A stretch of 57,123 bases of DNA from Streptomyces celluloflavus (lineage in GTDB: Bacteria; Actinomycetota; Actinomycetes; Streptomycetales; Streptomycetaceae). A program made the translations under genes and the position numbers. The stretch spans positions 1 to 57,123 of the forward strand of contig JOEL01000041.1 in assembly GCA_000720995.1 (NCBI GenBank). The letters are read 5' to 3'. Under the pieces are notes generated by a model. The model searched no databases, had not been told where the DNA came from, and worked only from the letters and a program-made list of their open reading frames with translations. How positions within the stretch are numbered: the first letter of the stretch is position 1; each line of letters opens with the position of its first letter. Below are positions 1 to 57,123 of this stretch, piece by piece.

Positions 1-108
1 CACCGAACAGATCTGACCAACCATCAGCTATCTCATCCACCACGAAGCAAGCAACGACGACGACCGCATCGAGTCACGGAGTGTCGTTGCAGTACTAAGC
101 CGAACAAC

Positions 109-528
109 ATGGTCGTCGCCGCATCCGCCGTCGTCACCGACGATCACGGGCGCATCCTCCTCCAGCGTCGCCGTGACAACGACCTGTGGGCGCTGCCTGG
201 CGGAGGCATGGACCTCACCGACTCCCTGCCAGGCACGGCCGTCCGCGAGGTCAAGGAAGAGACCGGCCTGGACGTAGAGATCACCGGCCTGGTTGGCACT
301 TACACCGACCCGAAGCACGTCATCGCCTACACCGACGGCGAAGTCCGCCGCCAGTTCAACGTTTGCTTCACCGCCCGCATCACCGGCGGCCGGCTGGAGA
401 TCTCCGACGAGTCCACCGAACTCCGGTATGTACCGCCGGAAGAGATCGAGCAGCTGCCGATGCACCACACCCAACGGCTCCGGCTTCAGCACTTCCTGGA
501 ACACCGCGAAAGCCCCTACCTGGGCTGA
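109..528 (+). CDS. NUDIX hydrolase
   Basis: A 139-residue NUDIX-fold hydrolase that would cleave a nucleoside diphosphate linked to another moiety; the substrate cannot be told. The NUDIX box begins at GGGMDLTD and ends REVKEETGL near residues 32-54. The Glu expected at the seventh position of the box is Asp, while the metal-binding REVKEE core is intact. The reading frame is open to the window edge upstream, without an obvious ribosome binding site before the ATG at 109, so an earlier start outside the window is possible. It ends 17 bases before the left end of the IS630 element and is not interrupted by it. Confidence 0.8.
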   Translation: MVVAASAVVTDDHGRILLQRRRDNDLWALPGGGMDLTDSLPGTAVREVKEETGLDVEITGLVGTYTDPKHVIAYTDGEVRRQFNVCFTARITGGRLEISDESTELRYVPPEEIEQLPMHHTQRLRLQHFLEHRESPYLG

Positions 529-545
529 ACCGCCTGACGGCAGTA

Positions 546-569
546 CTGAATTTGAATGTGTGATGTCGG
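546..569 (+). repeat. IS630 terminal inverted repeat, low-coordinate end
   Basis: Pairs with 1689-1712 in inverted orientation, with mismatches at repeat positions 6, 11 and 14. The flanking TA at 544-545 is duplicated at 1713-1714. Confidence 0.85.
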
Positions 570-579
570 CCTGATCGTG

Positions 580-1194
580 TCAGTCGGTCAAGGTCAGACC
601 GGTGCCTATGAGGCAGCCGTCGATGAGATGCGGTCGGTACTGGGTCTTCTTGAGGCTGCGCTTCACGGCGACGGCGAGCTGGTCGAGGTTCGCGGCGGCG
701 AGGTTGCCGATGGCCCGTTTCACCAGGGACCAGATGCCCTCCTGCGGGTTGAGGTCGGGTGCGTAGGACGGGAAATGGAAGACGGTCAGCCAGTCCTCGT
801 TCGCAGCGATGAAGTCCTTCATCTGCGGCATGAGATGGGTGCGCAGGTTGTCCCAGACCAGGACGATGGGGCCTTTGAGCTGGTTGTGCGCCCGCACGAT
901 GAGGTCGCGGTAGTCCTGCCAGGTGAATCCCGTGGGTTCGCCCTTTCGGCCCCGGTGGACCCGAAAGCTGTAGATCAGCCTCGACCGGTCTCCGCGTCGG
1001 AAGCAGACCATTCCCGCCATCGAAACCCGTCCGGAACCCCGTCCCCGGACACGGACGACCGGCGTCCGGCCGATGCGGCCCCAGGACCTCGCGCGTGGCG
1101 GCCTCAGCGACTGGCCGGCCTCGTCCTCACAGACGATCCAGGCCCCGCGGGCCGCCGCCGTACTTTTACCTGCGGCCGCACCTCCTTCTTCCAC
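580..1194 (-). CDS. IS630 transposase, downstream frame (DDE catalytic part)
   Basis: The catalytic half of the transposase, with the expected DDE residues: the first Asp in CEDEAGQ, the second in VWDNLRTH and the Glu in NPQEGIWS, with 36 residues between the last two by my count. The product would be a magnesium-dependent cut-and-paste recombinase of the Tc1/mariner superfamily. The frame is -1 relative to the upstream half. At 1163-1169 the minus strand reads GTAAAAG, where a lysyl-tRNA on AAA could slip back one base; the fused protein would run EVRPQVK-STAAARGAWIVCEDEAGQ, matching the usual uninterrupted family spacing. A simple frameshift mutation cannot be excluded. Confidence 0.85.
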   Translation of the reverse strand: MEEGGAAAGKSTAAARGAWIVCEDEAGQSLRPPRARSWGRIGRTPVVRVRGRGSGRVSMAGMVCFRRGDRSRLIYSFRVHRGRKGEPTGFTWQDYRDLIVRAHNQLKGPIVLVWDNLRTHLMPQMKDFIAANEDWLTVFHFPSYAPDLNPQEGIWSLVKRAIGNLAAANLDQLAVAVKRSLKKTQYRPHLIDGCLIGTGLTLTD

Positions 1195-1643
1195 AACTCC
1201 ACAGCTCCGTCATCACGTTCGATCGCCCGGCGGGCCGGCTGCTGCCACGACCAGCCATGGCGCTTCAGCAGCCGCCATGTCCCCTCCACCGTGTAGCCGA
1301 CGTGGAACAACCGTCCGATCAGAGTCTTCACCCGGGCCAGCGTCCACCGCTGGTCAGCCCAGCCATGGGCGAGCGGGCCACGCTCCAACTCCCGCTCCAA
1401 TTTGGCAATTTGGTCTACCGAAAGCCTCGGACGCCCTGGCGATCCCTTCGACCGGACACCCTCTTCACCCCGCTCACGCCACTGACGGCGCCAGCGCTCC
1501 ACCGACCGCTCACTCACCCGCAACGCGGCCGCGATCTCCCGGTTCTTCGCGCCGCTCTCGAAGCGACCGACCGCTTCCAGCCGGATCCGCTCTCTTGCAG
1601 CCCTCTTGGCATCGGTCAAACCGCCGCCTTGCGCATATCTCAC
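1104..1643 (-). CDS. IS630 transposase, upstream frame (helix-turn-helix part)
   Basis: 179 codons giving the DNA-binding N-terminal half of an IS630-family transposase. Residues 15-60 form a helix-turn-helix (REIAAALRVSERSVERW), followed by the second winged-helix-like region (GRPRLSVDQIAKLERELERG and TVEGTWRLLKRHGWSWQQP) that binds the terminal repeats. Family homology stops near WKKEVRPQVK; after that the frame reads an unrelated Arg/Pro tail, while the catalytic half continues in the next frame. The last 91 bases overlap the downstream frame. The ATG at 1643 lies 69 bases inside the IS end. It is probably translated mainly as a fusion with the downstream frame. Confidence 0.85.
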   Translation of the reverse strand: MRYAQGGGLTDAKRAARERIRLEAVGRFESGAKNREIAAALRVSERSVERWRRQWRERGEEGVRSKGSPGRPRLSVDQIAKLERELERGPLAHGWADQRWTLARVKTLIGRLFHVGYTVEGTWRLLKRHGWSWQQPARRAIERDDGAVELWKKEVRPQVKVRRRPAGPGSSVRTRPASR

Positions 1644-1688
1644 ACCCCACAGCTACCGACCCGACTCAGCCGATGTCAGGCGAACGGC

Positions 1689-1712
1689 CCGACATCACTC
1701 AATCAAGTTCAG
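1689..1712 (-). repeat. IS630 terminal inverted repeat, high-coordinate end
   Basis: Reads CTGAACTTGATTGAGTGATG and onward on the minus strand and matches the repeat at the other end of the element. It lies upstream of the transposase start. Confidence 0.85.
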
Positions 1713-1828
1713 TAGCCACGGCAACACCCACGGATTTCCCCGCACATCAATGGACACCAGCGGAAAGCAAAACACGCGCTGAGCTGCGAGGAAGCAGGTA
1801 GAGCCGTGGCTCGTAGCACACGCACTAT

Positions 1829-2149
1829 GTGCTGGCGGGGCAGACGCCAGTCCTCGTTCACAATTCAGGTCCGTGTGATCCCCCGCTGAAGTCACTACAC
1901 CCAGACAGTTCGCTGGATAAGAGTTCATTGGACTTCTGGCACAAGCAAGATACAGACGACATCGCCTTCTCCTTTCGGCCGGGAGCGCATGAACCACTGA
2001 TCGTCAAGCCGGACGGAACGATCATGAATGGAAACACCAGGGTCGCGGTTCTGCGGTCACGTGGATACGATGTCGATTCATTGCCCCGTGAGTCCTATGG
2101 TGGCGGTCGGCGGATGACGGACGAGGATTTCCGGGGCATGGATCAATGA
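1829..2149 (+). CDS. Orphan C-terminal toxin module with HINT tail (ParB-like)
   Basis: A 106-residue frame that begins VLAGQTPVLVHN, the conserved 3' end of the HINT autoprocessing domain of polymorphic toxins, and then runs into a toxin-like domain. There is an in-frame stop at 1814-1816, so the delivery and HINT parts are absent and this is a detached cassette. The GTG at 1829 is only the first possible start. The segment KPDGTIMNGNTRVAVLRSRG resembles the ParB-like nuclease fold found in several polymorphic toxins; the catalytic residues are not verified. It overlaps the next gene by four bases (ATGA), as toxin and immunity genes often do. Expression without a donor gene is unlikely. Confidence 0.65.
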   Translation: MLAGQTPVLVHNSGPCDPPLKSLHPDSSLDKSSLDFWHKQDTDDIAFSFRPGAHEPLIVKPDGTIMNGNTRVAVLRSRGYDVDSLPRESYGGGRRMTDEDFRGMDQ

Positions 2150-2475
2150 ACATTCGAGAGCAAGTCCTTGCGATCCTGGAATCGGAGTCCAAAGAGGCAT
2201 TCCTGCTGCTCTTGGGGCATCGGCTGGGGATCTCGGCACGCTTTATTTTCTCCGAGGAGAGTTCGGACGGACTACGGCAAGCCCGAGCCTGCAACGAGAT
2301 GATGATCGCTATTTGGTCGCAAGTGAGGGCCATGAAAGATGAAGGGGTGAATGGCTACCCGGATTCTGAATTCCTCTCGATCCTGCTTGGGAAGGCTGAT
2401 GCAGGAAACGCGCGGTCGTATCTTCGTGATGCAATTGAGAGTGCATTACTCTCGGCCGACGGAGATGAGGCATAA
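2146..2475 (+). CDS. Putative immunity protein for the ParB-like toxin module
   Basis: A 109-residue acidic, probably all-helical protein whose ATG overlaps the stop of the toxin module by four bases. No known domain is recognised. The call rests on position: in polymorphic-toxin arrays the gene directly after each C-terminal toxin segment is normally its cognate immunity gene. The protein is cytoplasmic (no signal peptide or membrane segment) and fits the size range of immunity proteins. Base composition is clearly lower in GC than the core genes of the window, which supports horizontal origin. Confidence 0.55.
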   Translation: MNIREQVLAILESESKEAFLLLLGHRLGISARFIFSEESSDGLRQARACNEMMIAIWSQVRAMKDEGVNGYPDSEFLSILLGKADAGNARSYLRDAIESALLSADGDEA

Positions 2476-2829
2476 GGGCGGGGAGTGATAGTCCGTAACC
2501 TATCCAGGGCCCGAGGAACACTGAGGCGCCCCGCCGGAAGCGCGAAGGAAGCCGGACGCGCCAACACGGCGAACGCCAGGCCGAGGGGCGAGGCGACGGC
2601 GGGTGGTTGACCGGGACGAAGGCCCGGAGGTGGGGCCGGTCGGCTCCGTGGGCTTTACCCACCTCCCCGGGACACCGGCCAAAGCCCACTCCACCGCCCT
2701 CACGCGCGCAGCCGTCTGACGGCAACGCAAGTGCACAGCACGGCACTTCCGCGTACGCCCACGGACCGGCCGGAATTCGCTGACCAGCGAAAATGCAGGT
2801 GAAGCCCGCCTGGCGAGCACGCGTACTAT
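2476..2829. other. Spacer between the two toxin cassettes, no gene seen
   Basis: 354 bases without a credible coding frame. The last part encodes SPPGEHAYY directly ahead of VLAGATPVLVHN, so the HINT-tail homology starts about 15 bases before the annotated second cassette, after an in-frame TGA at 2800-2802. A short run near 2713 (TGACGGCAACG) recurs near the integrase remnant at about 3902-3923. Confidence 0.5.
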
Positions 2830-3189
2830 GTGCTGGCGGGGGCCACGCCGGTCCTCGTGCACAATTCCACTCCGTGTGGTCCCGACCTGGATGCTCTTTC
2901 GCAGAGTGGGATGCTTCCGGCTAAGGGGAATACGACTCATGCGGGACGCCGATATCAGAAGCATATGAATCGTGGGGATCTGCCCGTGGTTCCAGGGAAG
3001 CAGTTGAAATCGGCTGGTCAGGATCTGTTGGATGGCATTCTGACCAACCCGAGAACTGCTACGTCTCCGGTAAATTCTGGCAACTTCGCCGGCGGGACGT
3101 GGTACATCATGCCGGATCCGGCTGGTGGGCGCGAGATCGGGGCGACCTTCGACACTAATGGTCAGTTCCAGTACTTTGGGCGGTATTAG
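2830..3189 (+). CDS. Orphan C-terminal toxin module with HINT tail, second copy
   Basis: A 119-residue frame starting VLAGATPVLVHNS, nearly the same HINT tail as at 1829, then a different toxin domain. The domain carries AGRRYQKHMNRGD, LLDGILTNP and a C-terminal IGATFDTNGQFQYFGRY. This resembles a family of C-terminal Rhs/CDI-type tails with a KH near the front, an ILTNP box and a final glycine/aromatic strand; I recall the pattern but not the family name or activity. An in-frame stop lies just upstream, so it too is an orphan cassette. The Cys-Gly-Pro linker after HN is shared in position with the first module (GPCDPP versus TPCGPD). Confidence 0.6.
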   Translation: MLAGATPVLVHNSTPCGPDLDALSQSGMLPAKGNTTHAGRRYQKHMNRGDLPVVPGKQLKSAGQDLLDGILTNPRTATSPVNSGNFAGGTWYIMPDPAGGREIGATFDTNGQFQYFGRY

Positions 3190-3191
3190 GC

Positions 3192-3761
3192 GTGTTGGAA
3201 ATTCAGCCGTGGGCTGCTCGGGCACATGGTGGCGCCGGTCTTATTGACCTTCAGGACGCTCTCGTAGGAGAGACCGTGAGAACGGTCCGCTACGTAGTGC
3301 CGCGGGGTGAAATCTGGCCCCAAGGTCACAGGGAAGATCACGCCCACGAAGTCGACATGGCCGTTGAGCTGGTCATGGACAGCGGGGCCGCGCTGGTTCT
3401 GTCCTGGGCGATGGATGGCATCGACGAAGGCATGGCGGTTGAATTCAGGAGTCCTGGAGAGGCGGGCACCAGTCTGCCCGGGGAGCCCATCGACGTGAGT
3501 GACCACGCCGATTGGGAGGGGTTCTTGGGTATGCCGATCGCAAGTATCGGTATCGCCTGGCATATTCCTAATGAGGGATGCCCTGAGATTCCTTGGGCCT
3601 ACAACTTCGGGTTCTCTGATGAGTCGAGCCTAGTCATTGCACTAGGTGAGGCTGAGGGTGCGGGATTCACGTATATGCCTGATGCTCTGCTCGTGATCTT
3701 CGATAAGATTCTTTCGGTCACGTACAAGATCCCGGCGAGCGCCACTTCTTCGTGCGGATAG
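3192..3761 (+). CDS. Putative immunity protein for the second toxin module
   Basis: 189 residues starting at a GTG two bases after the toxin stop. No known domain is recognised. The protein is acidic and mixed alpha/beta, with several Trp (LSWAMDG, ADWEGF, IPWAYN), without signal peptide or membrane helix, and of a size common for immunity proteins. The assignment to this role is positional. Its GC content and codon choice are lower and less biased than in the catabolic and biosynthetic genes further along. It is followed by about 100 bases and then a strong hairpin. Confidence 0.5.
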   Translation: MLEIQPWAARAHGGAGLIDLQDALVGETVRTVRYVVPRGEIWPQGHREDHAHEVDMAVELVMDSGAALVLSWAMDGIDEGMAVEFRSPGEAGTSLPGEPIDVSDHADWEGFLGMPIASIGIAWHIPNEGCPEIPWAYNFGFSDESSLVIALGEAEGAGFTYMPDALLVIFDKILSVTYKIPASATSSCG

Positions 3762-3836
3762 ATTGCATCGGGGTGCATGGTTCGATGCGCCCAGGGTTCA
3801 CGTTTCGGCTTTTCTGATTCCTGGGCGGTGTAATTC

Positions 3837-4170
3837 CTAGGGAAAGAAGGCGGGGAAAGGGGCCCCACCGGAGTGATCTCCGGTGGGGCCCCTGCCGCCG
3901 TTTGACGGCAACGGTGACGGCAACGTCAGCGGGCGACGGCTGTGGTGGGTGGGTCGTCGGAGGGCGTCGGTCGGGCCGATGGCGGTGTCGAGAGTGTCGA
4001 TGACCTGGCGCTGGAGGCGGAGTCGCACATGGGCGTAGACGGCGGCGGTGACGCCGATGTGGGCGTGGCCGAGGGGCTCCTTTATGGCGACAAGTTCGAC
4101 GGCTTGCTTCAGGAGCAGCGTCGCTGGGATGCGGCGGAGGCCGCAGTGGTCTCCTTGATGGCCAGTCCGG
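3837..4170 (-). pseudogene. Tyrosine recombinase (integrase) C-terminal remnant
   Basis: The minus strand encodes GLRRIPATLLLKQAVELV, then LGHAHIGVTAAVYAHVRLRL, the C-terminal core of actinobacterial phage or ICE integrases (normally GLRHSTATLLL ... LGHAHIGVTATVYAHV). The second catalytic His box and the Tyr of VYAHV are present, but the HxLRH box is altered (HCGLRRI) and nothing recognisable lies upstream: the catalytic domain's first half and the arm-binding domain are missing. It is best read as the scar of an integrated element whose other end is lost. Above about 4165 the homology shifts out of frame. Confidence 0.7.
3859..3892. terminator. Strong hairpin, likely bidirectional terminator
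   Basis: A perfect 15-bp stem (GGGGCCCCACCGGAG and its complement) with a four-base TGAT loop. It sits between the plus-strand immunity gene and the 3' end of the minus-strand integrase remnant. There is no long U-tract on either side, as is common in high-GC actinomycetes. Confidence 0.75.
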
Positions 4171-4199
4171 CGGTTTGGCCAGGGTGCGGCTTCGTCGCG

Positions 4200-4495
4200 G
4201 TGTGAGGTCGAGGCCGCGGGAGGGGGCCCTCGCCGTCCGGTCGCCGGAGGCTTACCAGGAGCCCCCGAGGGCCACCAAAATAGAGCGCACGCCTCACGGT
4301 GTGAGCCTTGGCGGCCCCCGGGGAACCCTGGCACGGCGTAGCTGTCCGACCCACGAGGGACCCCTCCCGTTCAAGCCCCGATCCCGCCGGAGTTCCGGCC
4401 CGCCACGTGGTGGGGCACCCCTGTGGGAGGGGTCTGCCGGATCGCCCCGGCTGACGTGCCGCCGGGCGTACCGTGGAGTGGGAGGTGGTGAGTTG
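4200..4495. promoter_or_regulatory. Upstream region of the XRE regulator gene
   Basis: About 300 bases without a gene. It contains an inverted repeat CTCAC-GGT-GTGAG near 4293-4305 and, just ahead of the ATG at 4496, a good ribosome binding site (GGGAGG at 4480-4485). No sigma-factor consensus could be assigned with confidence, and no tRNA is recognisable. Confidence 0.35.
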
Positions 4496-5743
4496 ATGAT
4501 TACGGAGCTGGCCGACAACGTCCGCAAGTACCGGCGTCGCGCGGGCATGAGCCAGGAGGAACTGGCCCACGCCGCAGGCGTATCGCCGGGCACGGTACGC
4601 AAGGCCGAGCAGGGCGGCACTCTCCGCATGGAGACCCTGCACATGCTCGCCCGAGCGCTTGGGGTGACCACGGCCGCCTTGATGGCGCCCGACGCCCCGG
4701 AGCCCGTCGGGAGGACCGAGGAGCCGAACCGGGTCAATCTGATCCAGCTCCGCGCCGCCCTCACCCCAGCCGTCGGGCTCGTGGACCAGGACGCCGAAGT
4801 CGTGGGCGAGGAACCGAACCTGCGCACCTTTCGGCGGACGGTGCAAGACGCACGGGTGCTGTACTTCTCCGACAGCTACAAGAGCGTCGCGGCCCAACTG
4901 CCGGGCCTGCTGCGTGATGCCGCACAAGCCGTCACCTACTACGACAGCGGAGACGAGCACCGGCAGGCCCTGCTGGCCCGCGCCGAGGCGCTGCGTCTGG
5001 CCGGCAGCTACCTCACCCAGGTACGGCAGTACGACATCGCGTACGCCGCTGTGCACGGCGCCATCATGGATGCCCGCCAGGCCGGAGACATGCTTGCGGC
5101 GGGCTCAGGTGTCGGCTGCCTGTGCTGGCTGCTGGTGAGGCAGGGACGGTTGGACGAGGCGGAACAGGTCGCCGCCCAGAGCATGGACGTGGTGGAGCCG
5201 AAGATCACCGGGGCCGAGCCGGACCACTACGCGGTGTGGGGCGGCCTGGCGATGGAGGCCGCCGCCGCAGCCGCGAGGAACAACCGTCCCGACGAGGCGA
5301 AGGAGTACCGTCAGGCAGCCCGGGTCGCGGGTACCGCTATCGGGACGGCGCATCGCAACCTTTCCCGGCACTGGTCCGTCTTCGGACCAGTCACCGTCGC
5401 GGTCAAGGCACTCGAAGACTCCATGATCATCGGCGACGCCCGCGCGGCGGTGCGCAAGGCAGGCGAGCAGGAGGAGTTGTCGCCCAAGGCATGGAAGCGC
5501 CTGGGCAGGCCCAGCCCCAACGACGGGAACCGCTTCACCCTCGAAGTGGCGCGCGCCCACACCCGGACCGGCGACCTGTCCGCCGCCATGGACGAGTTGA
5601 CCCGTGCCAGGGAAGCCGCCCCGCAGTGGCTGCGGCATCAGAACGGTGCAGCCGAGACCATGCAGGAGATCCTGGGCAAGCGCAAGCGCACCCTCACGAC
5701 GGAGATGCGCGAAATGGCCGACTACCTGGGCGTTATCGGGTAG
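4496..5743 (+). CDS. XRE-family regulator with TPR-like C-terminal domain
   Basis: A 415-residue cytoplasmic regulator. Residues 4-62 form an XRE helix-turn-helix (VRKYRRRAGMSQEELAHAAGVSPGTVRKAEQG, then LHMLARALGVTT). The remaining 350 residues are Ala-rich amphipathic helices of tetratricopeptide type (for example EHRQALLARAEALRLAGSYL and GDMLAAGSGVGCLCWLLVRQGRLDEAE), a layout common in Streptomyces regulators that sense peptides or small ligands. I chose the ATG at 4496 because a GGGAGG site lies 10 bases upstream; the frame stays open further upstream but without the family pattern. The next gene follows after 126 bases on the same strand and is a frequent small partner of such regulators. 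Confidence 0.8.
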   Translation: MITELADNVRKYRRRAGMSQEELAHAAGVSPGTVRKAEQGGTLRMETLHMLARALGVTTAALMAPDAPEPVGRTEEPNRVNLIQLRAALTPAVGLVDQDAEVVGEEPNLRTFRRTVQDARVLYFSDSYKSVAAQLPGLLRDAAQAVTYYDSGDEHRQALLARAEALRLAGSYLTQVRQYDIAYAAVHGAIMDARQAGDMLAAGSGVGCLCWLLVRQGRLDEAEQVAAQSMDVVEPKITGAEPDHYAVWGGLAMEAAAAAARNNRPDEAKEYRQAARVAGTAIGTAHRNLSRHWSVFGPVTVAVKALEDSMIIGDARAAVRKAGEQEELSPKAWKRLGRPSPNDGNRFTLEVARAHTRTGDLSAAMDELTRAREAAPQWLRHQNGAAETMQEILGKRKRTLTTEMREMADYLGVIG

Positions 5744-5869
5744 CTGCCACGCACCGTGGCAGCTCGCGAACCAAGCGTCGCGAACTGCCATGACCCTCGC
5801 CTGGGGTGACGATTGGTCAGTACCTACGGTCGGTGTGTCCACCATCAGTGACCCAGGCCGGGGTGCCCA

Positions 5870-6244
5870 GTGAACCAACCCAGGAGCGATGCCGACCGTA
5901 TGCGGCGCAGAGACCTGTACGACGTCGCGTCGGGTGGGGGAGGCCCCCGCTTACTGCCATGGACCAGCCCGGAGGGGAAGCCCTGCTACCTGAGCACCGA
6001 CGGCCGGGGCTACCTCTCCACCCTCGCCGACAGCATCGAGACGGTACAGCTCAGCATGGGCCAGGAGCTGCTGGAGTACGCCCGAGAAGCCACGGCTCCC
6101 CAAGGGCCAACATTGGCGGCCATCGAATACCGTTGGCTGGCATGCCGGTTGACCGAGGCCCTGACGGACGCGCTCCGAGTAGCCGACTCGCGCGGGCAGC
6201 GCCTCCCGGATCCTGAAGAGGAAGAGGCGCACGAGGGTGCCTGA
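5870..6244 (+). CDS. Conserved small protein, unknown function
   Basis: 124 residues from a GTG start. No domain is recognised. The protein is soluble and acidic at its C-terminus (DPEEEEAHEGA), with a central helix-rich part (LADSIETVQLSMGQELLEYA and EYRWLACRLTEALTDALRVADS). Short proteins of this appearance are often encoded directly after XRE/TPR-type regulators in Streptomyces, which suggests an anti-regulator or partner, but nothing in the sequence proves this. Codon use is typical of the host, unlike the toxin cassettes to the left. Confidence 0.6.
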   Translation: MNQPRSDADRMRRRDLYDVASGGGGPRLLPWTSPEGKPCYLSTDGRGYLSTLADSIETVQLSMGQELLEYAREATAPQGPTLAAIEYRWLACRLTEALTDALRVADSRGQRLPDPEEEEAHEGA

Positions 6245-6402
6245 CTCCGCGGACATCGATGCACCGGTCCACGACTGTGCACGGGGCGCTACCGATTCCG
6301 CGAGTACCACGTGACCACCGTCCCCGAACCTCTTACTCTGCCGGCCTTCACGGCGGGACACGCCAATCCGTATCGACGTCTTGGGTGAGGACTGACGTTC
6401 TG

Positions 6403-6792
6403 ATGTCTGTGATTCGTGCGACTGACTCCGACTTCCGTGTGTGTCAGGTCAGTTTCAGTACGCTGCTCGAAATCCAACTGGAGGCGGAGGAGCGAGGTTG
6501 GGCGACTCGGTGGACTTCGGTCGATGCCCTCCGTAGCCAGGTCAAGAACGGAAACGTCGTCCTGAAGTCGCTGATGCGTGAAGAGAGAGATGGAGGCGTG
6601 CGGGCCTATCGATGCCTTGTCCTGTTCTCGACCGTGGATGGCGGAGATGCTGGCGGAGTCACCACGATCGATCTCGATCCGGCGAGGTTCGAATCGCTGG
6701 AGCGGATTGATCGGGACTTGGATGTCCGGAAGGTGCTGGCCCGATTGGTTTCCCTTGCAATGGGCGGAATTTCCATGGTCTCGAAGAAGTAG
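6403..6792 (+). CDS. Hypothetical protein
   Basis: 129 residues starting at the ATG at 6403 (MSVIRATDSDFRVCQVSF). The frame is open further upstream to 6259, but the added residues are low-complexity Arg/Pro/His of the kind produced by shadow translation. No domain is recognised. The protein is mixed alpha/beta, with a C-terminal segment RFESLERIDRDLDVRKVLARLVSLAMGGISMVSKK. Lower GC and relaxed codon bias resemble the immunity genes at 2146-3761, so it may be another stray cassette gene. It ends 49 bases before the truncated XRE gene on the other strand. Confidence 0.5.
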   Translation: MSVIRATDSDFRVCQVSFSTLLEIQLEAEERGWATRWTSVDALRSQVKNGNVVLKSLMREERDGGVRAYRCLVLFSTVDGGDAGGVTTIDLDPARFESLERIDRDLDVRKVLARLVSLAMGGISMVSKK

Positions 6793-6840
6793 CGAACTCC
6801 CCTGATATCTGCGGGCCGGTTTACGGGAGCGGCCATTGGA

Positions 6841-7002
6841 ATGACGTTTCGAGAAACGGACCAGGGCGCCGAACTCCTCCCGGCTGAGCCCCGCGTGCTC
6901 GCGCAGCGCCTGAACGACGGCTCCGAACGTCCGCAGACTGCCCGACGGGTCCGGCTCCCGTTCCGAGTCGCCTGCCGTCACACCGACATCGCCGGTCGCC
7001 AT
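6841..7002 (-). pseudogene. Truncated XRE-family regulator (N-terminal fragment)
   Basis: The minus strand from the ATG at 7002 encodes MATGDVGVTAGDSEREPDPS, then LRTFGAVVQALREHAGLSREEFGALVRFSK, the beginning of the XRE helix-turn-helix of the abundant Streptomyces regulators that pair with DUF397 proteins. After VRFSK the expected HTVASIEQG recognition helix is missing and the sequence becomes unrelated, so the gene is cut within its DNA-binding domain. The break at about 6845 is likely the right-hand edge of the accessory segment. Confidence 0.65.
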
Positions 7003-7221
7003 ACGCGGACACCTCCGGGTACCTGCGCGGGATCTTCCCCCGCTCAACTGGCCCGGGGTGAGGGAGAGATGCGCGCGATGCCCACCGTGTGTGTCCGTAC
7101 GCTGACCGAGCGCACGGAGTTCGCGGCGGGAGGACACCCCCTCGCCCGACCAGGCCACGACCACGACCACGGCCGCTGTCGTGGCACCCCACGGGCGCGA
7201 AGCGACGGCGGCCGCCCCCCT
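7003..7221. other. Intergenic, no gene seen
   Basis: 219 bases between the XRE fragment and the end of the ABC permease gene. No convincing frame, repeat or RNA was found. Confidence 0.4.
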
Positions 7222-8082
7222 TCAACGCGCCAGCCGCCCCAGCAAAGACGAGGCCGCCGTGATGCCCAGGACGGCGGCGACGGCCAGGACCGCGTAGTCC
7301 AGGGCGAGGTGGGAGGGGGTGCCCAGGAGCAGGCCGCGGAGGGCGTCGACCTGGTAGCTCAGCGGGTTGGCCTTGCTGACGGCCTGGACCCAGCCGGGCA
7401 TGACGGCCACCGGGTAGAGGGCGTTGGAGCCGAAGAAGAGCGGCATGGTGATGGCCTGGCCGATGCCCATCAGGCGGTCGCGGGTCAGCACGATGCCGGC
7501 GATCGACATCGACAGGCAGGAGAAGAAGGCCGAGCCCAGGACGACCGCGACGGCCACGCCGAGCAGCCGTAGCGGGTTCCAGGTCATGCCCACGCTGAGG
7601 AGCGCGGCGATGACGATCACCACGACGGCCTGGATCAGCGCCTTCACCCCGGCGGCGAACGACTTGCCGGAGATCAGGGCGGCGCGCGGGGTCGGGGTGA
7701 CCAGCAGTTTGGTGAGGATGCCGGCGTCTCGCTCCCAGATGATCATGATGCCGTAGAAGATCGCGATGAACATCGCGGACTGGGCGATGATGCCGGGCGC
7801 CAGATAGTCGATGTACGGGATGCCGCCGGTCGGGATCGCCTTGATCCGGGTGAACGTCTCGCCGAAGATCAGCAGCCAGAGGGCGGGCTGGACGGCGCGG
7901 GTGTACAGCTCGGTGCGGTCGTGGGCCAGCTTCTGGATCTCGACCACGCACATCGCGACGACCCGGGCGGGCAGTACCCGCCAGCCGGTGCGCGGGCGCG
8001 GCGGGACCAGGAGCAGGTCGAGCCGGACGGGGTTCGTGGTGTCAGCCGACGCGGGACGCGGTGCGGCGGGTGCTTCGGACAT
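7222..8082 (-). CDS. ABC-2 type exporter permease (DrrB-like)
   Basis: A 286-residue membrane component of a drug- or polyketide-type ABC exporter. Six membrane segments are visible, starting with ALWLLIFGETF, AMFIAIFYGIMII and ALIQAVVVIVIAALLSVG, with the ABC-2 signature ANPLSYQVDALRGLLLG before the last helix. The N-terminal 50 residues are hydrophilic and Pro-rich. The ATG at 8082 is preferred (MSEAPAAPRP), giving a 41-base overlap with the ATPase gene; a start at 8127 is also possible. It is third in a MarR-ATPase-permease operon, and its substrate is unknown. Confidence 0.85.
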   Translation of the reverse strand: MSEAPAAPRPASADTTNPVRLDLLLVPPRPRTGWRVLPARVVAMCVVEIQKLAHDRTELYTRAVQPALWLLIFGETFTRIKAIPTGGIPYIDYLAPGIIAQSAMFIAIFYGIMIIWERDAGILTKLLVTPTPRAALISGKSFAAGVKALIQAVVVIVIAALLSVGMTWNPLRLLGVAVAVVLGSAFFSCLSMSIAGIVLTRDRLMGIGQAITMPLFFGSNALYPVAVMPGWVQAVSKANPLSYQVDALRGLLLGTPSHLALDYAVLAVAAVLGITAASSLLGRLAR

Positions 8083-8977
8083 CGCGGAAGCCTCCAGATT
8101 GCTCGTCGAGGCCGCGGCCGGCGACATCCCGGAAGACGTCCTCCAGCGTCGGCTCCGCTTCCCCCCTGCCGGCTTCCCCCGAGGCGCGGCGGCGCTCGCG
8201 CAGCTCGGCCCGTAGTTCGTCGGGCGTACCGAGCGCGTGGATCCGGCCGCGGTGCATCAGCGCGACCCGGTCGCAGTACTGATCGGCCTCGTCCATGGAG
8301 TGCGTGGTCACCAGGACGGTCATGCCGGTGGCGGCCCGTACGGCGTTGATGTGCTGCCACACGGTGGTGCGGGCGATCGGGTCGAGGCCGATCGTCGGCT
8401 CGTCGAGGATCAGCAGCCGGGGGGCGCTGACCAGCGCCTGGGCCAGTTCGAGGCGGCGGATCATGCCGCCGGAGTACGTTTTGGCGAGCCGGCCGGCCGC
8501 GTCGGCGAGACCGACGGCCGCCAGCGCCTGGGCGACCCGGGCGGCGCGTTCGCGGCGGGAGACGTCGAAGACGCGGGCGAACAGGGAGACGTTCTCCCGG
8601 CCGGTCAGCGCGGCGTCGGCGGACAGTTGCTGCGGTACGTAGCCCAGCAGGCGGCGCACCGCCATCCGCTCCCTGGCCGGGTCGCAGCCGAACACCCGCA
8701 CCATGCCCGCCGGAACGGGCAGCAGGGTGGTGATGCAGCGGATCGCGGTGGTCTTGCCCGCACCGTTCGGGCCGAGCAGGCCGAAGACCTCGCCGGCGTG
8801 GACCGACAGATCCAGGCCGTCGACGGCCTTGGTGTCACCGAACGCGTACGCCAGCGCGCGGCAGGTGACGGCGTCGGGTTCCGCGGGGGCCGTATCGCGG
8901 GGCAGGTCACGGGCCGCGGTACCGGTCACGTCGCCGGGTGCGGCGTCGCGTACGGCGTCGGGTATGTCGTCGGTCAT
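8042..8977 (-). CDS. ABC exporter ATP-binding protein (DrrA-like)
   Basis: A 311-residue ATPase that would drive the neighbouring permease. Walker A is GPNGAGKTT, the signature loop is YSGGMIRRLELAQAL (YSGGM as in DrrA), Walker B is LLILDEPTIGLD and the switch His is in VTTHSMDEADQY. The first 35 residues are a variable leader; the domain starts at ALAYAFGDTKAVDGLDL. The C-terminal part after position 245 fits the DrrA-type tail (LEDVFRDVAGR). Its ATG overlaps the stop of the MarR gene by four bases, indicating translational coupling. Confidence 0.9.
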   Translation of the reverse strand: MTDDIPDAVRDAAPGDVTGTAARDLPRDTAPAEPDAVTCRALAYAFGDTKAVDGLDLSVHAGEVFGLLGPNGAGKTTAIRCITTLLPVPAGMVRVFGCDPARERMAVRRLLGYVPQQLSADAALTGRENVSLFARVFDVSRRERAARVAQALAAVGLADAAGRLAKTYSGGMIRRLELAQALVSAPRLLILDEPTIGLDPIARTTVWQHINAVRAATGMTVLVTTHSMDEADQYCDRVALMHRGRIHALGTPDELRAELRERRRASGEAGRGEAEPTLEDVFRDVAGRGLDEQSGGFRDVRSTRRTASRVG

Positions 8978-9429
8978 GTTCCCTCCGCTTCCTCGTGCAG
9001 CTGCCGGCCGAGCCTGCGCAGCGCCGGGAGGGCCGCGGCCAGCGCCGCCCGGTCGGCCTCGGCCAGCCGCGCCACCTGCTCATGGATCAGTGCGCTGCGG
9101 CGGGCGTCCCAGTCGCGCAGCCGTGCGCGGGCCTCGGGGGTGGGGAACAGCAGGCCCGAGCGGCGGTCGTCCGGGGCCGTCTCGCGGCGCAGGTAGCCGA
9201 CCCGGGTGAGCTGGTTGACGAGCGTGGAGACGGAGTTGCCCGCCAGATAGAGCTCCTTGGCCGCGGCCGAGACCCGGATTCCGGGCCGGGTGACGACCAG
9301 CCGGAGGAGTTCGATCTGCGCGCCGCGCAGCCGCGGGTCGGCCATCGAGCTGCGCAGCCGCCGCCGGATCAGCCGTTGGACGCCCGCCAGCACATCGGCG
9401 AGCGAGTCGGGGAACTCGTCCGAGGCCAT
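8974..9429 (-). CDS. MarR-family transcriptional regulator
   Basis: A 151-residue winged-helix regulator, first gene of the exporter operon. The DNA-binding core is VSAAAKELYLAGNSVSTLVNQLTRVGYLRRETAPDDRRSG, with the wing DDRRSG typical of MarR; the flanking helices would make the dimer. Such proteins usually repress their own operon and release DNA on binding a phenolic or drug-like ligand, so it likely controls the ABC exporter. Two palindromes upstream (9470-9483 and 9501-9520) are candidate operators. Confidence 0.88.
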   Translation of the reverse strand: MASDEFPDSLADVLAGVQRLIRRRLRSSMADPRLRGAQIELLRLVVTRPGIRVSAAAKELYLAGNSVSTLVNQLTRVGYLRRETAPDDRRSGLLFPTPEARARLRDWDARRSALIHEQVARLAEADRAALAAALPALRRLGRQLHEEAEGT

Positions 9430-9469
9430 ACCCCAATTTTAGCTCTGAGTGAGAGATACCGGCGGGCTC

Positions 9470-9520
9470 GTACCGTGCGGTACCGGGCGGCTCACGGAGA
9501 GGTACCGCCCAGGGCGTACC
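9470..9520. promoter_or_regulatory. Paired palindromes upstream of the MarR operon
   Basis: GTACCG-TG-CGGTAC at 9470-9483 is a perfect palindrome. GGTACCGCCCAGGGCGTACC at 9501-9520 is an imperfect one sharing the GTACC half-site. They lie 41-91 bases before the MarR start, where an autoregulatory operator is expected. There is no direct proof of binding. Confidence 0.45.
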
Positions 9521-9652
9521 AACCTCGTACCCGCCTCGCGTTCCGCGCGCCGGCAGGGCATATAACGACGTCTTCCCCCTGCTCCCCCACCTGACCGGGT
9601 GGGGGGACAGAGGGAAGGGAGAGGGGGAAGGCGTCGTGTGGTGCGGTTCGCC

Positions 9653-11230
9653 TCAGTCGCGGACGGGGGCCGGCGGGGCCGGCGCTCCCTGCGGAGGGGC
9701 GAGCTTCGGGTAGGTCCGGGCCGTGCCCGTACCGCCGTCGGTGGCCGCATCGGCAGCCGCCGCCAGGGGCGTCTCCCGCGGCAGGAAGGCGTCGCGGCGG
9801 GCGCCCGGGTCCCAGCCGGTGTCCACGACGCGCTTCTGGACCAGGATCGCGCCGCCGAGGATGACGGCGCCGATCGCCAGCATCACCATGACACCGCCAC
9901 CGCCGTTCACCTTGGCGGCGTTGCCGATCAGCGTGCCGAACCAGCCGAAGTCCGCGTCACCGAACGTGGTGTTCTCCTCGCCGAACGCGCCGAGCACCTT
10001 CAGCAGCAGGGCGGGCAGGAACGTGATCAGCACACCGTTGAGGAAGGAGCCGACGACCGCACCGCGCCGGCCGCCCGTCGCGTTGCCGTAGACACCCGCG
10101 GCGCCACCGGTGAAGAAGTGCGGTACGAGGCCGGGGAGCACCAGCGCCAGGCCGAAGGCCGGATTGAAGACCCAGGTGAGCAGGCCGAGGCTGACCAGAC
10201 CGCCGATGAAGCTGGAGATGAAGCCGATGAGCACGGCGTTCTGCGCGTACGGGAAGACGATCGGCGCGTCCAGCGACGGCACCGCGCCCGGGACGAGCTT
10301 GCCGGCGATGCCCTGGAAGGCCGGGACCAGTTCGCCCAGGATCGTGCGGACGCCGAAGAGGATGACGGCGACCGCGATACCGAACTGGAGGCCCTGCATG
10401 ACGGACTTCATGAGGTAGTTGCCGACATCGGCGGCCGCGGCCCCGCCGTCGGCCGCGAACGCCTTGAAGGCGGTCTCCTTGCCGACCTTGGCCAGGAAGA
10501 CGAGCGACATGATGACGTAGATCAGCACCATCGACAGCGCGGTGGCGACCATGGAGTCGCGCAGAAAGCGCAGGCCCTCCGGCAGCTTCATGTCCTCGGT
10601 GCTGCGGCTGCGCTTGCCGACCAGCTGTCCCGCGGCGCCCGACACGATGTAGCCGGCGGTGCCGAAGTGACCGATGGCGATGCTGTTGTTACCGGTGACC
10701 CGCTTCGTCCAGGGGTGCGCGAAGGCCGGGAGGGAGACCAGCAGGATGCCGAGCAGCACGCCTCCGACGACCACCACGATCACCGAGGACTGGCCGGATA
10801 TCGCCAGCACCATGGTCAGCATCGTTGCCATGAACAGCATGTGATGGCCGGTCAGGAACACATAGCGCAACGGTGTGAAGCGGGCCAGCAGCAGGCTGAC
10901 ACCGAAGCCCAGGATCATCAGCCAGGCGACCCGGGCGCCGAACTGCTCCTGGGCGATGCCGGCGATCGCCTCGTTCGTCGGGATCACGCCGTGTGCGCCG
11001 GTCGCGCCCTGGATCATGCCGCCCAGCGGCGCCAGAGCATTGACGACCAGCCCCGCGCCCGCGCCGATCAGCAGGAAGCCGAGCGTCGCCTTGATCGCGC
11101 CGCCGACGATCTGCCCGGCGCTCTTCTTCAGCGCGATCAGTCCCGCCGCCGTGATCAGCCCGATCAGATACGCCGGTTGGCTGAGGATCTCGTTGACGAG
11201 AAACTTGGCGATGGATACGAGCCAGCTCAT
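9653..11230 (-). CDS. ulaA: PTS ascorbate-type EIIC permease
   Basis: A 525-residue permease of the phosphotransferase system, L-ascorbate/SgaT family, which carries the sugar across the membrane while EIIB phosphorylates it. About ten to eleven hydrophobic segments are visible, with family blocks GNNSIAIGHFGTAGYIVSGAAGQ in the middle and PALLLKVLGAFGEENTTFGDADFG near the C-terminus. The hydrophilic tail from about residue 470 is Ala/Pro-rich. The ribosome site AAGGGCAG precedes the ATG. It lies 147 bases after the EIIAB gene on the same strand. The true substrate could be another sugar acid, since no lactonase or phosphatase genes accompany it. Confidence 0.88.
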   Translation of the reverse strand: MSWLVSIAKFLVNEILSQPAYLIGLITAAGLIALKKSAGQIVGGAIKATLGFLLIGAGAGLVVNALAPLGGMIQGATGAHGVIPTNEAIAGIAQEQFGARVAWLMILGFGVSLLLARFTPLRYVFLTGHHMLFMATMLTMVLAISGQSSVIVVVVGGVLLGILLVSLPAFAHPWTKRVTGNNSIAIGHFGTAGYIVSGAAGQLVGKRSRSTEDMKLPEGLRFLRDSMVATALSMVLIYVIMSLVFLAKVGKETAFKAFAADGGAAAADVGNYLMKSVMQGLQFGIAVAVILFGVRTILGELVPAFQGIAGKLVPGAVPSLDAPIVFPYAQNAVLIGFISSFIGGLVSLGLLTWVFNPAFGLALVLPGLVPHFFTGGAAGVYGNATGGRRGAVVGSFLNGVLITFLPALLLKVLGAFGEENTTFGDADFGWFGTLIGNAAKVNGGGGVMVMLAIGAVILGGAILVQKRVVDTGWDPGARRDAFLPRETPLAAAADAATDGGTGTARTYPKLAPPQGAPAPPAPVRD

Positions 11231-11377
11231 GAGCTGCCCTTCCGTCTCAGAATTTCATTGGTGCCACAGCGGTCGCCGGTGCCGCGGGCGGCGCCGGTAC
11301 CACAGAGGTCGTCCATGTCCCCGACCACGCGTGGTCCCCGGGGCGCGCACGAGCCGCAGACGTCGTACCCGTGCGTC

Positions 11378-12184
11378 TCAGACGTCGTACGTTTCCCGGA
11401 GTGCGCGATCGACCTCGGAGCCGCTGGTGAAGTCCTCGATGACCCGCACCGGGACGCCGACATCACCCAGGGTCCTGGCGATCTCGCGGGAGGTGAGGAT
11501 CACGACGGCCTCGGACGCCTTGCCCTTGGCGGAGATGGTGTCGGTGGCCTCCACCGTGACGTAGCGGGACCAGCCCCAGCGGTCCAGCACCTGCTCCAGC
11601 GTGTTCTTGAGGAACAGGCTGGTGCCCACGCCGTTGCCGCACACGGTAAGGATCTTGTGCACGGCGGGTCCGCGGCGCACCTGCGGCCGGGCCGGCTCGG
11701 CCTGGCCTTCGCCCTGCCCCGCGCTGCTTGCCGTGCCCTGTCCGGCGAGCACCGCGTGCAGCGCCGCCGGATCGGGGGCCTCCTGCAACGCGCGCGCCGT
11801 ATCGGGGTCGCCGAGCAGCTTCGCCAGGGAGGCCATCGCGGCCGTGTGCGCGGCCGAGTCCTGCGCGGCGAGCCCCACCACCAGCGTCACCGGGTCGTTC
11901 GCCTCATGGCCGAATTCCACCGGTTGCGCCAGCCGGACCCAGGACAGTCCGGTCTTGAGTACCGCGGGCGAAGGGCGGGCGTGGGCGAACGCGAAGCCGG
12001 GCGCGATGACGATGTACGGCCCGTTCTCCTCGACGTTCCGGATCATCTCCGCGGTATACGTGTCGGTGGTGACACCCGTCGCCACCAGCAGTCCGCCCAC
12101 CTCCCGGATCGCCTCGCGCCAGTCCGCCGCCGGGACGTCCAGGCGTACGGCCTCCACAGGAAGAAGCTCACTGAGTGCTGCCAT
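11378..12184 (-). CDS. PTS EIIA-EIIB fusion, ascorbate type
   Basis: 268 residues combining two phosphocarrier domains. Residues 1-150 are a mannitol/fructose-type EIIA with the phosphorylated His68 in GFAFAHARPS. After an Ala/Gly/Gln linker (about 148-172), residues 175-268 are a lactose/ascorbate-type EIIB with the active Cys182 in ILTVCGNGVGTS. It would accept phosphate from HPr and pass it to the sugar carried by the EIIC encoded next. In enteric bacteria these are separate proteins (UlaC and UlaB); here the order is EIIA then EIIB in one chain. The ATG at 12184 was chosen because the homology begins at MAALSELLP. Confidence 0.87.
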   Translation of the reverse strand: MAALSELLPVEAVRLDVPAADWREAIREVGGLLVATGVTTDTYTAEMIRNVEENGPYIVIAPGFAFAHARPSPAVLKTGLSWVRLAQPVEFGHEANDPVTLVVGLAAQDSAAHTAAMASLAKLLGDPDTARALQEAPDPAALHAVLAGQGTASSAGQGEGQAEPARPQVRRGPAVHKILTVCGNGVGTSLFLKNTLEQVLDRWGWSRYVTVEATDTISAKGKASEAVVILTSREIARTLGDVGVPVRVIEDFTSGSEVDRALRETYDV

Positions 12185-12195
12185 GACAGGAACTC

Positions 12196-12220
12196 TACAT
12201 ACATTCGGGTGATCGATGTA
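12196..12220. promoter_or_regulatory. Possible operator upstream of the PTS genes
   Basis: TACAT at 12200-12204 and ATGTA at 12216-12220 form an interrupted inverted repeat centred about 26 bases before the EIIAB start; another TACAT lies at 12196-12200. It could be a GntR- or DeoR-type site, but no regulator gene is adjacent. Confidence 0.3.
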
Positions 12221-12405
12221 CAGGTGCACAGCGGAGGGGATGAATGGGACCAATCCATTTATTCCATGACATATGGAGAGTGGAAAACCGGCCACGAGGC
12301 AGAGGGCGACGGCCAGTTCACCGGGCGGCCACAGGTCCGCAGGTCTGGTCGGTCCGGTCGGTCCGGCGGTGCCCCGCGGCCGCACGCTCGGTATCGTGCC
12401 GCCGC

Positions 12406-12945
12406 ATGGGCGACAGCACGGTGTGGACTCTGGCGATCGCGGCGCTCACCGGTGGCACCGCGGTGCTCGCCAGTTGGGTCACCGGCCGCGGCAGCGCACA
12501 GGCCGCCCGGATCCAGGCGGAGACCGGCGCCCGCGCGCAGCGGGCGGAGCGGCTGCGGGAGAGCCGCCGTACGGCCTACCTCGATCTGATCGAACAGGCC
12601 CACACGATGGGCGAGTTGTACTGGGAGATCTCCGGCGCGCTGCGACTGCCCGCCTCCGCCGCGCGCACCGAAGCGCTCACCGGACTGCACGACCGGGAGA
12701 TCGCCGAGTACGCGAAGATCCGTCGCTGCGCCCGCGTCGTCGAACTGGAGGGCCCGCCCCCGGCCGCCGCCACGGCGCTCACCCTGCAGAAGAAGACCGG
12801 CCCGTTCTTCTCGGCCCTCCAGGCCGAACTGTCCGGCGAGGCGGACGGCCGGACGGACTTCGACGACGCCTACCACCCGTTCTGGAAGGCCCTGGAGAAC
12901 TTCGTGGACGCGGCCCGCGACGCCCACCAGGGCCACGGCGGCTGA
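12406..12945 (+). CDS. Hypothetical protein with N-terminal membrane anchor
   Basis: 179 residues from the ATG at 12406. One membrane helix (VWTLAIAALTGGTAVLASWV) is followed by a long, mostly helical, charged cytoplasmic part (QAARIQAETGARAQRAERLRESRRTAYLDLIEQAH), probably a coiled coil. This layout, one short anchor followed by helices, is common among small Streptomyces proteins of unknown function. Upstream in-frame codons up to 12244 look like shadow sequence. It converges with the LysR gene, with a 55-base gap. Confidence 0.65.
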   Translation: MGDSTVWTLAIAALTGGTAVLASWVTGRGSAQAARIQAETGARAQRAERLRESRRTAYLDLIEQAHTMGELYWEISGALRLPASAARTEALTGLHDREIAEYAKIRRCARVVELEGPPPAAATALTLQKKTGPFFSALQAELSGEADGRTDFDDAYHPFWKALENFVDAARDAHQGHGG

Positions 12946-13000
12946 GTCACGGCGACGACCGGGCCGCGGGGAGGCTGCCGGGCTCGACGGGCTGCCGGGC

Positions 13001-13969
13001 TCAGGGCGTCGCGCCGCCGGGTGGACGCGTCACCGGCGGGCGTTGCGCCCAGGCCGGTGTCCAGGTCTCGGTGTCGCGGGGGCCGCGCGGTGTGGAGCCG
13101 AGGTGGTCGCGGAGTGCGGTGAGCGCGGGGTGCGGGTTGTCGGCGCGCCAGATCAGGGAGTGCGGGTAGACCGGTGTCGGGTGGTGCACGGGGATGCGCC
13201 GCAGGTCGTACTCGGCGGGCCACAGGAGCCGGGTCCCTTCACCGACGAGGGTCGCCAGCGCCGGGGAGTCGGCGAGCGCGTCGAGCAGGGCCTCGGTGCC
13301 GAAGTTGGGGCCGATCGCGTCGATGGTGAGCCCGAACGCGGCGGCGAGTTCGGTGTAGTAGGCGGCCCACTCGGTTCCGGTGACCATGCCGGGGATCCAG
13401 ATCCGGTGCCCGGCGAGCCGGTCGGGGGTGATCGTGCGGGCGGTGGCGAATTCGTGGGCCGGTCCGGTGAGGAGCTCGTGGGGTTCGTCGAGGACCCGGG
13501 CCGTTTCGATGCCGTCGGGGAGCTGCTGCGGGGACCTGATGACGGCGCGGAAGGACGCGTCGATCGCGCCGGACCGGACGGCCTCGATCGCCGTGTCGGC
13601 GTCGAAGAGGGTCACGACGTCGAGTTCGGCCCCGGGGTGCGCGCGGTGGAAGTCGCGCAGCAGGTGGGCCGGGGCGATCCGCGGGTTGATCACATCGACG
13701 CGCAGTGCGCGGCGGCCGGGGCGTACGGAGGCGGCCGCCCGCTCCGCGGCCCGGAGGAGATCGCGGGCGTGCGGCAGAAACGCCCGCCCGTCGATGGTGA
13801 GCCGGGCGCCGCGCGCGGTGCGGGTGAACAGCCGTACCCCGAGGTTCTTCTCCAGCGCGGCGACGCGTTTGGAGACGGCCTGCTGGGTGATCGCCAGATC
13901 GGCGGCGGCTTCCTTGAACTGGCCCGCTTCCGCGACGGCGACGAAGGTGCGTACGGCATCGAGATCCAC
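13001..13969 (-). CDS. LysR-family transcriptional regulator
   Basis: A 322-residue LysR-type regulator. The N-terminal winged helix is textbook (VDLDAVRTFVAVAEAGQFKE, then LAITQQAVSKRVAALEKNLGVRLFTRTARGARLT), and residues 90-300 form the periplasmic-binding-like effector domain. The GTG at 13969 is chosen because the family usually starts three residues before the LDAVRTF helix; a GTG at 13990 is also possible. It is transcribed away from the MFS gene at 14103, the arrangement in which LysR proteins typically control the neighbour. The C-terminal 30 residues (TPRGPRDTETWTPAWAQRPP) are a low-complexity tail. Confidence 0.88.
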   Translation of the reverse strand: MDLDAVRTFVAVAEAGQFKEAAADLAITQQAVSKRVAALEKNLGVRLFTRTARGARLTIDGRAFLPHARDLLRAAERAAASVRPGRRALRVDVINPRIAPAHLLRDFHRAHPGAELDVVTLFDADTAIEAVRSGAIDASFRAVIRSPQQLPDGIETARVLDEPHELLTGPAHEFATARTITPDRLAGHRIWIPGMVTGTEWAAYYTELAAAFGLTIDAIGPNFGTEALLDALADSPALATLVGEGTRLLWPAEYDLRRIPVHHPTPVYPHSLIWRADNPHPALTALRDHLGSTPRGPRDTETWTPAWAQRPPVTRPPGGATP

Positions 13970-14102
13970 GGCGGCAGATTCTAGGTGCACAACGACGGGT
14001 TGTGGCTCGGCGGCCGGGCGGTTGTTTGATTCCGGACCCCGCCGCTCGTTTTGATGTCGCAGGTCACCGTGCGGTGGCGCGGACGGGGAGGGGACACCGG
14101 AC

Positions 14103-15359
14103 ATGGTGGGCAGGAGGTCGCTGGGGCGGCAGTTCAGATGGCTCTGGGCGGCGTACGCGGTCAGCGCCCTCGGCACGTGGCTCGCGTTCGACGCGTTCCC
14201 CTTGATCGCGATCCTCGTGCTGCACGCCGGGACGGCCGCGGTGTCGGGGCTGGCGGCCGCGGGGCTGGCGGTCGGCGCGGTGGTGGCGGTGCCGCTCGGC
14301 CCGTGGATGGAGTTCCGCCGCAAGCGGCCGGTGATGGTCACGATGGACCTGGTCCGGTGCGCGGCGCTGCTGAGCGTCCCCGCGGCGTTCGCGCTCGGCC
14401 GGCTCAGCTTCGCCCAGCTCCTGGTCGTGTCGGTCGTCGTCGGGGCGGCCGACATCGCCTTCACGGCGGCCAGCGGCGCCTATCTGAAGACGCTGGTGAG
14501 GCCGGCGGACCTGCTCGTCGCGAACGGGCGGTTCGAGTCCACGGCCTGGACCGCCACCATGCTCGGACCCCCGCTCGGCGGGGCCGCGATCGGGCTGTTC
14601 GGCCCGGTGCTGACGGTGCTGGCCAACGCGGTGAGCTTCCTGCTCTCGGCGGTGGGGATCCGCGCGATCGGCGGGCGGGAGCCGCGCCCCACGCCTGCCG
14701 AAGCACCGCCACGGCTGCGGGCCGGCGATCTGCTCGACGGGTGGCGGTACATCCTGGCCGACTCCGCGCTGCGGCCGCTGTTCGCCAACACGATCCTGGT
14801 CAACGGCCTGATCATGGCGGCCTCGCCGGTGCTCGCCGTCCTGATGCTCGACCGCCTCGGGTTCGCGCCCTGGCAGTACATGATCGCCTTCGCCGTGCCC
14901 TGCGTGGGCGGCCTGATCGGCTCCCGCCTGGCCCCCCGGCTCGTCGCCCGGTTCGGGCGGCACCGGGTCCTGGTCACCGCCGGGGCGCTGCGGGCGTGCT
15001 GGGTGCTCGGGCTGGCCTTCGTCGGCCCCGGCACCGCCGGGCTCGTACTCGTCATGGCCGTCGAACTCGGGCTGATCACCTGCTGCGGAGTCTTCAACCC
15101 GGTGCTGTCCGCCTACCGGCTCGACCGGACCCCGGCGGACCGGGTCGCCCGCACCCTGTCCGCGTGGTCGGTCACCAGCAAGGCCACCATCGCCGCGCTG
15201 ACCGCGCTGTGGGGCCTGCTGGCCGGCCTCACCGGCGCCCGCCCCGCGATCGCGATCGCCGGTCTCCTCATGCTGGCCACCCCGTTCCTGCTCCCCCGGC
15301 ACGACCGGACGCCGCAGCCCGAACGGGAGCCCCAACCGCCGGTACCGGTGGAGCCGTAG
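14103..15359 (+). CDS. MFS transporter
   Basis: A 418-residue major facilitator superfamily transporter with about 12 hydrophobic segments, beginning WLWAAYAVSALGTWLAFDAFPLIAILVL. The loop after the second helix carries the basic MFS motif in the form GPWMEFRRKRPVM. It belongs by look to the drug-efflux-like group related to MFS_3 (enterobactin exporter) proteins. The substrate is unknown. The divergent LysR gene suggests inducible expression. The C-terminus is a short Pro/Glu tail (PQPEREPQPPVPVEP). The gene is convergent with the PucR gene, with a 130-base gap. Confidence 0.85.
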   Translation: MVGRRSLGRQFRWLWAAYAVSALGTWLAFDAFPLIAILVLHAGTAAVSGLAAAGLAVGAVVAVPLGPWMEFRRKRPVMVTMDLVRCAALLSVPAAFALGRLSFAQLLVVSVVVGAADIAFTAASGAYLKTLVRPADLLVANGRFESTAWTATMLGPPLGGAAIGLFGPVLTVLANAVSFLLSAVGIRAIGGREPRPTPAEAPPRLRAGDLLDGWRYILADSALRPLFANTILVNGLIMAASPVLAVLMLDRLGFAPWQYMIAFAVPCVGGLIGSRLAPRLVARFGRHRVLVTAGALRACWVLGLAFVGPGTAGLVLVMAVELGLITCCGVFNPVLSAYRLDRTPADRVARTLSAWSVTSKATIAALTALWGLLAGLTGARPAIAIAGLLMLATPFLLPRHDRTPQPEREPQPPVPVEP

Positions 15360-15420
15360 CGGGATCGGGGGGCAGTTCCGGGGCGGGCGCCCCCGTCGTC
15401 GGCGGCCCGTGCGCTGATAG

Positions 15421-15436
15421 CCCGCCTCCCGGCGGG
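15421..15436. terminator. Hairpin between convergent genes
   Basis: CCCGCC-TCCC-GGCGGG lies between the MFS gene and the 3' end of the long minus-strand operon. A second small hairpin (GGGGC/GCCCC) is at about 15380-15393. No U-tract is present. Confidence 0.4.
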
Positions 15437-15489
15437 ACCGGAGAGTCCGGCGCCCCGCGGATCGCCCGCCCCCGCGCCGCATCCCGGAC

Positions 15490-17088
15490 TCAGGCCCCCG
15501 GTGCCCGCAACCGCAGTTGCAGCATCGCCTCGAACCGGGCCTCCGGGTCGTTGAGGTCGAGGCCGGCCACCACGGCCAGGCGCTTGAGGCGGTAGCGGAA
15601 GGTGTTGGGGTGGACGTGTACGGCGGCGGAGGCGGCGATCACGTCGCCGAAGGTGCTCAGCCAGGCGGCGAGGGTCTCGGTGAGGGCGGTGTGGTGCTGG
15701 GCGTCGTAGGCGCGCAGCCGGACGACCGGGCCGTCGGGGAGGTCGTCCTCGGCGGCCATCCGGTCGGTGAGTTCCTCCAGCAGCGAGGCGGCGTAGACGT
15801 CCGAGAGCCGCGCGGCCCGGCGCGGGGAGCGGCCGGAGCCGAGCACCCGCAGCGCCCGGTCGGCGTCGGCGCGGGAGCGGCGCAGTTCACCGGGGCGGGC
15901 CGCGAGCCGGCCGATGCCGATGACGGCGGGGACGCGGCTGCCGATGCGGCCGAGGAAGGCTTCGGCCACCCGCAGCGCCTGCTCGTCCGAACTCGTGGGC
16001 AGCACCGCGTAGGTGGCGCCGCCCAGTGCGGCCGCGGCCGTGCGGGGGTGGATCGCGGACAGGTGCAGGGACAGCGCCTCGGCGACGCGGTGGCCGGCGG
16101 CCACCCGGTCGGGGGCGGACGGTTCGCCCGTCACCGCGAGGGCCAGGACGCAGGCGGGCTGTGCCGACAGGCCCAGCCGGACGGCGGCCTGGGGGGCGTG
16201 CGCACCGCCCTCCAGGACCGTGGCGAGCAGGTCCGCGCGCAGCCGGCGTTCGGCGTCCAGGCCCGTGCGCTGCCGCAGCAGGTGCAGGGCGGCGACCTTC
16301 GCGGCCTCGTGCAGGGCCTGGGTGCGGTCCTCGCTCAGCGGGCCGTCGACCACGACCCAGATCGAGCCGAGTATCTCGCCGCCCGCGCGGACGGCGATGG
16401 CGACCCGGGGCTTGGCGGAGAGGCCGTCCAGGTAGACGGGGCCCTCGCTGCGGTAGAGGGCGTGGAAGGCGCCGCGGACCTCCAGCAGGCGCAGCTTCTC
16501 GGCGGACACCTGGCGGTCCAGGATGGTCGCGATCCGGTCGTCGTCGCCCTCTTCCTGCCAGTTGGAGAAGGCCAGTACCCGGCCGCTGCGGTCCTCCACG
16601 GTGACCGGGCCGCCCAGCAGTCCGGCCGTCGCGTTGGCCAGCGCGAACAGGTCGCCGGCCAGCGGCTCGCCGCCGCCGGCCTCCCCGACGCCGCCCACCG
16701 TCCCCAGTTCGTCGACCGCGAGCAGCGACCGCAGCAGCGCGGCGACCTGTGCCCAGGACGCGCCGCGGGTCAGGCCGAGCACGGTGAGGCCGGTGCGCTC
16801 GGCGGCCCGCGCGACCGGTCCGTCCACCGGGACCGGGGAGCGGACCACCACGGCGGCGGCGCCGAGTCCGGCGGCCCGTTCGACGAGCGCGGCGACCGGC
16901 TCGGCGCCGTAGACCCCGACGCCGAGGACCACCGCGCCGGGCAGCCGGGCCGGTTCGTCCAGCGGGTCCTGGATCAGTACGCCGCTGATGGCGCGGGCCG
17001 GGTCTGCTTCCCCGGCCACCACCTCGATCAGCGTCGTTCCCAGGTCCGAGAGGATCCGGCCGAGCACGGCCCGCGGCTGGTCGCTCAT
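15490..17088 (-). CDS. PucR/CdaR-type transcriptional regulator
   Basis: 532 residues. The C-terminal 60 residues are the PucR helix-turn-helix (TLAAWLSTFGDVIAASAAVHVHPNTFRYRLKRL); the middle is GGDEF-like/GAF-like (FALANATAGLLGGPVTVEDRSGRVLAFSN); and the first 140 residues are a PucR-type N-terminal ligand domain. These regulators usually activate catabolic genes for purines, amino acids or amines in response to the substrate. It starts two bases after the stop of the beta-lactamase-like gene and is the last gene of the 14-kb operon, so it probably senses an operon substrate or intermediate and controls its own transcription. Confidence 0.85.
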   Translation of the reverse strand: MSDQPRAVLGRILSDLGTTLIEVVAGEADPARAISGVLIQDPLDEPARLPGAVVLGVGVYGAEPVAALVERAAGLGAAAVVVRSPVPVDGPVARAAERTGLTVLGLTRGASWAQVAALLRSLLAVDELGTVGGVGEAGGGEPLAGDLFALANATAGLLGGPVTVEDRSGRVLAFSNWQEEGDDDRIATILDRQVSAEKLRLLEVRGAFHALYRSEGPVYLDGLSAKPRVAIAVRAGGEILGSIWVVVDGPLSEDRTQALHEAAKVAALHLLRQRTGLDAERRLRADLLATVLEGGAHAPQAAVRLGLSAQPACVLALAVTGEPSAPDRVAAGHRVAEALSLHLSAIHPRTAAAALGGATYAVLPTSSDEQALRVAEAFLGRIGSRVPAVIGIGRLAARPGELRRSRADADRALRVLGSGRSPRRAARLSDVYAASLLEELTDRMAAEDDLPDGPVVRLRAYDAQHHTALTETLAAWLSTFGDVIAASAAVHVHPNTFRYRLKRLAVVAGLDLNDPEARFEAMLQLRLRAPGA

Positions 17089-17090
17089 GA

Positions 17091-17996
17091 TCACACGGTA
17101 GTTGATCGCAGCTCGTCCACCGCCAGTCGTGCGACCGTGCCGATCACCCGGTCCGCCGCGGGGTTGCGGAAGTCGGGGGTGCGGGACCAGGTGAAGACGG
17201 ACACCGCCCAGCGTCCACCGTCGGTGTGCTCGACCACGCCCGCCTCGTTGCGCCAGCCCGGCAGCGTCCCGGTCTTGCCGGCCAGGCGGTAGCCGTCGTC
17301 GAAGCCGGAACCCATCCGGTGCGGCCAGATCTGATGGGACATCACCTCGCGGACCTCGGCGCACGCCTCGGCGGGGCCGGCCTCGTCGCGCCAGATCTGG
17401 GCGAGCAGTTCGGCGATGTCGCGGGCCGTCCCGCGCGTGGTGCGCTCCGGGACGCACACCGTCAGTTCGGGGAACGCCTCCGCCCGCCGGAACAGTTCGG
17501 CCAGCTTCGCGTGCGCCTCGATCTCGGTGGCCGCGCCGAGCTCGGCGAAGAGCGAACCGGTCAGCTCCAGGCAGCCGCCGACCAAGTGGGTGCGGTCCCG
17601 GCCCAGTTCGCGCAGGAGCCCGTTGACCGTGTCGAGTCCGACCCGCTCCAGCACCACGTCGGTGGCGGCGTTGTCGCTCATCGTCAGCATCATGTGGACC
17701 AGGTCGCGCAGGCTCATCTCGACCGGGTCGGCGCAGCCCGCGGTGCCGATGCCGCCGTCGCGGTAGCGCGGGTCCACCGCGAGGCGCTCGGTCCGCACCA
17801 GCCGTCCGGCGGCGGCCTCGCGGGCGTAGGCGAGGGCGACGGGGATCTTGAACACGGAGGCGAGGCAGACCGGTTCGTCCGCGGCGACGCCGAGCGTGCG
17901 GTCGCCGTCGATCTCGCGGGCGAAGAAGTACCCCCGTACGCCGGCGGCGTCGAACGCCTCCTGGATCCGGGCTTCGGCGGTGGCGGCCTGGGTCAT
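17091..17996 (-). CDS. Class A beta-lactamase-like serine hydrolase
   Basis: 301 residues with the three active-site elements of the penicillin-binding/beta-lactamase fold: Ser47-x-x-Lys50 in ASVFKIP, Ser-Asp-Asn at 107-109 and KTG at 241-243. The class A ExxLN omega-loop motif that provides the deacylating Glu166 is not seen, so it may be a peptidase or amidase of the fold and not an antibiotic-resistance enzyme. No signal peptide is present, so it is cytoplasmic, which also argues against a lactamase role. Its ATG overlaps the stop of the racemase gene by four bases; in this operon it may cut D-amino-acid-containing peptides. Confidence 0.8.
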   Translation of the reverse strand: MTQAATAEARIQEAFDAAGVRGYFFAREIDGDRTLGVAADEPVCLASVFKIPVALAYAREAAAGRLVRTERLAVDPRYRDGGIGTAGCADPVEMSLRDLVHMMLTMSDNAATDVVLERVGLDTVNGLLRELGRDRTHLVGGCLELTGSLFAELGAATEIEAHAKLAELFRRAEAFPELTVCVPERTTRGTARDIAELLAQIWRDEAGPAEACAEVREVMSHQIWPHRMGSGFDDGYRLAGKTGTLPGWRNEAGVVEHTDGGRWAVSVFTWSRTPDFRNPAADRVIGTVARLAVDELRSTTV

Positions 17997-19099
17997 GAGC
18001 TGATCCATTCGGTCGAGGTGGTCACGGCGGCGAGCCGTTCGGGGACCGGGGTGAGCCCGAGCCCCGGCCCGCGCGGGACGTCGAGATGGCCGTCCGCCAG
18101 CACGAAGGGCTCGGTGATGTCGGTCCGGTAGTAGCGGCCGGAGGCGGAGGTGTCGCCGGGCAGCGTGAAGCCCGGCAGCGCGGCGAGCGCGACATTGGCG
18201 GCCCGGCCGAGCCCGGTCTCCAGCATCCCGCCGCACCAGACCGGGACGCCGTGCGCGGCGCACACGTCGTGGATCCGCCGGGCCTCCAGATAGCCGCCGA
18301 CCCGGCCCGGTTTGATGTTGACGACCGAGCAGGCGCCCAGGGCGATCGCGTCGGCGGCCGAGCGGGCCGAGACGATGGACTCGTCCAGGCAGATCGGGGT
18401 GCGCACCCGGGCGGCCAGTGCCGCGTGGCCCCGGATGTCCTCCTCGTCCAGGGGCTGTTCGATCAGCAGCAGGTCGTACGGGTCGAGCCGGGCCAGCTGG
18501 GGGGCGTCGGCCAGGGTGTAGGCGGTGTTGGCGTCCACCTGGAGGAGCAGATCGTCGCCGAAGCGCTCGCGGACGGCGCGGACGGGCGCCACGTCCCAGC
18601 CGGGCTCGATCTTCAGCTTGATCCGCAAGTAGCCCTCGGACAGATAGCCCTCGACCGCGTCGAGGAGGGCGGGGACCGAGTCCATGATGCCCACCGACAC
18701 CCCGGCCGGTACCCGCTCCGCGGTCGCGCCCAGCCACTGGCCCAGCGACAGGTCGTGGGCGCGCAGCCAGGCGTCGAGCACGGCGGTCTCCAGCGCGGCC
18801 TTGGCCATCCTGTGGCCCTTGAACGCGGCCAGTGCCGGGGCGACCGCCCAGGGGTCCAGCGAGGGCAGCGCGGTGAGCGCGGGGATCAGATGGCTGCGCA
18901 GGACATCGACGGCCGCCGCGGTGTACTCCGAGGAGTACAGCGGATCGGCCATGGTGACGCATTCGCCGTAGCCCTCGTGGTGTTCGGTCTCGACCCTGAG
19001 CAGCAGGACCTCTCGGTCGGTCAGGGTGGCGAAGGACGTCCGGAACGGTGCCACCAGGGGCATCGCGATCCGGCGCAGTTCCACACCGGCGAGTTTCAT
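17993..19099 (-). CDS. N-succinylamino acid racemase / OSBS-type enolase superfamily enzyme
   Basis: 368 residues. All catalytic residues of the NSAR/o-succinylbenzoate synthase branch are present at the family positions: Lys161 and Lys163 (KLK), metal ligands Asp189 (QVDAN), Glu214 (IEQPL) and Asp239 (CLDES), and Lys263 (NIKPGRVGG). The enzyme would interconvert N-succinyl-D- and N-succinyl-L-amino acids. Sequence alone does not separate NSAR from MenC. However, Streptomyces make menaquinone by the futalosine route, and the gene sits between a GNAT acyltransferase and a hydrolase, as in the known NSAR pathway, so NSAR is strongly preferred. It overlaps both neighbours by four bases. Confidence 0.88.
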   Translation of the reverse strand: MKLAGVELRRIAMPLVAPFRTSFATLTDREVLLLRVETEHHEGYGECVTMADPLYSSEYTAAAVDVLRSHLIPALTALPSLDPWAVAPALAAFKGHRMAKAALETAVLDAWLRAHDLSLGQWLGATAERVPAGVSVGIMDSVPALLDAVEGYLSEGYLRIKLKIEPGWDVAPVRAVRERFGDDLLLQVDANTAYTLADAPQLARLDPYDLLLIEQPLDEEDIRGHAALAARVRTPICLDESIVSARSAADAIALGACSVVNIKPGRVGGYLEARRIHDVCAAHGVPVWCGGMLETGLGRAANVALAALPGFTLPGDTSASGRYYRTDITEPFVLADGHLDVPRGPGLGLTPVPERLAAVTTSTEWISS

Positions 19100-19953
19100 G
19101 CGGGGTTCTCCTGAGGTTGTTCGGTCACGTACCAGCCGTCCCGGGTGAAGCCGGTGACGGTGCGCCCGTCGGCCATCAGACCGCCGAGCACCTCGCGCAG
19201 CGCGTGGCGCCACGCGCGGGCGAGGGACGGGTCGGTGCGGCGCAGCGCCTCGATGTCCGGCGGGATCCGGACGAGGACGGTGTCGCCGTCCAGCCGCCCG
19301 GCGGTGGGCCGGCCGTCGGGCCCGGCGTCCAGGCCGATCACGGTGTGCGCGGCCGCCGGGTCGGGGCCGCGGTCCGGCGGGGGCGCGGCGGAGCGGTCGG
19401 GGGGCGCGGCGGTCAGCTCCCAGCGGACCAGCAGCCGGTCGGTCTCGGTGCCGGCGTTGACCTCGTCGCGCATCGCGCCGTAGAAGTCGGCCAGGTACTC
19501 GCTGGGCACCGCGCCCAGTTTGGCCAGGTTGAAATAGGCGTTGCGGCTGACCAGTGGGTCGAAGGTCCAGGTCACCGTGGTGATGCCGCGGGCCAGCGCC
19601 CAGGCCCGCTGGTGCAGTTTGACGGCGTAGCCGACATTGCGGCCGCGGACGTCGTCGACCACCCCGGCGATATGCGAGTGCAGCCCGGCGGTGGCCAGGA
19701 AGCCCAGGCAGGCGCCGGCCAGCCGGCCGCCGTGGCGGACGCCGACGACATAGCTGCCGGAGTGCGCGAAGACCCGCAGCAGCTCCGGGGTGATCAGCGG
19801 GTTGCCGGGGTCGGGCCGCCAGACCCGGTCCAGCAGCCGGCAGGCGTCGTGCATCTCGTCCAGCTCGTGCAGCTCGGAGATGGTCACCCCCGCCTCGCGC
19901 GCGGTCAGCTCCGCCAGGGCGGCGGCCGCGTCGGCGGTCTCCGGAGCGTTCAC
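19096..19953 (-). CDS. GNAT-family N-acyltransferase (COG3375-like)
   Basis: 285 residues. The GNAT fold is visible from about residue 22 (VTISELHELDEMHDACRLLDRVW); the acyl-CoA-binding region is GGRLAGACLGFLATAGLHSHIAGVVDDVRGRNVGYAVKLHQRAWAL, followed by ITTVTWTFDPLVSRNAYFNLAKLGA, characteristic of the COG3375 group. Homologues next to NSAR genes act as succinyl-CoA:D-amino acid N-succinyltransferases, so here it would be the entry step that tags a D-amino acid. A Pro/Asp-rich insert occurs around residues 185-205. ATGA overlaps with both neighbours show tight coupling. Confidence 0.82.
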   Translation of the reverse strand: MNAPETADAAAALAELTAREAGVTISELHELDEMHDACRLLDRVWRPDPGNPLITPELLRVFAHSGSYVVGVRHGGRLAGACLGFLATAGLHSHIAGVVDDVRGRNVGYAVKLHQRAWALARGITTVTWTFDPLVSRNAYFNLAKLGAVPSEYLADFYGAMRDEVNAGTETDRLLVRWELTAAPPDRSAAPPPDRGPDPAAAHTVIGLDAGPDGRPTAGRLDGDTVLVRIPPDIEALRRTDPSLARAWRHALREVLGGLMADGRTVTGFTRDGWYVTEQPQENPA

Positions 19954-21095
19954 CCGCGCCCCCGGTCCGGTCCGGTCGGCGGTGCACCGGTCAGCGAGGC
20001 GACCAGCGCGGCCACCAGGGCGGTACGGCGCGGCAGTTCGGAGACGATGACGTGTTCGTCGTCGGCGTGCGCCCCGCCGCCCACCGCGCCGAGCCCGTCC
20101 AGCGTGGGCGTGCCCACACCGGCGGTGAGGTTGCCGTCGGAGCCGCCGCCGACCGCCACCCCGCGCAGGGTCCCGAAGCCCAGCTCGGCGTAGTGGCCGC
20201 GGGCGCGCCGGAACAGCTCCGCCGAGGCGCTCGCCGGCAGCGGCGGCCGGTCCGGGCCGCCGGAGAGTTCGACCGAGGCGCCCGCGAGCACGGGTGCGAG
20301 AGCGCGTACGGCGCCGTCCACCCGGGCCTGTTCCGCGGCGGTCGCCACCCGGACGTCGACCTGCAGCCGCGCCGTGTCGGGCACCGTGTTGCGGGTGGTG
20401 CCGGAGGCGGCCACGGTCGGGGTCACCGTGGTGCCGGCCGCCGGGTCGGCGAGGGCGGACAGGGCGAGCACCTGGTGGGCCAGCTCGGTGGTGGTGTTGA
20501 CGCCGCGCTCGGGTTCGAGTCCGGCGTGCGCGGCCCGCCCGGTGATCTCCAGCTCGTAGCCGGAGACGCCCTTGCGGGCGGTCTTCAGCGCGCCGCCCTC
20601 GCTCGCCTCCAGGACCAGGACCGCCTGTGTGCGGCGGGCCTCGGCCTCGATCAGGCCGCGCGAGGCGGGCGCGCCGATCTCCTCGTCACCGGTGAGCAGG
20701 ACCGAGACCCCGCTCAGGTCGTCCAGCAGGGACAGGGCGTGGAACAGCTGCGCCACCCCGGCCTTCATGTCGAAGCAGCCGGGTCCGGTGAGCCGGCCCC
20801 CGGCCACCTCGAAGGGGTGGGTGGCCAGTGAGCCCACCGGCCAGACCGTGTCGAAGTGGCCGAGCAGCAGCACCCGGTCGCCGGCGCCGAAGCGCCAGCG
20901 CAGCTGCGGCCGTCCCGAGCTGTCGAGCCACTCGGGCGCCGTACCGGTCAGCCGGGTGCCGATCCCGGCGGCGACCCGCGCGCAGGCGGCGACGGCCGCC
21001 GGATCGGCGCTGGGCGACTCCGCGCGGACCAGGTCCCCGATGTCGGCGATCAGGCGGGGCAGCCCGGCCGCCGACGCGGTGGCGAATCCGGGCAC
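19950..21095 (-). CDS. M20-family metallohydrolase (likely N-acyl-L-amino acid deacylase)
   Basis: 381 residues of the zinc M20/ArgE/DapE/CPG2 family. Metal and catalytic residues are seen as His80-x-Asp82 (GHFDTVWP), Asp109 (GCFDMKAG), Glu138-Glu139 (TGDEEIGA) and a C-terminal His in GGGAHADDEHV; the dimerisation domain lies between about 180 and 290. In the NSAR pathway an L-specific desuccinylase closes the cycle, releasing L-amino acid, and this gene is placed to do so. A carboxypeptidase role is the main alternative, since CPG2-like sequences look similar. GTG start, one base after the stop of the preceding gene. Confidence 0.83.
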   Translation of the reverse strand: MPGFATASAAGLPRLIADIGDLVRAESPSADPAAVAACARVAAGIGTRLTGTAPEWLDSSGRPQLRWRFGAGDRVLLLGHFDTVWPVGSLATHPFEVAGGRLTGPGCFDMKAGVAQLFHALSLLDDLSGVSVLLTGDEEIGAPASRGLIEAEARRTQAVLVLEASEGGALKTARKGVSGYELEITGRAAHAGLEPERGVNTTTELAHQVLALSALADPAAGTTVTPTVAASGTTRNTVPDTARLQVDVRVATAAEQARVDGAVRALAPVLAGASVELSGGPDRPPLPASASAELFRRARGHYAELGFGTLRGVAVGGGSDGNLTAGVGTPTLDGLGAVGGGAHADDEHVIVSELPRRTALVAALVASLTGAPPTGPDRGRG

Positions 21096-21096
21096 G

Positions 21097-22506
21097 TCAG
21101 CCCACCTTCGGGGTGGCGCGGCCGCCGAAGTGCAGATAGGGCGTGCCGTCGGCGAGCGTGTAGAAGACGGTCGGGAGCCACACCGCTGATCCCGGGCGCC
21201 GGACCGCGAACACGCCCGGCTCGACCGGGTGCATCGCGAACTCCGCCTCGGCGTCGGCGTCCAGTGCCGCCGCCAGCGGTCCGGTGTTCCGCTGGCGCAG
21301 CGCCAGTCCGCCGTCGCGCGTCACGACCTCCATCCGCACGCTGCGCCGCTCGTACACGCCGAGGTACCCGTCGTGGTCCGCCGGTGCCGGGTCCGTCGCG
21401 GGCTCGATCCCGGGGCGCATCGTCACACCGGCCAGTTCCTGGGCGATCTCGCCGAACAGCGCCCGGTACAGGCCCATGGTGTCGCCGCCGTTGGTGAGCA
21501 GGCAGATCGCGAGGTCGGCGTCGGGCAGCACACGCAGGAACGCCGACTGGCCGATGGTGCCGCCGTCGTGGCCGTACACCGGGTGGCCGTCCCAGGTGTC
21601 GAGCATCCAGCCCAGGCCCCAGTGGTCGCCCAGCAGGTACGGGTCGGGGAGCGCCACCTGCCGGGTCTGCATGGCGGTGACGCTCTTGTCCGAGAGGAGC
21701 GCGGTGCCCTCCTCGGTGGTGCCGCCGCGCAGATGGAGCCGGGCGAAGGCGAGGACGTCGCGCGGGATCGAGGAGATCAGTCCGGCCGGTCCGGCGGAGC
21801 GCATCAGGCCCCACTGCGGCGACGGGGCCGGCGGCTCGCCCAGGTGTCCGAGGGCGGCGCGGAAGCGGAGCGCCTCCTCCGGCAGGGTCACGGTGTGGGT
21901 GAGCCCCAGCGGCCGGAACAGGCGCTCGCGCATCAGCTCGTCCCACTGGACGCCGGTGACGTACTCCAGTACCCGGCCCAGCAGGGTGAAGCCCGCGTTG
22001 CAGTACGACATGGTCGCGTCCACCGGGTGGTTGGGGGCGACGTCGGCCAGCAGGGCGGTGAACTTCTCCAGGCAGTCGTCGCCGCGGCCGGTGTCGGTGA
22101 AGATGTCGCCGTCGATGCCGCTGGTGTGGGTCAGGAGGTGGCGGAGTGTCACGCCCTGGGTCAACGACTCGTCCGCGAGGCGCAGTTCGGGCAGGACGGA
22201 GACGATCGGCGCGTCCAGGTCGAGCAGGCCCTCGTCGACCAGGGTCATGGCCACCGTGGTGGTCCACACCTTGGAGATGGAGCCGATCTGGAAGAGGGTC
22301 TCGGTGGTCGCCTCGATGCCGGCGCCGGAGTTGGCCCAGCCGGTGGCGGTCTCGACGATCAGCCGGCCGCGGTGCAGGATGCCCAGGTTCGCGCCGGGGA
22401 CGGAGTGGCGGGCGCTCAGTTCGGCGAGGCGGGCGGCCCAGTGCTCGGTGGCGGCGGTGCTGTCGGCGCTGCCGGTGTTGTCAGCGCTGATGGTGCTGTC
22501 GGTCAT
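21097..22506 (-). CDS. Serine hydrolase, class C beta-lactamase / D-aminopeptidase fold
   Basis: 469 residues. Active-site motifs are Ser76-x-x-Lys79 (GSISKVW), Tyr168-x-Asn170 (SYCNAG) and the H-x-G-like triad in YGHDGGTIGQ, followed by a C-terminal beta-rich extension of about 110 residues, like the lipocalin-like tails of D-aminopeptidases and esterases in this family. There is no signal peptide, so it is probably cytoplasmic. Together with the class A-like protein it gives the operon two PBP-fold hydrolases, which fits cutting bonds next to D-residues. It lies between the S9 peptidase and M20 genes with one-base gaps. Confidence 0.82.
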   Translation of the reverse strand: MTDSTISADNTGSADSTAATEHWAARLAELSARHSVPGANLGILHRGRLIVETATGWANSGAGIEATTETLFQIGSISKVWTTTVAMTLVDEGLLDLDAPIVSVLPELRLADESLTQGVTLRHLLTHTSGIDGDIFTDTGRGDDCLEKFTALLADVAPNHPVDATMSYCNAGFTLLGRVLEYVTGVQWDELMRERLFRPLGLTHTVTLPEEALRFRAALGHLGEPPAPSPQWGLMRSAGPAGLISSIPRDVLAFARLHLRGGTTEEGTALLSDKSVTAMQTRQVALPDPYLLGDHWGLGWMLDTWDGHPVYGHDGGTIGQSAFLRVLPDADLAICLLTNGGDTMGLYRALFGEIAQELAGVTMRPGIEPATDPAPADHDGYLGVYERRSVRMEVVTRDGGLALRQRNTGPLAAALDADAEAEFAMHPVEPGVFAVRRPGSAVWLPTVFYTLADGTPYLHFGGRATPKVG

Positions 22507-22507
22507 G

Positions 22508-24445
22508 TCAGTTCCCCTTCAGTGGAGTCCGGGTGGTGGTGTGTGCGGTGACCCAGTCGATGAGGCGTCGGGCGTAGTCCGCCCGGTGCGAGGGCCGGCC
22601 GTTGAGGATGAACAGGTGTGAGCCGCCCGGGTAGAGCACCAGGCGGGCCGGTACGTCCCGGGAGCGCAGCGCGTGGAACCACTGCTCGGCCTGGCCGGCC
22701 GGGCAGGTGTCGTCCGCGGTGCCGTGCAGGATGAGCGTGGGTGCGCGCACCGCGTCCGCGTGGTGGAGCGGGGAGAGTTCCGTCAGCCGTTCCGGGGTGC
22801 CGATCTCGTGGACGGTGAGTGCCTGTCCCTCGTCGGAGGTCCCGGCCATGCTGGTCAGGTCGGTGACCACCCCGCCGGGCACGGCGGCGGCGAAGACCTC
22901 GCTGCGGGCGGTGAGCCAGCAGGTGAGGTACCCGCCGTAGCTGTAGCCGGTGAGGGCGATCCGCGCCGGGTCCACCAGCCCCTCGGCGACCAGGGTGGCG
23001 ACCGGATCGAGGACGTCCCGCTCGTCCGCCTCGCCCCAGGCGCCGACGGCAGCGGTGTAGAAGGACTCGCCGTAGCCGTCGCTGCCGCGGACGTTGGGCA
23101 GCAGGATCGTCCAGCCCCGGGAGGCCAGCTCCTGGTGGTAGAGGTGGACCGGATCGGCCTGCGGTGCCCAGGCGTTGTGCGGGCCGCCGTGTACATCCAC
23201 CAGCAGAGGTCCGCCCGCGGGCGCCTGCGGATCGCGGACGATCAGGGCGTGCACCACCGTGCCGTCCGCGATGGTGAACTCCCGCTCGGTGACCGGGTGG
23301 AGGGCGACATCGGGCAGCGACCGCGCCATATGCGCGGTCAGCCGCTCGGGCGGCGGTCCGGGGATGCCGGCGTCGAGGCCGAGCAGGGCGATCTCGCCGA
23401 AGCTCGCCGCGTCCGAGACCAGCAGCGCGGCCCGGCCGGCCGCGGTCGCGACCGAGCAGCCGCCGACGGCGGTGCCGGCGGGCAGCGGGAGTTCGGTGAT
23501 CCCGGCGGCGGTCCGCCGGTAGAGGCGGGTGGCGCCCCGGTCGCGGGCGCAGAACACGATGTCATCGCCGTGGAACTGCGGCAGCGCGCCCGGGTAGCCG
23601 GGGCCGCCGGGCATGACGTTGCGGTCCAGGGCGGCGCTGAGCGGTTCCGGCGCGGATCCGTCGAGCGGCTGGCGCAGCAGCTCGAAGTGGCCGATACCGG
23701 TCGTCGTCCGGCCGACGGTCAGCAGCGCGGTCCCGTCGGGGAACCAGACCACCGCGCCGGTCCGTCCGGTGGCCGGGCCGATCCGGCGGGGCGCGGGCTC
23801 GTCGGCCGCGACGGCGACGACATACGCGGCCGAGGCCCCGGTCAGGTCCGCGTCGTCGCCTACTGCGGAGGGGTAGGCGAGTGCGGCGCCGTCGGGCGAC
23901 CAGGCGGGCTGGCCGGCGTGGTGCCCGCCCGACGTGAGCTGCCGGATCTCGCCCGACGCCGGCTCCACCACGAACAGTTGGTTACGCACCGGACCGAGCA
24001 GGCCGGTGCCGTCCGCCTTCCAGCCGAGCGTGTCGATGACCACCGGTTCCGTCCCGGGGCGCCGGGACGCGGGGGCCGAGAACGCGATCCGTGAACCGTC
24101 CGGACTCCACACCGGCACCCCCGCCCCGGCCGGACACCGGTCGGACGTGGTCAGTGCCACGGGCTCGCCCGCCCCGGCGGGCAGCAGATACAGCTGGCCC
24201 GCGCGCAGGAACGCCAGCCGGGTGCCGTCCGGGGACCAGCGCGGCGCGGCGTCGTCGGGCCCGTGGGTGAGCCGCCGGGCCGGGCCGCCGTCCCCGGGTA
24301 CCTCCCAGATCGCGCCGGCCGGGCGGTCGTGCGCGGCGTCCTGGGTGGTCAGGGTGTAGGCGATGCGGGTGCCGTCGGGGGAGAGCGCGGGATCGCCGGG
24401 TATCTCGAACCGGTGGATGTCGTCGATCGTCAGCGGTCTGGTCAT
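22508..24445 (-). CDS. S9-family serine peptidase (prolyl oligopeptidase / acylaminoacyl peptidase type)
   Basis: 645 residues. Residues 1-380 are a beta-propeller with WD40-like repeats (WSPDGTRLAFLR, WSPDGSRIAFSA, WSPDGAALAYPS) that filters short peptides; the rest is the alpha/beta-hydrolase domain with the nucleophile Ser in GYSYGGYLTCW, Asp in HGTADDTCP and His in YPGGSHLF. The enzyme hydrolyses oligopeptides in the cytoplasm, which suits its position directly after four peptide-transporter genes. The ATG at 24445 overlaps the ATPase stop; an earlier in-frame start would run into that gene without support. Confidence 0.9.
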   Translation of the reverse strand: MTRPLTIDDIHRFEIPGDPALSPDGTRIAYTLTTQDAAHDRPAGAIWEVPGDGGPARRLTHGPDDAAPRWSPDGTRLAFLRAGQLYLLPAGAGEPVALTTSDRCPAGAGVPVWSPDGSRIAFSAPASRRPGTEPVVIDTLGWKADGTGLLGPVRNQLFVVEPASGEIRQLTSGGHHAGQPAWSPDGAALAYPSAVGDDADLTGASAAYVVAVAADEPAPRRIGPATGRTGAVVWFPDGTALLTVGRTTTGIGHFELLRQPLDGSAPEPLSAALDRNVMPGGPGYPGALPQFHGDDIVFCARDRGATRLYRRTAAGITELPLPAGTAVGGCSVATAAGRAALLVSDAASFGEIALLGLDAGIPGPPPERLTAHMARSLPDVALHPVTEREFTIADGTVVHALIVRDPQAPAGGPLLVDVHGGPHNAWAPQADPVHLYHQELASRGWTILLPNVRGSDGYGESFYTAAVGAWGEADERDVLDPVATLVAEGLVDPARIALTGYSYGGYLTCWLTARSEVFAAAVPGGVVTDLTSMAGTSDEGQALTVHEIGTPERLTELSPLHHADAVRAPTLILHGTADDTCPAGQAEQWFHALRSRDVPARLVLYPGGSHLFILNGRPSHRADYARRLIDWVTAHTTTRTPLKGN

Positions 24446-25230
24446 GAAGCGTCCTCGGTCGGGGCAAGGGTGGGTACGCAGGAGAGCAGGGTCCGGGTCG
24501 TGGGGTGGGCCGGCCGCCGCAGCACCCGGTCGGTGGGGCCGCATTCGACGAGGCGGCCGCCGTCCAGCACGGCGACCTGGTCGGACAGATAGCGGACGAC
24601 CGCGAGGTTGTGGGAGATGAAGAGCATCGCGAAGCCCAGTTCGCGCTGGAGCCGGCGGAGCAGGTTGAGCACCGCGCCCTGGACGGAGACGTCCAGCGCC
24701 GAGGTGATCTCGTCGGCGATCAGCACGGCGGGCCGGGCGGCCAGGGCCCGCGCCAGGGCCACCCGCTGCCGCTGGCCGCCGGAGAGCGCGTCCGGGGTCA
24801 GCGCCGCCCGCGAGGGGTCGATCCCGACCAGTTCCAGGTAGCGCGCCACCTCCGCGTCCCGGGCCGCGCGCCGGGCGCGGGCGGGGGTGCCGCGGAACGG
24901 CCGGGATCGGGGCGCCGCCGGTCCGGGCAGCGCCTCGGCGACCGCTGCGCCGATGCCCATACGGGGGTCGAGCGAGGCGTACGGGTTCTGGAACACCAGC
25001 TGTACGGGGCCTCGGCCGCGCCGCCGGTCCGTCTCGCGGCCGGCCACCAGTACGCGGCCGGCGGTCCGCGGGGCCAGCCCGACGACGGCCTTGCCGAGGG
25101 TCGACTTGCCGGAGCCCGACCCGCCCACCAGACCGGTCACCGTGCCCTCCGGCACCAGCAGATCGACGTCCTGGACGGCGGTGAACCGGCCGTAGCGCAC
25201 GGTGATTCCGCGCAGTTCCAGTGAGCTCAT
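24442..25230 (-). CDS. Peptide ABC importer ATPase (OppF/DppF-like)
   Basis: 262 residues. Walker A is GGSGSGKST, the Q-loop is VFQNPYASLDPRMG (the DPR signature of OppF/DppF proteins), the signature motif is LSGGQRQRVALARAL, Walker B is VLIADEITSALD and the switch His is in LFISHNLAVV. A non-canonical insert rich in Arg/Pro (PGPAAPRSRPFRGTPARARR) separates the Q-loop from the helical domain. It would pair with the ATPase domain of the fusion protein encoded upstream. The ATG at 25230 overlaps that stop by four bases. It would energise uptake of short peptides. Confidence 0.9.
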   Translation of the reverse strand: MSSLELRGITVRYGRFTAVQDVDLLVPEGTVTGLVGGSGSGKSTLGKAVVGLAPRTAGRVLVAGRETDRRRGRGPVQLVFQNPYASLDPRMGIGAAVAEALPGPAAPRSRPFRGTPARARRAARDAEVARYLELVGIDPSRAALTPDALSGGQRQRVALARALAARPAVLIADEITSALDVSVQGAVLNLLRRLQRELGFAMLFISHNLAVVRYLSDQVAVLDGGRLVECGPTDRVLRRPAHPTTRTLLSCVPTLAPTEDAS

Positions 25231-27179
25231 GACGCCGTCTCCCCTTCCGGTGACGTGGTGACGGCGGACGCGCCCGCCGTGGTGCCCACCGGGTACCAGC
25301 AGGCGACCCGGCGGCCGGTGCCGAAGCCGGCCAGTTCGGGGGCGGCGGCGTGGCAGCGTTCGCGGGCCCGGTCGCAGCGCGGTGCGAAGGAGCAGCCGCC
25401 GCCGTCCTCGCCCGGTTCCGGCGGGCGGCCCGGGATGGTCGCGAGGGGCGTGCCGGGGTCCGTGGTCATCGTCGGGACCGCGCCCACCAGCGCCCGGGTG
25501 TACGGATGGGCCGCGCCGCGGGCCAGTTCCGTGACCGGGAGGTCCTCGACGATCAGCCCCGCGTACATCACCAGGACCCGCTCGCAGACCTGGGCGACGA
25601 CGGCGAGGTCGTGGGAGATCAGCAGCAGCGCCGCGCCGGAGTCGGCACGGACCTCGGCGAGCAGGTCGAGCACCTGCTGCTGCACCGCCACGTCGAGTGC
25701 CGTGGTCGGCTCGTCGGCGATGATCAGTTTCGGCTGCCCCATCAGCCCCATCGCGATGACGGCTCGCTGCCGCATCCCGCCGGAGTACTCGTGCGGCCGC
25801 TGCCGGGCCCGGCGTTCGGGCGCGGGAATGCGGACGGCGCCGAGCCGGTCGGCGGCGCGCGCCGCGGCCTGTGCGCGGGTCGCGCCCAGGTGGACCTCGG
25901 CCACCTCGGCGAGCTGGCGGCCCACCCGCAGGGCCGGGTTCAGCGCGGCCATCGGGTCCTGGAAGACCATGGCCAGGGAGGTGCCCAGCCGCGGGTCCGC
26001 CCGCAGATCGTGCCCGTCGAAGCGGAGGGTGCGGGCGCCGGTGCGGCCCGGGTGGGGGACGAGATCCGCCAGCGCCAGCGCGCTCAGGCTCTTCCCGGAG
26101 CCGGACTCGCCGACCAGGCCGACGGCCTCGCCCGCGCCGATGCCCAGCGAGATCCCGCGGACTGCGTGCCGGCCGCCGGGGAAGGTCACCCGCAGATCGC
26201 GGACCTGGACCAGGGACCCGTCGGCGGCGTCCGGGACGGTGTCCGCGGCGGCTTCCCGGGCGGGGGTCACCGCTCGTCGCGGCGCCGCCGGCCGCGGCCG
26301 GGGCGCCCGCCGGCCGCCGGCCTGTGCGAGTGCCTCGCCGACCAGGCCGAACATCAGCCCCGTCAGCACCACGGCCAGGCCGGGTGCGAGTGCCGCGACC
26401 GGGTTCACATAGATCCGGTTCAGCTGCTCGTTGAGCAGCCGCCCCCAGTCGTACTGCGGTGGCTGCACGCCGAGTCCCAGGAACGAGAGCCCCGAGAAGG
26501 CGACCAGAATGCCGCCGGCCGCCTGGGTGGCGTACAGCACCGACGGTTCGGCGATGTTGGGCAGCAGATGCCGGACCACCAGCCGGCACCGGCCGACGCC
26601 GAGGATCCGCGCCGCCGCGACGTAGTCGGCGCCGGCGACCGACGCCGTCAGGTTCTGCACCAGCCGCGCCGTCGGCGGGACCATCGCCAGCCCGACGGCC
26701 CAGACCGCGCCGGTGCTCCCCACGCCGAAGACCGTGGCGAGGAAGAGCAGGAACAGCAGCCCGGGGAACGCCACCAGCACCCCGACCGTCGCGGTGATCA
26801 GCCGGCCGGCGCGGCGGCCCAGCACCGCCGGTGCGACGCCGAGCAACAGACCGCCGACGGTCCCGATCGCGGTGGCCAGCAGGGTGAGTTCCAGTGTCAG
26901 CCGGGTCGCCACCACCACCCGGGCGGCGATGTCGCGGCCGAGGTTGTCGGTGCCGAGCAGATGGGCGGCGCTGCTCGCCTGGTTGATCGCGTCGGTGTCG
27001 ATCCGGGCGGCCCGGGTGCCGAGCAGGACCGGTCCGAGCACCGCGACCAGCGCCACCAGCAGGCAGCCGGTCAGGGCGGTGACGCCGACCGGGGTCCGCA
27101 GCGTGTGCGCGCGTCGGTGCCGTGGCGCGGTGCCCGCTTCCCGGGGCCGCGCTTGCGGGGACCGCGTTTCCTGGGACAT
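25227..27179 (-). CDS. Peptide ABC importer permease-ATPase fusion (OppC-OppD type)
   Basis: 650 residues joining two usually separate subunits. Residues 30-290 form an OppC/DppC permease with the EAA loop region VAAARILGVGRCRLVVRHLLPNI, five to six membrane helices and the N-terminal TDNLGRDIAARVV block. Residues 320-600 are an OppD-type ATPase with Walker A GESGSGKS, signature YSGGMRQRAVIAMGL, Walker B LIIADEPTTALD, and the Cys cluster CSFAPRCDRARERC near the C-terminus, typical of OppD. An Ala/Pro linker joins them. Such fusions are known in actinobacteria. The ATG at 27179 is preferred over a TTG two codons upstream. Confidence 0.9.
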   Translation of the reverse strand: MSQETRSPQARPREAGTAPRHRRAHTLRTPVGVTALTGCLLVALVAVLGPVLLGTRAARIDTDAINQASSAAHLLGTDNLGRDIAARVVVATRLTLELTLLATAIGTVGGLLLGVAPAVLGRRAGRLITATVGVLVAFPGLLFLLFLATVFGVGSTGAVWAVGLAMVPPTARLVQNLTASVAGADYVAAARILGVGRCRLVVRHLLPNIAEPSVLYATQAAGGILVAFSGLSFLGLGVQPPQYDWGRLLNEQLNRIYVNPVAALAPGLAVVLTGLMFGLVGEALAQAGGRRAPRPRPAAPRRAVTPAREAAADTVPDAADGSLVQVRDLRVTFPGGRHAVRGISLGIGAGEAVGLVGESGSGKSLSALALADLVPHPGRTGARTLRFDGHDLRADPRLGTSLAMVFQDPMAALNPALRVGRQLAEVAEVHLGATRAQAAARAADRLGAVRIPAPERRARQRPHEYSGGMRQRAVIAMGLMGQPKLIIADEPTTALDVAVQQQVLDLLAEVRADSGAALLLISHDLAVVAQVCERVLVMYAGLIVEDLPVTELARGAAHPYTRALVGAVPTMTTDPGTPLATIPGRPPEPGEDGGGCSFAPRCDRARERCHAAAPELAGFGTGRRVACWYPVGTTAGASAVTTSPEGETAS

Positions 27180-27181
27180 CG

Positions 27182-28177
27182 TCAACTCCCGCGGACGGTG
27201 GACTGGGGGTCGGCGACGGCCACGGCCACGTCGACGGCGAAGGTGATCAGCAGCGCGGCCGTCCCGTAGACCAGCACCACGCCCTGGACCAGCGGATAGT
27301 CCTTCTCGGTGATGGCCTGCACGATGGTGGTGCCGAGTCCTGGCCAGGCGAAGACGTGCTCGACCAGCACCGTGCCGGCCAGCAGTGAGCTGAACAGCAG
27401 ACCGCCGAGGGTGAGCGAGGAGGTCAGCAGATTGGGCAGCGCGTGCCGCAGATAGCGCAGCCGGGCCGGCAGCCGCTTCGCCCGCGCGGTGCGCATGTAG
27501 TCCTCGCCGAGCACCCGCAGGGTCTCCACCCGGACGATGCGCGACAGGGTCGCCGCCGGGACGACGGTGAGGGCCAGCACCGGCAGGACGTAGGAGGCCG
27601 GGCCGCTCTGCGAGGCCACCGGGAAGACGGGCAGCGCCACGGCGAACGCCGCGACCAGGCCGACCGCCAGCAGGAACTCGGGCACCGCGCCCAGCACACC
27701 GGTGACGGTGGTGAACGCCAGCTCGCCGCGGCGGCGCCGGCCGTCCTTGGTCAGCACGGCCGCCGTCATCCCGACCGGGATCGCGAGCAGCAGGATCAGC
27801 CAGAAGGCGGGGACGGCGATCTCCAGGGTCGCCGGCAGGCGGGTCGCGATGATCTGGGAGACCGGCATCTGGGCGCCGATGGAGTCACCGAGCCGGCCCT
27901 GGAGGAGATGGCCGACGAAATCGCCGTACTGGTGCAGCAGCGGCTGGTCCAGGCCGAGCGCATGCCGTCGGGCGGCGACCAGAGCCGGATCGGCGGTGGT
28001 GCCGAGCGCCGCCCGTACGGGGTCGCCGGGGATCAGGTGGATCATCGCGAACGCGGCCGTGACCAGCGCGGCCAGCGACACCACCAGCCGCCAGGTGCGG
28101 CGCAGCGCGAATCCGCACCAGGGGCTGCGGACCGCCGCCCGCAGCAGGCGCAGGGGGCGCGGAGCGGCAGCGGCCAT
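27182..28177 (-). CDS. Peptide ABC importer permease (OppB/DppB-like)
   Basis: 331 residues, first permease of the importer. The family start is intact (RRTWRLVVSLAALVTAAFAMIHLIPGDPVRAAL), with GLDQPLLHQYGDFVGHLLQGRLGDSI in the periplasmic loop and the EAA motif EDYMRTARAKRLPARLRYLRHALPN. Six membrane helices are visible. The ATG at 28177 overlaps the stop of the substrate-binding protein gene by one base (TGATG), so translation is coupled. It partners the permease domain of the next-encoded fusion protein. Confidence 0.9.
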   Translation of the reverse strand: MAAAAPRPLRLLRAAVRSPWCGFALRRTWRLVVSLAALVTAAFAMIHLIPGDPVRAALGTTADPALVAARRHALGLDQPLLHQYGDFVGHLLQGRLGDSIGAQMPVSQIIATRLPATLEIAVPAFWLILLLAIPVGMTAAVLTKDGRRRRGELAFTTVTGVLGAVPEFLLAVGLVAAFAVALPVFPVASQSGPASYVLPVLALTVVPAATLSRIVRVETLRVLGEDYMRTARAKRLPARLRYLRHALPNLLTSSLTLGGLLFSSLLAGTVLVEHVFAWPGLGTTIVQAITEKDYPLVQGVVLVYGTAALLITFAVDVAVAVADPQSTVRGS

Positions 28178-29784
28178 CAGCCGGCGCTCCGCCGCAGCGA
28201 GCTGGGGACGATACCGCCGCCGTCCACCTGGAAGGTGACGCCCTTTCCGTAGTACCGGGCCGGCCTGTTGACGAACGGCACCACGTCGGCCCGTTTGACC
28301 AGGGCGGCGTCGGCGGCGTTCCACAGGGCGCAGCCCGAGGCGCCGGGCCGGGCCGCGGCCTGTGCGGCGAGGCGGCGGTAGTCGGGGTTGTCGACGGCGC
28401 CGAAGTTGTTGCCGCGCGGCGGTGGCGGCCCGTCGTAGAACTGGGTGAGCTGGTCGGGGAGGTTGACCGCGATGGGGGCCCAGGCCGCCTCCCAGTCCCC
28501 GCCGCTGAGGGTGCTGACCGTACTGGCGGAGTCCGTGGGCCGGGCCGAGGCGCTCACCCCGAAGGAGGTCCACCGCTGGACGGCCAGTTCGATCGCCGCG
28601 GCGACCTGCGGCCCCTGCGCGGTCGGGTAGGTGAGCCGGACGGTGAGCGGCCGGCCGTCCTTGGTCCAGGTGCCGTCGCGCTTCGCCCAGCCGGCGGCCG
28701 TGAGGGCGGCCGCGGCCTGTGCGGGGTCATGGGCGGGGAGGTTTCCGGTCACCGAGTCGCCGGTGCAGGGGGTGGGGCCGGTCTCGCCGATCCCGGTGGC
28801 GGGCTTGCCGCGGCCGCCGATGGCGACGTTCCCGAGCTGCTGCAGATCCAGTACGGCGACCAGCGCCTTGCGTACCGCCGTCTCCGCGGTGGGACGGCCG
28901 GCGGCCTCGTTGAACAGGAACTGCCCGAAGAGCATCTCGATACTCCGGCTCGGCACCCTGGCCGCGTCCAGCCGCTCCCGGTCGGCACCGTTGACCGCGG
29001 TCAGATTGATCTGCCCGGCCATCAGGAGATTGGCCGCGGTGGACTCGTTGGCGACGACCTTGAAGAGCAGTTTGCCGGGGAGGTCCGCGGCGGTGGCTCC
29101 CCCGGGGCCCCAGGAGTAGTCGTCCCGTTTGACGTAGGTGTAGTGGTCGCCCGGCACCGCCTCGGTCAGCCGGTAGGGCCCGCTGCCGTTAGTGGCCTTG
29201 GCCAGCGCGGCCGGTTTCGCCAGGCTCTCCTTGCAGACCAGCGGCAGCAGCCGGGTCATCTGCACGAGGAACGGCGCGGGCTTCGTCGTGGTGACGGTGA
29301 CCGTCCGGGTCGCCTCGTCGGCCTTCGCCACCGCGGTGACGGGGACGGAGATACCGCGCATCGGCGACTGGTTGCGCGGATCGGCGATGTGGTTGTACTC
29401 GGCGGCCACATCGGTCGCGGTGAGCGCCGAACCGTCCTGGCAGGTCACCCCGGAACGGAGGGTGAACCGCGCGCTGTGGGACGTGCTCGACCATTTCTCG
29501 GCCACCCCGGGAATCAGCGAACCGTCGGCGCCGAGGTGCACGAGCGTGTCGTAGGCGAAGGCGTTCATCGCCAGCGCGGTACTGGCCAGCGCCGTGGTGG
29601 GACTGAGAGTGCCCGGATCGGTGGCGATGGCCACGACCACCGTCGCCGCGCCACCGGCGGCCGCCTGCCCGCCGCCGCAGCCGGCCACGGCGGCGACCAG
29701 GCCGAGCGCCGTGGCCGCGGCGAGCGCCGGCCGTGCCGTGCCGGCTCGCGACCGTCTCGTCTCCGTGCCTGGGGTGCTGGGCAT
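28177..29784 (-). CDS. Peptide-binding lipoprotein (SBP family 5, OppA/DppA-like)
   Basis: 535 residues. A lipoprotein signal peptide (Arg-rich front, hydrophobic LAAATALGLVAAVAG, lipobox VAGC with Cys36) anchors it outside the membrane. The mature part has the SBP_bac_5 hallmarks (FAYDTLVHLGADGSLIPGVAEKWSSTSHSARFTLRSGVTCQDG). It would capture short peptides for the importer. The ATG at 29784 is chosen because GGAGGTGACC directly precedes it; the GTG at 29790 would overlap that site. It is the first gene of the 14-kb operon. The leader contains a terminator-like hairpin at 29874-29917. Confidence 0.9.
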   Translation of the reverse strand: MPSTPGTETRRSRAGTARPALAAATALGLVAAVAGCGGGQAAAGGAATVVVAIATDPGTLSPTTALASTALAMNAFAYDTLVHLGADGSLIPGVAEKWSSTSHSARFTLRSGVTCQDGSALTATDVAAEYNHIADPRNQSPMRGISVPVTAVAKADEATRTVTVTTTKPAPFLVQMTRLLPLVCKESLAKPAALAKATNGSGPYRLTEAVPGDHYTYVKRDDYSWGPGGATAADLPGKLLFKVVANESTAANLLMAGQINLTAVNGADRERLDAARVPSRSIEMLFGQFLFNEAAGRPTAETAVRKALVAVLDLQQLGNVAIGGRGKPATGIGETGPTPCTGDSVTGNLPAHDPAQAAAALTAAGWAKRDGTWTKDGRPLTVRLTYPTAQGPQVAAAIELAVQRWTSFGVSASARPTDSASTVSTLSGGDWEAAWAPIAVNLPDQLTQFYDGPPPPRGNNFGAVDNPDYRRLAAQAAARPGASGCALWNAADAALVKRADVVPFVNRPARYYGKGVTFQVDGGGIVPSSLRRSAG

Positions 29785-29873
29785 GGTCACCTCCGAGGGA
29801 GCGGCACACCGCCGCCGAGTGAGGGAACCCTAGGCAGCGGCGGAACGGCCCCGACTGGTCGCGGCACACAAAA

Positions 29874-29917
29874 AACTGCCCCGTCCTCGGTGCGCCGCAC
29901 CGAAGACGAGGGCAGTT
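29874..29917 (-). terminator. Hairpin with T6 tract in the leader of the peptide-uptake operon
   Basis: Read on the minus strand, AACTGCCC pairs with GGGCAGTT, with further GTC/GAC and TCGGTGC/GCACCGA pairing inside, followed at once by TTTTTT. This is the form of an intrinsic terminator, unusually well developed for a high-GC genome. It ends about 90 bases before the first operon gene, and no minus-strand gene is seen upstream. It may therefore be an attenuator in the operon leader, or may block read-through from further upstream. Confidence 0.65.
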
Positions 29918-30701
29918 GTCCGGATTCACTGCCGAACAGCACGAAACCTGCGAGGTGGGCTTCCTTCGACGGCATTGTCCGTATCAGGTGGTGGAGGTCG
30001 CCATCCGGTCTCCCCGACCTTCTGGCCTCTCAGCCCAATCTCCGTTCGTGCTCAAGGGAACCGCTGTCCCCTGGTGCGAACACGCCGCTCCGATTGAGCT
30101 CCCTCGCTCGCCCCGCAGGCTGCTTCATACGCTACTCCCGAGCACGCCCGAGGAAAAGACCTTATTGTCCATTTTTTTGCGCATTTTTCTCGCGTGGGGC
30201 GGACGCTCAGCGCGACTGAGTGGTGACGGTACGTGCACCGTCTGGCGTCTCGGAGCACGCGTCGGTCGCGATGCCTGCGCCCACTGCCTCGATCGAGCCG
30301 GCCTCGATTTCCTGCCTCGGTCGGCCCCGCCTCGCATGGCCGGGACCGCAAGCCCTCCGCCACGGGACCGCCCGAGGGCAGCCCCGAGCGATCGAGCAAC
30401 TCCGGTGCATTACGGGGCAGTTCCGGCATACCACCCGCTTCACCCTCACCCCCCGCGCCGCGCGAGGAACTCGGCGCCCTCACCCCGGGGCCGCGACCCG
30501 GGGCGGTCGTCGCCACGGACACCGACCGACCGGCCCACCGAGCACCCGTTCGGCCAAGCCGCCACATTCACCGGTTCAGATGAAAATACGCCCCCCGATG
30601 TACATCCGCGGACCCGTTTCAGGTGTCTCATGGGCAAGCGGCACTCTCATGTCTCCGCACTCTCATGTCCCCGCACAGCAAGGGTATTTGGAGCTTTCAT
30701 C
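29918..30701. promoter_or_regulatory. Divergent regulatory region, peptide operon and D,D-carboxypeptidase
   Basis: About 780 bases without a credible gene; frames through it encode Arg/Pro-rich shadows. An AT-rich patch at 30155-30195 (TTTTTTTGCGCATTTTTCTCG) is the likeliest promoter area. No known riboswitch or T-box element could be matched by eye. The TTG start of the next gene has TTGGAGC as ribosome site at 30688-30694. Confidence 0.35.
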
Positions 30702-31592
30702 TTGAAAATCGGCATTACGGGCATCCGCCGCGCGTCCGCGGTCGTCGTCACCGCGGGAGCCGTCCTGACGGCGGGGGCGTTCACCGCTCCGGCGCAGGCC
30801 GCCACGCTCAAGGCCCCTACGATCGAAGCCAAGGGCGGCTTCGTGATGAACAACGGCACCGGGAAAGCCCTCTTCACCAAGGCCGCGGACACCCGTCGTT
30901 CGACCGGCTCCACCACCAAGATCATGACGGCCCGGGTGGTGCTCGCGCAGAAGAACCTCAAACTCGATTCCAAGGTCACGATCCAGAAGGCGTACAGCGA
31001 CTACATCGTCTCGAAGACCGCGTCGTCGGCCCGCCTGATCGTCGGCGACAAGGTCACCGTCCGCCAGCTGCTGTACGGGCTGATGCTCCCGTCCGGCTGC
31101 GACGCCGCGTACGCGCTGGCCGACCACTTCGGCTCCGGGTCCACGCGCGCCGCGCGCGTGAAGTCGTTCATCGGCAAGATGAACTCCACGGCCAAGAGCC
31201 TCGGTCTGAAGAACACGCACTTCGACTCGTTCGACGGCATCGGCCACGGCACGAACTACTCGACGCCGCGTGACCTGACGAAGCTCGCCAGCAGCGCGAT
31301 GCGGTACGCCACGTTCCGTGCGGTCGTGAAGACGAAGTCGACCAAGCAAAAGGTCACGACGAAGAACGGCGGCTACCGCTACATGTCGTGGACCAACACC
31401 GACACACTGCTGGGCAGTTACCCGGGCGCCATCGGCGTCAAGACCGGCTCCGGCCCGCAGGCCAAGTACTGCCTGGTCTTCGCCGCCACCCGGCACGGCA
31501 AAACCGTCATCGGCACCGTCCTCACCGCCTCCACGGTGGCCCACCGCACGGCGGACGCGAAGAAGCTGATGGACTACGGCTTCAAGAAGTAG
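30702..31592 (+). CDS. D-alanyl-D-alanine carboxypeptidase (S11 family, PBP5-like)
   Basis: 296 residues from a TTG start with a GGAGC ribosome site eight bases upstream; the frame is open far upstream but that part is not protein-like. A Sec signal peptide (hydrophobic ASAVVVTAGAVLTAGAFTA) ends at AQA-A near residue 34. Active-site motifs are Ser70-x-x-Lys73 (STTK), Ser131-Gly-Cys133 in place of the usual SxN, and Lys247-Thr-Gly. SGC is a known variant in Streptomyces members. The exported enzyme removes the terminal D-Ala of peptidoglycan stem peptides. It ends at a strong terminator. No C-terminal membrane anchor is present. Confidence 0.88.
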   Translation: MKIGITGIRRASAVVVTAGAVLTAGAFTAPAQAATLKAPTIEAKGGFVMNNGTGKALFTKAADTRRSTGSTTKIMTARVVLAQKNLKLDSKVTIQKAYSDYIVSKTASSARLIVGDKVTVRQLLYGLMLPSGCDAAYALADHFGSGSTRAARVKSFIGKMNSTAKSLGLKNTHFDSFDGIGHGTNYSTPRDLTKLASSAMRYATFRAVVKTKSTKQKVTTKNGGYRYMSWTNTDTLLGSYPGAIGVKTGSGPQAKYCLVFAATRHGKTVIGTVLTASTVAHRTADAKKLMDYGFKK

Positions 31593-31610
31593 CCGGATCC
31601 GCCACCCACA

Positions 31611-31648
31611 GGGGCCCGCTCACGACCGTCCGGTCGCGGGCGGGCCCC
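31611..31648 (+). terminator. Terminator after the D,D-carboxypeptidase gene
   Basis: GGGGCCCGC at 31611-31619 pairs with GCGGGCCCC at 31640-31648, with further pairing of CGACCG/CGGTCG in the loop. It starts 18 bases after the stop codon. Confidence 0.75.
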
Positions 31649-31802
31649 TTCGCCGAGCGACGGGGCCAATGGGCACGCACAGGCGGGGAATCCGCACTCG
31701 GTGAGGCCATCCCCGACGGCGCGAAACACCAAGACCTGCTCCGTACCGGCTTCCCCTGCGAACCCTCATCCCCGGAGCCGCCGCGCTCTCCGGGGCCTCC
31801 CC

Positions 31803-32402
31803 TCAGATGCCGCCGACGAGGGCCGCTGCGATGAAGCAAAGCGGAAACGCAACAAGCAGAATGTCACTAAAATAGAAGGCGTGAGAACGGCGTGTAACTA
31901 CGGTGCGGTGTGCGGTAACTTCACGCGATTGCGCCCAGTGCAGGATCTCGCTCCTCGCCTGCCTTCCCGACCTCCTGCCGAAGAGGCTCGGCGAGAATGA
32001 CCAAACCCATTGCTCCCCCTCATCCATGTGCAGCACGACGCCTCCACGCTGCAAGGAAACCTTATGGATGCCGGCGCAGCTGGTCGTCTGTGAAACGACA
32101 ACTCCCACATTCTCCAGCGTGCCGTCCGCCCGCAAGATCAGTCGCGGATGCAGAGAGGCTCTTGCGCATATCCCGCAGAAGGTAGCCGCGAACGAGAGCG
32201 CAAAAGCTTGAGCCGACACCCCTTGATCCGAAATTCCGAGCCCCACCAGAACAAGGAGCGGCACGAAGAAAGCCATCGCCAACCAGGCCACGACCACGGT
32301 ACCGGCCCTGCGGAGGTGCCTCTCGCCTGAGCGACGGCGTGCGACGATAATCCCACCGCCGCCCCTTTTAGCCGACCTTGGCTGAGGAATCATGAGCAGC
32401 AC
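31803..32402 (-). CDS. Membrane protein of unknown function
   Basis: 199 residues with two N-terminal membrane helices (AGTVVVAWLAMAFFVPLLVLVGLGI and AFALSFAATFCGICA) and one at the C-terminus (ILLVAFPLCFIAAALVG). Between them is a soluble beta-rich stretch of about 80 residues (RLILRADGTLENVGVVVSQTT, then VSLQRGGVVLHMDEGEQWVW) that resembles the PH-like domains of small actinobacterial membrane proteins, though this is only an impression. The start could also be the Met at 32393. GC is lower than in neighbouring operons. No partner gene is evident. Confidence 0.6.
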   Translation of the reverse strand: MLLMIPQPRSAKRGGGGIIVARRRSGERHLRRAGTVVVAWLAMAFFVPLLVLVGLGISDQGVSAQAFALSFAATFCGICARASLHPRLILRADGTLENVGVVVSQTTSCAGIHKVSLQRGGVVLHMDEGEQWVWSFSPSLFGRRSGRQARSEILHWAQSREVTAHRTVVTRRSHAFYFSDILLVAFPLCFIAAALVGGI

Positions 32403-32605
32403 CCGGCTTTCGAATTCAGGAAGGAGCTAAAACCGCCAGCGGCGCCGGCGCAGACGGCATTTTTGAGGTAGGCGGCGGTCGGAACCCATTCCATATTCGG
32501 CAACTTCATCCAGCCGAGCTATTGATTGCCGCCCAGACGCCGCAGGCCACCGCGGCAGGGACGTGATGCTGTCGATGGCGAACCGCCCCTCTTCTGCCCA
32601 CCTTT

Positions 32606-32839
32606 TCAAAGGACCGCAGAAACCCCTCCCGCGATATGAACGACACCCACAAGCACGCCCCCACCGCCAACCACCCGAAGCACCCCGGGCCCGCCCGAAC
32701 CTGTCCAGTAGGTTTGCGAAATGAATTCAAACAGCCGGTCGGACACTCCCTTGAAGTTCACGAGTAGCGCCAGGCCGGCAATAAACGCGGCCGTTCCTGT
32801 AAAAATAAGAAACAAAACCTCACCCCTCTCCCCCATCAT
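32606..32839 (-). CDS. Small membrane protein
   Basis: 77 residues with two hydrophobic segments (EVLFLIFTGTAAFIAGLALLVNF and GVLRVVGGGGVLVGVVHIAGGVSAVL) joined by a short polar loop (KGVSDRLFEFISQTYWTGSGG). There is no known family. The Met at position 2 may be the real start. It lies in a low-GC patch with two other small membrane proteins on the same strand. Confidence 0.5.
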   Translation of the reverse strand: MMGERGEVLFLIFTGTAAFIAGLALLVNFKGVSDRLFEFISQTYWTGSGGPGVLRVVGGGGVLVGVVHIAGGVSAVL

Positions 32840-32917
32840 CTCGTAAAGTCCACCGACAAGGAAGAGTGCGCGATGCCTTCGACCGGAAACAGGGGCGGAG
32901 CTGGGAGCATCCCAGCG

Positions 32918-33076
32918 TTACCTCCAGATTTCTCGGGTCGCGATCCCAAGGGTTACTGCGCAGAAGATCGGGACAACGACATTGAGTGGACTCGGCAGCG
33001 ACCTGCACAGGAAGAAGACCGCCAGAGTGAGGGCTATACCGGGTAACAGGTATCGCCATGGCGGCATATTTCTCAT
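32918..33076 (-). CDS. Very small membrane protein
   Basis: 52 residues from an ATG at 33076: MRNMPPWRYLLPGIALTLAV and onward, with two short hydrophobic stretches and a charged end (REIWR). The frame continues upstream to 33514, but there it overlaps mobile-element debris and reads as random sequence. Support comes only from composition and a similar small gene next to it. Confidence 0.35.
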   Translation of the reverse strand: MRNMPPWRYLLPGIALTLAVFFLCRSLPSPLNVVVPIFCAVTLGIATREIWR

Positions 33077-33188
33077 ATCGCATGCTCCATTTATCCGGTT
33101 ATTCATCGGGCACGCACAGGCAAGAGCTTGCACTGCGGCGAGGGCGAGAGTGCACAGTCTCAGCTTGCCTCCATGAGTGCAGGTGGCA

Positions 33189-33300
33189 TTAGCCGCCGTA
33201 ATTATCACAGAGTTCGTTGTCGCCCGGAAGGTAGAAGGTGGTACTGCCGTGAGTGCGGAGTTTGTCGCCGTCGGCGTCGTAGCGGTAGCGGATTTCCTCG
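33189..33300 (-). pseudogene. Rhs-repeat protein fragment
   Basis: The minus strand encodes RYRYDADGDKLRTHGSTTFYLPG, an Rhs/YD-repeat unit of the type found near the toxin end of Rhs polymorphic toxins, and then stops after NYGG. Upstream it runs directly into the transposase remnant on the other strand, so only about 35 codons survive. Confidence 0.6.
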
Positions 33301-34128
33301 CGGCTACCACCTGCCCGACCAAACTCGGCCGGCCCTTCACCCGCTGGTCCATGCGCAAACTCGCCGTCTGCCTGCGGAAAGCGCACGACCGCGCGATCCG
33401 GATCGGCCGCGAGGCGTTACGGTGCCTGCTCGCCCGCCGCGGCGTCACCTTCCAACGGACCAAGACCTGAAAGGAATCGCCCAACCCCGAGCGCGGCACC
33501 AAGCTGGACCGCATCGAGGAGGTGCGGGAACGTTTCCCGGACCGGTTGTTCGCGTTCGACGAGTTCGGGCCGCTCGGAATCCGACCGACTGCCGGGTCGT
33601 GCCGGTCCGAGCAAGGCCACCCGGAGCGGCATCCCGCGCCCTACCACCGCACCCACGGGGTGCGCTACTTCCACGGCTGCTACTCGATCGGCGACGACAC
33701 CCGGTAGGACGTCAACCGCCGCAAGAAGGGTGCCGCGAACACCCCGGCCGCGCTGAAGTCGATCCGGACCACCCGGCCCGACGGCGCCCCGATCTACGTG
33801 ATCCTGGACAACCTGTCCGCGCACAGAGGCGCCGACATCCGCCGCTGGGCGAAGAAGAACAACGTCAACCTGTGCTTCACCCCGGCCTACGCGTCCTGGG
33901 TTAACCCGATCGAGGCTCACTTCGGACCGCTGCGGCAGTTCACCGTCGCCAACTCCCACCACCGCAGCCACACCGCCCGGACGCAAGCCCTCCACGCCTG
34001 CCTGCGCTGGCGCAACGCCAACGCCCCGCCACCCAGACGTCCTCGCTACTCAACGCCGTGAACGTGCCCGGATCCGCAGCGAGAAGGGCATCCGCCGGGG
34101 CGGCAAGCCCCTCCAAGTCGCAGCCTGA
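33297..34128 (+). pseudogene. Decayed IS630-family transposase
   Basis: The plus strand carries family blocks in order: MRKLAVCLRKAHDRAIRIGR, then GVTFQRTKT-stop-KES, FPDRLFAFDEFGPLGIRPTAGS, HGVRYFHGCYSIGDDT-stop, APIYVILDNLSAHRGADIRRW and ASWVNPIEAHFGPLRQFT. Two in-frame stops (at about 33468 and 33705) replace what are Trp codons in intact copies, and a frameshift near 34027 moves the end GKPLQVAA into another frame. The N-terminal DNA-binding part is lost. It is a different IS630 lineage from the complete element at 546-1712. It adjoins the Rhs fragment, suggesting insertion into an Rhs gene followed by deletion. Confidence 0.8.
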
Positions 34129-34160
34129 CCCAGCCCGGCGAAACCCATGCGAGCACAGCG

Positions 34161-34991
34161 CTAGCTTCGGCTGCGGATCATCGACATCAGCAGCCCGTGG
34201 GTCTCGTCGTCGGCGGCGACCACAAGCCCGCGGCCTGCCGCACCGATCGGGGTGCCGTCGATGCCGGTGACAACGCAGCCGGCAGCCCGGCACAGAGCGA
34301 TGCCGGCCGCGAAATGCACACTCCTGGAGAGGTTGCCGCCATCGGTGACATACGCGGCCCGCTTGCCGGCAGCCACCCAGGCCAGCGCCAGCGTCGTGGA
34401 CACGACCCGCGGCCGGAAACGCTCGACGAACTCAGGGTGGGCCAGCAGATCCACCGCCCGGAATCCCGGCGCACCCGGGAACGGCGGATCCAGGTTGACG
34501 TCCACCAACCGCGTAGCGGGCGTGGGCGTCAGTAGTGCGTCGTCGGCCCCGTCATGCCGCACCCGGGCGGTCTCCCCGTCGGTGAAGAAAACCTCGCCGC
34601 TGAACGGATCGGCCACTGCGGCCGGCCCATCGCGCAGCGCCACGTTGACGGCCACCAGCATGTTGCCGACGGCGTAGTTCAGCGTGCCGCACAGGGGATC
34701 CACCAACCACTGGCGCACAGCGTCGGCGGCACCCTGCTGCCCGCCTTCTTCGCCGAGCACCGCGTCTTCGGGCCGCGCGGCACGGATGACACCGAGGATC
34801 GCCTTCTCGGCCTCGACATCGGCGGCGGTGGCAAAGTCCCCGGCACCCTTTTCGATGCGGCTGAGCCACTGGCCGTACATGTCACGGACCACATCCGCGC
34901 CGGCCTGCGCCCCGGCTATCGCGACTGCAGCATCGTCAGAACTCGCGTATGAGTTGATCACGCCGTGCAGGCTATCGAGGCGAGCCACCAC
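34161..34991 (-). CDS. Inositol monophosphatase-family protein
   Basis: 276 residues of the IMPase/FBPase/CysQ metal-dependent phosphatase fold. Motifs are the first-metal Glu pair in GEEGG (residues 81-82) and WLVDPLCGTLNY (95-106), where the canonical DPxDGT motif has Cys101 instead of the second Asp; the C-terminal motif is weak (HFAAGIALCRAAGCVVTGIDG, against the usual WDxAAG). The changed metal-binding residues make normal phosphatase activity uncertain, although I believe the LCGT variant recurs in actinobacteria. GTG start. It lies between mobile debris and the biosynthetic cluster, and membership in that cluster is unclear. Confidence 0.78.
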   Translation of the reverse strand: MVARLDSLHGVINSYASSDDAAVAIAGAQAGADVVRDMYGQWLSRIEKGAGDFATAADVEAEKAILGVIRAARPEDAVLGEEGGQQGAADAVRQWLVDPLCGTLNYAVGNMLVAVNVALRDGPAAVADPFSGEVFFTDGETARVRHDGADDALLTPTPATRLVDVNLDPPFPGAPGFRAVDLLAHPEFVERFRPRVVSTTLALAWVAAGKRAAYVTDGGNLSRSVHFAAGIALCRAAGCVVTGIDGTPIGAAGRGLVVAADDETHGLLMSMIRSRS

Positions 34992-35052
34992 CCCGGCGAA
35001 CCTTCCCGGTCACAGCACTAACGGAACTCGTACACCCCGCCCGCTCCCCCGC

Positions 35053-35086
35053 CACCGTCACCGTCACCGTCACCGTCACCGTCACC
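35053..35086 (+). repeat. Six-base tandem repeat (CACCGT)
   Basis: Five uninterrupted copies of CACCGT plus a partial sixth lie in the gap between the inositol-monophosphatase-family gene and the MFS exporter gene. It is a simple slippage repeat without evident function. Confidence 0.8.
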
Positions 35087-35123
35087 CGCATGACGAAAAC
35101 CCAGGCCGCCCCCGGAAACCTCC

Positions 35124-36566
35124 TCAGACCCCCGCAGGCGGAGCGTCAACAGCCGGAGCTTTCTGGGCGGCCAGGAAGATCGTGGCCAGGGTGAGGGCGG
35201 CGGCCAGCCAGGTGATGGTGTGGAACGCCTCGGTCAGTGCCTGGGCCGTTTCCGGGGAGTCACCCGCTTTCAGCGGGGAGGACGACGTGCCCGGGGGGAG
35301 AAACAGCCGGTAGGCCACGGTGGTGACCGTGCCGAAGACGGCGATTCCCAGGCCGGCGCCGGCCTCGTAGGCGACGGACTCGATGCCCGCCGCCGCGCCC
35401 GCCTGGGCGGAGGGCGCGGTGGCCATGATCAGGTTCGAGGCGACCATCTGGACCAGGCCGTGGCCGAACCCGATCAGGGCCAGGCCGAGCGGGACCACCG
35501 TGCCGGACGCGACCAGGACGTACCCGGCCACCGCGAGCAGCAGACCGGCGGGCACGCCCGCGCCCGGTCGTCCCAGCCGGGAGAGGATGAATCCGCCCGC
35601 CGGTCCCGCCACCGTCGCGGCCACCGGCATCGGGATCAGGTACAGCGCGGCGGCCTCCGCCGACAGGCCCTCGGCGAACTGGAGGTACTGCACCAGCTGA
35701 AGTTCGAAGCCGACCATCACCAGCACCGGCAGCACCGAGGCCACCACCCCGGCGCGCAGCGGGGGCAGCCGGAACAGGGACAGGTCCAGCATCGGGTGCG
35801 TCATACGCCGCTGCCGCCGGACGAACAGGACCAGTGCGGTCAGGCCCAGCGCGGCCGGCAGCACCACCTCCGGCGGTTCGACGTCGTCGTGGGTGAAGGC
35901 GATGATGGCGTAGGCGCTGCTCAGGAACCCCACGATCGACAGGAGCGGCGAGGTGGCTTCCCAGGGCTGCCGTTCGGACTCGACCTCGTTGCGCAGCAGC
36001 AGCGCCACGGTGGGGATGGCCAGCGCCACGACCGGCAGGTTGACGAGGAAGATCGAGCCCCACCAGAAATGCTGGAGCAGGAAGCCGCCCGCCACCGGTC
36101 CCAGCGCCGACGCCCCGGCGGCGACCGCGCTCCACGCCCCGATGGCCACCGCGTGGTCGCGGCCGTCGCCGAAGGTCTGCCGAATGAGGGCCAGCGTGGC
36201 GGGGATGATCATCGACGCGCCGACGGCCAGCACCGCCCGCGCGCCGATCAGGGCCTGCGGTCCCGGTGCCGTCGCGCACAGCACCGAAGCCGCGCCGAAG
36301 ACCGCGAGCCCGGCAAGCAGCAGCCGCTTGTGTCCGATCCGGTCGCCCAACGGCCCGCTGACCAGCACCAGTCCGACCATCAGCAGCGAGTACACGTCCA
36401 CTGTCCACAGCAGTTCGGTCGGGGACGCGTGCAGTTCGTCGGCGAGGGTCGGGACGGTGATGGTGAGGATGGTGACGTCCATGGCGGCCGGCAGGAAGCA
36501 CAGCAGCACCACGGTCAGTACCAGCCAGCGCCGGGCCGCCCCGACCACGGGCAGCGTGCTGGTCAC
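35124..36566 (-). CDS. MFS exporter (DHA2, 14-helix EmrB/QacA type)
   Basis: 480 residues. It starts at a GTG that overlaps the ATP-grasp stop (GTGA). The first helix and motif D region read RRWLVLTVVLLCFLPAAMDVTILTITVPTL, and the loop GPLGDRIGHKRLLL carries the MFS motif A; the antiporter motif C is near AAGASALGPVAGGFLL. About 14 hydrophobic segments. It is the last gene of the five-gene minus arm and is the natural candidate for exporting, or giving self-resistance to, the cluster product. Confidence 0.9.
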   Translation of the reverse strand: MTSTLPVVGAARRWLVLTVVLLCFLPAAMDVTILTITVPTLADELHASPTELLWTVDVYSLLMVGLVLVSGPLGDRIGHKRLLLAGLAVFGAASVLCATAPGPQALIGARAVLAVGASMIIPATLALIRQTFGDGRDHAVAIGAWSAVAAGASALGPVAGGFLLQHFWWGSIFLVNLPVVALAIPTVALLLRNEVESERQPWEATSPLLSIVGFLSSAYAIIAFTHDDVEPPEVVLPAALGLTALVLFVRRQRRMTHPMLDLSLFRLPPLRAGVVASVLPVLVMVGFELQLVQYLQFAEGLSAEAAALYLIPMPVAATVAGPAGGFILSRLGRPGAGVPAGLLLAVAGYVLVASGTVVPLGLALIGFGHGLVQMVASNLIMATAPSAQAGAAAGIESVAYEAGAGLGIAVFGTVTTVAYRLFLPPGTSSSPLKAGDSPETAQALTEAFHTITWLAAALTLATIFLAAQKAPAVDAPPAGV

Positions 36567-37858
36567 CGGCCGAGGTCCAGAGCCGCCCTGGCTCCGACGA
36601 TCAGTTCGTGCAACTCGGCCAGGCTCGGGGCGTAGAACATGCAGCTCAGTCTGCCAGTTCGCAGGTCTGTCAGCTCGGTCGGCACCACACCCCGGTCGGC
36701 GTGCCGGGGTGAGGCCACCAACCGTCCGAGCAGGCGCAGCACTTCCGGCAGCTCCAGCCCGGCCGGCAGGCCGTAGAAGTCGTAGTTGCCGACCGCGTGG
36801 GTGTCGAGGTAGCCGGGGCCGATGAGGTGGGCGCCGAATTCGTGCACATGACTCGACCCGGTGCGGCGGGCGTTGAGGTCGTGCATGTAGACGACGCCGT
36901 CGCGGGCGATGGCGTCGATGCCGAAGCGCCCGCGGTAGCCGCGCCGTTGCATCTCCCCGGCCAGCCGGAGTCCGCCCCTGGTCAGCGGGCGGTACCACCA
37001 CTCGTCGCGCAGTTCCCGCGCGGTGACGTTGCCGCGCAGGTGGGTGGCGCCCTCGAACAGCATGTCGGTCGTGTAGCAGAGGTGGGGCGGGGCGTCCTCG
37101 GGAACCATGTACTCCACGGACGGGAAGGTGATGTCGCCGTCGAGGAACTCCTCGACCACCACCGGCTCCTCGCCGTAGAACGTGCTCGCGGCCAGGCGTT
37201 CGGTGATGTCGTCGGCGCCGGGGCGGAAGATCAGCAGTCCGAGGCTCGCCTCCCCGCGGTCCGCCTTGACGATGCACGGCGTGCCCGTCGCGAGCATGCT
37301 CCGCACCGCCGCCGGCACCTCCCGCATCCCGGTGCAGTGCGTACCGGGCGGGATGCGGCAGGGCCCGTCGGTCATACCGAGGTCGGTGGCCAGGTCGCGC
37401 AGGCCGGTCTTGGTGTCCAGCAGGTCGCGCACGTCCTGCCGCGGCGGGCTCTCCGGTAGTTCGACGACGATGCCGTACCGGGTGCGCAGGGTCTCGGCGA
37501 ACCGCCACAGGTCGGCGGTGGTGGTGTGCGGGATCAGCCGAAGCCTGCGCCCCGGCCCCGCGTGGGCGGCCACGGCGGCCATCAGCCCGGGATCGGCGAG
37601 CGTGTCGGCGAAGAGTGAGCCGGTCCGGCCCGCCGGGCTGAGGTTCACCACGCCGTCGATCTCCAGGAACTTCCGCTGCCAGTCCAGGTCGCCGATCGGC
37701 TCGTAGGTGATGAGCATTTTGTCCAACGGCCCCCAGTACAGGGCCTGGTCCTGCTGGGCGTAGCACTCCGACAGCAGTTCCTCGACGCCGTCGGCGCGGA
37801 CGGCGAAGTCGCGCAGGGTGTCCACGGCGTTGCTCACGCAGAGGGTGGGTGTGGTCAT
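36563..37858 (-). CDS. ATP-grasp ligase (preATP-grasp / PGM1-like)
   Basis: 431 residues. The ATP-grasp core is seen in CIVKADRGEASLGLLIFR (ATP-binding Lys), EEPVVVEEFLDGDITFPSVEY, and the metal-binding end GRFGIDAIARDGVVYMHDLNARRTGSSH. The first 150 residues form a preATP-grasp part (LCVSNAVDTLRDFAVRADG, then ALYWGPLDKMLITYEP) similar in layout to ligases of the pheganomycin PGM1 type, which join a carboxylate to an amine or peptide through an acyl phosphate. In this cluster it would form the amide bond linking the two arms' products. ATGA overlap with the creatininase-like gene upstream. Substrates are not deducible. Confidence 0.8.
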   Translation of the reverse strand: MTTPTLCVSNAVDTLRDFAVRADGVEELLSECYAQQDQALYWGPLDKMLITYEPIGDLDWQRKFLEIDGVVNLSPAGRTGSLFADTLADPGLMAAVAAHAGPGRRLRLIPHTTTADLWRFAETLRTRYGIVVELPESPPRQDVRDLLDTKTGLRDLATDLGMTDGPCRIPPGTHCTGMREVPAAVRSMLATGTPCIVKADRGEASLGLLIFRPGADDITERLAASTFYGEEPVVVEEFLDGDITFPSVEYMVPEDAPPHLCYTTDMLFEGATHLRGNVTARELRDEWWYRPLTRGGLRLAGEMQRRGYRGRFGIDAIARDGVVYMHDLNARRTGSSHVHEFGAHLIGPGYLDTHAVGNYDFYGLPAGLELPEVLRLLGRLVASPRHADRGVVPTELTDLRTGRLSCMFYAPSLAELHELIVGARAALDLGR

Positions 37859-38637
37859 GTTCGCTCCTCGCGCAGCAGTCCGCTGCCCTCTGTCACCAGG
37901 TCGACCGCGGCCGAGACGACGTGCCAGAAGAGGTCCTGGCCCAGTGCGGCGGTGGCACCCGAAGTGCTGGACAGGACGCCTTGGTTGGTGGTGCGGGTCA
38001 CGTCGACGGGGTGCAGGTAGACCCCGGGGCGGGGCGGGTCGGTGTGGTCGGGACGGGCGGCCGAGACCAGGTCCGGACGGAGGTAGAGCATCAGGCTGGT
38101 CTCGGTGATCCCCGCGTGCTCGGCGTGCCACCCCGGAAAGAGGGGCACCCGCCCGGCCAGCCACTCCGTGTCGACCAGGCTCCACCAGCTCAGCGCGATG
38201 AACTCCTTGCCCGCGGCCGCCGGCCGCCGGCCCACCTCGTCGAGGGCCTCGAACAGGAACGGTTCGTTCTCGAAGTGGCCGTTGACGACCAGCAACTGGT
38301 GCCACGGCAGGGCGCACAGCGACTCCAGCACGTCCACCAGGAAGGCCAGCAGGGACTGGCCGCGCACATGGACGGTGCCGGGGAAGGCCAGTCCGCCTCC
38401 GCTCTGCGGCAGCGACCGTGCCGCGATGGACTGCGCCGGCAGGGTCAGGGCGGTCAGTTCGTAGGCGATCTGCCGGGCGAATGCGTCGGCCAGGACGGTG
38501 TCCACGGACAGCGGCAGGTGCGGGCCGTGCTGCTCTATGGACCCGACCGGCCACACCACGGTCCGCCCGGCGGTGGCCGCCAGGATCTCGGCGCTGCTCA
38601 GGTCGCACAGCTGCGGCCCGGCCGACCGGGGGGTCAT
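37855..38637 (-). CDS. Creatininase-family amidohydrolase
   Basis: 260 residues of the creatininase/MftE-like fold. The metal-binding motifs are intact: GSIEQHGPHLPLSVDT (Glu, His, Asp), NGHFENE (His, Glu) and HAEHAGITETS. Members hydrolyse cyclic or linear amides (creatinine, FAPy in deazaflavin-linked riboflavin pathways, mycofactocin peptide). The operon places it right after a DHOD-like flavoprotein, which suggests ring opening of a reduced cyclic amide such as a dihydropyrimidine. That is inference; peptide cleavage is the alternative. ATGA overlaps on both sides. Confidence 0.83.
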   Translation of the reverse strand: MTPRSAGPQLCDLSSAEILAATAGRTVVWPVGSIEQHGPHLPLSVDTVLADAFARQIAYELTALTLPAQSIAARSLPQSGGGLAFPGTVHVRGQSLLAFLVDVLESLCALPWHQLLVVNGHFENEPFLFEALDEVGRRPAAAGKEFIALSWWSLVDTEWLAGRVPLFPGWHAEHAGITETSLMLYLRPDLVSAARPDHTDPPRPGVYLHPVDVTRTTNQGVLSSTSGATAALGQDLFWHVVSAAVDLVTEGSGLLREERT

Positions 38638-39533
38638 GACCGCACCCGCTCGGACCGGCCCGCTTCGGTGACGGGTCCGGCGCCGCGGCCGGTGCTCCCG
38701 GGGCCCGCGGTCTCGGTCACGATCCGGGCGAGCGTGAGGTACATGTCGGTGTGCAGCGCGGTGTACACCTGGGCCGCCACCGCGCCGACCCCCAGGTAGT
38801 CGTGCACGTCCCGGCCCGACTGCACACCGCCGGAGGCCAGTACGGGCAGTGTGAACCCGGTTCGGCGCAGTTGCCACAGCGAGGCCAGCACGAGCGGTTT
38901 GATGCCCGGTCCGGAGTAGCCGAAGACGCCGCCGAGCCGGAGGTCGCCGGTCTCCGGGTGTACGACGGCGGCGGGCAGGGTGTCGCTGATGGTCACCGCG
39001 TCCGCGCCGGCCCGTGCGGCGGCGAACGCCCGGTCGTGCAGGCCCTCACCACTGGCCAGCTTGACCGAGAACGGCACCCGGACCGCGGCGCGGGTCGCCT
39101 CGGTGTAGGCGTGCACCCGCTCGGGGGTGTCGTGGAGGCCGTCCTCCTCATTGAGGCAGGAGATGCCCAGTTCCAGCGCCCGGCTGCCGGCCGCCGCCGC
39201 GCGGGCCGCCAACTCGGCCAGTTCCGCCGGGGTGTCGGCGTGCAGCGACGCGATGACCGGCAGCCGGTCCCGTGCCAGGCCGCGCAGGATGTCCATCCAG
39301 TGGCTGACGGACCGTTTGGAGTAGGTGGTGCTGTTGATCATGCCGGTGGGCAGCCGGATGATGCGCTCGTCCAGGCCGGCTGGCGGGTTGGGGTGGATGG
39401 TCTTGGTGACCACCGCGCCCGCTCCGGTGGTCAGCAGTTTGCGGATGTTGCGCTCCTGGTCGGTGAGCAGACCGGAGCCGACCACGACCGGATTGGCCAG
39501 GTCCAGCCCCAGCACCTGTGTCGCGGCCGCCAC
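38634..39533 (-). CDS. Dihydroorotate dehydrogenase-like flavoprotein
   Basis: 299 residues of the FMN-binding PyrD/dihydropyrimidine dehydrogenase fold. Visible are the FMN-contact blocks NPVVVGSGLL and GAGAVVTKTI, the active-site Cys126 loop LGISCLNEED, equivalent to the catalytic Cys of class 1 DHODs, and the phosphate-binding end GGVFGYSGPGIKPLVL and VLASGGVQSGRDV. A housekeeping pyrD is expected elsewhere in the genome, so this is probably a specialised reductase or dehydrogenase of a pyrimidine-like ring. GTG start, one base after the stop of the N-glycosidase-like gene. Confidence 0.83.
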   Translation of the reverse strand: MAAATQVLGLDLANPVVVGSGLLTDQERNIRKLLTTGAGAVVTKTIHPNPPAGLDERIIRLPTGMINSTTYSKRSVSHWMDILRGLARDRLPVIASLHADTPAELAELAARAAAAGSRALELGISCLNEEDGLHDTPERVHAYTEATRAAVRVPFSVKLASGEGLHDRAFAAARAGADAVTISDTLPAAVVHPETGDLRLGGVFGYSGPGIKPLVLASLWQLRRTGFTLPVLASGGVQSGRDVHDYLGVGAVAAQVYTALHTDMYLTLARIVTETAGPGSTGRGAGPVTEAGRSERVRS

Positions 39534-39534
39534 G

Positions 39535-40050
39535 TCAGACCGCTGTCCTGGTCCGGCCCAGCGCCGTGAGCACACCGTCGACCAGCGGTTCCGGGCCCGC
39601 GGCGAGCTCCGTGGCGGACAGGAACGTGGCGACGGCGACCTGGGCGAGCCCCTTGAGGAGGTGGCTGGCCGATTCGGCGAAGGGCTGGTCGGTGATGCCC
39701 ACGATGGGGCGGCCCAGCGCGCTGGCCCACCCCAGTTCGATGTGCGTGCCGTCCGTGCGCAGCAGGGTGCCGTCGAGCACCGGCAGTACCGGCACGAACA
39801 CATCGCACTCGCGCATCCATGTGTAGTCGCGCACGGACACCTCCTCGGGGGTGAACAGCGCGGTGTCGGCGCCGAAGCGCTCGGCCACGTGCGCGGACAG
39901 CACGGTGGCGCCGGCCCGCCGCGCCTGGTCGATGGCCAGGCTCAGGCAGTCGCGGATCGGTGCCGCCATCCCGCCGGGCACCAGGGCGTGCTGGATCGGG
40001 CCGCCGACGAACAGGGTGACGCCGCGCAGGGCGTCCGGGGTGACACTCAT
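39535..40050 (-). CDS. Nucleoside 2-deoxyribosyltransferase-fold protein (MilB/BlsM-like)
   Basis: 171 residues. The front has the ligand loop LFVGGPIQHAL; the active-site segment RTDGTHIELGWASALGRPIVGI carries Glu105, matching the nucleophile of the family, and closely follows the GTHVEIGWASG pattern of the CMP and hydroxymethyl-CMP N-glycosidases MilB and BlsM from nucleoside antibiotic clusters. It would split a pyrimidine nucleotide or nucleoside into free base and sugar. It is the first gene of the minus arm, and its ATG has CGAAGGAGCC upstream as ribosome site. Substrate cannot be read from the sequence. Confidence 0.78.
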   Translation of the reverse strand: MSVTPDALRGVTLFVGGPIQHALVPGGMAAPIRDCLSLAIDQARRAGATVLSAHVAERFGADTALFTPEEVSVRDYTWMRECDVFVPVLPVLDGTLLRTDGTHIELGWASALGRPIVGITDQPFAESASHLLKGLAQVAVATFLSATELAAGPEPLVDGVLTALGRTRTAV

Positions 40051-40292
40051 GACTTTTCGAGGCTCCTTCGAAAGAGTCTGCCGACGACCGTACATTCGGG
40101 CGGACTTCGGTCACCGGAAAGAGGGAAAAGGCAGCGCAATCACATAATGCGCTTGCAGTGAATCGCAGGGGATTCCGGGTACGGGGAGCGACGGTGTCGG
40201 GCACCCGGTTGCCTGCTCGTCCCGCACTCCGCGTCCACCCGGCAGGCAAATAGACGAGCCAAGGCTAGGCCGGGGCGATTCGGCACCACAAG

Positions 40293-40319
40293 CAACATCT
40301 TCGCCAGACGGAGATGTTG
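40293..40319. promoter_or_regulatory. Inverted repeat, candidate operator
   Basis: CAACATCT at 40293-40300 and AGATGTTG at 40312-40319 are perfect complements 11 bases apart. The spacing suits a dimeric TetR- or GntR-type repressor; no regulator gene is present in the arms. Confidence 0.4.
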
Positions 40320-40698
40320 GTCAAATGGAACAAAAGGCACAAATCGGTCGACCGGAAAAATTGATTCGGCCACCCCCGGGAAGTGCCCGAAAGGCCAGTT
40401 CACGGGCGCAAAGCGGCAGTCTGTGGGAATCTCTCCCCCGGCCATTTCCGCCATGGTCCACAAACGGCCGGAATACCGCGAACTCACGCACAAACGCCTT
40501 CGGCACCAACACCGAAAGGAGAATGATAAGTAAAATCGGAGGCCACGTTGACAGGCGATAAAACCTCACCTAACGTCGATAGGCATGAATGGCTGGCGCC
40601 GCCTTTTTCCGGCGGGCACCGGCTCGCTTCCGGCCCCATTGCTGCCGCGATCCCATCCGCCTCTTCCACGCACCGAACGTCCGGCCGTGGCCTTTCGG

Positions 40699-40730
40699 AT
40701 GAACCCACCCAGAGATGAACCCACCCAGAG
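40699..40730 (+). repeat. Tandem 16-bp duplication before the ACP gene
   Basis: ATGAACCCACCCAGAG occurs twice in perfect tandem (40699-40714 and 40715-40730), ending just at the ribosome site. It looks like a recent slippage or duplication in the 5' leader. Confidence 0.85.
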
Positions 40731-40742
40731 GGGAAAGTTCTG

Positions 40743-41012
40743 GTGAACTCTTTGCAGACCATCAAACGAATTCTGCGTACCGATGTCCTCGTGGAGGTGC
40801 CGGTCGACCAGATGCAGCTCGACGACAGCCTGCGCGAGAGCTACGGCATGGACTCGCTCGGCTTCGTGGAGCTGCGCGTGCAGTGCGAGGAGGCGTTCGG
40901 CATCGACATCCCCGACGAGGCCGTCGCCGCCGGGGAGTTGTCCACCCTCGGCGATGTACTCGCCCTGGTCGAGCGGCTGTCGGGGGCCGACCAGTCCCCG
41001 ACCACCGCGTGA
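40743..41012 (+). CDS. Acyl carrier protein
   Basis: 89 residues, GTG start. The phosphopantetheine site is Ser38 in SYGMDSLGFVELRVQCEEAFGIDI, followed by helix III (LSTLGDVLALVERL). It carries the growing or modified acyl chain. It is the first gene of the plus arm and its TGA overlaps the GTG of the aminotransferase (GTGA), so the aminotransferase is likely to work on an ACP-bound substrate. Its acidic helix II resembles ACPs of type II fatty-acid or polyketide systems more than NRPS carrier proteins. Confidence 0.92.
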   Translation: MNSLQTIKRILRTDVLVEVPVDQMQLDDSLRESYGMDSLGFVELRVQCEEAFGIDIPDEAVAAGELSTLGDVLALVERLSGADQSPTTA

Positions 41013-42394
41013 GCACGGTCCCGGTCACCCGCGACGACCGCACCGGGGACCCGGCCGGTGTGCTGGCGCGCGGCACGGACCTGCACCTCAACCACTACGG
41101 GGCGGCGCGGCTGCCGTTCGCCTGCGTGGGCGGGCGCGGCCTGGAGCTCGACGTGGTCGACCTGAGCCCGGAACACCGGGGCAGGCGGCTGCGGCTGCTG
41201 GACGCCGGCGCCGGCTACGCCAGCGCGGCCCTGGGCGGCGCCCACCCGGTCGTGCGAGCGGCGCTGGCGCGCGGCACCGGGGTCGGCAACGTCACCGACG
41301 AACTCGGCTCACTGGAACGCGCGGAACTCCTCGACCGGCTCTTCGGCCCCGGCGGGCTGTGGACCGGCCACTTCCCCACGGGGCGGTACCACGTCAGCGG
41401 ACGCAACTCCGGCTCCGAGGGGAACGAGTTGGCGCTGCGGCTCGTACTGGAGTCCCGGTTCGACGGCCGGCGGCTGCGCCACCGTCCGGGCAAGGAGCGG
41501 CGCGACACCATCCTGGCGTTCCAGGGCGCCTGGCACGGCTGGACCGGTGGGCTGGTGCAGCTGCTCAACCGCAGGCACTACCGGGCCGGACTGCCCGCGA
41601 CGGACACCGCCGGCCCGTACGGCGTCCGGGTCGAGCACATCCCGTTCGGCGACCCGGACGCCCTGGCCGAGTACTTCGCCGCGTCCGCCGACCGGCTGCT
41701 GGCCGTGGTGGTCGAGCCGATCCAGGGCGACGCGGGCATCCTCCTGCCGCCACCCGGCTACCTGCGCAACCTCGCGCGGCGGTGCGCGGCCGACGGGGTG
41801 CTGCTCGTCGCCGACGAGGTGCTGACGTTCGCCAAGACCGGCAGCTGGTTCGCCATGCGCGACGCGGACGGGCCGGTGCCCACCGACATCACCGTCATCG
41901 GCAAATACCTGGGCATGGGCGCGGTGTCCACCTCGATGGTGATCGCCCGCGAGGATCTGGCCGTCCGCTCCTCCGGCGCCGTGACCACCTCCGATCTGCG
42001 GCCGCTGAACTGCGCGGTGATCCGTGACGGTATCGAGCACATCGAGGCCGAAGGGCTGCTGCGGCGGTCGGCCGACGTCGGCGTGGACCTGGCCGAACTC
42101 CTCCGCACCGCCTTGGTGGACCGCCACCCGGACGTGTTCACCGAGGTCCGCGGGACCGGGGTCATGCTCGGCGTGGAACTGACCGCCGCGGCGGCGGACC
42201 GGATCGGCGCGCTGCGCAGGGCACTGATCGAGGCGGGTGTGTACGCGGAGTTCATGGCGGGCGCGGGGAAACGATCCGGCGGCCGGCGCTACGTCCATCC
42301 CACCCTGCGGATCGTGCTGCCGCTGATCGCCGACGGGGCGCAGGCCACCGAGATCGCGGAGCGGGTGGCGGCGGGCGCCCGGTCGCTGTGGTGA
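41009..42394 (+). CDS. Class III (glutamate-1-semialdehyde-like) aminotransferase
   Basis: 461 residues, PLP-dependent. The cofactor residues are seen in VSGRNSGSEGNELALRL (phosphate cup), QGAWHGWTGG, VADEVLTF with Asp269, and the Schiff-base Lys299 in TVIGKYLGMG. Members of this branch include the aminotransferase domains of iturin and mycosubtilin synthases, which convert beta-ketoacyl-ACP to beta-aminoacyl-ACP. Coupling to the ACP gene and absence of a ketoreductase in the cluster support such a role here, but an aldehyde to amine reaction is possible. Confidence 0.87.
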   Translation: MSTVPVTRDDRTGDPAGVLARGTDLHLNHYGAARLPFACVGGRGLELDVVDLSPEHRGRRLRLLDAGAGYASAALGGAHPVVRAALARGTGVGNVTDELGSLERAELLDRLFGPGGLWTGHFPTGRYHVSGRNSGSEGNELALRLVLESRFDGRRLRHRPGKERRDTILAFQGAWHGWTGGLVQLLNRRHYRAGLPATDTAGPYGVRVEHIPFGDPDALAEYFAASADRLLAVVVEPIQGDAGILLPPPGYLRNLARRCAADGVLLVADEVLTFAKTGSWFAMRDADGPVPTDITVIGKYLGMGAVSTSMVIAREDLAVRSSGAVTTSDLRPLNCAVIRDGIEHIEAEGLLRRSADVGVDLAELLRTALVDRHPDVFTEVRGTGVMLGVELTAAAADRIGALRRALIEAGVYAEFMAGAGKRSGGRRYVHPTLRIVLPLIADGAQATEIAERVAAGARSLW

Positions 42395-42939
42395 GCGCGG
42401 AGTTCCGCACCCGGGTCGAGCACGTCGACACCGACGCGACCGGGATCGTGCACTTCTCCCGCTACACCTCCCTGATGGAGACCGCGGGCACCGAGCACCT
42501 CGAAGCGCACGGCGCGGGTCTGACCGCCTTCGGCGCGGCGGGCGTCGACCTGGTCGCCGCCGACCTGCGGGTGACCTATCTCCACAGCGCCGTGTACCGC
42601 GACGTGATCGTCGCGGACACCCGGGTCGGCCACGTCGGCGCGGCCTGGTTCACGCTCGCGGTGGATCTGCTGCGCGAGGAGGGGGACGGCGACCGCACCC
42701 CGCTGGTGACCGGCACCCTCGTCTTCGCCGCCGTCGACCCCGACACCCGGCGCGCGGTGCCCCTGCCGGCGCCGCTGCGACAGGCCCTGAGAGGAATCGT
42801 CCCGGATGCGGCACACGAACGAATCGGCACCCCCTCCCGCAGCGGTCCGCGCGGCCCGGCCGCTGGGGATCTCGGCGATCGCCGCCCTGGTGCGCGGACG
42901 CCATCCCCGGCTGTTCATCGACCGGGTGCTGGACCATGA
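42391..42939 (+). CDS. Hotdog-fold thioesterase (4HBT/FadM-like)
   Basis: 182 residues, of which the first 130 form a hotdog thioesterase: RVEHVDTDATGIVHFSRYTSLMETAG contains the catalytic Asp and the family loop, then YRDVIVADTRVGHVGAAWFTLAVDLLRE. It would release or edit acyl chains from the ACP, as the small thioesterase of aryl polyene clusters does. Start GTG at 42391, overlapping the aminotransferase stop. Odd: the frame reads on for 134 bases into the next gene, giving an Arg/Pro-rich tail (PSRSGPRGPAAGDLGDRRPG) with no counterpart in the family. Confidence 0.8.
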   Translation: MSAEFRTRVEHVDTDATGIVHFSRYTSLMETAGTEHLEAHGAGLTAFGAAGVDLVAADLRVTYLHSAVYRDVIVADTRVGHVGAAWFTLAVDLLREEGDGDRTPLVTGTLVFAAVDPDTRRAVPLPAPLRQALRGIVPDAAHERIGTPSRSGPRGPAAGDLGDRRPGARTPSPAVHRPGAGP

Positions 42940-43330
42940 GCCCGGTGTGTTCCTGCGCAGTATGTTCGCCGTCTCCGCGGAGATGGGCGCGCTGTCCGGG
43001 CATCTGCCCGAGCGCGGTCTGACCCCGGGGGTGATCCTGCCCGGCAGCCACACCATGCAGGCTTTCGCCCAGTCCGGCGTGCTGCTCTACCAGTTGAGCA
43101 GCGCCCCGCTCGCCGACGACGAGGTGACCCTGGTCGGCACGGTCAAGTCCCGCTTCCTCGCCCCGGTCGTGCCCGGCGACCAGGTCGTTCTCGATGTACG
43201 CGCGGACCGGCTGTCCGGGCACACCTTCACCTTCTCCGCCGCGGTGACCGTGGAGGGCCGGTCGGTCGCCGGGTTCCGCGGTGCGATGAGCCGGGCGAAG
43301 GTCGATCCCGCGGGGGCCCGGCCGTGGTGA
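42806..43330 (+). CDS. FabZ/FabA-like 3-hydroxyacyl-ACP dehydratase
   Basis: 174 residues of the hotdog dehydratase type: HPRLFIDRVLDHEPG is the start of the fold, GHLPERGLTPGVILPGSHTMQAFAQSGVLL corresponds to the FabZ active-site block (the His in the loop is replaced: FabZ GHFPxxPxxPGVLxxE has an acidic residue where GS is seen here), and VKSRFLAPVVPGDQVVLDVRADRLSGHTFTF is the second strand pair. It may dehydrate hydroxyacyl-ACP or only bind it. It begins within the 3' end of the thioesterase gene. The ATG at 42806 is the only good start ahead of the fold. Confidence 0.8.
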   Translation: MRHTNESAPPPAAVRAARPLGISAIAALVRGRHPRLFIDRVLDHEPGVFLRSMFAVSAEMGALSGHLPERGLTPGVILPGSHTMQAFAQSGVLLYQLSSAPLADDEVTLVGTVKSRFLAPVVPGDQVVLDVRADRLSGHTFTFSAAVTVEGRSVAGFRGAMSRAKVDPAGARPW

Positions 43331-44433
43331 CCCCGGTGATCACCGGACTGGCCTGGGACACTCCGCTGGGCCGGGACCGGGAGGCGGTGTGGGAACGGCT
43401 GTGCGCGGGCGACTCGGGTCTGGCGCCCGTCGGCTCGCCGCATCCACTGCGCAACACGGTCGCGGCCGTCATCGATTCGGTGCCGTACGCGACTCCGCCC
43501 GGCGAACGCCAGCGGGTGCTCGCCGGGCGGGCGCTCGCCGCCGCGTTCGCGGACGCCGGTCTGGCCACGGCCGACCCCGGCGTCGGCCTGGTGCTGGGCA
43601 CCAGCTTCGGCGCCTCCCTGGACGAGGCGGAGCCGACGCTGCACGCCTGGGCCGACGACGCGGCGGCGGGCATCGGGCATCCGGGTACACCGGTGTGCGT
43701 CATGACCGCGTGCTCCGCGGGGTCGGACGCGATCGCCGTCGCGCACGCCCTGGTGCGCTCGGGCGAGCGGCGCATCTGCGTGGCGGGCGGGGTGGACGTG
43801 GTCACCGAGGCCAAGCGGCTCGGGCATTCCGCGCTGAGCACCATGAGTCCCACCGGTATGCGGGCGTTCGACCGGACACACGACGGGATGCTGCTCGGCG
43901 AGGGCGCGGCCTTCCTGGTGATCGAGCACCCCGACTCCGCCCGGGAGCGCGGCGCCCGGGTGTACGCCCGGCTGCGCGGCGCCGGCGCGGCCAACGACGC
44001 CGCCGGGCTCACCGCCCCGGACCCGTCCGGGCGCGCCGTGGTGCGCGCGATGCAACGCTGCCTGGCCTCGGCGGGCCTGGCACCCGCGGATGTCGCGGTG
44101 GTCAGCGCACACGCGACCGGGACCCCGCTCAACGACGAGGTCGAGGCGCGCAGCCTGCTGGAACTGTTCGGGGACGACGGTCCGTTGATGTTCGCCACCA
44201 AGGGGGCGTTCGGGCACAGCCTGGGCGCGACCGGGGCCATCGAGGCCGTGGCGACCGTACTGGCACTGCGCCACCGGCGGGTGCCACCGGTCCTCGGGCT
44301 GCGCGACCCCGCGGCACCGCTGCGGCTGGCCGCGGGCTCGGCGCAACCCGTGGGCGACGGCGCCGGGTTGAGCCTGACGCTGGGGTTCGGCGGGTTCAAC
44401 ACGTGTCTGCTGTTCGAAGGGGTGAGGGCGTGA
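43327..44433 (+). CDS. Beta-ketoacyl-ACP synthase (KS, FabF/aryl-polyene-like)
   Basis: 368 residues with the full catalytic triad of condensing enzymes: Cys129 in TACSAGSDAIA, His in VSAHATGTPLNDEVEA and His in KGAFGHSLGATGAIEA. It would extend acyl-ACP with malonyl-ACP. The sequence is shorter than FabF (about 410) and fits the compact ketosynthases of aryl polyene-like clusters. GTG start overlapping the dehydratase stop (GTGA). The half-length partner follows directly, as KS and chain-length-factor genes do in type II systems. Confidence 0.88.
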   Translation: MTPVITGLAWDTPLGRDREAVWERLCAGDSGLAPVGSPHPLRNTVAAVIDSVPYATPPGERQRVLAGRALAAAFADAGLATADPGVGLVLGTSFGASLDEAEPTLHAWADDAAAGIGHPGTPVCVMTACSAGSDAIAVAHALVRSGERRICVAGGVDVVTEAKRLGHSALSTMSPTGMRAFDRTHDGMLLGEGAAFLVIEHPDSARERGARVYARLRGAGAANDAAGLTAPDPSGRAVVRAMQRCLASAGLAPADVAVVSAHATGTPLNDEVEARSLLELFGDDGPLMFATKGAFGHSLGATGAIEAVATVLALRHRRVPPVLGLRDPAAPLRLAAGSAQPVGDGAGLSLTLGFGGFNTCLLFEGVRA

Positions 44434-44948
44434 CGCAGGTGCCGCCGGGCACACGGGTGCTGGGTTCGGCGACGGTGGTCGCCGAGGACCCGGCCGACCA
44501 CGCGGTGAACAAACCGTCCTTCTACGCCGACCCGGCGGCCTGGCTGGTCGCCGAGACCGTGGACCGGGCGCTGGCGGACTGCGCCGAGCCCGTGCTCGAC
44601 GCCGCCGACGACACCGGGATCGTGGTCATGAGCGCGACCGGGAGCGAGCGGACGATGCGCCGCATCGCCGCCTCGGTGCCGAGGTCCCGGGTGTCGCCGC
44701 TGCGCTTCGCCGGCGCCAATCCGGGGGTGCTGGCCGGGCTGCCCGCGCTGCGCCACGGGCTGCGCGGCCCGTCGCTGCTGCTGGCGGCGCACCCGGACGA
44801 GGCCGCCCCCGTGGCGTTCACGGTGATCGGCGGATGGCTCGCGGACGGCCACGCCCGGCACGTGCTCCTGGCCGGCCTGTACGCCACCGCGGGAGACGGG
44901 CAGATGTGCCGCTGCCTGGTCCTGACCGGCGCCGGGGCGGACCGGTGA
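44430..44948 (+). CDS. Half-length ketosynthase-like protein (ketoacyl-synt_2 / chain-length factor type)
   Basis: 172 residues matching the N-terminal half of ketosynthases without a catalytic Cys: DTGIVVMSATGSERTMRRIA, then SPLRFAGANPGVLAGLPALRHGLRGPSLLL and GGWLADGHARHVLLAGLY. The thiolase-fold second half is absent. Such short proteins accompany the KS in aryl polyene and related clusters. It may form a heterodimer with the KS and set chain length. GTGA overlaps with both neighbours. Its catalytic role is inferred only. Confidence 0.75.
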   Translation: MTQVPPGTRVLGSATVVAEDPADHAVNKPSFYADPAAWLVAETVDRALADCAEPVLDAADDTGIVVMSATGSERTMRRIAASVPRSRVSPLRFAGANPGVLAGLPALRHGLRGPSLLLAAHPDEAAPVAFTVIGGWLADGHARHVLLAGLYATAGDGQMCRCLVLTGAGADR

Positions 44949-46303
44949 ACGGCCTCACCCCCTCCGGGGTGGCCGGCTTCCTGACCCGGGTCGACGGTGT
45001 CCCGGCCGGCCGGGACGACCGCGCACCGGCCGGGGTGGACGACGTGCTGGCGGACCTCGCCGGACTGGGCCTGGCACCGGGCGCCGCGGTCGTGCTCTGC
45101 CTGGCCAACGGAGTCGAGCTGCTGCGCGTGCAGCTCGCGTCGTTGCTGCTGGGCCTGGTGCCGCTGGCCGTACCGCCGGGCACGCCGTGGCAGCGGGTCC
45201 GCGCACTGGCCGGGCACATCGGGGCCGGCGTGGTGGTGACCACCCGGCTGACCGGGACGGGGCCGCGGGTGCCGGTGGGCGGTGCGTCCGCCGTACCGAC
45301 CGGGCACCCCGCCACCCGCTACCGGCCGGGCGAGATCCTGCTGTCCACCTCCGGCACCTCGGGGATGTTCAGCGCGTGCGTGCACCGGGTGTCCTCGCTG
45401 CTGCACAACGCCCGCCTGCACGCCGGGGCCACCGGCATCACCTCCGCCGACACACTGCTGGTGAACCTGCCGCTGTACTACTCCTACGCGCTCGTGGCGC
45501 AGGCGTTCGCCGCGTACGTGACCAAGGCGCGGCTGGTGCTCGACGGACCGCCGTTCTCGCCGGCCGCCTACCGCGACACGGTCACCGCCCGCGGGATCAC
45601 CCACTCGGCGGTGACCCCGACGATCGCCCGCCGGCTGCTGGCCGACCCCGGGCACCTCCCCCGCGGGCTGCGGGCGCTGGCGGTCGGCGGGGACCGGCTC
45701 GCGCCCGCGGAGGTCGCGGACCTGCTGGCCGCGCGGCCGTCCGCGGAGCTGTACCTGACCTACGGGCTCACCGAGGCCGGGCCCCGCGTGTCGACACTGG
45801 CCGCGCACGCCGAACCCGCGCACCGGTACGGATCGGTCGGCCGCCCGCTGCCCGGGGTGCGCGTGTCGCTGCGCGAGGTACGGGACCAGGTGGGCGAGCT
45901 GCTGGTCGAATCCGGCACCGTACTGCTGCGACGAGTCGGGCAGCACAGCGAGCGCGTCCTGCTGGGACCGCGGACCATCGCCACCGGGGACGCCTTCTCG
46001 ATCGACGACGGCTATCTGACCTTCCACGGACGGCTGTCGGACTTCGTGGTGCTGCGCGGCGAGAAGGTCTCGCTGAACACCGTCCGGCAGGCCGCGCACG
46101 CCATCCCGGGGGTGGTGCACTGCGTGCCCAAGGTGGTGGACGAGGGCGGCACCCAAGTCCTCGACGTCCATCTGTCGGTCACCGACTCCCTCCCCGGCGG
46201 AGAGAAAGCGGTACGCCGCCTCCTCAACTCCCAGCTGCTGCCCGCCGAACGCCCGCGCGCGGTCTTCATCTCCGCCGCCGACCCGGAGAGCTTCCGCAAA
46301 TGA
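44945..46303 (+). CDS. Acyl-AMP ligase (ANL superfamily)
   Basis: 452 residues. Adenylating-enzyme motifs: LLSTSGTSGMFSACVHR is the A3 phosphate loop, but lacks the usual Lys (SGTTGxPKG); YLTYGLTEAGPR is A5; ATGDAFSIDDGYLTFHGRLSDFVVLRGEKV covers A7-A8. The C-terminal domain is short and ends PESFRK, where the last Lys may be the A10 lysine. It would activate a free acid as acyl-AMP and load the ACP, as the acyl-ACP ligase in aryl polyene clusters does. GTGA overlap before, ATGA after. Confidence 0.83.
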   Translation: MNGLTPSGVAGFLTRVDGVPAGRDDRAPAGVDDVLADLAGLGLAPGAAVVLCLANGVELLRVQLASLLLGLVPLAVPPGTPWQRVRALAGHIGAGVVVTTRLTGTGPRVPVGGASAVPTGHPATRYRPGEILLSTSGTSGMFSACVHRVSSLLHNARLHAGATGITSADTLLVNLPLYYSYALVAQAFAAYVTKARLVLDGPPFSPAAYRDTVTARGITHSAVTPTIARRLLADPGHLPRGLRALAVGGDRLAPAEVADLLAARPSAELYLTYGLTEAGPRVSTLAAHAEPAHRYGSVGRPLPGVRVSLREVRDQVGELLVESGTVLLRRVGQHSERVLLGPRTIATGDAFSIDDGYLTFHGRLSDFVVLRGEKVSLNTVRQAAHAIPGVVHCVPKVVDEGGTQVLDVHLSVTDSLPGGEKAVRRLLNSQLLPAERPRAVFISAADPESFRK

Positions 46304-47112
46304 CCCTCCGCCTCGGCTGGACCGTCCCGACGACCCTGACACCCGCCGGACTCCGCGAGTTCGCGGTGACCGCGGAGAGCCTCGGGTACGACCACCTGTC
46401 CGTCCCGGAACACCTGGTGTCCAGCGCCCCCGCCTACGAGAGCCTGACGCTGGTGGCGTTCCTGGCCGCGGTCACCACCCGCATCGAGCTGGCGACCGCG
46501 ATGACGATCCTGCCGCACCGCCCGGTGGTGCTCGCCGCCAAACAGGCAGCTCAACTGGCCCACCTCAGCGGCGACCGGCTGCGGCTGGGCATCGCCATCG
46601 GCTCCGATCCCGCCGAGTCCGCCGCCCTCGGCGTCGCCCCGGGCGCCCGCACGGCACTGTTCGAGGAACAGATCCACGCACTGCGCCTGCTGTGGACCCG
46701 GCCGGCGGCGGATTTCGCCGGCGAGCACATCGCGTTCTCCGGCGTCACCCTCACCCCCCGGCCGCGCCCGATCCCCCTCTGGCTGGGCGGCGGCACCCTG
46801 CGCACCGGCGGCAGACCCCGCTCCCTGCACCGGATCGCCACCCTCGCCGACGGCTTCACCATGTCCGGCCTGCTGGCCAACCGGGTCAACCGCGGCGGCG
46901 CACTCATCGCCGACCTGCGCACGGCGGTCACCGAAGCCGGCCGCGACTGGTCCACCTTCGGCATCGAAGCCCGCCTCCACCCCACCCCCGGCCAACCGGC
47001 CACCTGGCGCACCCTCGCCCACGCCTGGCACGCCGCCGGCGCCACCCACCTCACCGTCACCACCGACGACATCGCCTTGCTGGCTCCGGTACGTGCGGCG
47101 GTGAGGGGGTAG
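46300..47112 (+). CDS. Luciferase-like (LLM class) flavin-dependent oxidoreductase
   Basis: 270 residues of the bacterial luciferase-like TIM-barrel fold: LGWTVPTTLTPAGLREFAVTAESLGYDHLSVPEHL at the front, LATAMTILPHRPVVLAAKQAAQLAHLSGDRLRLGI and PIPLWLGGGT. It uses reduced FMN or F420; which of the two cannot be told. It could hydroxylate, N-oxidise or dehydrogenate an ACP-bound or free intermediate. It is the last gene of the plus arm, coupled through an ATGA overlap to the ligase. Confidence 0.85.
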   Translation: MTLRLGWTVPTTLTPAGLREFAVTAESLGYDHLSVPEHLVSSAPAYESLTLVAFLAAVTTRIELATAMTILPHRPVVLAAKQAAQLAHLSGDRLRLGIAIGSDPAESAALGVAPGARTALFEEQIHALRLLWTRPAADFAGEHIAFSGVTLTPRPRPIPLWLGGGTLRTGGRPRSLHRIATLADGFTMSGLLANRVNRGGALIADLRTAVTEAGRDWSTFGIEARLHPTPGQPATWRTLAHAWHAAGATHLTVTTDDIALLAPVRAAVRG

Positions 47113-47361
47113 GGGGGCGTTGCTGGGGGCGGGAGACCACGGCGATCGGAGCGCCGGCCAGGAACCCGGCGAATCCAGGAGGCGAGGGTCGCCACGGCGA
47201 AGCTGGAGGCGAGTCCCCTCCGCGGCAGAGCACGAAGCGGGCGGAGGCGGTGAAGGTTCGCCGGGTGCCGCCTGCCGCGGCTCTGTGCGGTCGCCGTGAT
47301 CCGACCTCTTGGACGGCTCACTCCGCGAAACGCGCACGAGCCCGCGCCGCCTCGCTTCCCG
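47113..47361. other. Intergenic between convergent genes, no gene seen
   Basis: 249 bases separating the LLM gene from the 3' end of the KAS III gene. It probably marks the border between two biosynthetic clusters. No clear terminator or repeat. Confidence 0.4.
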
Positions 47362-48339
47362 TCAGGGGCAGGCGATGACCTGTGCCGCGTAGCTGAGGCC
47401 CGCACCGAAGCCCATCAGCAGGATCGCGTCCCCGGGCCGGACCTGGCCGAGGTCGATCAGCCGGGACAGCGCCAACGGCACGGAGGCCGCCGAGGTGTTG
47501 CCGGTCTCCACGATGTCCCGGGCCACGGCGGCGTTCGTGGCGCCGAGGCTCGTCGCCAGGCGTTCGATCATCCGCAGGTTCGCCTGGTGCGTTACGAAAC
47601 CCTTGAGGTCGGCCGGGGCGATCCCGGCGCGTGCGCAGGCCGCTGCCGCCACCGCGGCCAGCTCCGAGGTCACCCAGCGGTAGACGGCCTGGCCCTGCAT
47701 GGTCACGCTGCCGTGCCGGTCGGGGATGGCGACCAGCCCGGCCTTGTCGCCATCCCCGCCCCACTCCACCGGGTGGATCCCCGCCCGCTCCGCGGCGACG
47801 ACGACCGCGGCACCGGCCCCGTCGGCGAAGACGGTGGCGGTGTCCACGTCTCCCTGGTCCACCCAGTCGGTCATCCGCTCGGCCCCGATGACCAGGGCAC
47901 GGCGGCTGGTGCGGGAGCGGATGAGGCCGTCGGCGACGCCGAGGGCGTAACAGAAGCCCGCGCAGGCCGCGTTGACGTCGAAGGCCGCGATGCGCGGGAC
48001 GCCGAGGAGCGCCGCGACGGATGCCGCGCCGCCCGGCATGGGCGACGGCATGGAGCAGGTGGCCAGGACCAGCAGATCGATGTCGGCGGGAGCGAGACCC
48101 GCCGTCGAGAGCGCTTTGGCCGCCGCGCCGGCCGCCATCCCCGTGACGGTCTCCTCCGCTCCGGCGAACCGCCTCTCACGGACGCCCACCCGTCGCTCGA
48201 TCCACTCGGCCGTGACGCCGAGGCCCCTGCCCAGCTCTTCATTGCCGACGACCCGTTCGGGGCGGACGCCGGCGACGGCCGCGATCCGGGAACCAGCCGC
48301 GGCGCCGAAACCGGTCAGAGCGGATGAATTGGACGACAT
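47362..48339 (-). CDS. Beta-ketoacyl-ACP synthase III (FabH-like)
   Basis: 325 residues with the KAS III triad: Cys126 in VNAACAGFCYAL, His in FVTHQANLRMIERL and Asn in ETGNTSAASVPLAL. The enzyme condenses an acyl-CoA with malonyl-ACP to begin a chain. It lies at the left edge of the polyketide region and, with the free ACP, dehydrogenases and methyltransferase to its right, could build an unusual starter. It might instead belong to the plus-arm cluster to its left. ATG start; a long 3'-facing convergent border isolates it from that arm. Confidence 0.9.
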   Translation of the reverse strand: MSSNSSALTGFGAAAGSRIAAVAGVRPERVVGNEELGRGLGVTAEWIERRVGVRERRFAGAEETVTGMAAGAAAKALSTAGLAPADIDLLVLATCSMPSPMPGGAASVAALLGVPRIAAFDVNAACAGFCYALGVADGLIRSRTSRRALVIGAERMTDWVDQGDVDTATVFADGAGAAVVVAAERAGIHPVEWGGDGDKAGLVAIPDRHGSVTMQGQAVYRWVTSELAAVAAAACARAGIAPADLKGFVTHQANLRMIERLATSLGATNAAVARDIVETGNTSAASVPLALSRLIDLGQVRPGDAILLMGFGAGLSYAAQVIACP

Positions 48340-48971
48340 ACGGTCACCTCTAGCTGTCTGCGACGGCGGATGGTCCGTCGGGCATCAAAAATTCGACCCT
48401 CCGGGACCCTGAATACAGGCGGCGTTTTTTGCACGGAGCCGTCAATTCCACTTGACGAAGAGTTTTCCTTACCCGCATCCGACTCCGCACCCGGCCGCGA
48501 ACCAGAGGAGGGAGGACTGATTGAAGGGCCGGATTGCGGTGCGGATTGCCTTTCGCCACCCCTGCGGAGAATTCCGCACGAAGGCCGAAAGGCGCGCGTC
48601 CGCCCCTCGGCGACCACCACCGCGGGGCCGGACCGAGCCACCCGCCACGGCGAACCCGCATGTCAGCAGTGGCAGTTGAGCGCTTGACCAATTATGATGG
48701 CGACCACCGAATTCATCGAAGAAGGCTTGAACGGAGCACCACCTCGCCTTACGCTCCCTGGACGCACCGACGCGCATGTGCGTGGAATCCAGTTCCGACT
48801 GGCGGCCCTCACCATGGGGGTACAGTGCGAGTGATGCACGTCACAACAGCGGTCGGCCGGTTCGGGTGCTGTCTTATTTCCTGTCGGGTCGAAGGGGGAA
48901 TAGCGGTTGTGTGCAATAGATCGGTCCCGTTCCTCCCGCGGTGACGACTTCCTCAAGGAGTTGGAGAACGC
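48340..48971. promoter_or_regulatory. Divergent intergenic region before the LuxR gene
   Basis: 632 bases of lower GC with no supported gene between the KAS III and LuxR-type genes. It must contain the promoters of both. No clear operator was recognised. Confidence 0.4.
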
Positions 48972-49289
48972 ATGCACGGGGAGAGGCTTCAGGTCGGCGG
49001 GGGCGTCGGTAGACGAATAGGGGGCGGTGGCGGCCGCCCGGCATCGGTGGAAGGGTCCGTCCTGCAGGTGCTGACGCCGCGGGAGCTCGAAGTGTTCAGC
49101 GTGCTGCCGGACGGTGAGGGGAACCGGGAGCTCGCCCGCCGGCTCGGCATCGCAGAGCGGACCGTCAAGGCCCATCTGACCAGCATCACGAGGAAGCTGG
49201 GGCTGCGGTCCCGGGTGGAGGCCGCACTCCTCTCCGCGGAGTGGTCGGACGACCTCCGGCCCGATCCGAAGGACCTCGACAGACCGTAG
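48972..49289 (+). CDS. LuxR-type HTH regulator, short
   Basis: 105 residues; only the DNA-binding domain is present: LTPRELEVFSVLPDGEGNRELARRLGIAERTVKAHLTSITRKLGLRSRVEAALLS is a textbook LuxR_C_like HTH at residues 34-90. The N-terminal 30 residues are Gly-rich and disordered; no receiver or ATPase domain is seen. Small stand-alone LuxR regulators occur in Streptomyces antibiotic clusters. AAGGAGTTGGAGAACGC precedes the ATG. It lies 10 bases before the PPTase gene and likely is co-transcribed with it. Confidence 0.85.
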   Translation: MHGERLQVGGGVGRRIGGGGGRPASVEGSVLQVLTPRELEVFSVLPDGEGNRELARRLGIAERTVKAHLTSITRKLGLRSRVEAALLSAEWSDDLRPDPKDLDRP

Positions 49290-49299
49290 TGGCACCTTC

Positions 49300-50109
49300 A
49301 TGACTGAGTCCCTTCCGGCAGGGGCGGCAGGCGGGCCGCCCGGACCTCACGACACCGACACGGACGATCCGCTCGGCACGGCGGACAGCACCGACGCGGT
49401 CGACGTGTGGACGCTGTGGATTCCGGACCACGCCGCGGCAGCCGCCGCGCGCTCCGGGATCCTCGACCCCGAAGAGGCGAAGCGTGCCGCCGGGTTCCAG
49501 GACCCAGCGGCGCGCAGGCGCTTCGTCACCTCCCATGTGGGGCTGCGCGTGCTGCTCGGTGTCCGTCTCGGCACCGCGCCACAGGACGTCACCCTCGTCC
49601 GCGAGCGGTGCGGGATGCCCGGCTGCGAGAAGCCGCACGGGCGTCCCGCCGCCGCCGGTCACCCCGGGGTGCACTTCTCGCTCTCGCACGCCGGGGACAT
49701 CGCGCTCTACGCGCTGGCCGCCTCGCCGGTCGGGGCCGACATCGAGTCCCTGGATCTGGTCGGCGGCGGCCTCGAACGGATGGCCCGGCGCCTGCATCCC
49801 GACGAGCGGCGCGCCCTCGACACCCTGCATCCGACGGTGCGTCAGGAGGCGCTGCTGGGTTGCTGGGTGCGCAAGGAAGCGTTCCTCAAAGGGATGGGCA
49901 CCGGACTGCCCGGCGGGGTCGGCGCCCACCACGTCGGCCTCGCCGCGGCACTGGCCCCAGCCTGGGCACCGCCCGGGCCCGACGGCTGGGCCCTCCTCGA
50001 CGTGCCCGCGCCCGACGGCTGTCACGCGGCCGTCGCCCTGCGTCTCCAGGGTCCCGCGGGACGGGGACGGATCCCCACCATACGTACCTCCCGACTGCTG
50101 ATGGAATGA
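49300..50109 (+). CDS. 4'-phosphopantetheinyl transferase (Sfp type)
   Basis: 269 residues. Motifs of Sfp-type enzymes: VHFSLSHAGDIALYALAAS, VGADIESLD (metal-binding Asp and Glu) and LGCWVRKEAFLKGMGTGL (metal-binding Glu and the W-x-x-KE-A box). It transfers phosphopantetheine from CoA to the Ser of carrier proteins, here presumably the ACPs at 40743 and 54468 and the PKS. The first 30 residues are a Gly/Asp-rich leader. The stop precedes the 3' end of the SDR gene by 118 bases. Confidence 0.9.
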   Translation: MTESLPAGAAGGPPGPHDTDTDDPLGTADSTDAVDVWTLWIPDHAAAAAARSGILDPEEAKRAAGFQDPAARRRFVTSHVGLRVLLGVRLGTAPQDVTLVRERCGMPGCEKPHGRPAAAGHPGVHFSLSHAGDIALYALAASPVGADIESLDLVGGGLERMARRLHPDERRALDTLHPTVRQEALLGCWVRKEAFLKGMGTGLPGGVGAHHVGLAAALAPAWAPPGPDGWALLDVPAPDGCHAAVALRLQGPAGRGRIPTIRTSRLLME

Positions 50110-50227
50110 CTGGAGCGCGCGGCTCACGTCCGGACGACTGGCCGGCGTGGGAGACGTGGCCGCGGAGCCCGGCAGAGATGGACGGGATGAACAGCGTGCC
50201 GGGCAGGACACCTTCGAGTCGGCCGCT

Positions 50228-51142
50228 CTACCGCTCCGCCGCCGACTTGACCACCTTGTTCAACCGGTGCATCCGGGTCGCCAGGCTCATCCGGCCCTCC
50301 AGGCGGAACGCCGGCGGCTGCCGTCCGTCCACGTCGGCAAAGCCGTACTCGACCGCCAGGTCACCGGTGCTGAGCACCTTGCCCGTGCGCTCCACCACCT
50401 CGGGGTCCGCAAGCAGGGCCGCGATCGCCCGCCCCACGTACTCCGGGGAGTGCACCACCGACGCGGGGCCGTCGCCCATCGCCTCCCAGGCCGCCTCCAC
50501 CCGCTCCGTACGGACGAAGCCCGGGTGCAGGGAGAGCGCCGTAACGCCCTTCTTGCGCAGGTCGGCGGCGAAGCCCCGGCACAGGCGGTCGGACGCCGAT
50601 TTGAAGACGTCGTAGCCGGCCTGGCCGAGGTAGATGTCGCCGTCGGAGAAGCTGATGCCGACGATCAGGCCGCTCCGCTGCGGCAGCATCAGCGGGACGA
50701 GCCTGCGAGTGACGTCGTACTGCGCGCGCAGCGACGTCTCGAAAAGTTCGTAGCGCCACATCGGCTGGTCCCAGAAGGGCGCGTCGAAGCGGACCTCGGA
50801 GGAGCGTTCGTAGCCTCCCCAGGCGTTGTTGACCAGCAGGTCCAGCTTGCCGTGGTCGGCCTGGACACGGGCGGCGAGCGCCTCGTTGTCCGCGGCCGCT
50901 CCGTGATCGCAGCGCACAGCGATGCCCTTGCCGCCGCGCCCGGTGACCTCCTCGGCGGTGTCGTCCACCGTGCCGGGCAGTCCTTCGGTGCGCGCGCCGT
51001 CCCGAGTGCTGCGGCCCGTGACGTACACGGTGGCGCCCGCAGCGCCGAGCGCGAGCGCGATGCCGCGGCCCACGCCACGGCTGGCGCCGGTGACCACGGC
51101 CACCTTGCCGCGCAGGTCAGGCGAGTTCCAGTCCTCGTTCAC
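50228..51142 (-). CDS. Short-chain dehydrogenase/reductase (classical SDR)
   Basis: 304 residues. The NAD(P) motif is TGASRGVGRGIAL and the structural NNAWGG; the active-site Tyr-x-x-x-Lys is in AGYDVFKSASDRL, preceded by a Ser in VGISFSDGD. The extra 50-residue C-terminus after GKVLSTGDLA is typical of actinobacterial SDRs of the DHRS1-like group. GTG start. It is last in a minus-strand operon with a second SDR, a DAO-type oxidase, a methyltransferase and an ACP. It could reduce a ketone on an ACP-bound starter. Confidence 0.87.
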   Translation of the reverse strand: MNEDWNSPDLRGKVAVVTGASRGVGRGIALALGAAGATVYVTGRSTRDGARTEGLPGTVDDTAEEVTGRGGKGIAVRCDHGAAADNEALAARVQADHGKLDLLVNNAWGGYERSSEVRFDAPFWDQPMWRYELFETSLRAQYDVTRRLVPLMLPQRSGLIVGISFSDGDIYLGQAGYDVFKSASDRLCRGFAADLRKKGVTALSLHPGFVRTERVEAAWEAMGDGPASVVHSPEYVGRAIAALLADPEVVERTGKVLSTGDLAVEYGFADVDGRQPPAFRLEGRMSLATRMHRLNKVVKSAAER

Positions 51143-51213
51143 AGCATGTCCTTCCGTTCGTCCGGCCGCTTGGACCGGCCGCTCACTCCGGCCGCGTGAC
51201 CCGGCCGTCCGGT

Positions 51214-52242
51214 CTAGCCGAGGTGCTCCGCCGCGTACTCCAAGCTCTTCGAATAAGCCGTCGTGTCGTCGACTTGTGGAATGCCATAGCGTTCGCGCAG
51301 CTCGGGCATGGAGGTGGGCAGCACACCGCCGCTGCACCGGGTGACCTCGCTGACGTCGCGCAGGACGGACAGGTAGGAGCGGGTCCGCGGGGCGGTGTTC
51401 TCGATGGCGTCCGGGGCGAGCTCGTCGGCGTTCACCACCGGCGGCGGCTTCAGCGAACGCCCGCGCCCGGCGGCGTGCTCGGCCAGCACCCGCAGGCAGG
51501 ACTCCAGGTCCATGGCCTCCGGACCGTACGTCACCCAGAACTCGCCCGCGTCGTCGCCCAGTTCGATGGCGCGCAGGACCGCCTTGGACAGCAGGTCCTG
51601 CGGGACGAAGTCCATCCGGATGCCCGGGTGCGCGGGGACGAAGGGCGCCCTGCCGCGGCTCAGCCAGTCCGACATCAGCTGCACGATCTGGCCCTGCGAG
51701 GTCCAGCCCGTGGTGGAGTCGCCGATGAGGTTGGTGGGACGGAAGACGGTGTGCCTCACCCCACTGTCGCGCAGGACGCGCTCCGCCTCCCGCTTGGAGC
51801 TGATGTAGTTGCGGCAGACGTTGTCCGGGCCGAGCGGCACGGGCGCGGTGTCCGCGAGCGCGGCGACGAACGCCGTGCTGATGAAGTGGACGGTGGCGTC
51901 CGCCCGTTCGGCGAACTCCGCAACCCGTCGGGTGCCCTCGATGTTGATCGGGCGGTAGTCCTCGGCGGGCAGGCCCCACTCCGTCAGGCCCGCGGAGTGG
52001 ATGACGACATCGACCTCGGCGACGAGGGCGGCGTAGCTGTCCTCGCAGAGGCCGAAGCGCTCCGCGGTCATGTCCAGGCGCACCGACCGCGCGTCCCCGG
52101 CCTCGGGCACCGGCGTGCTGTGGGTGGCGACGACGAACCGCGGGCCGTCCGGCTCCCGCAGGAGGGAGCGTCCGACGACCCCGGACGCGCCGGTCAGGAG
52201 GACGGTGGGGCGAGCTTCCGCGCCGCTCACGGTACGGCTCAT
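51214..52242 (-). CDS. Extended SDR / NAD-dependent epimerase-dehydratase-like protein
   Basis: 342 residues. The Rossmann motif is TGASGVVGRSLL, the dinucleotide region HSAGLTEWGLPAEDYRPINIEGTRRVAEFAE, the active site HFISTAFVAALADTAP ... NYISSKREAERVL (Tyr-x-x-x-Lys). The middle part resembles the fatty acyl-CoA/ACP reductase (NAD_binding_4, male sterility) group, which reduces thioesters to aldehydes or alcohols; this is an impression, not proof. The ATG overlaps the DAO stop by four bases. With the adjacent ACP it may offload or reduce a carrier-bound acyl group. Confidence 0.82.
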   Translation of the reverse strand: MSRTVSGAEARPTVLLTGASGVVGRSLLREPDGPRFVVATHSTPVPEAGDARSVRLDMTAERFGLCEDSYAALVAEVDVVIHSAGLTEWGLPAEDYRPINIEGTRRVAEFAERADATVHFISTAFVAALADTAPVPLGPDNVCRNYISSKREAERVLRDSGVRHTVFRPTNLIGDSTTGWTSQGQIVQLMSDWLSRGRAPFVPAHPGIRMDFVPQDLLSKAVLRAIELGDDAGEFWVTYGPEAMDLESCLRVLAEHAAGRGRSLKPPPVVNADELAPDAIENTAPRTRSYLSVLRDVSEVTRCSGGVLPTSMPELRERYGIPQVDDTTAYSKSLEYAAEHLG

Positions 52243-53564
52243 GCGCGGGAGTCCTTCCAGTCCATCAGCCGTGCCACGGCACGGGCGCCGGCGAACAGGA
52301 CCGGGTCGGGCGGGAAGGCGGCGGGCGGCTTACGCCGCTCGTCGTCCACGAAGAGCAGCCGCGAGAAGTCCGTGTCCTTGCCGAGCGTGAGGTCGCGCAG
52401 GACCTTGCCACCGGTGTGGGTGGCCGCGATGCCGTTGCCGCAATAGCCGTATCCGTACAGGATGTTGCCGCCGCCGAGCCTGCCGAAGTGCGGGGCGAAG
52501 TCGCGGACGACATCGGCGGTCCCGCCGTACGCGTAGCTGAACTCCACGTCGCCCCACATCGGGAAGAACCGCAAGAACTCCCGGTGGATCTCCCGGTAGA
52601 CCTCGGGCCGGTTCATGTTCCGCTGCCGCTTGTCCCTGCCGTAGTAGTACGGGGTCGGGCCGCCGGCGAACATGATGCGGTTGCCGTGCGTGAAGCGGGC
52701 GCAGGTCAGCAGTGACTTGGCCTCGACCAGGCCCTCGCGCCCCTCCCAGTTCACGCGTCCCAGCTGCGCGTCGGAGAGCGGCTCGCTCACCATCGCGTAC
52801 GTCCAGATCGGGATGACCTTCCTGCGGAACGGCGGGAAGGCGTCCATGTGGACGTTGGTGGCCAGGACGACCTTGTCGGCCTTGACCTGCCCGCCGGCGG
52901 TCACGACGGTCGGCCGCACTCCCGGTTCCACGCGCAGGCAGGGCGATTTGTCGTAGATCGTCACGCCCTTCTCCCGCACCACGCGGGCGATGCCGCGGGA
53001 GAGTTTGAAGGGGTTCACGAGCGCGCCGCCGGTGCGCATGCTGCCGAGCACCGCGGGTGAGCCGATGACGGCCCGGGACTCCTCGCGCGGGAGGATCTCC
53101 GCCTGCGCGGCGCCCATCCGCTCGGCGAGAGCGCGGTCGTGTTCCAGCCGCTTGAGCTGGGCGGCGTCGGTGGCCACCATCAGGTAGTCGTTGGCCTCGT
53201 ACTCCGCGTCGACGCGGTTCTTGCGGGCGAACCGGCCGATTTCCAGGATCGAGCGGCCGACCGCCTGCGATGCCTCGAGCGCGCGCTGGAGCCCGAATTC
53301 CTTCACCAAAGCTTGGATGTCTTTGCCGATGGTTGGCGTGACGAATCCGTCGGCGCGGCCCGAGGCGCCGTAGCCGGAGTGGTTCGCCTCGACGATGCGG
53401 ATGTCGAGCGCGGGCTCTGCCTCTTTGAGGAAGTAGGCGGTCCAGAGTCCCGTGAAACCGCCGCCGACAATACAGACGTCGCAGTCGACGCGTTCCCGGA
53501 GAGGAGCCTCGATGGTGACTTTTTCGGTGTCGTGCCAATAGACGACATGCTTGTACGCGTTCAA
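52239..53564 (-). CDS. FAD-dependent oxidoreductase (DAO family)
   Basis: 441 residues. The dinucleotide-binding motif is CIVGGGFTGLWTAYFLKE, followed by a DAO fold (PAVLGSMRTGGALVNPFKLSRGIARVVREKGVTI, then GYGYCGNGIAATHTGGKVL, the C-terminal FAD motif). The group includes gamma-glutamylputrescine and sarcosine/glycine oxidases that oxidise a C-N bond to an imine. The start is TTG at 53564 (GAGGAG seven bases upstream). In this operon it could oxidise an amino acid or amine attached to the ACP. No signal peptide. Confidence 0.86.
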   Translation of the reverse strand: MNAYKHVVYWHDTEKVTIEAPLRERVDCDVCIVGGGFTGLWTAYFLKEAEPALDIRIVEANHSGYGASGRADGFVTPTIGKDIQALVKEFGLQRALEASQAVGRSILEIGRFARKNRVDAEYEANDYLMVATDAAQLKRLEHDRALAERMGAAQAEILPREESRAVIGSPAVLGSMRTGGALVNPFKLSRGIARVVREKGVTIYDKSPCLRVEPGVRPTVVTAGGQVKADKVVLATNVHMDAFPPFRRKVIPIWTYAMVSEPLSDAQLGRVNWEGREGLVEAKSLLTCARFTHGNRIMFAGGPTPYYYGRDKRQRNMNRPEVYREIHREFLRFFPMWGDVEFSYAYGGTADVVRDFAPHFGRLGGGNILYGYGYCGNGIAATHTGGKVLRDLTLGKDTDFSRLLFVDDERRKPPAAFPPDPVLFAGARAVARLMDWKDSRA

Positions 53565-53604
53565 ATGAGTGCTCCTCAAGAGGACCCGCCGGTGGAGCTG
53601 TCGG

Positions 53605-54471
53605 TCACACGGCTTCGAGGACGATCCTCGACAGGCCCAGATGACGGTTCCTGAAATGGCCGACCGTGGAACTCAGATACCGCTCGTAGTTGGCGACGTT
53701 TTCCTCGCCGGCCACCTTCACGGCCTGATCGCGGTTGGCCCGCAACCGGTCGAACCATTCCTGGCAGGTGCGGCTGTAGTGATCCGGGTCATTGCGCAGA
53801 TGGACGACGTCAAAGCGCTTCTCGCTCGATTCGAGAACCTCGGAGAGCGCCGGAATCTCAGACTCCGGGAAAATGATGTCGACAATGAAAAGCAGGTCCC
53901 GCACGGTCTGCTTGTCCATCTGGACGTTGTTTCCCTTGATGTTCGTCTGCAGCGCGATCCTGCCGCCCTTGGGCAGCCAGGCGCGGCAGCGCTCGAAGAA
54001 CTCGCGGTACGCGGCGACCCGTTCGGCACGGGACAGGCCGGTGCGCGCGAAGTGCTCGAAGGCGCCAATGGAGATGATCGCGTCGTACCGCTCGGCGGGC
54101 TCGTGGTCGAGCCAGTTCTCCACCCGCACCTCGGTGCGCTCAAGTGCCAGCTCACGCAGGCGTTCCGCCTGGCTGTCGCTGAGGGTGAGGCCGACGGCCT
54201 GCTGCACGCCGTGCGCGCGGACCAGCCGTTCGAGCAGGCTTCCCCAGCCGCAGCCGACGTCGAGGACGCGGCGCGCGCCGGCCGCCCGCGCACCGTCGAT
54301 GAGGTAGTCGAGCTTGCGCTTCTGGGCGCTTTCGAGCGTGTCGCCCTCGTCCCACAGCGCACATGTGTACGTGAGGTCCGTGTCCAGCCACAGCGCGAAG
54401 AAGTCGTTGGAGACGTCGTAATGATGCTTGATGGACTCCGCGGTGGCGCCCTGGTAATCGATGGCCGTCAC
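53605..54471 (-). CDS. SAM-dependent methyltransferase (CFA synthase family)
   Basis: 288 residues with the cyclopropane-fatty-acid-synthase signature HHYDVSNDFFALWLDTDLTYTCALW, the SAM loop RRVLDVGCGWGSLLERL and LQTNIKGNNVQMDKQ. Relatives cyclopropanate or methylate unsaturated acyl chains, and some methylate ACP-bound or small-molecule substrates. The bicarbonate-binding Glu/His pair of CFA synthases is not clearly identifiable. GTG start overlapping the ACP stop (GTGA), so coupled to the ACP gene. It may form a cyclopropane or methyl branch on the starter unit. Confidence 0.84.
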   Translation of the reverse strand: MTAIDYQGATAESIKHHYDVSNDFFALWLDTDLTYTCALWDEGDTLESAQKRKLDYLIDGARAAGARRVLDVGCGWGSLLERLVRAHGVQQAVGLTLSDSQAERLRELALERTEVRVENWLDHEPAERYDAIISIGAFEHFARTGLSRAERVAAYREFFERCRAWLPKGGRIALQTNIKGNNVQMDKQTVRDLLFIVDIIFPESEIPALSEVLESSEKRFDVVHLRNDPDHYSRTCQEWFDRLRANRDQAVKVAGEENVANYERYLSSTVGHFRNRHLGLSRIVLEAV

Positions 54472-54719
54472 GCGGCGGCGCTGCCCTGCTGGGTTTCCTC
54501 GGCGAGCTTCACCAGGTCCGCAACCGTCTTCACGCTCGCGGCCTTGCTCTCGTCGAATTCGATCTCCAAGTCGTCCTCGATGGTGTAGACGATGTCGGCG
54601 ATCTGCAGGCTCGACAGGCCCACGGAGTCAAACGCGGTGTCCTCGTTGAGGGTGTACGAATTCGCCTTGCTGCCGAGCTTCTTGGCAATGCGGACGCACA
54701 CTTCTTCAGCAGTGATCAC
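54468..54719 (-). CDS. Stand-alone acyl carrier protein
   Basis: 83 residues, GTG start. Site of phosphopantetheine is Ser37 in FDSVGLSSLQIADIVYTIEDDLEIEF; the Asp before it in the usual GxDSL is replaced by Ser36. Helices around it are of the ACP type (acidic helix II and III). First gene of the minus-strand operon, coupled to the methyltransferase. Likely the carrier on which the starter is built before transfer to the ACP domain of the PKS. Confidence 0.87.
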   Translation of the reverse strand: MITAEEVCVRIAKKLGSKANSYTLNEDTAFDSVGLSSLQIADIVYTIEDDLEIEFDESKAASVKTVADLVKLAEETQQGSAAA

Positions 54720-55130
54720 GGAACAGCCTTTCCGGTGTACGGTGATGGGATGACCGGGGTTCTGTGAGCCCACGATCCGGCCGCTGCGCCAGGAAATCGG
54801 GGGCGAGATTCCGGAGTAATGACCTCTGGGGCGCGGGCTGAAGCCGCACGGCGTATCTCGTCCGTGCACTCGTCCTTCATCTTGCGGCGGACGGCTCCGG
54901 CACGGGAGTTGCCACAGTACCCAGACGTCCGCCGGCCGACTATTGCCCTTAAGGGCAATGATCGTTCTCGGCCTGGTTGTTGCTGGCGAAAATGAGTCCG
55001 AGATGTTTTGCTTGCCCCGGCTCACCTGTCCGGCGGCTGCCGCACCGCGCAACTGGGCATCGTGTGTTGCGTCCGGTGCGAGCATCCCTTCGCGACCTCC
55101 CGAACCCGTACAGCTCCGAGGAGATGTGAA
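54720..55130. promoter_or_regulatory. Divergent promoter region with 18-bp palindrome
   Basis: 411 bases between the ACP operon and the hydrolase/PKS genes. It contains a perfect palindrome ATTGCCCTTAAGGGCAAT at 54942-54959, about midway. The hydrolase gene has GAGGAGATGTG as ribosome site. No gene is seen. Confidence 0.6.
54942..54959. promoter_or_regulatory. Perfect 18-bp palindrome, candidate operator
   Basis: ATTGCCCTTAAGGGCAAT, two 9-bp arms without spacer, midway between divergent genes. The GGG/CCC core around an AT centre is similar in style to sites of LuxR-type (PAS-LuxR, LAL) regulators of polyketide clusters. The LuxR-type gene at 48972 is a possible ligand. Confidence 0.55.
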
Positions 55131-55982
55131 ATGGCTGAGGTAGACCTTTCGGCTGGCACGGTGGAGTATCAGGACACCGGCGGTGAGGGGCCGGTCGTGG
55201 TTCTGCTGCACGGTGTCGCGATGGACGGCTCTCTGTGGCGGAACGTGGTGGCGCCTCTGCGTTCCGACTTCCGGTGCGTGGTACCGACGTTGCCGCTGGG
55301 TGGTCACCGCCGGCCGATGAAGCCGGACGCGGACCTGTCGATCGCGGGCGTGGCCCGGCTGGTCGCGGAGTTCCTCGACCAGCTCGACCTGCGCGACGTC
55401 ACGCTGGTGATGAGCGACTGGGGCGGTGCGCAGGCCCTGGTCTCCGAGGGCAGGGACGAGCGAATCGGGCGCCTCGTCATCACCTCGTGCGAGGCGTTCG
55501 ACAACTTCCCGCCGGGCGTACCCGGAAGCAACCTCTTCACCTCGGCGAAGCTGCCGGGCGGCATAAACCTCGCCTTCAAGCTGCTGAAGTGGAAGCCGAT
55601 GCGCCGGCTGCCCATGACCTGGGGCTGGATGAGCAAGCGGCCGGTCCCGCACGAAGTGATGAACGGCTGGTTCGAACCGCTGTGGACCTCCAAGGAGGTC
55701 CGCCGCGACCTGCGCAAGTACGTGCTCGGAGTGCCGTCGAAGAGTGAACTTCTCGGCTGGGCCGAAAAGTTGCGCGACTTCGACCGGCCCGCTCTCGTGG
55801 TGTGGGCCGCCGAGGACAAGGTGATGCCGCCCGAGCACGGACGCAAGCTCGCCGAGCTGCTGCCCAAGGGCCAGCTCGTCGAAATCGAAGACAGCTACAC
55901 CCTCATTCCCGAGGACCAGCCGGAACAGCTCAGCGCGCACATCCGGTCCTTCCTGCTGACGGGCAAGGCCACCTCCTCGTAG
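55131..55982 (+). CDS. Alpha/beta-hydrolase-fold protein with unusual active site
   Basis: 283 residues. The oxyanion region VVLLHGVAMDGSLW and cap domain fit the haloalkane dehalogenase/epoxide-hydrolase group. The nucleophile elbow reads LVMSDWGGAQ, with Asp96 where most hydrolases have Ser (as in dehalogenases). The catalytic His expected near the C-terminus falls in DSYTLIPEDQPEQL, where Tyr256-Thr257 stand instead, so a His-less site is likely. It cannot be a standard dehalogenase. GAGGAG precedes the ATG. It lies between the ACP operon and the PKS gene and is probably transcribed with the latter. Confidence 0.8.
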   Translation: MAEVDLSAGTVEYQDTGGEGPVVVLLHGVAMDGSLWRNVVAPLRSDFRCVVPTLPLGGHRRPMKPDADLSIAGVARLVAEFLDQLDLRDVTLVMSDWGGAQALVSEGRDERIGRLVITSCEAFDNFPPGVPGSNLFTSAKLPGGINLAFKLLKWKPMRRLPMTWGWMSKRPVPHEVMNGWFEPLWTSKEVRRDLRKYVLGVPSKSELLGWAEKLRDFDRPALVVWAAEDKVMPPEHGRKLAELLPKGQLVEIEDSYTLIPEDQPEQLSAHIRSFLLTGKATSS

Positions 55983-56001
55983 GAGGCTCCCCGAAGGAGT
56001 G

Positions 56002-56071
56002 CCTCCCAGCGGGAGGACGGCCTCCCACCAGGGCGGACGACGGAACTCTGTGGCCGTATCCCGTATACGGG
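56002..56071. promoter_or_regulatory. Hairpin and palindrome before the PKS gene
   Basis: CCTCCC-AGC-GGGAGG at 56002-56016 is a small perfect hairpin 20 bases after the hydrolase stop. CCCGTATACGGG at 56060-56071 is a perfect 12-bp palindrome 48 bases before the PKS ATG. The first may end or attenuate transcription; the second is a candidate operator. Confidence 0.4.
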
Positions 56072-56118
56072 AGCGGCGGCGAGGCGCGGGGGCGCAGGGA
56101 GACGACGTGGAGGACGGC

Positions 56119-57123
56119 ATGGCTGACCCGATGGACGAGCGGACCCGGCGATCAGAGCCGGACCAGGACCTGCGGGCCGGGGAGTCCGGGGCTGCCGAGG
56201 GCGTGGCGGGGCGCCTCGCCGGGCTGCCGGCCGACCGCCGCTCGGCGGCCCTGCTCGACCTGGTCCGCGAGGAGACCGCGGGCCTGGCGGGCACGGACCC
56301 GCTCGGCATCGACCCGGAGATGGCCTACCGCGACTACGGCTACAACTCCCTGGCGGCCGTGGAGCTGACCAGTCGGCTGAGCCAGGCCACCGGCCTGGAA
56401 CTGCCGCTCACCCTGCTCTTCGACCACCCGACGGCGGCCGCCGTGGCGGAGCACCTGCTCGGCCTGCTCGGCTTCGCGCACCCCGAGGACGACGCCCCGG
56501 CGGCGGAAGCAGCGGACGCCGGCGCGGGCCCGGACCCCGACGATGACCCCATCGCCGTCGTGGGCATGGCCTGCCGCTATCCGGGCGGCGTGACCTCCCC
56601 CGACGACCTGTGGGACCTGGTGGCCGCCGGGCGCGACGTCGTCGCGGACTTCCCCCGCGACCGGGGCTGGGACCTCGACAACCTCTTCTCCACCGACCCC
56701 GAGCAGCCCGGCACCAGTTACGCCCGCACCGGCGGATTCCTCGACCCGGTCGCCGACTTCGACGCGGAGTTCTTCGGCATCGCGCGCCGCGAGGCCCTGG
56801 CGATGGACCCCCAGCAGCGGCTGCTCCTGCAAACCGTCTGGGAGACCCTGGAGAACGCGGGCATCGACCCCGGCGGCCTGAAGAAGTCGCGGACCGGCGT
56901 GTACGTGGGCAGCAGCGGCCAGGACTACGAGAGCGTGGCGCGGTCCGGCCCCGGCGAGTTGGAGGGTTACTGGGGCATCGGCTCCGCGGGCAGCGTCCTG
57001 TCGGGCCGGGTCGCCTACGCTTTCGGCTTCGAGGGGCCGGCTCTCACTGTCGACACGGCCTGTTCGTCATCGCTGGTGAGCGTGCACCTCGCCGTGCAAG
57101 CCCTGCGCCAAGGCGAGTGCACA
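56119..57123 (+). CDS. Type I modular polyketide synthase, N-terminal part (ACP-KS), runs off the window
   Basis: First 335 codons only; the frame is open to the window end. Residues 40-118 are an ACP (DYGYNSLAAVELTSRL, with Ser77 as the pantetheine site and Asn instead of Asp before it), and residues 143 onward are a ketosynthase (PIAVVGMACRYPGG, GGFLDPVADFDAEFFGI, active-site Cys315 in VDTACSSSLVS). Starting with ACP and no AT or loading KSQ means the starter must be supplied from outside, consistent with the nearby free-standing starter genes. ATG at 56119 with GGAGG six bases upstream; a GTG at 56107 is possible. Confidence 0.9.
   Translation, partial: MADPMDERTRRSEPDQDLRAGESGAAEGVAGRLAGLPADRRSAALLDLVREETAGLAGTDPLGIDPEMAYRDYGYNSLAAVELTSRLSQATGLELPLTLLFDHPTAAAVAEHLLGLLGFAHPEDDAPAAEAADAGAGPDPDDDPIAVVGMACRYPGGVTSPDDLWDLVAAGRDVVADFPRDRGWDLDNLFSTDPEQPGTSYARTGGFLDPVADFDAEFFGIARREALAMDPQQRLLLQTVWETLENAGIDPGGLKKSRTGVYVGSSGQDYESVARSGPGELEGYWGIGSAGSVLSGRVAYAFGFEGPALTVDTACSSSLVSVHLAVQALRQGECT

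Follow-up and report, generated by a model that had tools for sequence, protein, structure and literature searches.

The two divergent gene arms at positions 35124-47112 of the window (the whole analysed stretch of Streptomyces celluloflavus DNA, 57,123 nucleotides) likely constitute one cluster for an aminocyclopentanecarboxylic acid amide of 3-aminopropionamidine, the product being either amidinomycin or its 2-amino regioisomer. Amidinomycin, an old antiviral antibiotic, consists of 3-aminocyclopentanecarboxylate and 3-aminopropionamidine. The product predicted from the genes has the formula C9H18N4O (computed [M+H]+ 199.1553), which we take to be the formula of amidinomycin as well.

The locus comprises 13 genes, the coding status of which is confirmed by frame, start and stop codons and a GC3 of 0.85-0.96. 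A 692-bp gap (40051-40742) separates the arms, which are given here in their order along the window.

35124..36566, minus strand: MFS exporter, DHA2/SmvA-like, 480 aa (Pfam MFS_1 9.6e-44, longer ORF)
36563..37858, minus strand: PGM1-like ATP-grasp amide ligase, 431 aa (PreAtp-grasp 22.8 bits, below the Pfam cut-off of 27.5)
37855..38637, minus strand: creatininase-like cyclic amidohydrolase, 260 aa (Pfam 9.5e-53; profile to creatininase 1q3k 6.1e-54)
38634..39533, minus strand: DHOD/dihydropyrimidine-dehydrogenase-like flavoprotein, 299 aa (Pfam DHO_dh 6.8e-27)
39535..40050, minus strand: CMP N-glycosidase-like (NDT-like) protein, 171 aa (profile match to solved structures)
40548..40576, plus strand: sigma70-like promoter candidate of the plus arm (TTGACA, 17 bp, TAACGT; from sequence only)
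40743..41012, plus strand: AmcB-type acyl carrier protein (ACP), 89 aa (NF058660 112.7 bits, cut-off 80)
41009..42394, plus strand: AmcC-type ACP-acyl ketone transaminase (class III aminotransferase), 461 aa (NF058664 743 bits, cut-off 600)
42391..42939, plus strand: AmcD-type hotdog (4HBT) thioesterase, 182 aa (Pfam 4HBT_2 3e-14, operon position)
42806..43330, plus strand: AmcE-type (FabZ-like) hotdog decarboxylase, 174 aa (NF058663 199 bits, cut-off 140)
43327..44433, plus strand: AmcF-type ketosynthase (KS), 368 aa (NF058662 560 bits, cut-off 325)
44430..44948, plus strand: AmcG-type cyclization factor (short KS-like partner), 172 aa (NF058659 210 bits, cut-off 80)
44945..46303, plus strand: AmcH-type 2-oxoglutaryl-ACP ligase (AMP ligase), 452 aa (NF058661 595 bits, cut-off 370)
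46300..47112, plus strand: F420-type luciferase-like (LLM) oxidoreductase, 270 aa (TIGR03619 181.1 bits, cut-off 166.9)

Nine of the 11 same-strand junctions are exact 4-base GTGA/ATGA overlaps (at 36563, 37855, 38634, 41009, 42391, 43327, 44430, 44945 and 46300); of the remaining junctions, the DHOD-like and NDT-like genes are 1 bp apart and the D and E genes overlap by 134 nt. The layout described in the earlier note, thirteen genes in two divergent arms mostly coupled by such overlaps, is borne out, and its end points coincide with the conserved unit, the next outward genes not being found in the loci of relatives. The candidate promoter has a TTGACA that is invariant across the nine intergenic regions aligned and a partly conserved -10 hexamer.

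The flanking inositol monophosphatase (34161) and KAS III (47362) genes had no tblastn match at E 1e-5 in the ten loci compared for both arms, and the 18 loci of the amc comparison likewise gave none at E 1e-6. Six of those ten loci reach about 620-780 bases past the LLM gene, L053, L057 and L059 do not reach past it, and the ten stop too near this gene for a judgement on the PPTase; L041 and L065 of the amc comparison extend 3-6 kb beyond it. The region adjoining the LLM side (47362-52242) contains KAS III, LuxR, PPTase and thioester-reductase-like genes. KAS III and the PPTase were rejected as cluster members because they have no match in the 3-6 kb past the LLM gene of L041 and L065.

The amc-type genes of the plus arm follow the order B-C-D-E-F-G-H, which corresponds to a cispentacin-type type II PKS operon, and six of the seven Amc-type proteins (B, C, E, F, G and H) exceed the NCBI curated Amc cut-offs. 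The AmcD-type protein matched no Amc-specific NCBIfam model and is putatively assigned solely by fold, position and similarity (40-56% identity) to its counterparts in six further B-H loci. Among five B-H loci compared, the window has the lowest NF058664 score for its AmcC-type protein (743, the other four 768-788) and likewise the lowest NF058663 score for its AmcE-type protein (199 bits). Compared with eight other AmcE proteins, the latter has an insertion of five residues, which the alignment places next to the GH(L)P histidine loop. A structure model of AmcE has a hotdog-like fold, with pLDDT below 50 in the catalytic-histidine loop and the insertion, and was not used. Ten of the 17 fetched amc loci have an E gene, of which nine entered the AmcE alignment (L065 was omitted as a repeat of L056). 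L053 and L059 are absent from the AmcC, AmcD and AmcE alignments, L061 was left out for AmcC (30% match elsewhere in the locus) and L070 for AmcD (a stop interrupts its tblastn piece).

The earlier note had interpreted the KS, short KS-like, FabZ-like and ligase genes as aryl-polyene-like chain building. Their proteins match AmcF, AmcG, AmcE and AmcH, which build a five-membered ring, and the aryl-polyene reading is rejected on this family assignment. An aryl-polyene-like linear product, bearing a beta-amino group and amidated through the ATP-grasp enzyme, is consequently scarcely credible. In its favour, the locus encodes a KS, a short KS-like protein, hotdog proteins and an acyl ligase, yet the chain-building genes score as AmcB, E, F, G and H over curated cut-offs, no ketoreductase family matches any of the 13 genes (12 scanned with Pfam, the ACP with NCBIfam), and AmcF-AmcG performs a single elongation (PMC10698177). 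Other parts of the same interpretation hold: the lack of a ketoreductase, the ATP-grasp enzyme as likely amide former, and the ACP-coupled class III aminotransferase as source of a beta-amino acyl thioester, which AmcC generates by amination of the ring ketone (PMC10698177).

In the minus arm, the MFS protein (NCBIfam PRK14995 5.9e-99, 332 bits, below the cut-off of 701) is encoded in all nine Streptomyces loci and probably serves self-resistance or export. The earlier note missed that the NDT-like, DHOD-like and creatininase-like genes probably form, by analogy, a cytosine-to-amidine cassette. In work on congocidine this trio reportedly makes 3-aminopropionamidine from cytosine. A passage of PMC4047045 states that 3-aminopropionamidine is a pyrrolamide precursor. 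The nearest solved relatives of the NDT-like protein are the CMP N-glycosidase 4jen (9.9e-20), BlsM 5vto (7.5e-19) and CMP/hydroxymethyl-CMP hydrolases, and the glutamate of its GTH.E.GWA motif is invariant in 7 of 7 alignment rows. Profiles of the DHOD-like protein match PyrD-B (1.8e-30) and dihydropyrimidine dehydrogenase (1.5e-24); its ISC cysteine is invariant in 10 of 10 rows, as are the EQHG, GHxEN and AEHAG motifs and D46 of the creatininase-like protein. For the ATP-grasp protein, profile comparison with the PDB returned 8ynd (1.9e-12), PGM1 3wvq (7.2e-12) and the BesA-type 8yi6 (1.1e-4), while its structure model (pLDDT 42) was not used.

We infer every reaction in S. celluloflavus, and likewise the identity of the product, the plus-arm steps from the amc enzymes that were reconstituted in vitro with amcB-H of the amipurimycin cluster (Hibi et al. 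2023, PMC10698177). AmcH would put 2-oxoglutarate onto AmcB, and AmcF-AmcG would add one malonyl unit and close the ring to 3-oxocyclopentene-1,2-dicarboxyl-ACP. After loss of one carboxyl, the ring C=C would be reduced by FabI or, as we propose, by the LLM oxidoreductase acting as ene-reductase; AmcC would aminate the ring ketone and AmcD release the amino acid. For the other half, we propose that the NDT-like enzyme cleaves CMP to yield cytosine, that the DHOD-like flavoprotein reduces it to 5,6-dihydrocytosine, and that the creatininase-like enzyme hydrolyses the dihydrocytosine ring, the resulting carbamate losing CO2 to give 3-aminopropionamidine. The proposed role of the ATP-grasp ligase is to couple the aminocyclopentane acid to this amidine, and the MFS protein would export the product.

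The gene content and family membership described above are complemented by an equally direct observation of co-conservation: both arms co-occur in all nine Streptomyces loci returned (78-95% identity), while the next outward genes differ. In the AmcF tree, for which stops in tblastn pieces were written as X, the nine amidine-arm proteins form one clade (support 100/100). The modules are likewise observed apart. A search of 295 genomes of the genus, the window included, found the contiguous trio in 9 of 9 genomes with a creatininase of at least 53% identity, two of them window-type, three pyrrolamide-type and four of another type. Seven fetched loci have the trio without amc genes and six have amcB-H without the trio. 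The earlier note had named conservation of only one arm without the other as evidence against its proposal; taken literally this occurs, since each arm is found alone elsewhere, yet the nine close relatives all keep both. We read this solitary occurrence of each arm as modularity and not as an artefact.

The trio and the ATP-grasp gene are also contiguous on plasmids of Agrobacterium tumefaciens (NZ_CP116695.1, CP039919.1; ligase homologue 41% identical), and no amc genes were found in L050, the one Agrobacterium plasmid locus tested. The constant partner of the ligase therefore looks to be the amidine and not the ring, the ligase travelling with the trio. Four other trio loci (L042-L045) have no match to the ATP-grasp gene, nor to ten non-trio pyrrolamide-type genes, which confirms that they are not of the pyrrolamide type. 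A partial ATP-grasp relative (53%) beside an MFS gene in a further genome (G165, L049) was set aside as a remnant; no trio or amc gene matched there, and four of five scanned neighbouring ORFs lack a Pfam family.

That the arms are neighbouring independent pathways, one for free cispentacin and one for another amidine conjugate, appears improbable. Besides their separate occurrences, one genome (G150) has a pyrrolamide-type trio on one contig and, on another, an amcB-H locus that lacks the LLM gene, which shows that the two sets can coexist in a genome that does not have this cluster. Against independence, a single divergent gap is common to both arms, they stay together in the nine relatives, and among the 13 conserved genes the ligase has no other source of an acid.

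The LLM gene and the diverged AmcE allow two regiochemistries of the ring. It is possible, and we tentatively favour this, that the locus is the amidinomycin cluster and that the LLM enzyme saturates the C=C of the 1,2-dicarboxyl intermediate with F420H2 ahead of any decarboxylation, leading to the 3-amino acid. Just as tentatively, thioester release would then give a beta-keto acid, from which the former thioester carboxyl is lost, and the resulting 3-oxocyclopentanecarboxylate would be aminated by AmcC. Amidinomycin contains exactly the two halves required; the additional LLM gene gains an essential role and the changed AmcE is accommodated. The intermediate, 3-oxocyclopent-1-ene-1,2-dicarboxylate, is documented (PMC10698177). 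However, AmcE would have to be spared or re-tasked despite its strong conservation, and AmcC would have to accept another substrate. The complete scenario, an amidinomycin cluster in which F420 reduction before decarboxylation redirects a cispentacin-type PKS to lose the other carboxyl and a travelling ATP-grasp module adds the amidine, is put forward with more reserve.

Alternatively, and in our estimate less probably still, the ring is ordinary cispentacin, the product is N-(2-amidinoethyl)-2-aminocyclopentanecarboxamide, and the LLM enzyme merely supplements FabI. The B-H set is complete at seven genes, and its amcE would produce the 1,2 pattern because AmcE strips the ring carboxyl (PMC10698177); of the nine amidine-arm loci, eight extend as far as amcE, and these retain it with 87-95% identity. 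On the other hand, the LLM enzyme would duplicate FabI; among 19 amc loci compared its gene is restricted to the three amidine-arm loci and L070. The AmcE proteins of the amidine-arm loci have the insertion next to the catalytic histidine loop, and the window's copy has the lowest model score of five. We know of no natural product that combines a 2-amino (cispentacin) ring with a 3-aminopropionamidine amide. L070 groups with L071 and L072 in the AmcF tree (84/81, a weak support), and the tree does not support L070 as a simple sister to the window clade. This placement implies that the LLM gene and the AmcE insertion are not explained by the AmcF tree as a single clade trait.

If correct, our interpretation connects the cispentacin carbocycle PKS with the cytosine-to-amidine route, modules that have been studied separately; the joining ligase appears mobile with the amidine module, and amidine "caps" would be a portable tailoring cassette in Streptomyces and Agrobacterium. 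The 12 kb locus is a small, concrete target for tracing how amidinomycin-type compounds arise, and it allows carboxyl choice by a ring-forming type II PKS to be tested directly.

A literature search found no published description of this gene combination. From aryl polyene and highly reducing type II PKS systems the locus departs in lacking a ketoreductase and in having an AmcG-type KS partner and an AmcE-type protein in place of the dehydratase. The two halves and the formula predicted for the locus agree with amidinomycin, its sequence being compatible with 1,3- as well as 1,2-placement of the amine. The ligases PGM1 and BesA share remote profile similarity, a free-standing organisation and a length of about 430-475 aa; the window ligase differs in scoring below curated cut-offs and in its proposed acceptor, an amidine amine instead of an amino acid or peptide. 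The Agrobacterium cassette contains the same four contiguous minus-arm enzymes, whereas its acid partner genes are a 2OG-Fe oxygenase and a decarboxylase-like gene and its exporter is of the MATE type, with the amc-free L050 as noted above. Congocidine, netropsin and distamycin (pyrrolamide) clusters share the trio (52-66% identical to L046-L048). L047 carries aldehyde dehydrogenase, condensation domain, amidohydrolase, methyltransferase and sugar-like genes; nine of its ten non-trio genes tested occur in L046 and all ten in L048, which confirms both as pyrrolamide-type. None of the ten matches the window, and condensation-domain NRPS and pyrrole-forming sugar-like genes are absent among the 13 genes; the amide bond is assigned here to the ATP-grasp ligase, there to condensation domains. 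The amipurimycin amcB-H genes (PMC10698177) share seven orthologue-type genes in the same order, to which the S. celluloflavus locus adds the LLM gene, with the amidine cassette and ATP-grasp ligase replacing the nucleoside genes.

The thirteen genes at 35124-47112 form two divergent arms. A 692-bp gap separates the outward-reading minus (amidine) arm from the plus (ring) arm; the basis of each assignment is given in brackets:

35124-36566, minus: MFS gene (Pfam search)
36563-37858, minus: ATP-grasp gene, "the ligase" (PreAtp-grasp match below the Pfam cut-off)
37855-38637, minus: creatininase-like gene (Pfam search)
38634-39533, minus: DHOD-like gene (Pfam search)
39535-40050, minus: NDT-like gene (Pfam search)
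40743-41012, plus: AmcB-type ACP (NCBIfam AmcB model)
41009-42394, plus: AmcC-type class III aminotransferase (NCBIfam AmcC model)
42391-42939, plus: AmcD-type 4HBT hotdog protein (fold, position, identity to other D genes)
42806-43330, plus: AmcE-type FabZ-like hotdog protein (NCBIfam AmcE model)
43327-44433, plus: AmcF-type KS (NCBIfam AmcF model)
44430-44948, plus: AmcG-type short KS-like protein (NCBIfam AmcG model)
44945-46303, plus: AmcH-type AMP ligase (NCBIfam AmcH model)
46300-47112, plus: F420-type luciferase-like oxidoreductase, LLM (Pfam search)

The ATGA/GTGA-coupled two-arm cluster described in the earlier note is real, exact overlaps being found at 9 of the 11 same-strand junctions and the remaining two being a 1-bp gap and a 134-nt overlap. 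Its interpretation as an aryl-polyene-like chain, transaminated and then joined by ATP-grasp ligation, was right in part and is replaced here by a specific proposed amc-type plus amidine pathway. The 134 nt (42806-42939) are shared by the AmcD-type thioesterase frame and amcE; the long C-terminal thioesterase tail is kept in aligned amidine-arm relatives and is not seen in other aligned AmcD pieces. Adjoining genes for a KAS III, a LuxR-type regulator, a phosphopantetheinyl transferase and a thioester-reductase-like protein (47362-52242) are possibly part of another pathway; the KAS III and the phosphopantetheinyl transferase are not conserved with the cluster in the compared loci L041 or L065.

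Six plus-arm proteins score above curated NCBIfam cut-offs for amipurimycin/cispentacin proteins: AmcB-type (112.7 vs. 80), AmcC-type (743 vs. 600), AmcE-type (199 vs. 140), AmcF-type (560 vs. 325), AmcG-type (210 vs. 80) and AmcH-type (595 vs. 370). The seventh is assigned as a putative AmcD-type protein from its 4HBT fold, its operon position and its similarity (40-56% identity) to D genes in six further loci. As described by Hibi et al. (2023, PMC10698177), AmcB receives 2-oxoglutarate from AmcH in vitro, AmcF-AmcG in vitro add one malonyl unit and close the ring to 3-oxocyclopent-1-ene-1,2-dicarboxyl-ACP, and in later in vitro steps AmcE decarboxylates and FabI reduces; AmcC performs the amination with ornithine or lysine as amino donor, and AmcD sets cispentacin free. 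The cluster has no ketoreductase, as the earlier note saw, because the Amc-type route needs none.

The NDT-like, DHOD-like and creatininase-like genes (the trio) we take to be, after the congocidine work, a route from cytosine to 3-aminopropionamidine. The top solved structures for the NDT-like profile are CMP N-glycosidases (4jen, 9.9e-20; BlsM 5vto, 7.5e-19; CMP/hydroxymethyl-CMP hydrolases), and the glutamate of GTH.E.GWA is invariant in 7/7 aligned rows. The DHOD-like profile matches PyrD-B and dihydropyrimidine dehydrogenase, with an ISC cysteine invariant in 10/10 rows, and the creatininase-like profile matches a true creatininase at 6.1e-54, with histidine, glutamate and aspartate motifs likewise invariant (10/10). 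The trio would convert CMP to cytosine and cytosine to dihydrocytosine, the ring of which would be hydrolysed to a carbamate that then loses CO2. Profile searches give the ATP-grasp protein a remote likeness to PGM1 and BesA-type ligases. 3-Aminopropionamidine is described as a common precursor of pyrrolamides (PMC4047045).

When genome contigs were scanned with an alignment of the ligase, the nine loci found (83-91% identity) were all from Streptomyces, and genes of both arms are present in the same layout in 9/9, at 78-95% identity per gene. All 13 genes are complete in six (L052, L054, L055, L056, L058, L060); in L053 the LLM gene is truncated where the locus stops, and L057 and L059 run into contig ends. 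L041 and L052 are apparently one contig (437,939 bases), as are L065 and L056 (189,143 bases), and each pair was counted once. Neither of the window's flanking genes, the inositol phosphatase on the MFS side and the KAS III on the LLM side, gave a match in the nine loci. In Streptomyces sp. MJM8645 (L053:8588-10001) about 1.4 kb lie between the creatininase and ATP-grasp genes, which overlap by four bases in the window. A point against a simple reading is genome G150, in which the trio occurs in a pyrrolamide-type locus (L046) and the amcB-H genes, without LLM, on a different contig (L067); both gene sets can therefore share a genome without forming this cluster.

Among 295 genomes of the genus, nine (window included) have the creatininase at ≥53% identity, and the trio is contiguous in 9/9; regions were fetched for the eight non-window genomes. 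Two of these loci are window-type, three pyrrolamide-type (L046-L048) and four of another type (L042-L045). L047 carries sugar-related genes (UDP-sugar dehydrogenase, epimerase, glycosyltransferase, nucleotidyltransferase, glycosidase-like) together with aldehyde dehydrogenase, DegT aminotransferase, amidohydrolase, methyltransferase, condensation-domain and ABC genes. Ten non-trio L047 genes were searched for: L048 has all ten, L046, with its contig cut, has nine, and none was found in the window or in L042-L045, which are therefore regarded as another type. The latter (4/295 genomes) hold the trio with no amc, ATP-grasp or pyrrolamide-type matches, next to a DHA2-like MFS gene (36-37% identity to the window MFS) and a luciferase-like gene that is longer, at 437-449 aa (Pfam family checked in L042 and L045); we call them a putative amidine-type cluster of a further kind.

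The ligase itself has one full-length close relative in the 295 genomes (G175, 91%) and one partial (G165, 53%), the rest matching at E 3.9e-20 or weaker, and 394 genomes across the class gave no match at E 1e-25 besides the window. The partial relative lies with an MFS gene close to a contig end (L049:7816-9992); the rest of either arm was not found at this locus, which looks like a remnant. By annotation and match, two Agrobacterium tumefaciens plasmids, NZ_CP116695.1 (L050) and CP039919.1 (L051), carry the ligase and the trio side by side; identities of the L050 proteins to those of the window are 41% (ATP-grasp), 54% (DHOD-like), 52% (creatininase-like) and 45% (NDT-like). No amc genes were found in L050, where the cassette (L050:8354-18075) adjoins a 2OG-Fe oxygenase and a PLP (diaminopimelate-)decarboxylase-like gene, apparently an amidine conjugate pathway. 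We infer that the amidine is the constant partner of the ligase and that the acid partner varies. The plasmids are typed as conjugative; beside the cassette is a gene that the L050 annotation calls a MATE transporter, and an acyl-homoserine-lactone synthase and a LuxR gene are nearby.

AmcF scores above cut-off in 19/392 genomes of the genus and in 0/14 control genomes. In the 19 loci compared (the window, L041 and 17 fetched loci of ~10-19 kb each), all seven amcB-amcH type genes occur in nine, and the amidine arm in three, always with all seven and LLM. Within the ~10-19 kb fetched, LLM occurs elsewhere only in L070 (51%), where the B-H genes and LLM (L070:2765-14213) accompany a glutamine-synthetase-like ligase gene, two class III CoA-transferases and a C26 peptidase; from this content it is called a different, putative cispentacin-type cluster. 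AmcE of the window, six amidine-arm loci and L070 carries five extra residues right after the GHLPER motif with the catalytic histidine, an insertion absent from 8/8 aligned AmcE of loci without LLM. Among five AmcE compared, the window (199 bits) and L070 (230) score lowest (others 264-284), and the window AmcC is likewise the lowest of five (743 vs. 768-788). A single clade (100/100) unites the nine amidine-arm loci in a 25-row AmcF tree, in which L070 joins L071/L072 with weak support.

Aminocyclopentanecarboxylic acid joined to 3-aminopropionamidine gives C9H18N4O, with a computed [M+H]+ of 199.1553. Amidinomycin is the 3-amino compound, of which a cispentacin ring unit would give the 2-amino isomer. 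The known ring intermediate carries two ring carboxyls (PMC10698177). If AmcE removes the free one, the 1,2 pattern results, and a 2-amino product is possible, if somewhat doubtful. Reduction of the C=C bond and hydrolysis, followed by loss of the thioester carboxyl, would instead give the 1,3 pattern; this proposed route would account for the extra reductase (LLM), and the 3-amino compound is, tentatively, slightly favoured.

No paper naming amidinomycin was found in a literature collection with limited coverage of subscription journals, and none of those found there for myxoviromycin, noformicin, amidinoethyl-type compounds and related subjects is listed as concerning such a cluster. On AmcG/AmcF since 2023 only Hibi et al. 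was found, and on aminocyclopentane together with ATP-grasp only an ammosamide paper. ATP-grasp, F420, luciferase and amidine are absent from the main text of Hibi et al. (PMC10698177), the supplementary lists of which (>100 clusters) may hold this cluster as an unnamed entry. The cluster is apparently a new combination of two known modules, and its product class is likely a known one.
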